A model generated the notes under the pieces. It was not told where the DNA came from, did no database searches, and was given only the letters and a program-made list of their open reading frames with translations. 40,017 bases of DNA. It comes from Candidatus Gemmiger faecigallinarum. GTDB lineage: Bacteria > Bacillota > Clostridia > Oscillospirales > Ruminococcaceae. Position numbers and translations under genes: made by a program. The stretch's first letter is position 1; each line of letters starts with the position of its first letter. The DNA lies in assembly GCA_019120395.1 (NCBI GenBank), contig DWVD01000050.1, positions 1 through 40,017 on the forward strand. The letters are read 5' to 3'. Shown piece by piece: positions 1 to 40,017 of the stretch.

Positions 1-155
1 TAATCGCTCCTATGGGGCTGACGCCAGAAATGTTGGCTGTGAAGTTCTTCGAGTTCTGCGTCGATCCCGCTACTCAGGAGTTGGCCATCTCCTTGCTTCT
101 GAAATGGAAAGCCGAACAGGAAGCGGAGGGGGAGAATCTGGGAGGGGGACTTTAA
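1..155 (+). CDS. C-terminal fragment of an unrecognised mobile-element protein
   Basis: An open frame enters from the left edge (codons in phase with position 3) and ends in TAA at 153-155, giving about 50 residues. The tail is rich in Glu, Lys and Leu and ends in a Gly-rich stretch (NLGGGL). The stop overlaps the start of the next gene by one base (TAATG), a typical sign of translational coupling. The body of the protein lies outside the window and I do not recognise the family. Confidence 0.5.
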   Translation, partial: IAPMGLTPEMLAVKFFEFCVDPATQELAISLLLKWKAEQEAEGENLGGGL

Positions 156-466
156 TGCTGTCCAAGGAAACCTTCTGCGAAGCCCTGCGAAAGATCCAAG
201 CGCAATAGGATCGAGACGAACAGTTCAGTAAGGCGCTCACCCTGATGGGAGACGGACATTTCGTATTTGAGGGCGGAGCGCCGCTTCTTGCCGCCTTGCT
301 GGATGTGCTGAAGGAAGCGATCAACGACCAGTACGACTATATCAGCTGGTGGCTTTACGATGCCGCCCCGGACTATGAAGTCTGGACCGATGATGAAAAA
401 ACTAAGTGGTGCCTGAAAGAACCGGAAGCCCTGTATGATTTCATCCGGGATGAATGTCAGGGCTGA
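155..466 (+). pseudogene. Small mobile-element protein interrupted by an in-frame TAG
   Basis: The frame starts at ATG 155 (MLSKETFCEALRK...) and would run to TGA 464-466 as about 103 residues, but codon 18 is TAG (206-208). The same frame stays open on both sides, and the downstream part (VGDGHF-like start, then NDQYDYISWWLY and WTDD) looks like intact protein. It resembles, from memory, a small conserved protein of clostridial conjugative elements of unknown function. A single base change, probably from Glu or Gln, explains the stop. Restart at ATG 245 would give a 73-residue product, but no strong ribosome-binding site precedes it. Confidence 0.6.
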
Positions 467-508
467 GTGGTAGCGTCTCCCCAAATTCGTTCAAGGAGGT
501 CAAATCAG

Positions 509-898
509 ATGTCTAAGTGCTGCCTATACTGCCGGGTAGATGGAGCGTCTACGGAAAGCAACTGTCTCGCCATAAACCAGCAGCTCACCGCACTCCGAAG
601 CCTCGCCGGCCAGCTTGGTTTTTCGATTTCCGCAGAGATGCTCCAATATGAGAGCGGCTTGGATGCAAACCGACAGAGCATTCGAACGCTGATCCGTGAT
701 GCACGACATGGAGTCTATGACCGGGTGCTGGTGATGAACGGCGACCGTCTGGCTCGTGACGCCGAAGGTTTGGCGGCGATTGGAGAAAAGTTGACCGCAG
801 CAGGAGTCCGGGTCTATTGCCCAGATGGCGAAATTGATCTGGCCCCCGCATATTCTCATGGTTATTTCCGGGTGGCAACGATGGAACAGACCATGTGA
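509..898 (+). CDS. Small serine-recombinase N-terminal-domain-like protein
   Basis: This 129-residue protein starts at ATG 509, about 9 bases after an AGGAGG site (494-499). It has the outline of a resolvase catalytic domain: an N-terminal YCRV strand, a QQLTALRSLAGQLGF helix, then YESGLDANR, then a VLVMNGDRLARD segment matching the conserved D-R-L-x-R region. The usual catalytic Ser after the Arg of the first strand is displaced (YCRVDGAS), and there is no C-terminal helix-turn-helix or zinc/coiled-coil domain. It is therefore probably not a working recombinase on its own. Such orphan domains are common cargo in clostridial mobile elements. Its role is unknown. Confidence 0.6.
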   Translation: MSKCCLYCRVDGASTESNCLAINQQLTALRSLAGQLGFSISAEMLQYESGLDANRQSIRTLIRDARHGVYDRVLVMNGDRLARDAEGLAAIGEKLTAAGVRVYCPDGEIDLAPAYSHGYFRVATMEQTM

Positions 899-1014
899 TT
901 GGGAAAAGTTCCCGTCCCACCTCTCTTCCACGGCCAAAGAAAATGCGGTATAATAAAAGAACCACATACACCAGACCGGGAAAGTTGCTCATTCCGGCGG
1001 AAGGAGATGTTGCC

Positions 1015-1374
1015 ATGAGTTCATTAGAGGAAAAGAAAAGTGAGCTTGAGAGGGTCCTTGGGGTATTCCAGAACTACATTGAAGGCTCTGAATTGCTCGA
1101 TGTGGTCTATTCGAAAAAGTTCGGGTATGTTCTGCTTGGCCTGCCTGCGGCGGATTCCATTGATGACTCCGATGTAACACGACTGGAAGATCCCGAAACA
1201 TTGGTGAAAGAGATCTATCAGAATCTTGCATACGATTTTATGGAGCAGGAAGGGCACAGCGAGGATTACACGGAAGCCACCAATCTGGAAAAGCGAGCTA
1301 TGCGGGAATGGATGAAAGAGTACACGGATCAGCTGCCGGAATACAACTACCTGCTGGACGAACTCCTTGGATGA
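1015..1374 (+). CDS. Hypothetical acidic protein of the mobile-element remnant
   Basis: This 119-residue protein begins at ATG 1015, eight bases after AAGGAG (1001-1006). An upstream in-frame extension from 895 has no ribosome-binding site and is discounted. The sequence is acidic and mostly helical by eye, opening with SSLEEKKSELERVLGVFQ and ending in a Glu/Tyr-rich segment. No membrane segment, signal peptide or catalytic motif is visible. It is the last gene before the chromosomal part and has its own translation signal. I do not recognise the family. Confidence 0.6.
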   Translation: MSSLEEKKSELERVLGVFQNYIEGSELLDVVYSKKFGYVLLGLPAADSIDDSDVTRLEDPETLVKEIYQNLAYDFMEQEGHSEDYTEATNLEKRAMREWMKEYTDQLPEYNYLLDELLG

Positions 1375-1588
1375 TGTGTCCGATGAAGCAGGCGCTTCCC
1401 TCAGTCAATCTTTCGGCATGGATAAAGCGGACATCTTTTTTGGACGAACACTAAAATGGCCCATCACACAGAGAATCTGCCGATGCTCTGCTTAAAAAAG
1501 GGCAAAAAAATAAGGCCAATGCCTCGCAAAGCCCATGAATTCAGGGATTTCCGGGGATATCTCAATTGGTCTTACACTCCACCAAACT

Positions 1589-1624
1589 GAGTCTGGACGC
1601 AATTCGCGTTCAGGCTCTTTTTCT
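1589..1624 (+). terminator. Intrinsic terminator
   Basis: A 12-base-pair stem (1589-1600 with 1606-1617, two G-U pairs) with a short AATTC loop is followed by a T-rich run (1618-1624). It would end plus-strand transcription leaving the mobile remnant. Confidence 0.7.
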
Positions 1625-1690
1625 TCTTGTCCGGGCAGGGTGCTCGCGCTGGAAAAAACATCTAAAGGGACCACCCCTTCCAAATGGAAA

Positions 1691-1721
1691 GACGCTGAAA
1701 GATTGCTTTCAGCGTCTTTTT
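1691..1721 (+). terminator. Intrinsic terminator
   Basis: A perfect 11-bp stem (1691-1701 with 1706-1716) with a 4-base loop is followed by five Ts (1717-1721). It is the second plus-strand terminator in this gap. Confidence 0.75.
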
Positions 1722-1776
1722 CTGTGCCGGTACACGCTTTGACGCACACTTGGCAAAAAATGTATGCAAAAGCAGC

Positions 1777-1810
1777 CCCCCAGCCTGCCGGTTTCCTGGC
1801 AGGCTGGGGG
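1777..1810 (-). terminator. Hairpin terminator of the transporter operon
   Basis: A 13-bp GC-rich stem (1777-1789 with 1798-1810) with an 8-base loop lies about 95 bp past the stop of the last gene of operon 1. On the minus strand it is followed by CTGCTTTT, so it can terminate that operon; the plus-strand side also has a short T run. Confidence 0.65.
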
Positions 1811-1905
1811 CCTCTTTATGCTCTATTTAGGCTCTATGGCTCGCTGCTTGTCCGCGCCGTCCGCCGTTTCTTGAACGGGGAGCGCCGCAGGGCAGGGGAG
1901 AGCGC

Positions 1906-3933
1906 TCAGTCCAGACGGATCGCCTCAAAAAGCTCCAGCTCGTCCACAAAAAGGCGCAGGACCCCGCCGCCGGATTCAAAGCGCACCGGCTTGTCCCGGG
2001 GCATGCTGCGGGCGGACCTGGGCGGCGCTTTCCGCCAGGGCAGTTCGACCACCAGGCCGCGGATGGGCACCGGGCGGAAGTAGGACCGCTGGCTGTGGCC
2101 GGTGTAGTTGATCAGGTGCACGTAATCCACAGAGCCGTCCGGCCGCCGGGTGTGCTCCACCTCCACGACTTCCGGCAGGTTGCCCGTCACGCGCTCAATG
2201 CCCAGCACGCTCTCCAGCAGGTCGGCCATAAAGCTGCCCATGTGGGGGAAGCCGTACTGGTAGTGGTCTGCGCCCGGCTTCCACGGTACATAGACGCCCT
2301 GCCCCTTGCCAAAGGCGTTGACGGTGAAGGCGGGATAGTCGGTGATGTTTGTGGGATAGGCGTCCTCCGGGGGAGAATGGCGGTGCGGCGGGATGAACCG
2401 CATGTGCTGCCGCACGCCGGAACGGTACGCGGCATAGCAGTAAACGTCGTGGAGATAGATCCAGTCGGTTTCCGCAAACCGCGGGAACATGGCTTTGCTG
2501 TTCCCGATCTCGAAATAGGCCGAGAGATAGCCACGGCCGACATAACCGATCTTTTCCACGCCCAGGCACTGCAGGCCGATGTTCGGACGCTTTTTCCGGC
2601 GGGCGTCCCACAGGGCGGTCTCGCCGGTGGCGATCACGGTGCCGCCGGCCTGTGCAAAATCGTCCAGCATGGCCGCGCATGCGTCGCTCAGGTTTTGGAT
2701 GTCGGGCAGGATGACGGTGTGGTATTTTTCCAGGGATAGCCTCTCCAGCGCGTTTGCCCGGATGCAGTCAAACAGATAGTGCTGCTGGGTCAGCAGATAG
2801 TACCAGCCGTAATACTCGGCCGGGAAACGCTGTTCGCCCTTGTTCCAGTAGGTCTCCCAGGGGCAGATGAGCGCGACGCCCGCGGCGGAGAGATTGGCGT
2901 GGTAGTCCTCTTCATGGTCCCGGTGGTAGCGGAACATTTTTTTGAGCGGCGCATACGCGGAGCGGTCGTGGTGATTGTCCAGCCGGCCCACCTGGTAAAA
3001 ATCCGCAAAGCCGCCGTTGGCCAGCATCTGGGCAAGGCGCAGTTCCTGTTCGTGGGGGGACACCGCCGCGTGGCGGTACCACATGTCGATGAAATCCACG
3101 CTGGTGACGGACGCGACCTTTTCGGGACTGGAATACTTTTCCAGCTTGAGCAGCTCGGAACCCTTGTACATGTAGTTGTTCCGGTCGGCCCCGTCAAAAA
3201 ACGTGCCGATCTCGCCGCGGAGCATGTCGATGGGGAAAAAGAGCAGCTCCGGCTTTTCCTGCCGGATCAGGGCCTTTATGTTCCGGTAATACTCGTCGAC
3301 GGTCAGGTCCTGGAACTCCTTGTACTTTTGATAGACCGGGTCGTCCGGGTCGTCGGCCAGCGGCAGCTCCAGGCCGAACATTTCGCGGAACCGCCTGCGG
3401 CAGTTTTCGCACTGGCAGATGCCCTGGTAGCCCCTGGTGTAGTCCAGCGCCACCGAATACCCGCCCATGTTCAGGAAAAACCCGTCCGGGTCCACGTCGC
3501 GGATGATCTCGCGCAGGATGTCCAGCGCATATTTCTGCTGATACTCGCTGTTGAAGCACATGTGGATCAGCCCGTGGTAGTTGATGATCTCCCCCCGGGG
3601 GCTGACGTAGGCCCACTCGGGATGCTGCTCGTACAAAGGCGTGCGGACTTTGGAAAAATCCACCCGGCTGATGACCCGGATGCCCGCGTCCTGGCAGGCC
3701 CGGACCACCGTTTTCAGGCTGTCGCCGGTCAAAAAGCGGTTGCGGGCGTGGAAGGGGAGATGGGAGTCGTAGCTGGCCGCGATGCCGCCGGTGTTTATGA
3801 TGACCGTGTTGGCGTTGAAGTCCTGCAGCTGGCGGACATACTCCCCGGCGTCCATGTCCGCCATGTCGATCTCGCGCAGGTTGGTCTGGACGATCCTCCA
3901 GGCGCGGTCCTGCCACCAATACTGGTTGTTCAT
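1906..3933 (-). CDS. GHL6-type glycoside-hydrolase-like protein (paralogue 1)
   Basis: This 675-residue protein has no signal peptide and is likely cytoplasmic. The N-terminal ~330 residues look like the TIM barrel of the 'hypothetical glycosyl hydrolase 6' group, with segments such as NANTVIINTGGIAA, AGIRVISRVDFSKV and DPDGFFLNMGGYS. The middle (about 345-460: GVALICPWETYW, VILPDIQNLSD, GGTVIATGE) resembles the beta-galactosidase trimerisation domain. A C-x-C-x2-C cluster at Cys173/175/178 is shared with the second paralogue at 19518-21503. It is the last gene of the transporter operon, 49 bp after the MBL gene, with an AAAGGA site before ATG 3933. It probably acts on the imported solute. 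Glycosidase activity is inferred and catalytic acids are not assigned. Confidence 0.7.
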   Translation of the reverse strand: MNNQYWWQDRAWRIVQTNLREIDMADMDAGEYVRQLQDFNANTVIINTGGIAASYDSHLPFHARNRFLTGDSLKTVVRACQDAGIRVISRVDFSKVRTPLYEQHPEWAYVSPRGEIINYHGLIHMCFNSEYQQKYALDILREIIRDVDPDGFFLNMGGYSVALDYTRGYQGICQCENCRRRFREMFGLELPLADDPDDPVYQKYKEFQDLTVDEYYRNIKALIRQEKPELLFFPIDMLRGEIGTFFDGADRNNYMYKGSELLKLEKYSSPEKVASVTSVDFIDMWYRHAAVSPHEQELRLAQMLANGGFADFYQVGRLDNHHDRSAYAPLKKMFRYHRDHEEDYHANLSAAGVALICPWETYWNKGEQRFPAEYYGWYYLLTQQHYLFDCIRANALERLSLEKYHTVILPDIQNLSDACAAMLDDFAQAGGTVIATGETALWDARRKKRPNIGLQCLGVEKIGYVGRGYLSAYFEIGNSKAMFPRFAETDWIYLHDVYCYAAYRSGVRQHMRFIPPHRHSPPEDAYPTNITDYPAFTVNAFGKGQGVYVPWKPGADHYQYGFPHMGSFMADLLESVLGIERVTGNLPEVVEVEHTRRPDGSVDYVHLINYTGHSQRSYFRPVPIRGLVVELPWRKAPPRSARSMPRDKPVRFESGGGVLRLFVDELELFEAIRLD

Positions 3934-3982
3934 GGGTCACTGTCCTTTCTTTCCAAAATGCATCCTCCTTGGGGGGCAGAGG

Positions 3983-5137
3983 TCAGCTGAGGAACTGTTC
4001 CGGCCCGCCCGCAAGGGCCACGTCCACCCCGCGGTCAAGCAGGAACTGCCTGCCGCAGGGACCGGCGGCCACCGCGATCCGCCGGCCGCCGTAGCCGAAC
4101 AGGCAGACGGCGGTCCCGCCGGCATCGGCCACGGCGACCGGAAGCGACGGCGTCGGCCGCCAGGCTTCGAACGCCGGTCTGCCGGGGGCGGGCGCGCTGC
4201 CCGGCGCGACGGCAAGCCGTTCCGGCAGATAAAAACGGGCGTTTTTCATCACCGGCAGATCCCGCGTGTGCTGCGGGTCGTTTTTCAGGCAGAGCACCCG
4301 CGTGACGGCCGAAGGCTCCAGTCCGGCGGCGTCAAACAGCGCGTCCCGCAGCAGGTGCCCCGGCAGGACGGGGTTGATCAGCAGCGTCTCCGTCCCGGCC
4401 CGGACCAGAACGGCAGCCTCCTCGCCGGCGGCGCACAGATTCAGCTTGCGCCAGTCCAGCGGCGCGCCGGCTGCGGCCGTTTCATCGGCAAAAAACCAGT
4501 CGCCGTGGCCGGGAACGATGACGTCCGTGTTGGCGGCGGCCCATTCCATCGACGCGGCGGTCTTTTGCTGGCTGGCGTCGATAAAGTAACCCTCGCGGGC
4601 GCGGTAGTATTCCCGGTTCATGATGGTGTCGCCGGACAGCAGCACCCGTTTGCCGCCGCTGGTAAAAACAAGGCCCGCCAGCCCCAGCGTGTGCCCCGGC
4701 AGGGGCTGCACCGCCACGTTGGGGGAAAGCCGCCGCGGGGCGGCCTGAAAGTCAAAGACGGCGCCGTTCAAAAAAGCCTGCGCCAGGGGGCCGCCCTGGC
4801 TGCGCAGGTCCGCGGCTTCCCGGACGGACTCCGGCGACATGTACAGCCGGGCGTTGGGGTATTTTTCGGCGTCCACGCGGTGGTCTGTGTGAAAATGCGT
4901 GGCAAAAACAATGTCGATGCCGGTCCGGTCCAGGCCGCAGCAGCGCTGCAGACGGCGCTCCATCTCCTCCACCGGCAGGGTGGGGTCGACCAGGATGCGT
5001 GTGCCGCCGTCCTGTACCAGGACGGACGACGCCACCACCGGGTGATACTGTGTGTCGGGGTCCTCGCCCCAGAATTTGTTGCGCGACAGGTGGCCCAGCG
5101 TGAGCTGCCGCCAGCTGACGTCGTTTGTGCGTTCCAT
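3983..5137 (-). CDS. MBL-fold metallo-hydrolase with a degenerate second copy
   Basis: This 384-residue protein belongs to the metallo-beta-lactamase superfamily. The N-terminal half carries the metal-binding signature HFHTDH at residues 81-86, then PGHTLG, SGDT and VPGHGD. The C-terminal part (about 240-384) repeats the same layout (TRILVDPTLP versus TLLINPVLP; PNARLYMSPESV versus KNARFYLPERL), but the metal-binding segment reads CLKNDPQHTRD and cannot bind zinc in the usual way. I chose ATG 5137 because AAAGG lies 8 bases upstream; the GTG at 5146 abuts that site. It follows the ATPase gene after 36 bp. The substrate is unknown; hydrolysis of an ester, amide or lactone of the imported compound is plausible. 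Confidence 0.75.
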   Translation of the reverse strand: MERTNDVSWRQLTLGHLSRNKFWGEDPDTQYHPVVASSVLVQDGGTRILVDPTLPVEEMERRLQRCCGLDRTGIDIVFATHFHTDHRVDAEKYPNARLYMSPESVREAADLRSQGGPLAQAFLNGAVFDFQAAPRRLSPNVAVQPLPGHTLGLAGLVFTSGGKRVLLSGDTIMNREYYRAREGYFIDASQQKTAASMEWAAANTDVIVPGHGDWFFADETAAAGAPLDWRKLNLCAAGEEAAVLVRAGTETLLINPVLPGHLLRDALFDAAGLEPSAVTRVLCLKNDPQHTRDLPVMKNARFYLPERLAVAPGSAPAPGRPAFEAWRPTPSLPVAVADAGGTAVCLFGYGGRRIAVAAGPCGRQFLLDRGVDVALAGGPEQFLS

Positions 5138-5173
5138 GGCTCTCACCTTTCTCTTTCCGCCCGGGCGGCCGGT

Positions 5174-6127
5174 TTATTTCGCGCACTCGTGGCAGGCCAC
5201 AAAATGCCTGGGCGCGATCTCGGTCAAAACCTGCGGTTCCTTGCATTTTTCCGACGCGTAGGGGCAGCGGCTGGCAAAACGGCAGCCGGGTGCCGGGTCG
5301 ATGGGGTTGGAGACCTCGCGGGAAAGCAGGTGGCGTTCCCGGCTGCGCTTGCTCAGGTCCACCGTCGGGATGGCGTTGAGCAGGCCCACCGTGTAGGGGT
5401 GCACATGATGCTGGAACAGCTCGTCCCGGGGGGCGTACTCCACCACCTGGCCCATGTACATGACCATGATGTCGTGGCTGATGTGGCGCACGACGCAGAG
5501 GTCGTGGGTGATGAACATATAGGCGATCCGGCGGCTTTCCTGCAGGTCCATCAGCAGGTTGAGGATCTGCGCCTGGATCGAGACGTCCAGCGCCGAGACC
5601 GGCTCGTCGCAGACGATGAACTCCGGGTCGAGCACCAGCGCGCGGGCCAGGCCGACGCGCTGCCGCCGGCCGCCGTCCAGCTCGTGGGGATAGGTGTTGA
5701 AGTACCGCTCCGGCAGGCCGCACAGCTCCATCGTCTGGGCCACTTTGGCCATCCGCTCGCCCTTGTCGGCGATGGTTTTGGAGACCCGCAGCGGATCCAG
5801 AATGGTCTCGCCCACGGAAAAGTGGGGGTTGATCGAAGAGTAGGGGTCTTGAAAGATCATCTGCATCTGTTTCTGCACCCGGCGGAACTCCTCGCGCCCC
5901 ATGGCGGCGATGTCCTGGCCGCGGTACAGGACCTTGCCCGCCGTCGGGTCGTACAGGCGGATCAGCGCCCGGCCCAGCGTGGATTTGCCGCAGCCGGATT
6001 CGCCCACGACGCCCAGCGTCTCGCCGGCGTGGATCTTGAAGGATACATCGTCCACCGCGTGGACGACGCCGGCGTTTGTGGGAAAGTATTTTTTCAGGTT
6101 TACGGCCTCGATCAATGTTTCGCGCAT
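5174..6127 (-). CDS. Oligopeptide/dipeptide ABC transporter ATPase (OppF/DppF-type)
   Basis: This 317-residue protein is the second ATPase of the importer. Walker A is GESGCGKST, Walker B is FIVCDEPVSALD, the H-loop is FITHD, and the signature reads LDGGRRQR instead of LSGGQ. The C-terminal region has the oligopeptide-transporter tail with conserved cysteines (GCRFASRCPYASEKC...ACHECAK), which in relatives binds an Fe-S cluster. Its start overlaps the end of the preceding ATPase gene by 16 bp, as in most dpp/opp operons. It would work at the inner face of the membrane with the permeases at 7114-8962. Substrate class cannot be read from the ATPase. Confidence 0.92.
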   Translation of the reverse strand: MRETLIEAVNLKKYFPTNAGVVHAVDDVSFKIHAGETLGVVGESGCGKSTLGRALIRLYDPTAGKVLYRGQDIAAMGREEFRRVQKQMQMIFQDPYSSINPHFSVGETILDPLRVSKTIADKGERMAKVAQTMELCGLPERYFNTYPHELDGGRRQRVGLARALVLDPEFIVCDEPVSALDVSIQAQILNLLMDLQESRRIAYMFITHDLCVVRHISHDIMVMYMGQVVEYAPRDELFQHHVHPYTVGLLNAIPTVDLSKRSRERHLLSREVSNPIDPAPGCRFASRCPYASEKCKEPQVLTEIAPRHFVACHECAK

Positions 6128-7104
6128 TTGCCCACCTCATTCTCGTAGAGGTGGCACTTGATGTAGTGGCCATCCTCAACATAGTGAATCGACGGTTTTT
6201 TGCTCCGGCACAATTCGGTGCATCTGGCGCACCGGTCCGCAAAGGGGCAGCCGGCGGGAACGGTCCGGGAATCCAGCACAAAGCCGGGGATGGGGGTCAG
6301 GCGGCTCACGCTGCCGGTCAGGTCGGGGATGCACCGGAACAGGCTGTCCGTGTAGGGATGGTTGGCCGTCCGGGCAAAGACCTGCTCCACCGTGCCGCGC
6401 TCGATCACCTCGCCGCCGTAGACGACGGCGACGTTTTCGCAGAACTCCGCCACGATCCCCAGATCGTGGGTGATAAAGATCATCGACGTGCCGAACTGCT
6501 CCTGCAGGTTTTTCATCAGCGTCAGGATCTGCGCCTGGATGGTCACGTCCAGCGCCGTGGTCGGCTCGTCCGCAAGCAGCAGGTTGGGTTTGGCGACCAG
6601 CGCCATCGCAATGACCACGCGCTGTTTCATGCCGCCGGAAAACTGGTGCGGGAACTGGACCCTGCGCTCCGGCGGGATGCCGACCAGGGTCAGGATCTCG
6701 GCCACCTTCTCGTCCCGTTCCTGCCGGGACATGGAGGGGTTGTGGATCTTCAGGACCTCGTCGATCTGGTCGCCCACGGTCATGACCGGGTTCAGGCTGG
6801 TCATGGGGTCCTGAAAGATCATCGAGACCTCGGCGCCGCGCAAGGCCCGCAGCTGCTTTTTGGACATTTGAAAAACGTCTTTGCCGTTGTAGGCGATACT
6901 GCCGCCCGTGACCTGCGCCACATGTTCCGGAAGGAGCTTCATAACGCTCAGCGCCATCGTCGTCTTGCCCGCGCCGGTCTCGCCGACGACGCCCAGGATC
7001 TCGCCTTTTTCCAGGTCCAGGGAGAAATCATTCAGCGCGTAGACGACGGCCTCGTCGGTATTGTATTGAACCTTTAGGTTCTTGATCTCAAGCAGTTTTT
7101 CCAT
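6112..7104 (-). CDS. Oligopeptide/dipeptide ABC transporter ATPase (OppD/DppD-type)
   Basis: This 330-residue protein is the first ATPase of the importer. Visible motifs are Walker A GETGAGKTT, signature FSGGMKQRV, Walker B LLLADEPTTALD and H-loop FITHD. The C-terminal cysteine cluster (GCPFADRCARCTELC...KCHL) is typical of OppD/DppD. It starts nine bases after the end of the second permease gene, with AGGTG upstream of ATG 7104, and overlaps the next ATPase. It pairs with that protein as a heterodimer. Confidence 0.93.
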   Translation of the reverse strand: MEKLLEIKNLKVQYNTDEAVVYALNDFSLDLEKGEILGVVGETGAGKTTMALSVMKLLPEHVAQVTGGSIAYNGKDVFQMSKKQLRALRGAEVSMIFQDPMTSLNPVMTVGDQIDEVLKIHNPSMSRQERDEKVAEILTLVGIPPERRVQFPHQFSGGMKQRVVIAMALVAKPNLLLADEPTTALDVTIQAQILTLMKNLQEQFGTSMIFITHDLGIVAEFCENVAVVYGGEVIERGTVEQVFARTANHPYTDSLFRCIPDLTGSVSRLTPIPGFVLDSRTVPAGCPFADRCARCTELCRSKKPSIHYVEDGHYIKCHLYENEVGKCAKH

Positions 7105-7113
7105 TTGGGCACC

Positions 7114-8025
7114 TCAATTCTTCATCTTCGGGTCAAGCGCGTCGCGCAGGCCGTCGCCGATAAAGTTCAGGCTGAGCACGGAAATCATAATGAAGAGACC
7201 GGGGATCAGGCCGAGATAGGGGTAGTAGCGGATGTTGCTCTGATTCTCGGAGATGATGCTGCCCCATTCCGGCGTGGGGGCCTGGACGCCGATGCCGAGG
7301 TAGCCCATGGCCGCGATGCACAAAATGATCTGCCCCAGGGTCATAAAGGTGGTGACGATCAGCGGCCCGAGGATGTTGGGCAGAAGATGCTTGAAAATGA
7401 CCCGGGCGCTGCCGGTGCCGTAACACCGCGCGGCCTCGATGAACTCGGAATTGCGCAGGTTCATGATGGCGGCGCGCACCGTGCGCGCGCTGCCGGGGAT
7501 CTGCACAATGGCCAGCGAGAGCAGCAGCTTGTCCAGGCCGGCGCCCAGCGCGGCGACGATCGCCATGGCAAGCATCGTGCCGGGAATGGCCATCAGCATA
7601 TCGCAGACGCGCATGATGATGTTGTCCACCTTGCCGCCGAAATACCCGGCGATGCCGCCCAGCACGACGCCGCCCACAAAGGATACCGCCACGGTGGCCA
7701 GGCCAGCGCCCAGAGAGATCTGGCCGCCGTAGATCACGCGGGCAAACAGGTCGCGCCCCAGCTGGTCGGTGCCGAAGATATGCTCGCTGCCCGGCGGCGT
7801 AAAGGCGTCCACGATGTGCTGGGTGATCGCTTCGTCGTAGTCGATGTACAGCGGCGCGCCAAAAACGGCCAGCAGCATCACGATAAACACCACCATGCCC
7901 AGCATGGCCAGTTTGTTGCGTTTGTAACGCATCCAGATCAGTTTGTAGCGGCCTTTTCTGCTGATCTTGAACGTTTTGCCGCTGTTTTCGGTCGCCGGGT
8001 TCCCGGCGGATCTTTTTGCAGTCAT
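7114..8025 (-). CDS. ABC transporter permease (OppC/DppC-type)
   Basis: This 303-residue protein has a charged cytoplasmic N-terminus, a first membrane helix (LAMLGMVVFIVMLLAVFGAPL), the short extracytoplasmic part with HIFGTDQLGRDLFARVIYG typical of OppC/DppC, then about five more helices. The EAA-type loop that contacts the ATPases is at EAARCYGTGSARVIFKHLLPN. A GAGGTGAT site precedes ATG 8025. It lies 16 bp after the OppB-type permease and 9 bp before the OppD-type ATPase. Confidence 0.93.
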   Translation of the reverse strand: MTAKRSAGNPATENSGKTFKISRKGRYKLIWMRYKRNKLAMLGMVVFIVMLLAVFGAPLYIDYDEAITQHIVDAFTPPGSEHIFGTDQLGRDLFARVIYGGQISLGAGLATVAVSFVGGVVLGGIAGYFGGKVDNIIMRVCDMLMAIPGTMLAMAIVAALGAGLDKLLLSLAIVQIPGSARTVRAAIMNLRNSEFIEAARCYGTGSARVIFKHLLPNILGPLIVTTFMTLGQIILCIAAMGYLGIGVQAPTPEWGSIISENQSNIRYYPYLGLIPGLFIMISVLSLNFIGDGLRDALDPKMKN

Positions 8026-8041
8026 ATGATCACCTCACCCC

Positions 8042-8962
8042 TCATTCGTATTTGACGCGCGGGTCGATCACAGAGTACATCAGGTCGACCAGAAGGTTCA
8101 CGACGCCGACAAAGACCGAGATCACCAGGATGCAGCCCATGATGATCGGCATGTCCCGGGTCTTGACCGCGCTTGTCAGATAGGTGCTGATGCCGGGGAT
8201 GGCGAACACGGTCTCGATCACCACCGAGCCGCCCAGGACGCCGGCAAAGGAGGAGCCCAGCCCGGTGACGATGGGCAAAAGCGCGTTGCGCAGCGCGTGC
8301 TTCATGATCACGACCACCTCGCTGGCGCCCTTTGCCCGCGCGGTGCGGACATAGTCCGAGCGGATCACGTCAAGCACCCAGGTGCGTGTGGAGCGGATGT
8401 TGTTGGCCACGCTTGCCGCGCAGACCGCGATCACCGGCAGCACATAGTGTTGCAGCGTCCCCATGCCGTAGGCCGGGAACCAGCCGGTCTCCAGGCTCAG
8501 GTTGATCTGCAGGATGATGCCAAGCCAGAAGTTTGGCATGGCGGCGAACACCAGGCACAGGAAGGTGAGCAGGTAGTCGGGCAGGGTGTTGTGCTTTACC
8601 GCGGTCAGCGTGCCCAGCGGGATGCTGATGATGCTTGCGATCAGGGTGGAGTAAATGCCAAGGGAAAGGGTGTAGGGCATCCGGCTCACGATCTCGTCGA
8701 TCACCGGCTGCTGGGTGAACCAGGACACGCCGAAATCGCCGTGCAGGATGTTCCACATATAGGTCAGATACTGCACAAGGATCGGTTTGTCCAGGCCGAG
8801 TTCGACCCGCAGCGCCTCGACCTCCTCCGCCGTGGCCTCCGGCGGCGAGAGCAGCTCGGCGGGGTCGCCGGGGACCAGCGACATGATCAGGTAGATGAAC
8901 AGCGTGATTCCGATGATGGTGGGGATCAGCATCAAAATCCGCTTGGCGGTGTATTTCAGCAT
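8042..8962 (-). CDS. ABC transporter permease (OppB/DppB-type)
   Basis: This 306-residue protein has the OppB/DppB N-terminal helix (ILMLIPTIIGITLFIYLIMSL) with the following VPGDPAE motif, six membrane helices, and the EAA loop at TARAKGASEVVVIMKHALRN. An AGGAGG site lies 6 bases before ATG 8962; the longer open frame upstream has no translation signal. The gene follows the binding-protein gene after a 207-bp gap holding a strong hairpin, which probably lowers permease expression relative to the binding protein. Confidence 0.93.
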   Translation of the reverse strand: MLKYTAKRILMLIPTIIGITLFIYLIMSLVPGDPAELLSPPEATAEEVEALRVELGLDKPILVQYLTYMWNILHGDFGVSWFTQQPVIDEIVSRMPYTLSLGIYSTLIASIISIPLGTLTAVKHNTLPDYLLTFLCLVFAAMPNFWLGIILQINLSLETGWFPAYGMGTLQHYVLPVIAVCAASVANNIRSTRTWVLDVIRSDYVRTARAKGASEVVVIMKHALRNALLPIVTGLGSSFAGVLGGSVVIETVFAIPGISTYLTSAVKTRDMPIIMGCILVISVFVGVVNLLVDLMYSVIDPRVKYE

Positions 8963-9113
8963 GGGGCGCCTCCTATCACAGCAGGGCAGATGGATTTTGG
9001 CCGGCCTGGAACGCGCGGCCTGCAAAGCGCAGAGGGGACAGAGCGAAAAACGGATTCCGTTTTCTCTCTGCCCCCTCCGGTCCTGTTTGCGGAAATGGTT
9101 GGGAGCTGCCTTC

Positions 9114-9149
9114 CCCAAAGCGGGCGCAGGCCTGCGCCTGCCTTGGGGG
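9114..9149 (-). other. Intercistronic hairpin between binding-protein and permease genes
   Basis: A near-perfect inverted repeat (about 18 bp per arm, with a 14-bp perfect palindrome GCGCAGGCCTGCGC at its centre) lies 20 bp past the stop of the binding-protein gene. There is no T run on the minus side. It is better read as an mRNA-stabilising or partial attenuation structure than as a full terminator. A second, imperfect stem lies around 9036-9075. Confidence 0.6.
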
Positions 9150-9169
9150 CGGGTCCTGTCAGAGCGGAC

Positions 9170-10780
9170 TCAGCTCCAGCTCAGGTTGGCGATGTAAAAG
9201 TCGGAGACCGGGCTTGCGGTGACGCCCTGCAGCTCCTTGTTGTAGGCGACCGCGTTCACAGAGGCGTACAGCGGGATCTGGTACGCGTTTTCAACGCCGA
9301 AAGACATCAGGTCGGCCATCAGCTGCTTGCGGGCGTCCGGGTCCTGCTCCACGGCGATCTGGGCGTAGTAGTCTTTCAGCACCTGGTAATCCTGGAAGTA
9401 TTCCTCCGGCTTGTAGGTGGTCTCCATATCCGGGTTGTAGCTGGCGCCGGGGTTGCAGAAATCGAACCAGACGTTGGTGTTGTCGGAGATCATCAGGTCG
9501 GCGGTGGCGTTGCGCTGTGCCGAAGTGAAGGTGGCGTTGTCGCAGGGGACGACCGAGGTGTTGATGCCCACCTCCGCCAGCTGGCCCTGGATGATCTGGG
9601 CGGCCTTCTCGCAGGTGGAGCCGGTGATCACGTAGATCTCCAGTTCCCGGCCGTCGTAGTTGGAATTGGCCAGATACTCCCTGGCCGCGTCCTGGTCGTA
9701 GGGGATCACGGTGTAGGTGCCCTCCTCCGGGGAGGTGGGGAAGCCGGTGACGACGTCGATGTCCAGCGTTTTGCCGTAACCGAACAGAACGCCGTCCAGC
9801 AGGTCCTGTTTGTTGATGGCGCTCTGGATCGCCATGCGCAGGTTCAGGTCGTCGCGGATATAATCGTTGACCCAGCCAAAGGAGATCAGGGTCCGGGTGG
9901 CGGAGTCCGCCTGCGTCCAGGTGGCGATGGAATTTTCGGCCAGCCGCGTGCAGGAGGCCAGGTCCGCGTTGACGATGACGTCGGCGTCGCCGGATTCCAG
10001 CGCGATGAACTGGGTGCTGACGTTGCTGATGATGGTGATCTCCACATCCTTGATGGAGGGAGCGCCTGCCCAGTAATCCTCGTTGGCTTCCAAAACGATC
10101 TTTTCGCCGCTGGTCCGGGAGACGAACTTGTAAGCGCCGGTGCCGACCGGATGGGCGGCATAGCCGTCGGCGCCGCCCACCTCCTCGTAGTAATCCTTGC
10201 TGATGATGACGCCCATCTGGGTGCAGAGCATGTTCAGGAAAGCGGGGCTGACATGGGACAGGATCGCCTTGCAGTGGGTGTCGTCAATGACCTCGCCGCC
10301 GGCAAGGCCGTTGAGCATGGAGGTGGCGGAGGTGGGGTTCTCTTTCAGGGCGGTCTCCCAGCTGAACACCACGTCCTCGGCGGTCATTTTCTCGCCGGTG
10401 TGGAAGTAAACGTCGTCGCGCAGGGTGAAGGTCCACTCCAGGCCGTCCGCCGAGACCTCGTAGTCGGTGGCGAGCCAGGGGATGGGGTTGCCTTCCTCGT
10501 CCAGGCGGAACAGCGTGTCGTAGACCTGCTGGAAAAAGACGCCGTCCCGGGTCTTGTCGGCGCCGTAATCCACATGCAGCGGAAAGACGCCCAAGGGGTC
10601 GGTGTAGGTCACCACGTTCAGCGAGTCTTTGGCGCCGCCGGACTGGCCGGTCTGCGCCGCGCCGCCGCTTTCCGAGACCGCGCCGCCGCTGCTGCCCGAA
10701 CCGCAGCCGGCCAGCAGAGAGCCTGTCAGTGCCAACGCCAGGATCAGGCTGGACGCCTTGCGTAAGCGTGTGCTTTTCAT
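9170..10780 (-). CDS. Family-5 extracellular solute-binding lipoprotein
   Basis: This 536-residue protein begins with a lipoprotein signal: basic start MKSTRLRK, hydrophobic core, and lipobox LLAGC with Cys26. A Gly/Ser-rich linker follows. The body fits the SBP_bac_5 family (NVVTYTDPLGVFPLH, TFTLRDDVYFHTGEKMTAEDVVFSW, HPVGTGAYKF, ALRNA-like helices later). It would be anchored outside the membrane and deliver solute to the permeases downstream. An AAGGAGG site precedes ATG 10780; the extension to 10822 lacks one. It is the first gene of operon 1, behind a promoter whose -10 box overlaps a GntR-type operator. Family members bind peptides, opines, nickel or glycosides, so the ligand is open. 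Confidence 0.92.
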   Translation of the reverse strand: MKSTRLRKASSLILALALTGSLLAGCGSGSSGGAVSESGGAAQTGQSGGAKDSLNVVTYTDPLGVFPLHVDYGADKTRDGVFFQQVYDTLFRLDEEGNPIPWLATDYEVSADGLEWTFTLRDDVYFHTGEKMTAEDVVFSWETALKENPTSATSMLNGLAGGEVIDDTHCKAILSHVSPAFLNMLCTQMGVIISKDYYEEVGGADGYAAHPVGTGAYKFVSRTSGEKIVLEANEDYWAGAPSIKDVEITIISNVSTQFIALESGDADVIVNADLASCTRLAENSIATWTQADSATRTLISFGWVNDYIRDDLNLRMAIQSAINKQDLLDGVLFGYGKTLDIDVVTGFPTSPEEGTYTVIPYDQDAAREYLANSNYDGRELEIYVITGSTCEKAAQIIQGQLAEVGINTSVVPCDNATFTSAQRNATADLMISDNTNVWFDFCNPGASYNPDMETTYKPEEYFQDYQVLKDYYAQIAVEQDPDARKQLMADLMSFGVENAYQIPLYASVNAVAYNKELQGVTASPVSDFYIANLSWS

Positions 10781-10851
10781 TGTGTTTTCCTCCTTGTGGT
10801 TTATAAATCGGCCGGGCTCCAACAGCAGGGGTCCGGTTGGAAACTGATTGT

Positions 10852-10880
10852 ATTGTATACAATTTTGCGGGGTTTGTAAA
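10852..10880 (-). promoter_or_regulatory. Promoter of transporter operon with overlapping GntR operator
   Basis: On the minus strand, TTTACA (10875-10880) and TACAAT (10852-10857) are 17 bp apart. The perfect palindrome ATTGTATACAAT (10852-10863) covers the -10 box, so a bound repressor would block RNA polymerase. The same TGTATACA core is found at the promoters of operon 2 and gntR. Confidence 0.8.
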
Positions 10881-11075
10881 TCTGCATTTTAGATAAGTTT
10901 TCATGCGCGCAGATAGATATACTACACAAAGATTTGTCAATTTTACGGAATTGGCTGGTAAAATGACAAAAAATTCCTGCACGATTTTGTCCTGTCTGCC
11001 CAAAAAGCGGCTGCCGCGCCCGGCCATTGCGCGGCGGGGCGGGGATTGGGGCGGGATCGGGCAGGATTTCCTGTT

Positions 11076-11085
11076 TTGTATACAC
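11076..11085. promoter_or_regulatory. Second, distal GntR-type operator
   Basis: TTGTATACAC at 11076-11085 has the same TGTATACA core. Its centre is about 223 bp upstream of the promoter-proximal site at 10852-10863, close to 21 helical turns, so DNA looping between two repressor dimers is possible. It also lies upstream of the divergent PH-domain gene. Confidence 0.5.
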
Positions 11086-11206
11086 TTTTGTAATCTTTTT
11101 GGAATGATTTCACAGGGGAAGGGGGCCGGGCGCAGGGGCGGACCGCGGCCGCTCCTGCGGGCGAAATCGAGGAGAGCTACTGGATGCGCCGGACGGCCGC
11201 GGCGGA

Positions 11207-11235
11207 TTGACAAGCCGGAGGAACCATGCTATACA
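11207..11235 (+). promoter_or_regulatory. Promoter of the PH-domain gene
   Basis: TTGACA (11207-11212) and TATACA (11230-11235) are separated by 17 bp, and the start codon lies 33 bp further on. No TGTATACA operator overlaps it. Confidence 0.75.
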
Positions 11236-11268
11236 TGGACTGAAATACACCGCGGGGAGGGCAAAGCG

Positions 11269-11799
11269 ATGGCACAGACCAGTCAAACCGGGACCGGACG
11301 CTATTATTCGGGGATGCTGCTGCGGCAGCATCCTTGGCTGAAAGAGCGCCTGCGGGGGGAGGAATACCCCGTTGCCTTTTCCTACCGGAAACCGGAGCTG
11401 GCGGCCGGGATCTCGCTGGCGTTCATCGGCGGCTTTGCCATTTTGGACGCGCTGTTCCACTTGCCCGCCTTTGGCAGCGCATGGATCGGGCTTCTGGTCA
11501 TGGCGGGCGGCGCGGCGCTGCTGTACGGCGGGGTGTGGGCGCTTTGCTTTGCGGGGCGCGCCTATCTTCTGGTCACGTCGGAACGGGTGGTGTACCAGAA
11601 GGTGGATCTGCTGGGCCGGCCCGGCAGGCAGATCTCCATCCCGCGCGGCGAGATTCGCCGGGTACGCTTTTTGAAAAGCACGGTCATGTACCGCATGGGG
11701 CGCAGCGACGGCGGCATTGCGATGCTGCTGAAAAACGGCAGGACGGTGTCCGTTTCCAATGTGCGCGATGCGGAAAACATTTTCGGCGCGCTCCGCTGA
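11269..11799 (+). CDS. Membrane-associated bacterial PH-domain protein
   Basis: This 176-residue protein has two membrane segments near residues 38-58 and 65-90 (ISLAFIGGFAILDALFHL and WIGLLVMAGGAALLYGGVWALCF). A C-terminal domain follows with the bPH_2-like pattern YLLVTSERVVYQKVDLLGR...ISIPRGEIRRVRFLKST and an end segment resembling NVRDAENIF. Such proteins are small envelope-associated scaffolds of unknown function. ATG 11269 is preceded by a GGGGAGGG site. It has its own promoter and terminator, and is read opposite to the two operons around it. Confidence 0.75.
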   Translation: MAQTSQTGTGRYYSGMLLRQHPWLKERLRGEEYPVAFSYRKPELAAGISLAFIGGFAILDALFHLPAFGSAWIGLLVMAGGAALLYGGVWALCFAGRAYLLVTSERVVYQKVDLLGRPGRQISIPRGEIRRVRFLKSTVMYRMGRSDGGIAMLLKNGRTVSVSNVRDAENIFGALR

Positions 11800-11834
11800 G
11801 CGGCACCGGGACGGCGGGCGCGGCCGCGCCGGCT

Positions 11835-11880
11835 GCAAATAAAAAATGCGCGGCAGGGCAGCCGCGCATTTTTTATTTGC
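11835..11880. terminator. Strong bidirectional terminator
   Basis: A perfect 20-bp inverted repeat (11835-11854 with 11861-11880) with a six-base loop carries A-rich and T-rich flanks within the stem. It ends the PH-domain transcript on the plus strand and can also act on the minus strand. Confidence 0.9.
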
Positions 11881-11908
11881 GCCCCTGTGCAGGGGCGCCC
11901 GGGGATGC

Positions 11909-11941
11909 AAAAAATGGCCGGACGGGGGAGCGTCCGGCCAT
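11909..11941 (-). terminator. Terminator of operon 2
   Basis: An 11-bp GC-rich stem (11914-11924 with 11931-11941) is followed on the minus strand by six Ts (11914-11909). It starts 20 bp past the stop of the glycerate kinase gene. Confidence 0.9.
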
Positions 11942-11960
11942 GGGAAGGTCTCTGCGCCGC

Positions 11961-13193
11961 TCAGCGCACCAGCGCCACCGCCACGTCGTTGACATTGGTG
12001 CCGGTGGGGCCGGTGACGATCAGTCCGCCCACCGCCTGCAGGGCGTGGTAGGCGTCGTTGTCGGCCAGAACCTGGTGGATATTCAGCCCTTTGGCGGCCA
12101 GCGCCGCTTTGGTGCCGCCGTCCACATAGCCGCCCGCCGCGTCGGTGGGGCCGTCGGTGCCGTCGGAGCCGACGCTGAACACCGCGGCGTCCGCCATGCC
12201 GGCGATGCCGTCCGCGGCGGCCAGCGCCAGCTCCTGATTGCGGCCGCCCAGGCCGTGGCCGGTCAGGCGCACCACCGTCTCGCCGCCGGCCAGAAAGGCC
12301 AGCGGTTTGCCCGGGGTCTCGTGAGTCTTGAGCACCGAGGCCAGGAAGCTGCCCGCCTCCCTGGCCTGGCAGCAAAGCCGGTCGGTCAGCAGGATCGGTT
12401 CGTAGCCCAGCCCGCGGCAGGCTTCCGCCGCCGCGGCGCACAGTTCCCGCACACTGCCGGTGACGCACGTCTCCACGTTGTCCAGCCGCTTGGGCGTCTC
12501 CTGCCGCAGGCAGGCCAGGGCCTGTTCGCTCAGGCGAAGGCGGTATTTTTCCACCACGGCCAGCGCGTCGGCGCAGGTGGTGGAGTCGGGGCAGGCGGGG
12601 CCGGAGGCGATCATGTCCAGCGGGTCGCCGATGATGTCCGACAGGATGACCGCGCAGACCTTGGCCGGGGCGCAGGCCAGGGCAAAGCGGCCGCCCTTGA
12701 CGCCGGACAGGCGCTTGCGCACCGTGTTCATCTCGACGATGTCGGCGCCGCAGGCCAGCAGCTGGCCGGTGACGTCCTGCAGCTCCCCGGCGGGGATCAG
12801 CGGCTGCTCAAACAGCGCGCTGCCGCCGCCGGACAGCAAAAACAGCACGGTGTCGCCGGCGCAAAGGCCGCGCACCAGTTCCAGCGCCCTGCCGGTGGCG
12901 GCAAAGCCGTTTTCGTCCGGCACCGGGTGGCCGGCCTCAAAGCAGGCGCAGCGGGGCAGTTCGCCCTTGACATGGCCGTATTTGGTCACCACCACGCCGG
13001 CAAAAAGCCGGTCGCCCAGGCAGTTTGACGCGGCGCGGGCCATCTGCCAGGCCGCTTTGCCGGCGGCCACCAGCAACACCCGGCCGGGGAATGTCCGGCC
13101 TTTCAGCGCGCGGCGGACGGCCTCGTCCGGCAGCACCGCATGGATGGCCTGCCGGACGATGGCGTCGGCGTCGGCGCGCAGGCGGCTGTTCAT
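11961..13193 (-). CDS. Glycerate 2-kinase (MOFRL/DUF4147 family)
   Basis: This 410-residue protein matches the GckA/TtuD-type glycerate kinase family, which makes 2-phosphoglycerate from D-glycerate and ATP. Visible family features are [13 protein letters not shown] and [12 protein letters not shown] near the N-terminus, [13 protein letters not shown] (about 119-131), [14 protein letters not shown], and the MOFRL domain with [13 protein letters not shown] and [20 protein letters not shown] site precedes ATG 13193. It is the last gene of operon 2, 25 bp after tartronate semialdehyde reductase, whose product is its substrate. It is cytoplasmic. Function is confident; hydroxypyruvate reductase, an older label for this family, is less likely. 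Confidence 0.9.
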
Positions 13194-13218
13194 GGCGACC
13201 CCCTCCTTCTCTGCGGGT

Positions 13219-14100
13219 TCAGCGGCCGATTTGGATGTCGGCCAGCTTTTCGTAGTAATGGGCGATGCAGCTGTGGTCGTGCTGGCCTTCGCCCTGGCTG
13301 TGCAGCCATTGCAGGACCTCCTGCACCCCGGCGGTCATGGGGACCGGCGCGCCCACGGCATGGGCGCAGTCCAGCGCGTTGTTCAGGTCCTTGATGTGCA
13401 GGTCGATCTTGAAGCCGGGCTTCTCGTCCCCGGCGATCATCATGGGGGCCTTGGCGTTCATGACGGTGGAACCGGCCAGGCCGCCGCGGATGGCCTCGAA
13501 CACCAGCTGCGGGTCGACGCCCGCCTTCTGGGCCAGGGTCAGCGCTTCGGCCAGGGCCTGGATGTTGCAGGCCACGATGATCTGGTTGGCCAGTTTGGTG
13601 GTGTTGCCTGCGCCCACCTCGCCGCAGCGAACGACGCTGGCGCCCATGGCGCCCAGCAGATCTTTGAACTTGTCAAAGACTTCCTGTTTGCCGCCCACCA
13701 TAAAGCTCAGGGTGCCGTCGACGGCTTTGGGCTCGCCGCCGGAGACCGGGGCGTCCAGCATGTCGATGCCCTTGGCCTCCAGCACCGCGGCGATCTCCTT
13801 GCTGGCCACCGGGTTGATGGAGCTCATGTCGATGAACACCGAGCCGGGTCTCATGTGGGCGGCCACGCCGTCCTCCCCCAGCATGACTTCCCTGACCTGG
13901 GGGGAGTTGGGCAGCATGGTCAGCACCACGTCGCAGGTTCCGCCGATCTCCGCCTGCGTGGCGGCGGCCGCGCCTGCGGCCACGACCTCGGCCACGCTGG
14001 CCTCGTTGCGGTCGTTGACCGCCAGCTGGTAGCCGGCTTTCAGCAGGTTCTTTGCCATGGGCTTGCCCATGATGCCCAGTCCGATCAGTCCGATTTTCAT
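13219..14100 (-). CDS. garR: Tartronate semialdehyde reductase (2-hydroxy-3-oxopropionate reductase)
   Basis: This 293-residue protein reduces tartronate semialdehyde to D-glycerate with NAD(P)H. It has the beta-hydroxyacid dehydrogenase layout: Rossmann motif [16 protein letters not shown] at the start, DAPVSGGE substrate loop, and [11 protein letters not shown] with the catalytic Lys. The run of similarity to GarR/GlxR ([19 protein letters not shown]) favours that substrate over 3-hydroxyisobutyrate. The frame is open far upstream (to 15096), but MKIGLIGLG at ATG 14100 with AAAGGA upstream is clearly the start. It sits directly before glycerate kinase. Confidence 0.88.
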
Positions 14101-14180
14101 AATAACACGTCCTTTCTGAAATGGTAAGTGGAAAAGTTGCGGATATCGGTCGGTTGAAACAAGACGGCACCGCCCGGAGG

Positions 14181-15260
14181 TCAGCCGGACGCCTGCCCCA
14201 GCGCCTGCGCCATGTCCCGGTGCAGCAGTTCGGCCTGCGGGTAGCGGCCCAGCCGGTTCATAAAGCCGTGGGCCATGCCCCGGTATACGGTAAGGCAGAC
14301 CGGCACGCCGGCCGCGGCCAGCCGCGCCGCATAGGCCCTGGCCTGCCGGGTGAGGGAGTCGAACTCGGCGCAGAAAAGCCAGGTGGGCGGCAGGCCCGCG
14401 AAGTTTTTGTCCAGAAGCGGCGAGGCGTCGGGCGAAAGATCCTCCCGGTCGGTCCGGGTATAGAGGCGGAACGCGTCCATCGTCTGCTTTAAAGAAAGGA
14501 TCTCGGCCTGGGCCCAGCGCCGGTGTTCCTCGCAGATCTGGTAGTCCGAGAGGGAAAACCGGTACCCCGGCAGGTCCGGTTCCCGCTGGCTCAGCACCGG
14601 GTACACCAGCAGCTGGCCTTTCAGTAGGCCGGTGCGCATATTTCTGTCCCGCCGGGCGCAGGCGGCCGCCAGGTTCCCGCCCGCGCTGTCGCCGCCGATC
14701 AGTACGTGGCTGCGGTCTATGCCCAGCCGCTCCGCGTTGCGGCACACCCAGCGCAGGGCGCACCAGGCGTCCCGGGTGGCGCAGGGGAAGGGATATTCCG
14801 GCGCAAGGCGGTATTCCACGCTGAACACGGCCGCCCCGCTGAGCTGGGCCAGCAGACGGGTGGAATGCGCGGCGCTGCGGCGGGAACCGAACCGGAACCC
14901 GCCCCCGTGCAGGTACACCAGCGCAGGGCGCGCCGCCGCGCCCGCCGCCGTGCGGTAACAGGTGATGGGAAGCTCTGTCTGGCCGTCGGCCGCGCAAAGC
15001 TCGGTCTCTGTGACCGGCTCGCTGGTCAGGTCCCGGTCTGCGGGGGGCATCGCGCGCAGGGCGGCATAATCGCCGGCGCGCAGCGCCTGCCCCCACAGCG
15101 CGGCGGCCGTCCCGCCGCCGTTTTGCAGATCGGCCAGCGTTTCGGGCGACAATACCCCGCGCCGGGGCTCGCCCGGGATCCCCACATCCACGCAGACCAC
15201 GCCGTTTTCCCGCCGCACGGTCCGGGGAAAGCGCCCGGCCTCAGCGCCGCACATACGCAT
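14181..15260 (-). CDS. HSL-family alpha/beta hydrolase (esterase/acetylhydrolase)
   Basis: The protein has up to 359 residues. It carries the hormone-sensitive-lipase motifs: HGGG oxyanion loop (YLHGGGFRFGS), nucleophile elbow GGDSAGG, acid in CAEFDSL and His in MAHGF. These enzymes hydrolyse small acyl esters in the cytoplasm. The start is unsure. ATGs at 15260 and 15254 overlap the end of the kinase gene (stop at 15241) but lack a good ribosome-binding site, so translation may be coupled, or begin later. The first ~100 residues before the HGGG motif are less conserved in look. In this operon it could remove an ester group from a pathway intermediate. Confidence 0.8.
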   Translation of the reverse strand: MRMCGAEAGRFPRTVRRENGVVCVDVGIPGEPRRGVLSPETLADLQNGGGTAAALWGQALRAGDYAALRAMPPADRDLTSEPVTETELCAADGQTELPITCYRTAAGAAARPALVYLHGGGFRFGSRRSAAHSTRLLAQLSGAAVFSVEYRLAPEYPFPCATRDAWCALRWVCRNAERLGIDRSHVLIGGDSAGGNLAAACARRDRNMRTGLLKGQLLVYPVLSQREPDLPGYRFSLSDYQICEEHRRWAQAEILSLKQTMDAFRLYTRTDREDLSPDASPLLDKNFAGLPPTWLFCAEFDSLTRQARAYAARLAAAGVPVCLTVYRGMAHGFMNRLGRYPQAELLHRDMAQALGQASG

Positions 15261-16434
15261 AGGTGCGGCGGGCGATGCCCAGCTCCTCGTTGGTGGGGAT
15301 GGCAAACACCCTGACCCGGGACCCCGGGCCGGTCAGCTCCTGCCGGACGCCGTGGCAGGCGGCGTTCTTTTCCAAGTCCAGCACGACGCCCAGAGCGCCG
15401 AGCCTTTCGCAGACGAGACGGCGCAGCAGGCCCGAGTTTTCCCCCATGCCGGCGGTAAAGACCAGGTGATCCAAGCCGCCCAGGTCCAGGTAAAACGCAC
15501 CTATATAATGTACGATGCCGCTGACCAGCACGTCGATGGCCAACTGCGCGCGGCGGTTGCCGTCCCTGGCTGCGGCCTCGATATAGCGCAGGTCGCCGCT
15601 GACGCCCGAGATGCCCAGCAGGCCGCCTTTCTGCTCGAAGCCTTCGTGGATCTGCGCGTCGGTCAGGCCCTCGTGGCGCAGGAACTCGTACAGATCGCAG
15701 TCCATATCCCCCACGCGGGTGGCGTGGATCAGCCCGGACTGCAGCGACATGCCAAAGCTGGTGTCGATGCTTTTTCCGTCCCGGATGGCGCAGACCGAGG
15801 AACTGCCGCCCAGATGGCAGGAGATCGCCCGGTAGCTGCCGCCGCTGATCTGGTCAAGCACGCCGGCGATGTATCCGTGCGAGGCGCTGTGGTAGCCCAG
15901 CCGCTGCACGCCGTATTTCTCGTACCATTCATAGGGAACGCCGTAAAGGCGGCGTTCCAGCGGGATGTCCCGGTGGAACCCGGTCTCGAAGCAGCCCAGA
16001 AAGACCGCGTCGGGCAGCGCCTGACGCAGCATGCCGATGGCCTGCAGGTAGCCGGTGTTGTGCAGCCGCGCCAGCGGCAGCCAGGCGCGCATCCCCTCGA
16101 TGACCTCGTCCGTCAGCTCGTGGTCGCCGAAATGGCCTTTGGACAAGGTGGTCTTGAAGCCCACCCGCTCGATCTGGCGCACCGAGTCCAGCGCGCCGGC
16201 CTGCGCGCCGGTCAGGCAGGCAAGGAACCGCCGGATGCCGTCGCCGTGATCCGGGACGGCGGCTTTTTCCTCGACGATACGGCAGCCGGACTGCAGATTT
16301 TCGTACTGGAAGATCGCGTCGTCCAGGCTGCCGACCCGTTCCACCCGGCTCTGCGCCAGCGCGTGGCCGGCGGGCATGTCGTACAGCTTGAACTTCAGCG
16401 AGGTGCTGCCCACATTGCAGACAAGGACCTTCAT
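15241..16434 (-). CDS. Divergent acetate-kinase-family (ASKHA) kinase
   Basis: This 397-residue protein aligns along its length with AckA. Conserved residues include Asn7, Ser10, Ser12 and Lys14 (NVGSTSLK), His125, His182, His207, Arg240 and the FTAGMGENS motif. Several active-site positions differ: Lys94 where AckA has Arg91, Glu150 (FETGFH) where AckA has catalytic Asp148, SASH in place of GTSH, and Gly210 in place of Asn211. It is therefore an acyl- or carbamoyl-phosphate kinase of altered specificity rather than plain acetate kinase. I chose ATG 16434 because AAGGAGA lies 6 bases upstream; ATG 16440 abuts it. It follows FdrA and may capture the phosphorylated product of that step. Confidence 0.8.
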   Translation of the reverse strand: MKVLVCNVGSTSLKFKLYDMPAGHALAQSRVERVGSLDDAIFQYENLQSGCRIVEEKAAVPDHGDGIRRFLACLTGAQAGALDSVRQIERVGFKTTLSKGHFGDHELTDEVIEGMRAWLPLARLHNTGYLQAIGMLRQALPDAVFLGCFETGFHRDIPLERRLYGVPYEWYEKYGVQRLGYHSASHGYIAGVLDQISGGSYRAISCHLGGSSSVCAIRDGKSIDTSFGMSLQSGLIHATRVGDMDCDLYEFLRHEGLTDAQIHEGFEQKGGLLGISGVSGDLRYIEAAARDGNRRAQLAIDVLVSGIVHYIGAFYLDLGGLDHLVFTAGMGENSGLLRRLVCERLGALGVVLDLEKNAACHGVRQELTGPGSRVRVFAIPTNEELGIARRTYAYVRR

Positions 16435-16478
16435 ACACATTCTCCTTTCCGCCCGGGCGGGCGTATGGGCGCGGCGGT

Positions 16479-16661
16479 TTACATACCCAGCGCCGCCAGC
16501 ACTTCCTGCATCTGGCGGTCGCCGCCTGCGACCGGCCGCCAGTCCACCTGGACGACTTCCACGTTCTGTTTTTCCAGCGCTTCGCCAAACAGCCGGGGCC
16601 CGATGTTGACCGCCACCAGCTGCGAATCGAACAGCGCCTGGATCTTGTCGGTATTTGTCAT
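16479..16661 (-). CDS. Small FdrA-associated protein
   Basis: This 60-residue protein begins with ATG 16661, which overlaps the stop of fdrA (ATGA). The sequence (IGPRLFGEALEKQNVEVVQVDWRPVAGGD) matches, from memory, the short 'fdrA domain protein' that is found as a separate gene or as a fused segment beside FdrA/DUF1116 proteins. It has no membrane segment and is likely a subunit or small partner of the FdrA complex. Its biochemical role is unknown. Confidence 0.75.
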   Translation of the reverse strand: MTNTDKIQALFDSQLVAVNIGPRLFGEALEKQNVEVVQVDWRPVAGGDRQMQEVLAALGM

Positions 16662-18202
16662 TTGCTGTCCCTTTCCTGTTTCAATTGAATGATCCTGGCG
16701 GCAAGCTGGCCGGCCTGCCGGTTGGACCGGCAGACATAAACGCCGGCGTCCCGCAGCTTCTGCCGCTGCAGATCGACGTTTTGCAGGTCGGCGTCGGTGC
16801 CCAGCACCGAGCAGACCACCGCCAGCTTCCCGCCGCGGGCGCGGGCCTGCTCCATGGCGCGGGTCAGCGCCGGCAGGGTGACGCCGGCGGGGTCGATGTG
16901 TTCCGGCGGGGTCAGGATGAAATCCAGCAGGATCACCGCGGTTTCAGGGTCAAGCCCCTCGCGGGCGATCAGCGGCAGCCGCATGGACGGCTCCAGCGTG
17001 GGATGCGGGCGGCCGCGGGTAAATTCCTCCTCGCCGCTGTCGATCACCGTGTTGCCCACGCTGACGCGGGAGTCCGCCAGACGCAGCTCCGGCGAGAGCG
17101 GGCAGTTGGAATGGATGCCGCCGATCACCGGCTGCATCGTCTGCATCACCTCGTCGCAATAGGTGCCGCCGCAATAGACGCCGCGCACGTATTTCTGCTG
17201 CGGGCTCATGCCCTCGACCGCCTCGCGCGCCATCGCCGTCAGCGCCTCGTCGCTGTCAAAGTCGATCTGCCGGCCGATCAGCGAGAGCGCCTGCCGGGCG
17301 CAGCCGTCCAGGTCGCCGGCCCACAGCGCGCCGGAAGCCTCCACCGCCGCCCGGTCCGCCCCCATGAAGCAGGCGACCACCGGCTTTTTGCAGCGGCGGA
17401 TGCGGTCGGTCAGGGTCTGCAGCACGCCGGGGTCCGGCTTGCGGGAGATCAGGACGATGTACTCGGTGTCGGGGCCGTTCTCCAGCGCGTCGATGCCCAT
17501 CAGCATGGTGATGCCGCCGACTTCCTCCTTCAGGTCGTTGCCGCCGGTGCCGATGGTCTGCGACACGCCGCTGCCCGCCTCGTGCAGGAAGGCCGCCACA
17601 TGCTGGATGCCGCACCCGGACGCGCCGCAGATGCCAAAGGGACCCCGGTTGTTGATGCTGGACAGCACAAAGGCCGCGCCGTTGATGTTGGCGACGCCGC
17701 AGTCCGGCCCCATGCACAGCAGGCCTTTTTGCCGTGCCAGCTCTTTCATCTCGCGCTCCTGCGCCAGCGGAACGTTGCTGCTGAACACGATGCAGTGCAG
17801 CCCCAGCTCCAGCGCCTGCTTTGTCACCTCGCAGGCATATTCGCCGGGTACGGCGATGGAGCAGATGTTGGCGCGCGGTTCGGCGCGCACCGCCTCCTCC
17901 ACGGTGCGGAAAGCCGGTTTCTGCGCTTCGGTGGGCGGCGGGGCCTTTTTGGTTTTGGCCATTGCGGCCTCGAACGCCTCGCGGCTGGCCGCCCGCACCG
18001 CGATGACGAAATCGCCCTCGCCAGCGCCGCGCGCCTGGTCGTCCGCAAGGCCCAGTTCCTCCAGCGTCTGCTTGCCGGACGCGGTCGCCATGCCGGCGTA
18101 GGCGCTCTCGACGCCCTCGCAGTCCATCAGCACCGACATGGTAAAAAGGGAGGCGAGCGAATCCACATAGGTGTCTTTCTGCAAAATGGTAAACAGGCTC
18201 AT
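16658..18202 (-). CDS. fdrA: FdrA/AllF-type acyl-CoA-synthetase-like protein
   Basis: This 514-residue protein has the succinyl-CoA-synthetase-like build of FdrA. It has a CoA-binding Rossmann part (CMGPDCGVANING, GICGASGCGIQHVAAFL, GTGGNDLKEEVGG) and a C-terminal CoA-ligase-like part (GVYCGGTYCDEVM...). The E. coli homologue FdrA (AllF) is a subunit of oxamate carbamoyltransferase AllFGH in anaerobic allantoin breakdown, which makes carbamoyl phosphate and oxamate from oxalurate. ATG 18202 overlaps the stop of the DUF1116 gene (ATGA) with GGAGG upstream, so the two are made together. No AllH (DUF2877) gene is present in the window. Confidence 0.88.
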   Translation of the reverse strand: MSLFTILQKDTYVDSLASLFTMSVLMDCEGVESAYAGMATASGKQTLEELGLADDQARGAGEGDFVIAVRAASREAFEAAMAKTKKAPPPTEAQKPAFRTVEEAVRAEPRANICSIAVPGEYACEVTKQALELGLHCIVFSSNVPLAQEREMKELARQKGLLCMGPDCGVANINGAAFVLSSINNRGPFGICGASGCGIQHVAAFLHEAGSGVSQTIGTGGNDLKEEVGGITMLMGIDALENGPDTEYIVLISRKPDPGVLQTLTDRIRRCKKPVVACFMGADRAAVEASGALWAGDLDGCARQALSLIGRQIDFDSDEALTAMAREAVEGMSPQQKYVRGVYCGGTYCDEVMQTMQPVIGGIHSNCPLSPELRLADSRVSVGNTVIDSGEEEFTRGRPHPTLEPSMRLPLIAREGLDPETAVILLDFILTPPEHIDPAGVTLPALTRAMEQARARGGKLAVVCSVLGTDADLQNVDLQRQKLRDAGVYVCRSNRQAGQLAARIIQLKQERDSK

Positions 18203-19461
18203 TCCTTGCCGGCCTCCTCCGTCATGATCTCGCGGATCGCCAGCAGGCCCTGCCGGAAACAATCCATCGGCAGCTTGGCCGAACCCATCGTGCCCTGGCC
18301 GCCCGTTTTCAGGGTGCCGCCGCCGTGGCTGGTGGGCAGGATGTTCAGCCCGACCACCTTGCGAGCGTCCACCCCGACCGGGAAGCCCTGCCCGCCGTCC
18401 CACGGGATGGGAGCAAACCGGTGTTCGGCCACACAGACCTTGCGGGCGTCGGCGGAGCGCTGCAGCGCATCGGCAAAGGTGGAGCCGGTCAGGATCACGT
18501 AGCCTGGCCCCGCGCTGGCAGACATGCCGCCCAGGCCGTAGACCTCGGTGACGCAGCTGTCGCCCAAAAAGCCCAGCAGGTCGTCCCGGGTGTAGTTGGG
18601 CTTGAGGAACAGCCCCTCGATCAGCGGCGCGTCCACGGTAAACCAGCGCGCCCCGGTCCCGGCAAACCGGGCGCCGAATTTGACGCCGTTGCCGCCCATG
18701 GCCACCATCACCGTGCTGAAAGGCACCTTTTTCACCGAAGCGAGCACGCTCTCGGCGCCGGCCATCATCACATGCAGAAAGAACCGGTCGTTGGCGGCAA
18801 GCTGGTTGACGATCTCGTCCCGGTGGTCGAACTCCATCTCCATCATGGTCTGGATCATCTGCAGCGCCATGTGCATCGAGGCGGCGGGCTGGCGGTTGTG
18901 GTTTTCGTCGCCCATGCCGGCGGTCTTGCTCATCACGCCGATCAGGTCGATGCCGCCCATGCGCCGCACCGTCTGCCCCAGCGCCGGGCCGTAATGGTCG
19001 CGGAACCAGACCAGATCGCGCTGGACTTCCTCGTTGTAAAAGCCCCAGCGCAATACGTTCTGTTTGTTGCCGGGATGCACCGCGCAAAATCCTCTGCCGC
19101 CGTAGGTCTTGTCCTCCACCACGCAGACCGGCATCGAGGACGACGTGGCCATCGCCGCGCCGCAGGCGGCGTCGTGGTCCTGGGCGGATTCCACCCGGAT
19201 CTTGCCGCCGGTCACCAGCTGCCAGGCCTCCCCGGCGGTTTTGGCGCGCTGCTCGTAGATCAGCGCGCCGCAGATGGCGGTCCTGACCGGCGCGGGAATA
19301 TCTTCCGGCGCGATGGGCGGACCGGCGATCAGGATGGTGTCCGGCGTCATGCCGGGGATCACATCGCCGGCGGGCTGCACGTCCACCCAGACCGGGCGGC
19401 CCCGGGTCAGGATCTCGGCGGCCTTCCGGTTTGCCTGTTCGATCGTCTGCTTGACATCCAT
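18199..19461 (-). CDS. DUF1116 protein (AllG/YlbE family)
   Basis: This 420-residue protein is close to the length of E. coli YlbE (AllG), a subunit of oxamate carbamoyltransferase. Distinctive segments are GALIYEQRAKTAGEAW, a central QDHDAACGAAMATSSSMPV, NKQNVLRWGFYNEEVQRDLVWF, GMGDENHNRQPAAS, and a glycine-rich LPTSHGGGTLKTGGQGTMG near the C-terminus. A GGAGG site precedes ATG 19461. It lies 56 bp after the GHL6-type gene and overlaps fdrA. Whether this protein pair uses oxalurate/oxamate or another carbamoyl or acyl compound cannot be settled from sequence. Confidence 0.85.
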   Translation of the reverse strand: MDVKQTIEQANRKAAEILTRGRPVWVDVQPAGDVIPGMTPDTILIAGPPIAPEDIPAPVRTAICGALIYEQRAKTAGEAWQLVTGGKIRVESAQDHDAACGAAMATSSSMPVCVVEDKTYGGRGFCAVHPGNKQNVLRWGFYNEEVQRDLVWFRDHYGPALGQTVRRMGGIDLIGVMSKTAGMGDENHNRQPAASMHMALQMIQTMMEMEFDHRDEIVNQLAANDRFFLHVMMAGAESVLASVKKVPFSTVMVAMGGNGVKFGARFAGTGARWFTVDAPLIEGLFLKPNYTRDDLLGFLGDSCVTEVYGLGGMSASAGPGYVILTGSTFADALQRSADARKVCVAEHRFAPIPWDGGQGFPVGVDARKVVGLNILPTSHGGGTLKTGGQGTMGSAKLPMDCFRQGLLAIREIMTEEAGKE

Positions 19462-19517
19462 TGTTTGCGTCCTCCTTGCTTTGTGTGATGGGTCCTTTGC
19501 GTACGGTACGGAAGCGG

Positions 19518-21503
19518 TCACCGGCAGGTGATGCGGTAGCCGGCGTAGCAGCCGGGGCACCGCAGGGTCAGTTCGGAGCCGGAGACGGGCTGCGGCTCCA
19601 GCCCGTCCGCCGTCAGCAGTTCCAGCGACGCGGGCTGCCTGCCGGTCACGGTCAGGCGGATGCCCTCCAGCGGCAGCGGCTTTGCCATGGTGACGCCGTT
19701 GAAGCCGCTGAGGTTGATCAGCTGCGCCAGATATTCGTCCGGGCCGGTGCGGTGGAAGAAAACGTCCACGCAGCCCGGCGCGTCGGTCTCAAAGGGCTGC
19801 CGCATCGGCCGCACCCGGTCCAGCAGATCCAAAAATATATCCTTGTGGTCCTCGTAGCCGAGGGTATAGTACAAGGTGCCGGGCAGCCAGGGCAGGTACA
19901 GGTTTTTGCCGCCGCAGACCGCCGCCATCCGGTCGCCGGTCAGCCTGTGGCCGTAGGCGCGCTCGGGCGGGCCGTAGGGGGCTGCGCCCACCAGCGGCAG
20001 CAGGCCTTCGGCGCCGGTCAGCTCCATCCGGTAGCTGTCCAGGTGCAAAAACACCCAGTCCCGCTGCGGGAAGGAGCGGAACACCTCCTTGGGCTGGGTA
20101 AGCAGGTAGCTGGCCGCCAACGGTTCCACCTTCCCGCGGATGCGCACCCCGAACAGCCGCTCCAGCAGCTCCGGCGCTTCCTGGAAGGTGCGGCCGGTGC
20201 CCACAACGGCGGCGCTGGTGGAAAGCAGCGCTTTGCGGAGCCGGGGCCCGGGGGCGCGGGGCAGGTCGGGCAGGATGACGACGTCGTACTGGTCCAGCCG
20301 GTCGGCAAATTCCTCTATGGCGCTGAGGATCACCGTGTCAAAGGGAATGTGCCGCTCCTTGAGCATGTGCACAATGCCGCGGTACTCTTTTTCGTTGTAC
20401 ATCAGGTTGGTGCTGAACTGATAAAAGGGCCGCGGGTTGACCAAAAGCACCCGCGCTGTGCTCTGCAGCCGGGCAAACAGCGTCTCGTGCCGGGCATGCA
20501 GCCGGAACGCCTCGCCGACGCCCTCGAAATTGGCGCGGTCGGGATAATCCTTGAACGAGCCGACGATGCACCAGTCCAGATTGCCGCCCACCGCCGCGCT
20601 CTGGTACAGCCGGATCTGGTTCAGCCAGGTGGACACGCCCATAAAGCGGTATGGGATGTCCACCGCGTTAATGGCGCAGTCGCTGGGGACCTTGGCGGGG
20701 AAAGTGGTCTTGATGGCCGCGGGGTCCTCGGAGCCGGAATAAAGCCAGAAATGCTTTGGCGTTATGGCCGACTGCGCCTCGCACCGCACGATGTCGATAC
20801 CGTCGTCGCTGTATGTGCTCAGCGGGACGTTGGGGGCAATGCTCTTGATCAGGCTGCGGACTTTGTGCAGCATGTCGGCCACCGTGTATACCTTGAACTC
20901 CTCGTACCGGCGGTATACCGGGTCGCCGTCGTCCTCCACGGTGGGCAGGGTCAGCCCGCCCGACCACTGGAAGAACCGCCTGCGGCAGTTTTCGCACTGG
21001 CAGATGCCCACGTAGTTTCCGTCGTAGTCCGTGGTGGGGTAGCCGGGGATGTTGAAGAAGATGCCGTCCAGCGGATAGCGGGTCAGGGCTTCCTGCAAAA
21101 CTTCCAGAATACGCTCCTGCTGGTAGGCGCCGTTGACGCAGACCGCCGCGCAGTCCTCAAAGTAGGCGGGGGAGCCGTCGGCCCGGCGGGTGAACCAGTC
21201 CGGGTTGGTTTCCAGGTACGCCTTGTGCACCTTGCTGACGTCGAACCGCGCGATCACCCGGATGCCCGCCCTGTGGCATTTTTCAACGATCTCGCCGAAT
21301 TTGTCGCCCTGCAGGTAGGGGGTGGGGCGCTGGCAGGCAAGCCGGGAAGGCCCAAAGGCGCTGATGCCGCCGCAGCCCACCTGCACCACGTTGGCGCCCA
21401 GCTTTTTCAGCATCGCCACCTCGTAATCCACATCCATCGCGCCGTCGACGTCCCGCAGGTTGTTCTGCACCATCCGGAACGGCTTCTCCATCCACCAGTC
21501 CAT
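19518..21503 (-). CDS. GHL6-type glycoside-hydrolase-like protein (paralogue 2)
   Basis: This 661-residue cytoplasmic protein is a paralogue of the one at 1906-3933. It shares the opening WWMEKPFRMVQNNLRD, the barrel strands GANVVQVGCGGIS and AGIRVIARFDVSKV, the segment DGIFFNIPGYP, and the identical run ICQCENCRRRF (Cys168/170/173). The middle shows a trimerisation/GATase-like domain (RVLLVNPRPFYQF, VILPDLPRAPG, AVVGTGRTF). ATG 21503 has GGAGG upstream; the longer frame to 21623 runs through the promoter and is discarded. It is the first gene of operon 2, downstream of a promoter overlapped by a 16-bp palindromic operator. It may cleave a glycosidic or similar bond in the imported compound. 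Confidence 0.7.
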   Translation of the reverse strand: MDWWMEKPFRMVQNNLRDVDGAMDVDYEVAMLKKLGANVVQVGCGGISAFGPSRLACQRPTPYLQGDKFGEIVEKCHRAGIRVIARFDVSKVHKAYLETNPDWFTRRADGSPAYFEDCAAVCVNGAYQQERILEVLQEALTRYPLDGIFFNIPGYPTTDYDGNYVGICQCENCRRRFFQWSGGLTLPTVEDDGDPVYRRYEEFKVYTVADMLHKVRSLIKSIAPNVPLSTYSDDGIDIVRCEAQSAITPKHFWLYSGSEDPAAIKTTFPAKVPSDCAINAVDIPYRFMGVSTWLNQIRLYQSAAVGGNLDWCIVGSFKDYPDRANFEGVGEAFRLHARHETLFARLQSTARVLLVNPRPFYQFSTNLMYNEKEYRGIVHMLKERHIPFDTVILSAIEEFADRLDQYDVVILPDLPRAPGPRLRKALLSTSAAVVGTGRTFQEAPELLERLFGVRIRGKVEPLAASYLLTQPKEVFRSFPQRDWVFLHLDSYRMELTGAEGLLPLVGAAPYGPPERAYGHRLTGDRMAAVCGGKNLYLPWLPGTLYYTLGYEDHKDIFLDLLDRVRPMRQPFETDAPGCVDVFFHRTGPDEYLAQLINLSGFNGVTMAKPLPLEGIRLTVTGRQPASLELLTADGLEPQPVSGSELTLRCPGCYAGYRITCR

Positions 21504-21568
21504 CCGTGACCTCCGTATTTGAATGCAATTTCTGGAAATATAGCCGGGAATCCGGCAATATATTTCAC

Positions 21569-21608
21569 ATATTGTATACAATATATCCCAAAAGGACAGC
21601 TTTGTCCA
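21569..21608 (-). promoter_or_regulatory. Promoter of operon 2 with GntR operator
   Basis: On the minus strand, TGGACA (21603-21608) and TATATT (21580-21585) are 17 bp apart. A perfect 16-bp palindrome, ATATTGTATACAATAT (21569-21584), covers the -10 box. It is the best operator of the three regulated promoters and lies 66 bp before the first start codon. Confidence 0.85.
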
Positions 21609-21677
21609 TACGCCATCTTTCACAAAATTGCGGGGCGGATTCTGCTGTTTTCTCCAAGTCGGGCGGCGGAGGGCGGC

Positions 21678-21715
21678 AAAAAAAGGCGGGTCCCCGCTGC
21701 CGGGGACCCGCCTTT
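21678..21715 (-). terminator. Terminator of gntR
   Basis: A perfect 14-bp stem (21682-21695 with 21702-21715) with a six-base loop is followed on the minus strand by seven Ts (21684-21678). It lies 13 bp past the gntR stop and before the operon 2 promoter, so gntR and operon 2 are separate units. Confidence 0.92.
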
Positions 21716-21727
21716 GGACGGACGGTA

Positions 21728-22399
21728 TTATTTGGTTTCCAGATATTTCTGCAGCTTGCTCCGCAGGCTTTTCTGGCTCATATAAAAATGGATGTCGGCC
21801 TGTTTGGCGGCCAGCTCGGGGTCGTGCAGCTCCAGGCCGCGGATGATGGCCTCGTGCTCCTCGTACGAGTGGGCAAGACGCTGGGGCTGCATCGGGATGG
21901 TGGAAGCGAACAGGGCCTGCCGCATCAGAAGGTTCTGGATGTACTCGACGACGCAGGGGTTGCCGCTGATGCGGGCGATGGTCAGGTGGAACTGGTTGTC
22001 CAGATTGGTGGTGGTCTCCTTCTGCTCCAAAAAGTCCCGGTTGATCCCCCGCAGTTCCTCAACCTGTTCCGGCGTGATGCGCAGCGCGGCTTCGCGGGTG
22101 CTGAGCACCTCCAGCACGGTGCGGGTGTCGGTCAGGTAGATCAGGTCCTGTTCGGACAGCTCCACCACCTGCACGCCGCAGCGCGGGATGTATTTTACCA
22201 CGCCGTTGTTCTGCAAAAGGCGCAGGGCTTCCCGCACGGGGGTGCGGCTGACGTTGAACTGCTTGCAAAGCTCCACTTCGCGGATCGGCTTGCCCGGGCG
22301 GAAAACGCCCTGATGGATCATGTGCACCACACCGTCCACGATCTGCTGCACCGAAACCCGCTCTTTCCTGTTCTGCATGCCGGCCTCTGGCGTTTCCAT
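21728..22399 (-). CDS. GntR-family regulator, FadR/FCD subfamily
   Basis: This 223-residue protein has an N-terminal winged helix (about 15-75) with PIREVELCKQFNVSRTPVREALRLLQNNGVV, and a C-terminal all-helical FCD ligand domain. The FCD domain has the metal-ligand pattern in DNQFHLTIA, SYEEHEAII and ADIHFYMSQ. A GGAG site precedes ATG 22399. Members usually repress catabolic operons and are released by a carboxylate ligand. The TGTATACA sites at the promoters of gntR and both operons fit its DNA specificity class, so autoregulation and control of 1906-21503 are inferred. Ligand unknown. Confidence 0.9.
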   Translation of the reverse strand: METPEAGMQNRKERVSVQQIVDGVVHMIHQGVFRPGKPIREVELCKQFNVSRTPVREALRLLQNNGVVKYIPRCGVQVVELSEQDLIYLTDTRTVLEVLSTREAALRITPEQVEELRGINRDFLEQKETTTNLDNQFHLTIARISGNPCVVEYIQNLLMRQALFASTIPMQPQRLAHSYEEHEAIIRGLELHDPELAAKQADIHFYMSQKSLRSKLQKYLETK

Positions 22400-22442
22400 A
22401 AATCACGCTCCACTTGTGCAATCTGGCCGAAAAACACGGCCT

Positions 22443-22479
22443 GTGTATACAATTTACACGGATTTGAGGGTTTCGTCAA
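22443..22479 (-). promoter_or_regulatory. gntR promoter with GntR operator
   Basis: On the minus strand TTGACG (22474-22479) and TAAATT (22451-22456) are 17 bp apart. The operator-like GTGTATACAA (22443-22452, core TGTATACA 22444-22451) begins inside the -10 box, which suggests autorepression. Confidence 0.8.
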
Positions 22480-22582
22480 TACCTTGCGCCCGGCCGCGCC
22501 GGCGGCGCGGCCGGGCAAAAAGGGCGGTGAGAGAACGGCGGCGGGGCGCGGCGGGCGGCGGGGAGATTTTGCGCCGCCGCGG

Positions 22583-22611
22583 TTGACCATCCGTAGCGGA
22601 GGCGATATAAT
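22583..22611 (+). promoter_or_regulatory. Promoter of the rsmI cluster
   Basis: TTGACC (22583-22588) and a perfect TATAAT (22606-22611) are 17 bp apart. The start codon lies about 167 bp downstream; the leader between is GC-rich with a small stem-loop and no clear riboswitch. A 13-bp GC stem at 22488-22516 lies between this promoter and that of gntR. Confidence 0.85.
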
Positions 22612-22778
22612 GTTTAAATACACAATGTCCAAAAAGGTCGAACCTTCCCGGCGGCGGACGCTGCCGGGGGGTGCCCGGCAAAGGCCCCTGTGCGGCAGGG
22701 GCGGCCGGGGCTGCGCGCTGCGGCGCGGGGCCGAAAAACTGCAAGCCGGCTGTTGCCGCGGAAAGGGGAAAGACTGCC

Positions 22779-23645
22779 GTGCCGGGAACGCTGTATATCG
22801 TCGCCACGCCCATCGGCAACCTGGAGGACCTGACGCCCCGCGCGGCGGAGACGTTTGCCAGGGCGGATTTTGTCGCGGCGGAGGACACCCGTGTGACGCT
22901 GCGGCTGCTGAACCATCTGGGGCTGAAAAAGCCGCTGGTCAGCTATTACGAGCACGCGCTGCACCACGGCGGCGCCATCCTGGCCCGCATCGAGGCGGGG
23001 GAGGACTGCGCGCTGTGCTCCGATGCGGGCATGCCCTGCATCAGCGACCCCGGCGCCGTGCTGGTGCGGGACGCGCTGGAGCGAGGCATCCGGGTGGTGC
23101 CTGCGCCCGGCGCGTCGGCCTGCGTCACGGCGCTGGCGGTCTCCGGGCAGGACACCGCCCGCTTTGTGTTTGAGGGGTTCCTGCCCCAGCAGAAAAAAGA
23201 GCGGCGAGCCCGGCTGGACGCATTGCGGCGGGAAGAGCGGACCATCCTGCTGTATGAGGCGCCCCACAAGCTGCGGGCGACGCTGGACGACCTGGCCGGC
23301 GCGCTGGGGCCGGAACGGTCGGTGACGCTTTGCCGCGAACTGACCAAGCTGCACGAGGAGATCGTGAAAACGACGCTGGGGGCGGCGGTGGAATATTACC
23401 GCGCAAACGACCCCCGCGGCGAGTATGTCCTGGTGGTGGCGGGCGCGCAGCCCGGTGCGGACGGCGACGGCGCGCCGACCCGGGACGATGTGGTCGCGGC
23501 GGCCCGGCGGCTGCTGGACGCCGGGGAGCCGCTGTCGTCGGCGGCCCGGCAGGCGGCGGCCGGCACGCCTTTTTCCCGGGGAGAAATTTATAAAGCGCTG
23601 CTGGAAGGCCGGAACACGGCCGAAGGGGACCGGGGCAGCGAATGA
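22779..23645 (+). CDS. rsmI: 16S rRNA (cytidine-1402-2'-O)-methyltransferase RsmI
   Basis: This 288-residue enzyme methylates the ribose of C1402 in 16S rRNA using SAM. The family signature is complete: TLYIVATPIGNLEDLTPRA at the start, AAEDTRVTLRLLNHLG, CSDAGMPCISDPG, PGASACVTAL, FEGFLPQQKKERR, LYEAPHKL and CRELTKLHEE. The frame is open upstream, but conserved sequence begins at the GTG at 22779, ten bases after AAAGGGG, which I take as the start. It is first in a cluster with a phosphodiesterase, birA and a NERD-like gene. Confidence 0.95.
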   Translation: MPGTLYIVATPIGNLEDLTPRAAETFARADFVAAEDTRVTLRLLNHLGLKKPLVSYYEHALHHGGAILARIEAGEDCALCSDAGMPCISDPGAVLVRDALERGIRVVPAPGASACVTALAVSGQDTARFVFEGFLPQQKKERRARLDALRREERTILLYEAPHKLRATLDDLAGALGPERSVTLCRELTKLHEEIVKTTLGAAVEYYRANDPRGEYVLVVAGAQPGADGDGAPTRDDVVAAARRLLDAGEPLSSAARQAAAGTPFSRGEIYKALLEGRNTAEGDRGSE

Positions 23646-23654
23646 GGTGTTATG

Positions 23655-24146
23655 ATGAGTGAATCCCGCCTGCTGGTGGTCAGCGACGTGCATGGGCGGC
23701 TGCCCGCGCTGCGCTGGGTGCTGAAAAACGAGACCGCCAGCGCGATGTTTTTTCTGGGCGACGGCCTGTACGACCTGGACGGCGCGGTGAACCTGCTGCC
23801 GCAGCCGCTGCCGTATCCGGTTTACCGGGTGCGGGGCAACTGCGACATCGGCTTTGCCGACCCTGCCGAGGGGCTGGCGCCGTTTGGCGGCGTGCTGTTC
23901 TTTTACACCCACGGGCATCTGTACGGGGTAAAAAGCGAGTACGACCGCCTGGCCGAGACCGCCGAGGCGCGCGGAGCGGATGTGGCGCTGTTCGGGCACA
24001 CCCACCACCGCACGCTGGTCAACGCGGACATCCCCGGCGCGCCCACGCTGTTCAACCCCGGCAGCCTGCGGGACGAGGGCGTCTACGGCGTGATCACGGT
24101 GGAAAACGGCGTCTGCCGCTACGAGTGGAAGCGGGTGCCGCGATGA
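23655..24146 (+). CDS. YfcE/MJ0936-type metallophosphodiesterase
   Basis: This 163-residue protein is a small calcineurin-like phosphoesterase. The metal-binding motifs are in order: SDVHG (near residue 9), GDGLYD, GNCD, THGH and GHTHH. Relatives hydrolyse phosphodiesters with Mn(II); the natural substrate is usually unknown. Two ATGs lie together (23652, 23655); a GAGGTG site five bases before 23655 favours the second. It lies 9 bp after rsmI and overlaps birA by the ATGA arrangement. Confidence 0.9.
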   Translation: MSESRLLVVSDVHGRLPALRWVLKNETASAMFFLGDGLYDLDGAVNLLPQPLPYPVYRVRGNCDIGFADPAEGLAPFGGVLFFYTHGHLYGVKSEYDRLAETAEARGADVALFGHTHHRTLVNADIPGAPTLFNPGSLRDEGVYGVITVENGVCRYEWKRVPR

Positions 24147-24871
24147 GCGCCCCGCTGATCCGGCTGGCGTCGGCGGACAGCACCAACGCCTGGGCGCGGC
24201 GGAATCTGGACCGCTTTGGCGAGCTGGGCGCGGTGTACACCACGTCCCAGACCGCCGGCCGCGGCCGCCTGGGGCGCAGCTGGGAAAACGCCGCCGGCCA
24301 GGCGCTGTATTACAGCTGTGTGCTGCGGCGTCCGCTGGCACAGCCGGAAACGCTGCCGCTGCTGGCCAGCCTGGTGGCGGCGGATGCGATCCGGGCGGAG
24401 TTTGGCGTGGAATGCGGCATCAAGTGGCCCAACGACCTGCTGCTGGGCGGCAAAAAAATTACCGGGATCCTGTGCGAGGGCGTGGACGGCGCGTGGATCG
24501 TGGGCGTCGGCGTCAACCTGGCGCAGCCTGGCGATTTCTTTGCGCGGGCCGGCCTGCCCCACGCCACAAGCCTGGCGGCCGCGGGCGTCGCGCTGGAGGC
24601 GGACCCGGCGGCCGACGCGCTGGCCGCCGCCCTGACCGGCGGCTTTGCCGCGCAGCTGGACCGGTTTGCCGCGCAGGGTTTTGCGCCGCTGCGGGAGACG
24701 TACCGCGGCCGCTGCGTCAACCTTGGCAGGCATGTGGAATACGACGGCGGCGCGGGCACGGCGCTGGACGTGGACGAGGCCGGCCGCCTGGTCGTGCAGG
24801 ACGGCGCCAGCGGGCAGCGGCGCATTTTTACCGGGGAAGTCAGCGTGCGCGGGATCTACGGCGCGGTGTGA
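24143..24871 (+). CDS. birA: Biotin--[acetyl-CoA-carboxylase] ligase
   Basis: This 242-residue protein attaches biotin to carboxylase carrier domains through biotinyl-AMP. Visible motifs are DSTNAWARR, the biotin/ATP loop TAGRGRLGRSWE, the IKWPNDLLLGGKKITGILCE core with catalytic Lys, and VGVGVNL. The C-terminal SH3-like domain is present (about 190-242). There is no N-terminal helix-turn-helix, so it is a monofunctional ligase and not a repressor. ATG 24143 overlaps the stop of the preceding gene. Confidence 0.93.
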   Translation: MSAPLIRLASADSTNAWARRNLDRFGELGAVYTTSQTAGRGRLGRSWENAAGQALYYSCVLRRPLAQPETLPLLASLVAADAIRAEFGVECGIKWPNDLLLGGKKITGILCEGVDGAWIVGVGVNLAQPGDFFARAGLPHATSLAAAGVALEADPAADALAAALTGGFAAQLDRFAAQGFAPLRETYRGRCVNLGRHVEYDGGAGTALDVDEAGRLVVQDGASGQRRIFTGEVSVRGIYGAV

Positions 24872-24921
24872 CCGGACCCGGAACATAGCAGAAACAAACA
24901 GTAAAGCGAGGAAACTGGATT

Positions 24922-25557
24922 ATGATGGATACGCGAATGATTGTGACGTTGGTGATCGCCATTGTTCTGTGCGTGGTGGTGGGCATCGTCTATTTCCGCA
25001 TGGTCACCAGCGAGCGCAGCGGCAAAAAACATGCCGGATCGGTCGACGCCGCGCCGGATGATCAGTCCCCCGCGCGCGAAAAGGGCGCGAACGCGGCCTT
25101 CCTGCGCAAGCTGCGCACGGCGGTGGCGCGCCGCGGCCTGACCATGCTGCAGACGGACCCGGCAAAGTCCCCCTTTGCCGCGCTGATCGTCGGCCCCCAC
25201 GGGATCACGGCGGTGTACGCGGTGGATTACGACGGCACCATCTACGGCGGCGACGAGAAAGAATGGGTGCAGATGAAGGACGGCCTGCGCCGCACCTTTG
25301 AAAATCCGCTGCACACGGCCGAGACTGCCCGCCGCGCCCTGCGCGAGACGGTCAATCAGGGCAATTTCCGCCCCTTTATGATCGACGCCCGCGTGGTGAT
25401 GACCGCCCAGAAAGCGGAGCTGGCCATCCCGCGCAGCATCCACTGCTATACCCCCAAAACTTTCAATACCTACGTGATGGATTCGTCCGACCTGGCCAAC
25501 GACCGCAAGGTGGACGAGGAAAAACTTGGCGCGTTCCTGCGGGAGCATTTCTGCTGA
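24922..25557 (+). CDS. Membrane-anchored NERD-like protein
   Basis: This 211-residue protein has one N-terminal membrane helix (about 7-27, MIVTLVIAIVLCVVVGIVYF), a charged linker, then a domain resembling NERD (nuclease-related): FAALIVGPHGITAVYAVDYDGTIYG, DEKEWVQ, ENPLHTAETARRALRE. In typical NERD proteins the strand after GxxG carries E-x-K; here it reads YAVDYDG, so nuclease activity is doubtful. A GAGGAA site lies 8 bases before ATG 24922. It closes the rsmI cluster after a 50-bp gap and before a terminator. Confidence 0.6.
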   Translation: MMDTRMIVTLVIAIVLCVVVGIVYFRMVTSERSGKKHAGSVDAAPDDQSPAREKGANAAFLRKLRTAVARRGLTMLQTDPAKSPFAALIVGPHGITAVYAVDYDGTIYGGDEKEWVQMKDGLRRTFENPLHTAETARRALRETVNQGNFRPFMIDARVVMTAQKAELAIPRSIHCYTPKTFNTYVMDSSDLANDRKVDEEKLGAFLREHFC

Positions 25558-25608
25558 ACGATAGCCGCCGCGTATGGCGTGGTATTGGCGAAAAGTATTT
25601 GCGCATCG

Positions 25609-25659
25609 GCCGGACCGGTGGTATCCTTAGGAACGGATATGCACCGGCCCGGCTTTTTT
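25609..25659 (+). terminator. Terminator of the rsmI cluster
   Basis: A 12-bp stem with one mismatch (25609-25620 with 25642-25653) and a second small stem inside its loop is followed by six Ts (25654-25659). Confidence 0.8.
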
Positions 25660-25764
25660 GCGCCGGCGTGCAGCCCGGCGGGCGGCCCTGCGCCGTCCCT
25701 GCCGGACGGCATGCCGCGGGCCGTCAGGAGAAGGCGCGCAGCGCCAGACAGGGAGGACAACCAA

Positions 25765-26895
25765 ATGGAAAAATCGAAGGTCTACTTTACCGATTTCCGC
25801 ACCCGGCTGGGCGAGGGCCTGCCCACCAAGCTCAAGCGGCTGATGAAACAGGCCGGCATTGAAAAGATCGACATGCAGGGAAAGTTTGTCGCCATCAAGA
25901 TGCATTTCGGCGAGCAGGGCAATTTGGGCTTTCTGCGCCCCAACTACGCCAAAGCGGTGGCCGACGTGGTCAAGGAGCTGGGCGGCAAGCCGTTTTTGAC
26001 CGACTGCAACACCCTTTACCCCGGCAGCCGCAAAAATGCGCTGGAGCACCTGTACTGCGCCTGGGAGAACGGCTTTACCCCCATGACGGTGGGCTGCCCC
26101 ATCCTGATCGGCGACGGCCTGAAAGGCACCGACGACATCGCGGTGCCGGTGCAGGGCGGCGAGTACATCAAGGAAGCCCGCATCGGCCGCGCCGTTATGG
26201 ACGCGGACATCATCATCAGCCTGAACCACTTCAAAGGGCACGAGCAGGCGGGCTTCGGCGGCGCCATCAAGAACCTGGGCATGGGCTGCGGCAGCCGCGC
26301 CGGCAAAAAGGAGCAGCACTGCAACGGCATCCCTCTGATCCACGAGGACAAGTGCCGCGGCTGCCGCCGCTGCCAGCGGGAGTGCGCCAACAACGGCCTG
26401 GTCTTTGACGAGGCCGCCCGCAAGATGCACATCGACCCCAATGCCTGCGTGGGCTGCGGCCGCTGCATTGGCGCCTGCAACTTTGACGCCATCGAGTTTG
26501 CCAACTGGGCCGCGGTCAAGGAGCTGAACTGCCGCATGGCCGAGTACGCCAAGGCGGTGGTGGACGGGCGGCCCAGCTTCCATGTATCGCTGGTGCAGGA
26601 CATTTCGCCCAACTGCGACTGCCACGCCGAGAACGACGCCCCCATCCTGCCGGATATCGGCATGTTTGCGGGCTTTGACCCGCTGGCGTTGGACCAGGCC
26701 TGCGTGGACGCCTGCCTGGCCCAGCAGCCGCTGCCCAACAGCCAGCTGAGCGACAACATGGCAAAGCCCGGTTTCCACGACCACCACGACCATTTTGAGA
26801 ACTCCACCCCGGAGTCCGAGTACAAGACCTGCCTGGCCCACGCCGAAAAGATCGGCCTGGGCAGCCGTGCATATGAGCTGGTCACCATGAAGTGA
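25765..26895 (+). CDS. DUF362 protein with two 4Fe-4S ferredoxin motifs
   Basis: This 376-residue protein starts at ATG 25765 with GGGAGGA upstream. The first ~190 residues are the DUF362 domain (VAIKMHFGEQGN, FLTDCNTLYPGSR, ADIIISLNHFKGHEQAGFGGAIKNLGMG). A bacterial ferredoxin insert follows with two clusters, CRGCRRCQREC and CVGCGRCIGAC, then a C-terminal DUF362 part (FDPLALDQACVDAC). The C-terminus has a His-rich stretch (HDHHDHFE). Such proteins are common in strict anaerobes and probably act in electron transfer; no substrate is known. It is a single-gene unit with terminators on both sides. Confidence 0.88.
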   Translation: MEKSKVYFTDFRTRLGEGLPTKLKRLMKQAGIEKIDMQGKFVAIKMHFGEQGNLGFLRPNYAKAVADVVKELGGKPFLTDCNTLYPGSRKNALEHLYCAWENGFTPMTVGCPILIGDGLKGTDDIAVPVQGGEYIKEARIGRAVMDADIIISLNHFKGHEQAGFGGAIKNLGMGCGSRAGKKEQHCNGIPLIHEDKCRGCRRCQRECANNGLVFDEAARKMHIDPNACVGCGRCIGACNFDAIEFANWAAVKELNCRMAEYAKAVVDGRPSFHVSLVQDISPNCDCHAENDAPILPDIGMFAGFDPLALDQACVDACLAQQPLPNSQLSDNMAKPGFHDHHDHFENSTPESEYKTCLAHAEKIGLGSRAYELVTMK

Positions 26896-26946
26896 AGCGC
26901 CGCAACGCAAAAAACGCGATGATGCGGCGATAAAAGCGCCGAGCCG

Positions 26947-26999
26947 GAACGGCCTCCCACACCCGTTGGATTTGCGGGGCGGGAGGCCGTTCTTTTTTT
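26947..26999 (+). terminator. Terminator of the DUF362 gene
   Basis: A perfect 12-bp stem (26947-26958 with 26981-26992) with a 22-base loop is followed by seven Ts (26993-26999). It lies between two converging genes. Confidence 0.9.
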
Positions 27000-27023
27000 G
27001 CCGCGCGGCCCGCGGCGGCCGGT

Positions 27024-29144
27024 TCAGGGGGCGGAGGGCTGCCCCACAAAATACACCGCGGCGTCGGCGTTCTCGTAAGCGGGGGCCAGGGCGGGGGCGC
27101 TGCCGGGGAACCGCTTGGACCATACAAGGCAGGAGATGCCTTCCTCCCGGCACAGCGCCTGCAGCGCGTCGGCACTGGTGGCGGCGTCAAACAGCCGGGC
27201 GACCACGGCGCGGCGGTGCTCCACCGTCCGCTGCGGCACGCCCATGTTGCTCATGGCGTAGGTCCAGCCCTCCATATAGCACTGCACGCCGGAAAACGCC
27301 GTGTAAACGTTGGAAATGCCGTCCTCGCCGGACGGCGGCGGGGCGCTGCTGGTGCGGTTGGTGGCAAACACCGTGCCGGCGGGGGCGTTGGCGCGCAGCC
27401 AGAGGGCAGCCTCCTCGTCGCAGGCGGTAACAGCGCCGGGCCGGTCGGCCGGCCCGACCAGCCCCGCGGTGCGTGCCAGCTGGACGCCGCCGGCGCGGCA
27501 CAAAGCCAGCGCCATGCAGAGGGCGGTGCAAAGCCCCGCCGCGCCGCACGCCCAACCGGCGGCGGAAAACAGGCCGGGGCGGCGCAGGCTGGGCAGCTGC
27601 TCCACCGCCAGCAGCGTCATGCAGAGCATGCCGAACAGCGCAAAGTAGATCTGGCTGGAGCTTTCGTGCCAGAACAGGTGGTAGGCGAGGAAGCCGCCCA
27701 CCGCCCCGGCGTGGGCCAGCGTGTGGGCGGGGTCCAGCCGGGGCAGACGCCGCAGCGCCGCCGGAACCCCGCGCAGCCAGAGCAGGAACTGGAAGGGCAG
27801 CATCAGGAAGCTGTCCGCGACGCCGATGCCCGCCAGCCACAGATAGCCGGAACCGGGCAGCAGCGCGCACAGCCGGTCGGTCAGCGGCGAAAGACACTGG
27901 TAGGCCAGCGTGCGTTCCATAGCAAACAGAGAAAAGACCATGCTGGCGCCGGCCCCGGCCGCGTACAAAAGCCGGTACAGCAGCGCAAACAGCGCCGCGG
28001 CGCCGCCCAGGCACAAAAGCGCCCGGCCGTATTTCGGCCGCTGGAACAGCAGCACAAAGACCATTGCCGCCGCCAGCGCGCACAGCGCAAGGGCCGCCTG
28101 CGGCCCCTTGGCCAGCGTGAACAGCCCAAAGGACAGAAAAAAGGCCGCAAACCAGGCCGGCCCCGCGCAGAACCGGCGGCGGGACAGCCCGGCAAACAAT
28201 GCCAGAAAGGCCGCAAAGAACACCACCGCCGTGGCCTGGGCGTTGATGTTGGTGGTCAGGTGGCGCAGCAGCGTGTTGCCGAACAGGCCGTCGCCGGTGG
28301 GCCAGGCGTTCCACAGCGAGGCGCACTGGAACCCGAACAGCAGCGCCGGCAGCGCCGCCGCCTTTTTGGCGTGCCCCTGATAGAACACCAGCCCCAGCGC
28401 GTACAGCGCCGAAAGCTCGGCCAGCAGGAACAGCGGCCCGGCAAAGAAGGCGAACACGTCGTAGCAGGCGGCGCCGGACACTGCGGCCAGCGCGGCGGCC
28501 AGCAGCTCGGTGAGGTAGTGGTAGTGGAACCGCACCCCCGCAAAGCGGATGTCCTGGGGCGGGAAGGCGCGGAGAAACGCCTCGGCGTTGCCCACGTTCC
28601 ACAGCAGGTCCTGCTCCGGCAGAATGCTGCCGGCCGCCGCCGGGTGGGCGTTGCGGGCGCTGAAGCTGAGCGCAAAAAACAGGCACAGCGCGCCCCACAA
28701 TACCGCCAGCAGCCGTACCCCGGCCGGCAGCGGGCCGCCCCGCCGCCAGGGCAGCGGCTGGCCGGACAAGGGCGCGCGCCGCTCCCACCCGGCCAGCGCC
28801 AGCGCCGCTGCGGGCGGCAGGAGCCGGTACAGCCAGGGCTGCCCCAGCCGCACCCCGGCACAGAAGCAGGCGGCCAGCAGCGCGCTGCCGTACACGGCGG
28901 TCAAAAGCGGGGCCAGGCCGGGGGCATGGGGCCCGAATCGGCGGGCCAGCAGCCAGCCGGGCAGCACAAGATACCCGGCCGCGGCGGCAAAAAAGCGCAG
29001 CGCCGCGGCAAGGTCGGCGCCGCAAAGGGCGATCACGGCCAGGTAGCCGGCAAAACAGCACAGCGCAAACGCAAGGTGCGCCGTGCCGGACTTTTTGCGG
29101 CGGCGAAGGGCGGGGGCGGGACGGACGGCAAAAGCAACAGGCAA
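27024..29144 (-). CDS. Large multi-pass membrane protein, possibly GT-C glycosyltransferase-like
   Basis: This 706-residue protein has a basic N-terminus (ALRRRKKSG), then about a dozen or more hydrophobic helices to residue ~590, and a C-terminal soluble domain (about 600-706). The first loop after helix ~5 contains [25 protein letters not shown] and [14 protein letters not shown], resembling the acidic/His loop of GT-C type transferases. The overall build suggests lipid-linked-sugar glycosyl transfer to an envelope polymer, but I do not recognise a family. It starts with TTG 29144, nine bases after AAGGAGG; no ATG fits. It stands alone. Confidence 0.6.
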
Positions 29145-29345
29145 GACGGGCGGCCTCCTTTTGGGCGGGGCGCATGCCCGGGCAAGACGCTCTCCGCCGC
29201 CCGGCGTGGGGCGGAAGGAGGGCGCGGCCCCGGCGGCGCATCCCGTAACGCGGCGCTCTGCGCGCCTTTTGACGCCATTTTAGTGACGGCTTGCATCAAA
29301 ACTGTTACAAATCCCGGCAATTTTCCCCCGGGTCCGCGGGGGCTC

Positions 29346-29374
29346 TTTGCACATTGCGGAAAACGTGCTACAAT
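29346..29374 (+). promoter_or_regulatory. Promoter of the aminopeptidase P gene
   Basis: TTTGCA (29346-29351) and TACAAT (29369-29374) are 17 bp apart, about 100 bp before the start codon. The rest of the 329-bp gap between the two divergent genes is GC-rich; I saw no clear minus-strand promoter in it. Confidence 0.7.
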
Positions 29375-29473
29375 GGCTACGGCGCCGCCGCGGCTTCCGG
29401 GCAAAAACGCCGCAGCCGCCACGCCGCCCCGACGGACAAACCGCCAAATCCCTGCGGATAAGGAGTGTATACC

Positions 29474-31264
29474 ATGACCACCAACGAAAAGATCGCCGCC
29501 CTGCGCGCCGCCGCCAAAGCGGCCGGCGCCGACGGCGTGATGCTTGTCACCAGCGACCCCCATTCCAGCGAGTACCTGCCCGAGCATTACTGCAGCCTGA
29601 ACTGGTTTTCCGGCTTTACCGGCGAGAACTCGACCCTGATCGTCACCGCCGCGGGCAGCGCCCTGTGGTCGGACGGCCGGTTTTACATCCAGGCCGACCG
29701 GCAGCTGGCCGGTACCGAGATCGAGTCGATGCACGCCGGCGCCGCGGGCGTGCCCACGGTGGAACAGTACCTGAAAGACCACCTGAAAGCCGGCCAGACC
29801 ATGCTGACCGACGGCGGCTGCATGCCCGCCGCCCTGTTTGAGCGGTACGGCGCCGCCCTGGCCGAGGTGGGAGCCGCGCTGCGGAGCCGCGACGTGGTCA
29901 GCCCGCTGTGGGCCGACGCGCGCCCCGCCCTGCCGGACACTCCCTGCTTCCTGCTCAGCCGCGAGCAGACCGGCGCCAACGCCGACGAGAAGCTGGCCGC
30001 CGTGCGCGCAGAGCTGAAAAAGGCCGGCGCCACCGCCCTGGCCGTGACCCAGCTGGACTGCGTGGGCTGGCTGCTGAACCTGCGCGCCCATGATCTGCCC
30101 TGCACCCCGCTGGCCATCGCCTACGCCTTTGTGACGATGGACCGCTGCGTGCTGTTTTTGGCCGACGGCCGGCTGGACCCGGACGACGCCACGGTGCTGA
30201 AAAACAACGGCGTGGAGCTGCGGGGCTACGGCGAGCTGCTGGACTTTGTGGCCGCGCTGGACTGCGACGAGACGGTGCTGGTGGAGAAAGATTCCACCAA
30301 CTACGACCTGTACGCCGCGCTGCAGGCCAACCCGCACCTGACCGTAAAGTCCGGCGCCGACCCCATCACCGCGCTGAAAGGCGTCAAGAACGAGGTGGAA
30401 CTGGCCAACCTGAAGGAATGCCACATCCGCGACGGCGTGGCGATGGTGCGGTTCCAGATGGATCTGGAGCAGGCGCTGGCCGAGGGCAGGCCCCTGCGGG
30501 AGGCGGACATCGACACGATGCTGCACCGCCGCCGTGCCGAGCAGCCCGGCTTTGACGAGGAGAGCTTTACCACCATCGCGGCCTACGGTCCCAACGCCGC
30601 CATGATGCACTATACCGCCCGCCCCGGCGCCGACAGCGCCATCGAGCCCCACGGCTTTTTGCTGGTGGACTGCGGCGGCCAGTACGACTGCGGCACCACC
30701 GACATCACCCGCACCTACCCCGTCGGCCCGCTGACCGACAACGAGCGCAGATATTACACCTGGACGCTGCAGTGCCACATCGACATCGCCCGTGCCCAGT
30801 GGCTGGACTACTGCACCGGCTTTGCGCTGGACAGCTTTGCCCGCGGCCCGCTGTGGCAGCATCAGATCAACTACCGCTGCGGCACCGGCCACGGCGTAGG
30901 CTTTATGGGCAACGTGCACGAAGGCCCCCAGAGCCTGCGTCCCCGCAACGAGATCGTTTTTGTGCCCGGCATGACCATCACCGACGAGCCGGGCGTCTAC
31001 GAGACCGACGAGGTGGGCATCCGCATCGAGAACGAGCTGGTCTGCGTTGACCGGGGCGAAAACCAGTACGGCCGCTGGCTGGGCTTTGAGCCGATGACCT
31101 ACGTGCCCATCGCCGTGGAGCCGGTGCTGGCGGACGAGCTGAGCCGCGCCCAGATCGACTGGATCAACGGCTACCACAAGCTGGTGTACGATACCCTGGC
31201 CCCCCGCCTGACGGAGGAGGAACGCGCCTGGCTGGCCCAAAAGACCGCGCCCATCGGGCGGTGA
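29474..31264 (+). CDS. pepP: Xaa-Pro aminopeptidase (M24B, aminopeptidase P)
   Basis: This 596-residue enzyme removes N-terminal residues that precede proline. It has the long three-domain form: two creatinase-like N-terminal domains (residues ~1-310) and a pita-bread catalytic domain. Metal ligands are visible in LLVDCGGQYDCGTTDITRTYP (two Asp), GTGHGVGFMGNVHEGP (His), TITDEPGVY (Glu) and GIRIENELVC (Glu). The start is ATG 29474, eight bases after AAGGAG; the GTG at 29465 overlaps that site. It is cytoplasmic and transcribed alone. A long repeat-rich non-coding stretch follows. Confidence 0.93.
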   Translation: MTTNEKIAALRAAAKAAGADGVMLVTSDPHSSEYLPEHYCSLNWFSGFTGENSTLIVTAAGSALWSDGRFYIQADRQLAGTEIESMHAGAAGVPTVEQYLKDHLKAGQTMLTDGGCMPAALFERYGAALAEVGAALRSRDVVSPLWADARPALPDTPCFLLSREQTGANADEKLAAVRAELKKAGATALAVTQLDCVGWLLNLRAHDLPCTPLAIAYAFVTMDRCVLFLADGRLDPDDATVLKNNGVELRGYGELLDFVAALDCDETVLVEKDSTNYDLYAALQANPHLTVKSGADPITALKGVKNEVELANLKECHIRDGVAMVRFQMDLEQALAEGRPLREADIDTMLHRRRAEQPGFDEESFTTIAAYGPNAAMMHYTARPGADSAIEPHGFLLVDCGGQYDCGTTDITRTYPVGPLTDNERRYYTWTLQCHIDIARAQWLDYCTGFALDSFARGPLWQHQINYRCGTGHGVGFMGNVHEGPQSLRPRNEIVFVPGMTITDEPGVYETDEVGIRIENELVCVDRGENQYGRWLGFEPMTYVPIAVEPVLADELSRAQIDWINGYHKLVYDTLAPRLTEEERAWLAQKTAPIGR

Positions 31265-31370
31265 GGGGGCTTTTGGGTTGTGCGACGTCAGCCGATGGCT
31301 GATCTTTGACCGCATAACGATACGATCCGCTTTGCCGGGCGGCGCCTGCGGGAGATGCCCCTGCGTAGGG

Positions 31371-31446
31371 GCCGATGCTTGCATCGGCTCGTGGTCGGGC
31401 CTGGCGGCGGACTGCCGCTTCCGTGTCGCCGCCCGTTCCCGCCCGC
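31371..31446 (+). repeat. Repeat unit, copy A
   Basis: The unit opens with the hairpin GCCGATGC-TT-GCATCGGC (31371-31388) and ends with a 34-base block (31413-31446) that recurs at 31979-32012 with a single mismatch. Confidence 0.85.
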
Positions 31447-31870
31447 AATGTAGGGCGGACGATTTCGCCCGCCGCCTGGGGGTTGCGGCATCGCAAGGTT
31501 TCCGGGACGATGCAAGCATCGTCCCCTACGAAGCACAGGGCAAGGCCTTGCCAGGCTTTGCAGGATATTTCCGCCGCAAAGCGGCAATGCACCCCTCCGT
31601 CTGTGCCTTACGGCGCATCCACCTCCCCTTACAGGGGAGGCTTTGCAAACGGCTTCCGCCCAAAAGGCTCCCCTGCAAGGGGAGCTGTCGGCGTCAGCCG
31701 ACTGAGGGGTGCCGCGCCTTGCCCTGCCAATATCCTTCCGGGCCGCCGCAGACTTCCCCGGTCCTGCGGCATTACAGACCTCTGCGGTGCGGCGCTTGCA
31801 CAAAACCGCAGCATCACCCTGCCGCAAGCCTCCCCGGCGGGCGAAATCGCCCGGCCTACAATGCAAGGCA

Positions 31871-31890
31871 AACGGGCGGCGGAAGCGGCA
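31871..31890 (-). repeat. Partial inverted copy of the repeat unit
   Basis: The reverse complement of these 20 bases matches the first part of the 34-base block of copies A and B, apart from a 5-base deletion in the middle. Confidence 0.7.
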
Positions 31891-31939
31891 GGTATGGCAG
31901 GCGGATGACGGTTGTGGAGTGCCGTCCCCCTGCGGAAGG

Positions 31940-32012
31940 GCCGATGCTCGCATCGGCCCGCGGTGCCCGGTTGGTGGCTGCCGCTTCCGCGTCGCCGCCC
32001 GTTCCCGCCCGC
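31940..32012 (+). repeat. Repeat unit, copy B
   Basis: It has the same hairpin as copy A with a TC loop (31940-31957), then the same 34-base block (31979-32012, 33 of 34 identical). It ends about 70 bp before the HAD gene and may lie in its leader. Confidence 0.85.
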
Positions 32013-32081
32013 CCTGCAATACAAGGCAAGCGGCGCCGCCCGGACAAGCCTTTCTCTGACGGAAACAAAAAAGAGACCCGT

Positions 32082-32888
32082 ATGATCAAACTGATAGCCA
32101 CCGATTTGGACGGTACGCTGCTGGATCCCAAAAGCCGCCTGGATTCCGAGCGGTTCTGGAAGGTGTTTGACCGCATCAAGGCTGCCGGCTGCCATTTTGT
32201 GCTGGCCAGCGGCGACCAGTATTACTGCATGCGCAATTATTTCGGCCCCCGGGGCGAGGAACTGAGCTACGTGGCCGAAAACGGCGCCTGGGTCCGGGCC
32301 GAGGGCGGCCGCACGCTGTTCTGCGCCGCCATCCCGGAAACGCTCTGGAAGCCGGTGGCCCGCGCGCTGCGGGATCACCAGGCTTACCCCCAGGCGGCGC
32401 TGCTGGTCTGCGGCAAAAAGCAGGCTTACCTGCCCGCCAACCTGCCGCCCGACCTGGCGGCCATCCTGGCGCATTTCTATCCCAGCGCCACCGTGGAGGA
32501 AAACCTGGACGTCATCGACGACGAGATCCTGAAACTCTGCCTGCTGGTGCCGGAGGAGCACACCGGGCAGTGGTTCGACGGCCTGCGCCGCCGCCTGCCC
32601 GCTGGCATGACGCCCACCGGCGGCGGAAACGGCTGCATCGACCTGATTGCCACCGGCCTGCACAAGGCCGCCGGCATCCGGCTGCTGCTGGACGAGTACG
32701 GTGTCCGCCCGGAAGAGTGCGTCGCCTTTGGCGACAGCGGCAACGACCTGGAAATGCTGACCTTTGTGGGCGAAAGCTATGCCGTGGCCAACGCCCGCCC
32801 CGAGGTGCTGGCCGCCGCCAAACACCGCGCCCCCGCCAACAGCGAGGGCGGCGTGCTGCAGGTGCTGGAACAGCTGTTCCCGGAATAA
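32082..32888 (+). CDS. Cof-type HAD-superfamily phosphatase
   Basis: This 268-residue protein belongs to the HAD IIB (Cof) group of sugar- or nucleotide-phosphate phosphatases. Motif I is DLDGTLLD at residues 8-15 with nucleophile Asp8. Motif II is ASGDQYY, motif III Lys is in the LHKAAGIRLLL helix, and motif IV is GDSGNDLEML. The cap domain lies between about 85 and 190. ATG 32082 has only a weak AAGAGA site. Upstream is the repeat cluster, so its promoter is not clear. The physiological substrate is unknown. Confidence 0.9.
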   Translation: MIKLIATDLDGTLLDPKSRLDSERFWKVFDRIKAAGCHFVLASGDQYYCMRNYFGPRGEELSYVAENGAWVRAEGGRTLFCAAIPETLWKPVARALRDHQAYPQAALLVCGKKQAYLPANLPPDLAAILAHFYPSATVEENLDVIDDEILKLCLLVPEEHTGQWFDGLRRRLPAGMTPTGGGNGCIDLIATGLHKAAGIRLLLDEYGVRPEECVAFGDSGNDLEMLTFVGESYAVANARPEVLAAAKHRAPANSEGGVLQVLEQLFPE

Positions 32889-32919
32889 CAAACCCGCAAC
32901 ATACAAAGGTTCCTTATGC

Positions 32920-32963
32920 AAAAGCGCCCGGCCCCATGGCATGCCATGGGGCCGGGCGCTTTT
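32920..32963. terminator. Bidirectional terminator (44-bp perfect palindrome)
   Basis: The sequence is its own reverse complement over 44 bases, with a GC-rich stem flanked by AAAA and TTTT. It serves the converging HAD and glycosyltransferase genes. Confidence 0.92.
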
Positions 32964-32980
32964 GCCGGCGGGGGAGGCGG

Positions 32981-33874
32981 TCAGCTTTCCGCCACCGAGA
33001 ACAGGTATTTGTAGATCTGCGGTTTATACTTTTCGTATAAACCCATCGATTCGTATAACTCTTTGTAATATTTCAACAGCGCGGCGCGGGTGGTCACCAC
33101 ATTGACCGGGTTCAGCGCGGTGTGGCAGATGCTTTCCGGATTTTGCAGGTAGTTGTACACCGGCGTGGCCAGGGCGTAAAAACGCTCGGCATAACGGATA
33201 AAACTGAGGTTGAAATACAGGTCCTCGCTCCAGTTCAGCTCCTCGCTGCAGCGCACGTCGTCGTGCCCGCGCACGATGTCGGCGCGGTAGAGCTTGTTCC
33301 ACATCACGCCGTAATAAAAGGAGGCCGGTTCCTGCATCAGCCCGCGGGCAAACTGTTCCTTGGTCATAAACCCTTCGGGCAGGAAGCCGAAGGTCTTGAT
33401 CCGGGCGCCGCCGGGAAACAGGCGGCCGATGGCCCCGTCCCCCTGCTCCCCCGGCGCGGCGCTCCGGGCCGAGCGGGACAGGCCCGGGCGCTCGGACGGC
33501 GGGGTGACCCGGTTGTAGTGGGCGATCACCAGGTCGGCGGCGTATGCCTCCGCCTTTTCCACCATCAGGCGGGTGGCGTCGGGCTGCAGCGTGTCGTCCG
33601 CGTCCACAAACTGCAGATATTTCCCGCTGGCCATCCGCAGGCCCAGGTTTCGTGTGGCGGCCACGCCGCTGTTGGCTTTGTCCACCAGGCAGATACGCGG
33701 CTCCACCTTGGCGTACATCTCGCACACCTGCAGGCTGACGTCCCGGGAGCCGTCGTTGACCAGCAGGATCTCCAGATTGCGGTAACTTTGGGCGCGGATG
33801 CTCTCGACACAGCGGGCGATGTGATTTTTGGCGTTGTAGATGGGTACGATGACGCTGACCAGCGGCTGTGACAT
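32981..33874 (-). CDS. Family-2 glycosyltransferase
   Basis: This 297-residue protein has the GT-A fold of GT2: VSVIVPIYNAKNHIARCVESI at the start, LLVNDGSRD, NSGVAATRNLGLRMASGKY and the FVDADDTL metal-binding D-x-D. The C-terminal part has WNKLYRADIV and LNWSEDLYFNLSF, as in enzymes that add sugars to capsule or wall polymers. No membrane segment is clear. AGGAGG lies nine bases before ATG 33874. It is a single gene with a promoter that overlaps that of the divergent carboxypeptidase. Donor and acceptor are unknown. Confidence 0.92.
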   Translation of the reverse strand: MSQPLVSVIVPIYNAKNHIARCVESIRAQSYRNLEILLVNDGSRDVSLQVCEMYAKVEPRICLVDKANSGVAATRNLGLRMASGKYLQFVDADDTLQPDATRLMVEKAEAYAADLVIAHYNRVTPPSERPGLSRSARSAAPGEQGDGAIGRLFPGGARIKTFGFLPEGFMTKEQFARGLMQEPASFYYGVMWNKLYRADIVRGHDDVRCSEELNWSEDLYFNLSFIRYAERFYALATPVYNYLQNPESICHTALNPVNVVTTRAALLKYYKELYESMGLYEKYKPQIYKYLFSVAES

Positions 33875-33917
33875 GGGCGGATACCTCCTGGGGAAAATGG
33901 CGGTTGCTATTATTACT

Positions 33918-33946
33918 ATCATACCGCATTGATGGGAAAAAGGCAA
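33918..33946 (-). promoter_or_regulatory. Promoter of the glycosyltransferase gene
   Basis: On the minus strand TTGCCT (33941-33946) and TATGAT (33918-33923) are 17 bp apart, 44 bp before the start codon. It overlaps the plus-strand promoter at 33929-33957. Confidence 0.75.
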
Positions 33947-33957
33947 CGTGTTATAAT
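33929..33957 (+). promoter_or_regulatory. Promoter of the carboxypeptidase gene
   Basis: TTGATG (33929-33934) and a perfect TATAAT (33952-33957) are 17 bp apart, 66 bp before the start codon. The two divergent promoters share most of their footprint. Confidence 0.85.
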
Positions 33958-34023
33958 AGAACTGTCCGAACAAAACCGGCGGCTGCGCCGTCCGCACGGC
34001 CGCCCGACATAGAGGATACGACT

Positions 34024-35514
34024 ATGAAAGAAACGATCGCCGCGCTCCGTGCGCTGGAACGCAAAAATTATGCCTATACGTATGCGCAGAGCCTGATCAC
34101 CTACGACGCCGAGACCGGCGCCCCCGCCGAGAGCGCCGCCGGCCGCGCCGAAGCGGTGGAGGTGCTGAGCCGCGCCCAGTTTGACCTGCTGACCGACCCT
34201 GCCTTGGACGCGCTGCTGGACCGGGCGGACGAGGCCGCCGGGAACGAACAGGAACACGCCGAGGTGCGGGAACTGCGCCGGATGCTTTCCCGCATCCGTC
34301 CCATCCCCGCCGACGAATACGCCGCCTTTGAGCGCTTGACCCAGGAGAGCGTGGCTGCCTGGGCAAAGGCCAAAAAGGCCGGCGACTTTTCTCTTTTTGC
34401 ACCCTGCCTGGAAAAGCTGGTGGAGGGTCGCCGCCGGCAGGCCGAACAGATCGCCCCGGGACGGGACCCCTACGAGACGCTGCTGGACCAGTACGAGCCT
34501 GGTCTGACGGTGGAGCGGTGCGACGCCTTTTTTGCCACGGTGCGCGGGGCTGTCGTGCCGCTGCTGGAGGCGGTGCAGGCGCGGGGCAGCGCGGTGCGCA
34601 CCGATTTCCTGGACCAGGAATGGCCTGTCGAGGGCCAGCGCGCGCTGGCCCAGAAGATCATGAAGCTGTGGGGCCTTGACCCTGAGCGCTGCGTTCTGGC
34701 CGAAAGCGAGCATCCCTTTACCGACGGTTTCAACACCAGCGATGTGCGCATCACCACCCATTACATGCCGCGGGACGTGCTGTCCAGCCTGTACTCGGTG
34801 GCCCACGAGGGCGGGCACGCGCTGTACGAGCTGCATGTGGACCCGGCGCTGAACTACACCGTTTTGGCCGGGGGCGCCTCCATGGGCCTGCACGAGAGCC
34901 AGAGCCGCCTGTTTGAGAATATGGTGGGGCGCAGCAAGGGCTGCATCCATCTGCTGTGGCCGACGCTCAACACATTGTTCCACAACCAGCTGGGCGGCGT
35001 GACCGAGGAGGAATTCTACCGCGCGGCCAACCGCGCCGAGCCGGGGCTGATCCGCACCGAGGCCGACGAGCTGACCTACTGCCTGCATATTCTGGTCCGG
35101 TACGAGCTGGAAAAGGCGCTGATGCACGGCGAGCTGACGGTGGCCGACCTGCCCGCCGCCTGGAACGAAAAATACAGGGAGTATCTGGGCCTGGACGTGC
35201 CCGACGACGCCCGCGGCGTGCTGCAGGACATCCACTGGGCATGGGGCAATTTTGGCTATTTCCCCAGCTATGCGCTGGGCAGCGCCTATGCGGCCCAGGC
35301 CGTGGACAGCCTGCAAAAGACCATCGACTTTGACGCCATGTACGAGGCGGGCGACCTGGGGCCGCTGCGCGACGCCCTGACCGACCGGCTGTGGCGCTAT
35401 GGCAACCTGAAGGAGACCGGCTGGCTGGTGGAAAGCCTGTGCGGCGGTCCGTTCGATCCGAAATATTACATTTCGTATTTGAAAAAAAAATATACCGAAT
35501 TGTATTGCCTGTAA
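34024..35514 (+). CDS. M32-family metallocarboxypeptidase
   Basis: This 496-residue zinc carboxypeptidase removes C-terminal residues from peptides in the cytoplasm. The family motifs are all present: HPFTDGFNTSDVRITT, the zinc site HEGGHALYE (H-E-x-x-H), GLHESQSRLFEN with the third ligand Glu, and the later IRTEADELTY and GNFGYFPSYALGS blocks. The length is standard for the family. The start at ATG 34024 directly follows a leader of about 60 bases without a strong Shine-Dalgarno. It is a single-gene unit with its own promoter and terminator. Confidence 0.95.
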   Translation: MKETIAALRALERKNYAYTYAQSLITYDAETGAPAESAAGRAEAVEVLSRAQFDLLTDPALDALLDRADEAAGNEQEHAEVRELRRMLSRIRPIPADEYAAFERLTQESVAAWAKAKKAGDFSLFAPCLEKLVEGRRRQAEQIAPGRDPYETLLDQYEPGLTVERCDAFFATVRGAVVPLLEAVQARGSAVRTDFLDQEWPVEGQRALAQKIMKLWGLDPERCVLAESEHPFTDGFNTSDVRITTHYMPRDVLSSLYSVAHEGGHALYELHVDPALNYTVLAGGASMGLHESQSRLFENMVGRSKGCIHLLWPTLNTLFHNQLGGVTEEEFYRAANRAEPGLIRTEADELTYCLHILVRYELEKALMHGELTVADLPAAWNEKYREYLGLDVPDDARGVLQDIHWAWGNFGYFPSYALGSAYAAQAVDSLQKTIDFDAMYEAGDLGPLRDALTDRLWRYGNLKETGWLVESLCGGPFDPKYYISYLKKKYTELYCL

Positions 35515-35527
35515 GCGGCCCAGCCGC

Positions 35528-35566
35528 TCCCCCTGCCGGTGTGCCAAGCCGGCAGGGGGATTTTTT
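35528..35566 (+). terminator. Terminator of the carboxypeptidase gene
   Basis: A perfect 12-bp stem (35528-35539 with 35549-35560) with a nine-base loop is followed by six Ts (35561-35566). Confidence 0.92.
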
Positions 35567-35592
35567 GCGCTTCGACTTCCCGGCACAGACAC

Positions 35593-35621
35593 TTGACTTT
35601 GCACAGAAAACATGCTATCCT
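35593..35621 (+). promoter_or_regulatory. Promoter of the symporter gene
   Basis: TTGACT (35593-35598) and TATCCT (35616-35621) are 17 bp apart, about 105 bp before the start codon. Confidence 0.7.
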
Positions 35622-35726
35622 TTCTGACAGTGTTCTGCGCGCAATCATTTGTGTGCGGTGCAAATACACATCAAAACCGCCCCGCCGCGGCAGGGCGGAA
35701 GATTGCGGAAAGAGAGTGGGAAATAC

Positions 35727-37118
35727 ATGGAGGCATTTACCCAGGCGGTCAGCGCCGTCAGCGACTTTTTGTGGAACAATCTTTTGCTGTTTCTGCTTTG
35801 CGGCACCGGCATCTTTTTCACCATCCGGCTGGGCTTTGTGCAGGTGCGCAAGTTCGGCGCCGGCGTCAAAAACCTGTTCGGCGGGTTCAGCCTGCACGGC
35901 AAAGCGGCCGGAAAGGACGGCATGAGCAGCTTCCAGGCGCTGACCACCGCGGTGGCGGCGCAGGTGGGCACCGGCAACATCACCGGCTGCGCCACCGCGC
36001 TGGCTTCCGGCGGGCCGGGGGCCATCTTCTGGATGTGGGTGTCGGCGTTTTTCGGCATGGCCACCATCTACGCCGAGGCCATTCTGGCCCAGACCTTTAA
36101 GACCACGGTGGACGGCCAGGTCACCGGCGGCCCCATCTACTACATCCGCGCGGCCTTCAAAGGCCGGTTCGGCAAGTTCCTGGCCGGGTTCTTCTCGGTG
36201 GCCATCGTGCTGGCGCTGGGCTTTATGGGCAATATGGTGCAGTCCAACTCCATCAGCGACGCCTTCCACAACGCCTTTGGCGTCAACAAGCTGGCGGTGG
36301 GCATTGTGGTGGCGGTCATTGCCGCTTTCATCTTTTTAGGCGGCGTCAAGCGGCTGGCCTCTGTCACCGAAAAGCTGGTCCCCGTCATGGCGCTGTTCTA
36401 CATTGTGGGCTGCGTCTTTATTCTGATCACCCGCTGGCAGCTGATCCCTAACGCCTTTGAGCAGATCTTTGTGCTGGCGTTCCAGCCCCAGGCCATCGCC
36501 GGCGGCGTGGCCGGCGTCACCGTGCGGGAGGCCATGCGCTACGGCGTGGCCCGCGGCCTGTTCTCCAACGAGGCCGGCATGGGTTCCACCCCCCACGCCC
36601 ACGCACTGGCCAAGGTGGAAAAGCCCCAGGACCAGGGCATCATCGCCATGATCGGCGTGTTCATCGATACCTTTATCGTGCTCAGCCTGACCGCGCTGGT
36701 CATCATCACCTCCGGCATGATCCCCACCGGTCTGAGCGGCACCATGCTGACCCAAGCCGCCTTCGACCAGACCATGGGCGATTTCGGCAACATTTTTATC
36801 GCCATCACCATGTTCTTTTTCGCTTTTTCCACCATCATCGGCTGGTATTATTTCGGCGAGGTCAACTTCAAGGCGCTGTTCGGCAGCAAGGCAGTGCCGG
36901 TGTACGCCGCCGCCGCGGTGCTGTTTGTGCTGATCGGCTCGGTGCAGCGGGTGGACCTGGTGTGGAACTTGTCCGACCTGTTCAACGGCCTGATGGTCAT
37001 CCCCAACCTGATCGCTTTGCTGGCGCTGTCCGGCCTGGTGGCGCGCATCCACAAGGGCAGGGGGCTGGACAAATACGCCGACAGGGTCGACGGCAAGCCC
37101 GGCAAGACGGGCGACTGA
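35727..37118 (+). CDS. Sodium:alanine/glycine symporter (AGCS family)
   Basis: This 463-residue membrane protein takes up alanine or glycine with sodium. It has about 10-11 helices and the family blocks VGTGNITGCATALASGGPGAIFWMWVSAFFGMATIYAEAIL, GGVKRLASVTEKLVPVMA and NEAGMGSTPHAHA. I show only the first as a family hallmark; the last is typical of the substrate-site loop. ATG 35727 follows a weak GAAAGAGAG site; the frame is open upstream but the conserved part starts here. It stands alone between its own promoter and terminator. Confidence 0.92.
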   Translation: MEAFTQAVSAVSDFLWNNLLLFLLCGTGIFFTIRLGFVQVRKFGAGVKNLFGGFSLHGKAAGKDGMSSFQALTTAVAAQVGTGNITGCATALASGGPGAIFWMWVSAFFGMATIYAEAILAQTFKTTVDGQVTGGPIYYIRAAFKGRFGKFLAGFFSVAIVLALGFMGNMVQSNSISDAFHNAFGVNKLAVGIVVAVIAAFIFLGGVKRLASVTEKLVPVMALFYIVGCVFILITRWQLIPNAFEQIFVLAFQPQAIAGGVAGVTVREAMRYGVARGLFSNEAGMGSTPHAHALAKVEKPQDQGIIAMIGVFIDTFIVLSLTALVIITSGMIPTGLSGTMLTQAAFDQTMGDFGNIFIAITMFFFAFSTIIGWYYFGEVNFKALFGSKAVPVYAAAAVLFVLIGSVQRVDLVWNLSDLFNGLMVIPNLIALLALSGLVARIHKGRGLDKYADRVDGKPGKTGD

Positions 37119-37130
37119 TCTTACAGCAAA

Positions 37131-37179
37131 ACGCGCCCGGCGCAGGAGGGCTTCTCCCGCGCCGGGCGCGTCTGTTTTT
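37131..37179 (+). terminator. Terminator of the symporter gene
   Basis: A perfect 13-bp stem (37131-37143 with 37159-37171) with a 15-base loop is followed by CTGTTTTT. It lies between the converging symporter and MATE genes. Confidence 0.85.
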
Positions 37180-37189
37180 GGGGGATGGG

Positions 37190-38521
37190 TCACGGCAGGG
37201 TCTCGTGCAGGGCGGGCCGGGGCCTGCGGCGGTAAAGCGCCAGCCCCACCGCAGAGACGATCGCCTCGGTGGCGGGGAAGGCGCACCAGACGCCGGTCAG
37301 CCCAAAGGCGGCGGAAAGGCCGAACACCATGGGCAGGATCACCGCAAAGCCGCGCAGGATGGACAGCAGCTGGCCCGGCCGCGGCCGCTCCACCGACGTG
37401 AAATAGACCGACAGGATGATGTTGCAGCCGGCGAACGGGCAGGCGATAAAGTACAGCCGCAGCCCATAGGAAGCCAGGCTTTGCAGCTCGGCGTTGTGTT
37501 CGCTGTTGAAGATGGCGGCAATTGGGTCCGCAAACACAAAGATCACCGCGTACACCACGGCGCTGACCGCCAGCGCCGTGACGATGGCATAGCGCAGGAT
37601 CACGCCCAGCTCCGATTTTTTGCCGGCGCCGTACCGGCCGCTGAGCAGCGGCTGAATGCCCTGGCTGATGCCGGTGAAGATGGACAGCACCACCAGCGAA
37701 AGGTTGGCGATGACCCCGTAGGCCGCCACGCCCACATTGCCGCGCAGGTGGAGCAGGATGGTGTTGAAAGCGATCATGACCACGCCGGAGGAGACTTCCG
37801 TGACCAGCGAGGGCACGCCCGCCGAGCAGATGGCCGCCAGCCGCCGCGGCCGCAGATGGCAGCGGATGGGATGAAAGCGGTTTTTGCGCCGGATAAAATA
37901 GGGCGACAGCACCGCCATGCTGATCAGCGGAGCAAAGCCGGTGGCCAGCGCCGCGCCGAAAATGCCCATGCCCAGGGGGAAGATGAACACGTAGTCCAGC
38001 ACCACGTTGGACAGGCTTCCGGTGATCATGCCGGTCATGGCCAGCTGGGGCGCGCCGTCGTTGCGGACAAAGCAGAGCAGAAGGTTGTTGCACATAAAGG
38101 CGGGGGCAAACAGCAAAATGACCTGCAGATAGGTGCGGGTCATGCCGTACACGTCGCCGTCGGCGCCCAGCAGGCGGGCCAGCGGGCCGGCGCCGAACAG
38201 ACCGGCCAGAAAAAACACCGCAGCGAACGCCGCGACCAGGTAAATGCTGGAGGTGAACGCGCGGTCGGCCGAAGCGTCGTCCCCCTGGTTTTTGCGGATG
38301 GAATACCGGGTGCCGCCGCCCATGCCGATCATCAGGCCGCTGCCATGGATAAAGCTGTAAACCGGAATGGCCAGGTTCAGCGCGGCAAGGCCGTTGGACC
38401 CCATGCCCAGCGAGACAAAAAAGGTATCGGCCAGAATGTAACAGGACAGGGCGATCATGCCCAGCACGTTCAGCGAAGCGTAGCGGGCAAAATCGGCAAG
38501 ACAGGATGTGCGGTTTTGCAT
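37190..38521 (-). CDS. MATE-family multidrug/solute exporter
   Basis: This 443-residue protein has 12 membrane helices in two similar halves, as in MATE exporters that expel cationic compounds with Na+ or H+. Family-type segments include LNLAIPVYSFIHGSGLMIGMGGGTRYSI in the first half and GVIANLSLVVLSIFTGISQGIQPLLSG in the second. GGAGG lies seven bases before ATG 38521. The gene follows a consensus promoter and a ~180-nt structured leader with an intrinsic terminator, so expression is probably set by attenuation. The substrate is unknown. Confidence 0.92.
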   Translation of the reverse strand: MQNRTSCLADFARYASLNVLGMIALSCYILADTFFVSLGMGSNGLAALNLAIPVYSFIHGSGLMIGMGGGTRYSIRKNQGDDASADRAFTSSIYLVAAFAAVFFLAGLFGAGPLARLLGADGDVYGMTRTYLQVILLFAPAFMCNNLLLCFVRNDGAPQLAMTGMITGSLSNVVLDYVFIFPLGMGIFGAALATGFAPLISMAVLSPYFIRRKNRFHPIRCHLRPRRLAAICSAGVPSLVTEVSSGVVMIAFNTILLHLRGNVGVAAYGVIANLSLVVLSIFTGISQGIQPLLSGRYGAGKKSELGVILRYAIVTALAVSAVVYAVIFVFADPIAAIFNSEHNAELQSLASYGLRLYFIACPFAGCNIILSVYFTSVERPRPGQLLSILRGFAVILPMVFGLSAAFGLTGVWCAFPATEAIVSAVGLALYRRRPRPALHETLP

Positions 38522-38700
38522 GGATCGACCTCCAGAAACAGCGCGGAAACAGGCGCGGGATTTTGTGCCGCGCAAAAAGAAAACGCCCTGCCCCGCTCCT
38601 CTGCAAAGGCCTGACGAGGAGGGGAAAAGGCGTTGCCCGGCGGCAAACTGTTTGATTTTGACGGCGTGCCCGGATGCGGGCGCCGGTCTGTATGAAAACG
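38522..38700 (-). promoter_or_regulatory. Structured leader of the MATE gene (candidate riboswitch/attenuator)
   Basis: Read on the minus strand, the leader holds hairpin 1 (38661-38687), hairpin 2 (38632-38648) and then a terminator hairpin (38582-38634) with a T-rich tail. Hairpin 2 and the terminator stem share three bases, so they compete. There is no AUG-started leader peptide. It does not match the riboswitch consensus patterns I could recall (guanidine-I, THF, TPP, PreQ1). Confidence 0.65.
38571..38634 (-). terminator. Intrinsic terminator inside the MATE leader
   Basis: An outer stem (38629-38634 with 38582-38587) and an inner GC-rich stem of about 9 bp with a bulge are followed on the minus strand by TTTTCTTTTTG. 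It lies about 50 bp before the MATE start codon. Confidence 0.75.
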
Positions 38701-38705
38701 CAACG

Positions 38706-38734
38706 ATTATAGCAAGCCTGACAGGCGGTGTCAA
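38706..38734 (-). promoter_or_regulatory. Full-consensus promoter of the MATE gene
   Basis: On the minus strand TTGACA (38729-38734) and TATAAT (38706-38711) are exactly 17 bp apart. The -35 box overlaps the last codons of the upstream Nim-like gene. Confidence 0.93.
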
Positions 38735-39237
38735 GGGCGGGACGCATTTTCCCGGCGGCTGGCCAGCTCGCGGGCCTGTTTGCCGGTGATGTGCTCGGGC
38801 GTAAGCTCCAGCATGCACAGCGGCGTCCATTCCCGGTCGATGGCGGCGTCGGCTGCGGCGTCGGGGGCGTCCGGCGCGTATTTGCGGGCCAGCGCCGTGA
38901 TGGCGGCCCGCTTGCGCGCGTCGTCGGTCAGCTCCCGGACCTGGCCGAACACGATGACGCTCCGGAAATAGCTGGTATATTCCTCCGGAACCACCTGATC
39001 CTGGTCGATGACGCAGAAGGAGGCTTTGGCGCAGCGGCGCACCGCATCCAGCTTGTGGCCCTGTCTGGCGCAATGGAAATACAGCCTTCCGCCGGCGTAC
39101 ACATAGCTCAGCGGCACGGCGTAGGGGTAGCCGTCGTCGCCGGATACCGCCAGCACGCCGGAACTGCCGCGCGCCAGGATGGCGTCGCACTCGGCGGGGG
39201 AAAGCACCTGCTTCTGCCTGCGCATGGGTCGGAACAT
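38731..39237 (-). CDS. Nim-like pyridoxamine-5'-phosphate-oxidase-fold flavoprotein
   Basis: This 168-residue protein has the FMN-binding split-barrel fold of the NimA group: MRRQKQVLS, ILARGSSGVLAVSGDDGYPYAVPLSYVY, LYFHCARQGHKLDAVRR, ASFCVIDQDQVVPEEYTSYFRSVIVFGQV. Relatives reduce nitroaromatic compounds or act as general flavin reductases; resistance to nitroimidazoles cannot be assumed. A GAAGG site precedes ATG 39237. It is read in the same direction as the MATE gene, which has its own promoter. Confidence 0.88.
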   Translation of the reverse strand: MFRPMRRQKQVLSPAECDAILARGSSGVLAVSGDDGYPYAVPLSYVYAGGRLYFHCARQGHKLDAVRRCAKASFCVIDQDQVVPEEYTSYFRSVIVFGQVRELTDDARKRAAITALARKYAPDAPDAAADAAIDREWTPLCMLELTPEHITGKQARELASRRENASRP

Positions 39238-39367
39238 GGGGATGCCTTCTTTCTTTGTAAAGTCGGCCGGGGGGCGGCAAGGCTCCAGGGGCAAAGACGC
39301 AAAACTCAGCTGACGCCATTCGCGCCGGGAGGGGCCGCCCTGTGCAAAAACCGGCCGGTGTGCATAA

Positions 39368-39396
39368 AAAATACACGATAGGCGGCGGGATGTCAA
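39368..39396 (-). promoter_or_regulatory. Promoter of the Nim-like gene
   Basis: On the minus strand TTGACA (39391-39396) and TATTTT (39368-39373) are 17 bp apart, about 130 bp before the start codon. Confidence 0.75.
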
Positions 39397-39453
39397 GTTT
39401 TTTGGGGGCGGGGACCGGGCGATGGCCGCCGGAGAGCACAACGGCCCGTCCGT

Positions 39454-39482
39454 TTGCGCGGCGCCGGACGCCATGCTATAAT
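39454..39482 (+). promoter_or_regulatory. Promoter of the interrupted phosphatase gene
   Basis: TTGCGC (39454-39459) and a perfect TATAAT (39477-39482) are 17 bp apart, 28 bp before the start codon. It now points into the inserted element. Confidence 0.8.
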
Positions 39483-39510
39483 AGGCCTGTTTGAGAAGGG
39501 AGGAACCCCC

Positions 39511-39549
39511 ATGACCCGTATCCTGTTCGTCTGCCTGGGCAGCACATGA
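39511..39549 (+). pseudogene. 5' end of a low-molecular-weight protein tyrosine phosphatase gene, cut by insertion
   Basis: A GGGAGGA site and ATG 39511 start MTRILFVCLGST, which is the beginning of the LMW-PTP family with the P-loop Cys at residue 8. The family then requires C-R-S-P to complete the C-x5-R loop, but the frame hits TGA at 39547-39549 and sequence changes to lower GC. The gene has been split after about 12 codons. The rest should lie beyond the right edge of the element. Confidence 0.75.
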
Positions 39550-39602
39550 ATAGAGGCCAGAAACCCTTGATTTTACTGGACTTTCTCAAATGACCGCTGG
39601 GA

Positions 39603-39625
39603 ATTTACTACTTATTTACTACTTT
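39603..39625 (-). repeat. Tandem DR2-type integrase arm-binding sites
   Basis: The sequence ATTTACTACTT occurs twice in tandem (39603-39613 and 39614-39624). On the minus strand this reads AAGTAGTAAATAAGTAGTAA, the same repeat known as DR2, to which the N-terminal domain of Tn916 integrase binds. It lies about 60 bp inside the element end. Confidence 0.7.
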
Positions 39626-39668
39626 AGACAACGAGTGATTATAGCCTCAACAACGATATAAAATCTGA

Positions 39669-39697
39669 AAGGGACATCGTACAAGCGGTGTCCTTTT
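39669..39697 (+). terminator. Intrinsic terminator in the element end
   Basis: An 8-bp stem with one G-U pair (GGACATCG with CGGTGTCC) is followed by four Ts (39694-39697). It would block transcription coming from the phosphatase promoter. Confidence 0.65.
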
Positions 39698-39708
39698 CTC
39701 ATGGGCGG

Positions 39709-39745
39709 AAGCCGCAGATTTTGAAAAAAGTCTGCGGCTTTTCTT
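39709..39745 (+). terminator. Second terminator in the element end
   Basis: A 10-bp stem (39709-39718 with 39731-39740) with an A/T-rich loop is followed by TTCTTTTT-type sequence. It lies 33 bp before the next gene. Confidence 0.75.
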
Positions 39746-39777
39746 TTTGCCCAAAAGCGGAAAGGAGGCGACGGCCT

Positions 39778-40017
39778 ATGTACTTCACTTCCGGCAGCGA
39801 CCGGGCCTTTGAACAGCTCATGCAGCAGAGGCCGGGAGCAGATCACTTTGACAGCGGCGACGCCGGAGCGCCGGAGGATTGCGGCGACTGCCGCTTTTAC
39901 CGCCCCGACTGGAAATATCAGTTTTGCGTTTACGCAGAGTGCCCTTACCAGCCGGGCAAGCTCACCGCCCTTGACGCGGTGAAATTCCAAGTGAAAGGAG
40001 TTGACGACGAGATGGCA
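39778..40017 (+). CDS. Cysteine-containing small mobile-element protein (partial)
   Basis: ATG 39778 follows an AAAGGAGG site by 8 bases and the frame is open for 80 codons to the window edge. The start (MYFTSGSDRAFEQLMQQ) and a cysteine-rich middle (CGDCRFYRPDWKYQFC, then AECPY) suggest a zinc-binding fold. From memory it resembles a small conserved protein found near the ends of clostridial conjugative transposons. Its function is unknown. Confidence 0.65.
   Translation, partial: MYFTSGSDRAFEQLMQQRPGADHFDSGDAGAPEDCGDCRFYRPDWKYQFCVYAECPYQPGKLTALDAVKFQVKGVDDEMA

Follow-up and report, generated by a model that had tools for sequence, protein, structure and literature searches.

The eight-gene operon at positions 11961-21503 (minus strand) of the 40,017-nt stretch of Candidatus Gemmiger faecigallinarum DNA analysed here, hereafter the window, may encode enzymes that gain ATP from a sugar-derived acid by substrate-level phosphorylation: the AllF and AllG homologues would phosphorolyse a 2,4-dioxo acid, and a neighbouring acetokinase-family protein (KIN) would then make the ATP. 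Judged from gene content and comparative sequence analysis, we hold this reading tentatively and place it somewhat short of an even chance.

All eight genes of the initial annotation are in place and closely packed: gaps stay within 80 nt, and three junctions overlap, by 4, 4 and 14-20 nt (Table 1); the HSL-type hydrolase may alternatively start at an in-frame ATG at 15260. That the genes share one promoter, as also proposed, is not established: besides the sigma-70-like site that precedes the operon, there is a weaker site directly before the reductase gene, and some weak hairpins occur in the operon interior. Overlooked at that stage were the nature of the 60-aa ORF, which is the AllF C-terminus, and the larger putative regulon (1906-22399) of which the operon would be part.

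Table 1. Features of the operon and of its putative regulon in the window
Feature	Position	Strand	Evidence or remark
Second GHL6 protein with GH42M trimerisation domain	1906..3933	-	PF14871 1.2e-33, PF08532 1.3e-9
Metallo-beta-lactamase-fold (MBL) hydrolase	3983..5146	-	PF00753 8e-17
Opp-type ATPase F	5174..6127	-	PF00005 9.1e-33
Opp-type ATPase D	6112..7104	-	PF00005 3.6e-30
Opp-type permease C	7114..8025	-	PF00528 4.7e-33
Opp-type permease B	8042..9118	-	PF00528 4.3e-41
Solute-binding protein, family 5 (Opp/Dpp type)	9170..10780	-	PF00496 9.2e-73
Palindrome TTGTATACAA upstream of importer operon	10853..10862	.	perfect match
Intrinsic-terminator-like hairpin 3' of operon	11914..11941	-	11 pairs, 8 GC, T run; consensus only
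MOFRL-type glycerate 2-kinase, GlyK	11961..13193	-	PF13660 1.6e-78, PF05161 1.2e-35
Tartronate semialdehyde (2-hydroxy-3-oxopropionate) reductase, GarR	13219..14100	-	NF008592, TIGR01505 over cut-off
Weaker promoter-like site directly before reductase gene	14127-14099	-	consensus match only
HSL-type alpha/beta hydrolase (esterase or lactonase)	14181..15254	-	PF07859 7.1e-57
KIN, acetokinase-family kinase, separate subfamily	15241..16434	-	PF00871 6.5e-88; K94, E150, G210
AllFc, AllF C-terminus encoded separately, 60-aa ORF	16479..16661	-	NF004760 501-554/555, 1.9e-10
AllF (FdrA), succinyl-CoA-synthetase-like, without C-terminal ~55 residues	16658..18202	-	NF004760; 3dmy FdrA 4.4e-58
AllG (DUF1116), clade A type	18199..19461	-	PF06545 1.4e-65; PDB relative 3clq; tree
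GHL6-domain hydrolase, first gene of operon	19518..21503	-	PF14871 1.9e-22; GH151-like over part of length
Palindrome TTGTATACAA upstream of operon, putative GntR operator	21572..21581	.	perfect match
Sigma-70-like site before operon	21608-21580	-	consensus match only
GntR/FCD-family regulator	21728..22399	-	PF07729 8.4e-20, PF00392 2.6e-16
Palindrome TTGTATACAA, one mismatch, upstream of GntR gene	22443..22452	.

AllF and AllG are both present and adjacent. AllF spans positions 2-499 of the 555 of NF004760 (350 bits, under the cut-off of 433) and is complemented by AllFc; in relatives the AllF C-terminus is likewise split off, or is fused to AllG. The sole match of an AllG structure model (pLDDT 90.7) was 3clq, itself without known function. 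An AllG tree, from which 5 of 102 loci without an AllG row longer than 340 aa were left out, resolves three clades: A, the window type (44 rows), B, the sugar-acid type (24), and C, the ureide type that includes E. coli (29). Clades A and B agree with each other and differ from C at AllG positions 257 (G/G/R in A/B/C) and 380 (G/G/T) and at AllF position 182 (S/S/N). Fixed sites setting A and B together apart from C number three in AllG and two in AllF, versus five in each protein for B and C together against A, an excess that counts against the phosphorolysis reading.

KIN is a putative acyl-phosphate kinase. It belongs to the same Pfam family as AckA and TdcD over its full length, scores slightly under the TIGR00016 cut-off (292.3 versus 293.4), and retains the six catalytic positions N7, K14, H123, H180, R241 and E384 in all 49 aligned members. 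Unlike those enzymes, however, KIN proteins form one separate clade in the kinase tree, apart from 15 AckA/TdcD rows (100/100), and carry R91K, D148E and N211G (M. thermophila AckA numbering) in 49 of 49 cases, the residues being K94, E150 and G210 in the window KIN, whereas Arg, Asp and Asn occupy these positions in 15 of 15 AckA/TdcD. Of 53 loci that matched KIN, 49 entered the alignment; L062, L073, L094 and L112 were dropped as weak or short. We take D148 to be an active-site position of acetate kinase. As for the other two residues, two studies describe R91 as strictly conserved in acetate kinases (PMC11717252) and Asn211 as touching ATP (PMC4390882), with Arg91 regarded as catalytic and activity lowered by Asn211 changes (PMC11717252, PMC4390882), so that the kinase activity of KIN might be weak or run in another direction.

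Could KIN simply be the housekeeping acetate kinase? We rejected this possibility, because 24 of the 26 clade-A genomes carry a further AckA-like gene, and KIN is therefore not the sole acetokinase there; of the remainder, one genome has KIN alone and one no acetokinase at all. The further gene is full-length (472-535 bits) in 21 of the 24 genomes and fragmented in 3; the AckA signature was seen in 13 of the full-length ones and in the fragments from G000 and G449, the others being judged by score. Exclusivity of KIN to AllFG was rejected as well: among the best 30 matches, which were those read, so that lower-scoring ones may have been missed, kinases with the K/E/G residues of KIN occur in G082, G115 and G142 within an operon that lacks AllFG, a finding that also weighs against the phosphorolysis reading. 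In Oligosphaera the kinase adjoins AllH and AllG alike, in what is a second locus. One locus with a clade-A AllG (L063) belongs to a genome without any PF00871 gene, which speaks against the phosphorolysis reading.

Which genes, then, accompany each AllG clade? Co-occurrence was counted over loci of at least 10 kb, shorter ones being omitted (A 8/44, B 3/24, C 3/29) and near-duplicates retained (L033/L058; L037/L123, from genomes G233/G479; L055-L057 with L084). KIN is encoded locally in 32 of 36 clade-A, 14 of 21 clade-B and none of 26 clade-C loci. An IlvD dehydratase was seen in B loci only (19/21; A 0/36, C 0/26), and GarR, GlyK or a D-2-hydroxyacid dehydrogenase (D2HDH) in A loci only (26/36; B 0/21, C 0/26), an exclusion that may be a single event, since each AllG clade is one lineage. 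GlyK itself is found in only 16 of the 36 clade-A loci, and D2HDH has no match in the window, both to the detriment of the phosphorolysis reading. Clade-B loci are also linked to a flavoprotein and to an SDR whose PDB matches are generic (FabG/glucose dehydrogenase). Seven loci of at least 10 kb that are not cut at a contig end lack KIN; for six of them the genome encodes a K/E/G kinase at another place; in G472 and G482 this kinase is located in a second AllG locus and thus gives little information on the KIN-less one.

We propose the following scheme, in which AllF, AllFc and AllG, without AllH, would catalyse -OOC-CO-CHX-CO-R + Pi -> -OOC-CO-CH2X + R-CO-OPO3, the 2,4-dioxo acid being a carbon isostere of oxalurate (-OOC-CO-NH-CO-NH2) and pyruvate one of oxamate, and the AckA-like KIN would follow with R-CO-OPO3 + ADP -> ATP. 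In clade B, IlvD would yield 3-deoxy substrates (X = H), and pyruvate would be the leaving product. Clade A, with the window, has no such dehydratase, so that X would be OH and the leaving product hydroxypyruvate/tartronate semialdehyde. Its conversion to 2-phosphoglycerate would fall to the reductase GarR and the kinase GlyK, joined in relatives by D-2-hydroxyacid dehydrogenase; R-COOH would likely be glycerate or another small hydroxy acid. GarR exceeds its cut-offs (NF008592, 459.7 bits versus 397; TIGR01505, 411.9 versus 340.75), and GlyK has DUF4147 and MOFRL domains, with NCBIfam equivalogs under cut-off. The substrate would be supplied by the Opp-type importer, the GHL6 hydrolases and the esterase. 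The first GHL6 protein matches the alpha-L-fucosidase 6tvk, presumably a GH151 member, over residues 49-157 only (phmmer 5.6e-6; ~110 residues), and the second has no match to 6tvk. Weighing against the scheme, no clade-A enzyme was recognised that would produce a 2,4-dioxo-3-hydroxy acid.

How does this compare with known systems? Tartronate semialdehyde reductase and glycerate kinase are also the two final enzymes of the D-glucarate/galactarate and glyoxylate pathways; unlike these, the window operon lacks an aldarate dehydratase, an aldolase and a glyoxylate carboligase (gcl being under cut-off genome-wide). In non-phosphorylating L-fucose and sugar-acid pathways, 2,4-diketo-3-deoxy acids are hydrolysed to pyruvate and a hydroxy acid. 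The proposed intermediates are of a similar type, and clade B has a dehydratase and dehydrogenases; in contrast to those pathways, we propose phosphorolysis rather than hydrolysis, and the acylpyruvate hydrolase family (FAA_hydrolase, PF01557) is missing from 30 of 41 genomes, including that of the window, and present in 11. The dehydrogenase step of such a pathway is addressed in PMC11199699. E. coli AllFGH converts oxalurate and phosphate to oxamate and carbamoyl phosphate, a step followed by a kinase (PMC11326118). Like E. coli allFGHK, the window has adjacent AllF/AllG homologues and a kinase gene whose product could use an acyl phosphate; in contrast to it, AllH was not found in the window genome, an acetokinase-family kinase replaces the carbamate kinase AllK, AllF is split, and the operon has no allantoin genes.

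This last comparison bears on a carbamoylated substrate, one of the candidate classes named in the initial annotation. On such a reading, the target of AllFG phosphorolysis would be a ureide or a sugar acid bearing a carbamoyl group, with KIN as a non-homologous carbamate kinase. AllF and AllG are homologous to proven transcarbamylase subunits, and clade B commonly keeps AllH (13 of 16 genomes, one listed twice) and has numerous fixed residues in common with clade C. Carbamate kinase, however, exceeds its cut-off in 6/6 ureide-type genomes but in only 8/26 of clade A and 1/16 of clade B, KIN is absent from all 26 clade-C loci, and AllH is found in none of the 36 clade-A loci and is missing from 24 of the 26 clade-A genomes. 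The window operon, as first described, lacks AllH, allantoinase and hydantoinase domains, as well as glyoxylate carboligase. Ordinary allantoin use, with allH, gcl and allantoinase encoded elsewhere, was rejected as far as the 82.85%-complete genome goes: AllH (PF11392) had no match, carbamate kinase reached 30 bits at best against a cut-off of 358, and none of the set passed its curated cut-off. As the kinase is of a distinct acetokinase type rather than a carbamate kinase and AllH-free clusters recur, the carbamoylated substrate is not supported, and we regard this explanation as improbable.

A little less so, though still unlikely, is acid activation, in which KIN and ATP would make an acyl phosphate and an AllFG phosphotransacylase would pass the acyl group to CoA, for use of the acid or its reduction. 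Acetokinases are reversible, and AllF resembles succinyl-CoA synthetase (CoA_binding 3.9e-5; Ligase_CoA 2.1e-19; 2.1e-13 for the best-matching succinyl-CoA ligase alpha chain of known structure); yet the AllFGH reaction, as characterised, is formulated with phosphate and does not include CoA, and no acyl-CoA reductase or CoA transferase occurs among the annotated genes of the two window operons or the scanned clade-A family representatives. Perhaps AllFG and KIN instead release an O-acyl or N-acyl group, for example from a glycoconjugate, as acetyl phosphate or similar, GarR and GlyK serving an unrelated sugar part. The HSL-type esterase and GHL6 glycosidase-like proteins, a set kept in the L051 locus, would fit, but the clade-B link to IlvD, flavoprotein and SDR and the KIN residue changes relative to acetate kinases would be left unexplained, and we consider it unlikely too, slightly more so than acid activation. 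Least probable is that operon history alone accounts for the arrangement, KIN being a degenerate acetate kinase and the cluster a conventional operon for glycoside use with glycerate as its end point. The loss of Arg91 to Lys throughout KIN and the AllFG-free KIN type point that way, whereas the six retained positions, the fixed rather than drifting state of the three changed residues, and the company of KIN with AllF/AllG in A and B, with second copies in G472 and G482, argue against it.

Should the phosphorolysis reading hold, anaerobic sugar-acid breakdown would gain a further site of substrate-level phosphorylation, and the 68 AllG rows of types A and B, now named after oxamate carbamoyltransferase by family models, would receive a function. 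We know of no phosphorolytic carbon-carbon cleavage of beta-dicarbonyl acids, which it would imply, nor of such ATP-conserving cleavage of a sugar-derived acid in the AllFG enzyme family, and none was found in the part of the open-access literature covered, in which the phosphorolysis of one paper concerned RNA. The claim that the gene combination matches no known pathway stands for the literature covered, but the combination is not unique to the window: AllH-free clusters of similar kind are present in numerous genomes from gut and rumen, which makes this a recurrent cluster type. It is possible, with a chance we put slightly below that of the phosphorolysis reading itself, that AllFG-type complexes are general dioxo-acid phosphorolases that cut beside an acyl carbonyl with phosphate instead of water, saving the acyl phosphate and then ATP; E. 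coli oxalurate would be the nitrogen special case, whereas gut and rumen anaerobes would rely on its carbon counterpart to catabolise sugar acids, aided by a kinase subfamily dedicated to hydroxyacyl phosphates. The acetokinase subfamily itself is defined by three active-site residues altered in all 49 aligned members.

A second operon in the window combines the Opp-type importer with the MBL hydrolase and the second GHL6 protein. The palindrome TTGTATACAA is common to the upstream regions of both operons and, with one mismatch, of the GntR gene, and the GntR protein would control both operons through it. In the related locus L051, perfect copies stand at the corresponding places of both operons, at 7881 (main) and 18582 (importer), and identity to the window reaches 65% for the GntR/FCD regulator, 80% for the solute-binding protein and 83% for Opp-type permease B.

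The eight genes that the initial annotation had claimed as an operon are all present as stated. In the NCBIfam FdrA model, AllF aligns to positions 2-499 and a 60-aa ORF to positions 501-554, a complementary coverage which implies that AllF is encoded as two overlapping pieces. The C-terminal piece has its own ORF in the window, is part of AllF in E. coli and is fused to the N-terminus of AllG in three other loci (L035, L036 and L037), and this varying attachment suggests that it is located at the AllF-AllG interface. As to the single promoter also claimed for the operon, consensus matches place a promoter-like site 5' of the operon and a terminator-like hairpin 3' of it; however, a second, weaker promoter-like site, likewise only a consensus match, precedes the reductase gene, leaving a single promoter unproven.

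Coordinates of features in the window and in related loci
Feature	Location	Position	Strand	Remarks
Second operon	window	1906-10822		Opp-type importer, metallo-beta-lactamase-fold hydrolase, second GHL6 protein
TTGTATACAA, perfect	window	10853		5' of second operon
TTGTATACAA, perfect	window	21572		5' of window operon
TTGTATACAA, one mismatch	window	22443		5' of GntR/FCD gene
TTGTATACAA, one mismatch	window	11076		
TTGTATACAA, perfect	L051	7881		ahead of GHL6
TTGTATACAA, perfect	L051	18582		ahead of SBP gene
ORF	window	10903-11799	plus	up to 298 aa
Window operon	window	21503 to 11961	minus	eight genes
GHL6, AllG, AllF, acetokinase, Abhydrolase_3	window operon		minus	Pfam and NCBIfam
Tartronate semialdehyde reductase	window operon		minus	above two NCBIfam equivalog cut-offs
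Glycerate kinase	window operon		minus	DUF4147/MOFRL domains
Weaker promoter-like site	window	14127-14099		ahead of reductase gene
AllF C-terminal piece fused to AllG	L035	9101-10513		
AllF C-terminal piece fused to AllG	L036	8192-9607		
AllF C-terminal piece fused to AllG	L037	9338-10756		
~400-aa protein	L087	5096-6301		
Second AllG locus	L167	2651-3910		
Second AllG locus	L166	2649-3908		
AllFG-free operon with K/E/G acetokinase	L205	8966-16040		also L206, L207

Within the genus, AllG was found in one of 35 genomes, the window's own, and in 0/34 others, so the operon is an accessory trait, patchily held; across the class, 24 of 391 sampled genomes carry AllG. A species-wide genome collection scanned with eight AllG sequences yielded at least 557 relatives, and the best 80 of these, together with the earlier-sampled loci, E. 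coli and the window, gave a tree of 97 rows with three clades (supports 100/100, 100/97 and 100/99; midpoint root for drawing only): A, the window type (44 rows including the window), B, the sugar-acid type (24), and C, the ureide type (29 including E. coli). Among these best 80 of at least 557, clade A loci come mostly from metagenome-assembled genomes (MAGs) of Oscillospiraceae, Lachnospiraceae, Erysipelotrichaceae, Sphaerochaeta and one Anaerolineaceae; the database records of several name the gut or rumen. The initial annotation was right to sense novelty: AllF and AllG (AllFG) with a kinase form a real, recurrent gene cluster type, a description of which was not found in the open-access literature searched.

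Co-occurring genes were counted in loci of at least 10 kb (36 in A, 21 in B, 26 in C). The acetokinase-family kinase of these loci, KIN, is local in 32/36 A, 14/21 B and 0/26 C loci, and AllH is found in 0/36, 11/21 and 21/26, respectively. Clade B carries an IlvD-type dehydratase (19/21) and a FAD_binding_2 flavoprotein (18/21), both at 0/36 in A and 0/26 in C, besides SDR (18/21), MBL hydrolase (13/21), KDPG aldolase (11/21) and PfkB sugar kinase (9/21) genes. Clade A carries GHL6 (31/36), tartronate semialdehyde reductase (GarR, 25/36), D-2-hydroxyacid dehydrogenase (20/36) and glycerate kinase (GlyK, 16/36), with at least one of the last three in 26/36, all at 0/21 in B and 0/26 in C; the esterase counts are 29/36, 0/21 and 1/26. 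Further clade A genes encode a GPH-type symporter (16/36), a GH2 protein (11/36) whose score against its nearest NCBIfam model, beta-glucuronidase LacZ4, lies below the cut-off, and an LrgB-type membrane protein (five loci). Because these contrasts track the clades, they may stem from few events. In Sphaerochaeta-type loci AllG adjoins a family of ~400-aa proteins that has zero Pfam matches at 1e-5.

The KIN proteins of A and B loci form a single clade (support 100/100) against 13 AckA proteins from the same genomes and E. coli AckA and TdcD. In all 49 aligned, R91, D148 and N211 (M. thermophila numbering) are replaced by Lys, Glu and Gly (K94, E150 and G210 in the window), a K/E/G signature, whereas all 15 AckA/TdcD sequences keep R/D/N; N7, K14, H123, H180, R241 and E384 are retained in KIN. 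In the accessible text of PMC11717252, R91 is among the strictly conserved catalytic residues, and in that of PMC4390882, Asn211 touches the beta-phosphate of ATP and its substitution reduced activity, which makes N211G a change on the nucleotide side. A further acetokinase scoring as AckA is present in 24 of 26 clade A genomes, three times as contig pieces. In the genomes of L100, L111, L099 and L110 (Opitutales/Verrucomicrobia MAGs), the only acetokinase-family gene found is of the K/E/G type (L159-L162), and these genomes seem to be without ordinary acetate kinase.

If KIN is part of the system, A and B loci devoid of it should have it elsewhere in the genome. There are eleven such loci of at least 10 kb, four of which (L034, L053, L078, L087) reach a contig end just past AllG or AllF; in two of these cases (G449, G486) a K/E/G kinase adjoins an AllF piece and is probably the missing remainder of the locus, and in the other two (G331, G491) no K/E/G kinase was found. 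Six of the seven uncut loci fit the expectation: Oligosphaera ethanolica (G472) and G482 have a second locus that combines the kinase with AllG and AllH, ~50 kb off in Oligosphaera, and only G474, G483, G484 and G485 hold it apart from AllFG, with neither AllF nor AllG inside ~1.4 kb. The seventh genome, G456, has no acetokinase genes; its locus, L063 of an Anaerolineaceae MAG, combines a clade A AllG with GH2 and two FAD_oxidored genes and gave no AllF or KIN matches. Of the two AllG loci apiece in G472 and G482, one has IlvD and the other KIN and AllH; in Oligosphaera ethanolica, strain DSM 24202, the clade B locus is L096, and L167 is the one that joins AllG to KIN and AllH.

Is the kinase then exclusive to AllFG? 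Among the best 30 loci from a KIN profile search of 391 genomes of the class, ten genomes show K/E/G, including every genome with A/B-type AllG except G331 (seven of eight); G064 is intermediate (K/D/G) and the remaining 19 are R/D/N. Exclusivity is contradicted by the other three genomes (G082, G115, G142), whose K/E/G kinase belongs to an operon that lacks AllFG and encodes a branched-chain-type ABC importer and a SAF and galactarate/altronate-dehydratase pair, besides GntR, D-2-hydroxyacid dehydrogenase, lactate-racemase-like and HMGL-like genes; G115 and G142 additionally hold AllG with ureide-type scores. The role of this kinase type thus seems to extend across hydroxy-acid or sugar-acid metabolism in general, a breadth that fits a hydroxyacyl phosphate substrate yet weakens the tie to AllFG alone. 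Operons of this kind are perhaps another acyl-phosphate-yielding pathway.

Could the window operon belong to ordinary allantoin use? The initial annotation had named allH, gcl and allantoinase encoded elsewhere under the same regulator as the finding that would speak for it. The genome that contains the window, 82.85% complete with 5.3% contamination, gave no match to AllH, and carbamate kinase (30 bits vs 358), glyoxylate carboligase (297.5 vs 711) and allantoinase (195.8 vs 358) fall below cut-off there; within a genome of this completeness, ordinary allantoin use is rejected. The carbamoyl idea of that annotation is probably wrong. Oxalurate and oxamate are the aza-isosteres of a 2,4-dioxo acid and of pyruvate, respectively. 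E. coli AllFGH interconverts oxalurate plus Pi and oxamate plus carbamoyl phosphate, with ATP then made via carbamate kinase (accessible text of PMC11326118). Swapping NH for CH2 would, by analogy, turn this into acylpyruvate + Pi -> pyruvate + acyl phosphate, a product that calls for an acyl-phosphate kinase, not carbamate kinase. By this analogy, we infer that AllFG may phosphorolyse dioxo acids. In clade B, the IlvD-type dehydratase and dehydrogenases are candidates for turning sugar acids into dioxo acids; in clade A, with no dehydratase, the 3-hydroxyl would be kept and hydroxypyruvate or tartronate semialdehyde expected, and clade A loci encode enzymes for both. Among the clade A genes no enzyme was found that would form the dioxo acid. 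Hydrolytic cleavage of acylpyruvates is described for the FAA hydrolase family (accessible text of PMC7116474), which is missing in 30 of 41 A/B genomes and found in 11.

The comparison of fixed sites covered 25 rows of clade A, 19 of B and 23 of C. Clades A and B share Gly at AllG 257, the neighbour of invariant Asn258 (Arg in C), Gly at AllG 380 (Thr in C) and Ser at AllF 182 (Asn in C), but B agrees with C against A at more sites (AllG 130, 274, 339, 342, 378; AllF 16, 18, 19, 201, 254), A being the most diverged clade. The residues alone are insufficient to show a common substrate for A and B.

Between the two operons of the window, the plus-strand ORF, oriented away from the importer, has no Pfam match. 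The palindrome TTGTATACAA, perfect ahead of both operons, occurs 11 times at up to two mismatches against 3.1 expected, and we infer a putative operator bound by the GntR protein. In L051, a Ruthenibacterium MAG locus, synteny with the window covers eleven proteins (GntR, all eight of the operon, SBP and permease B, where the locus stops), which are 65-88% identical, and both corresponding places carry a perfect copy of the palindrome.
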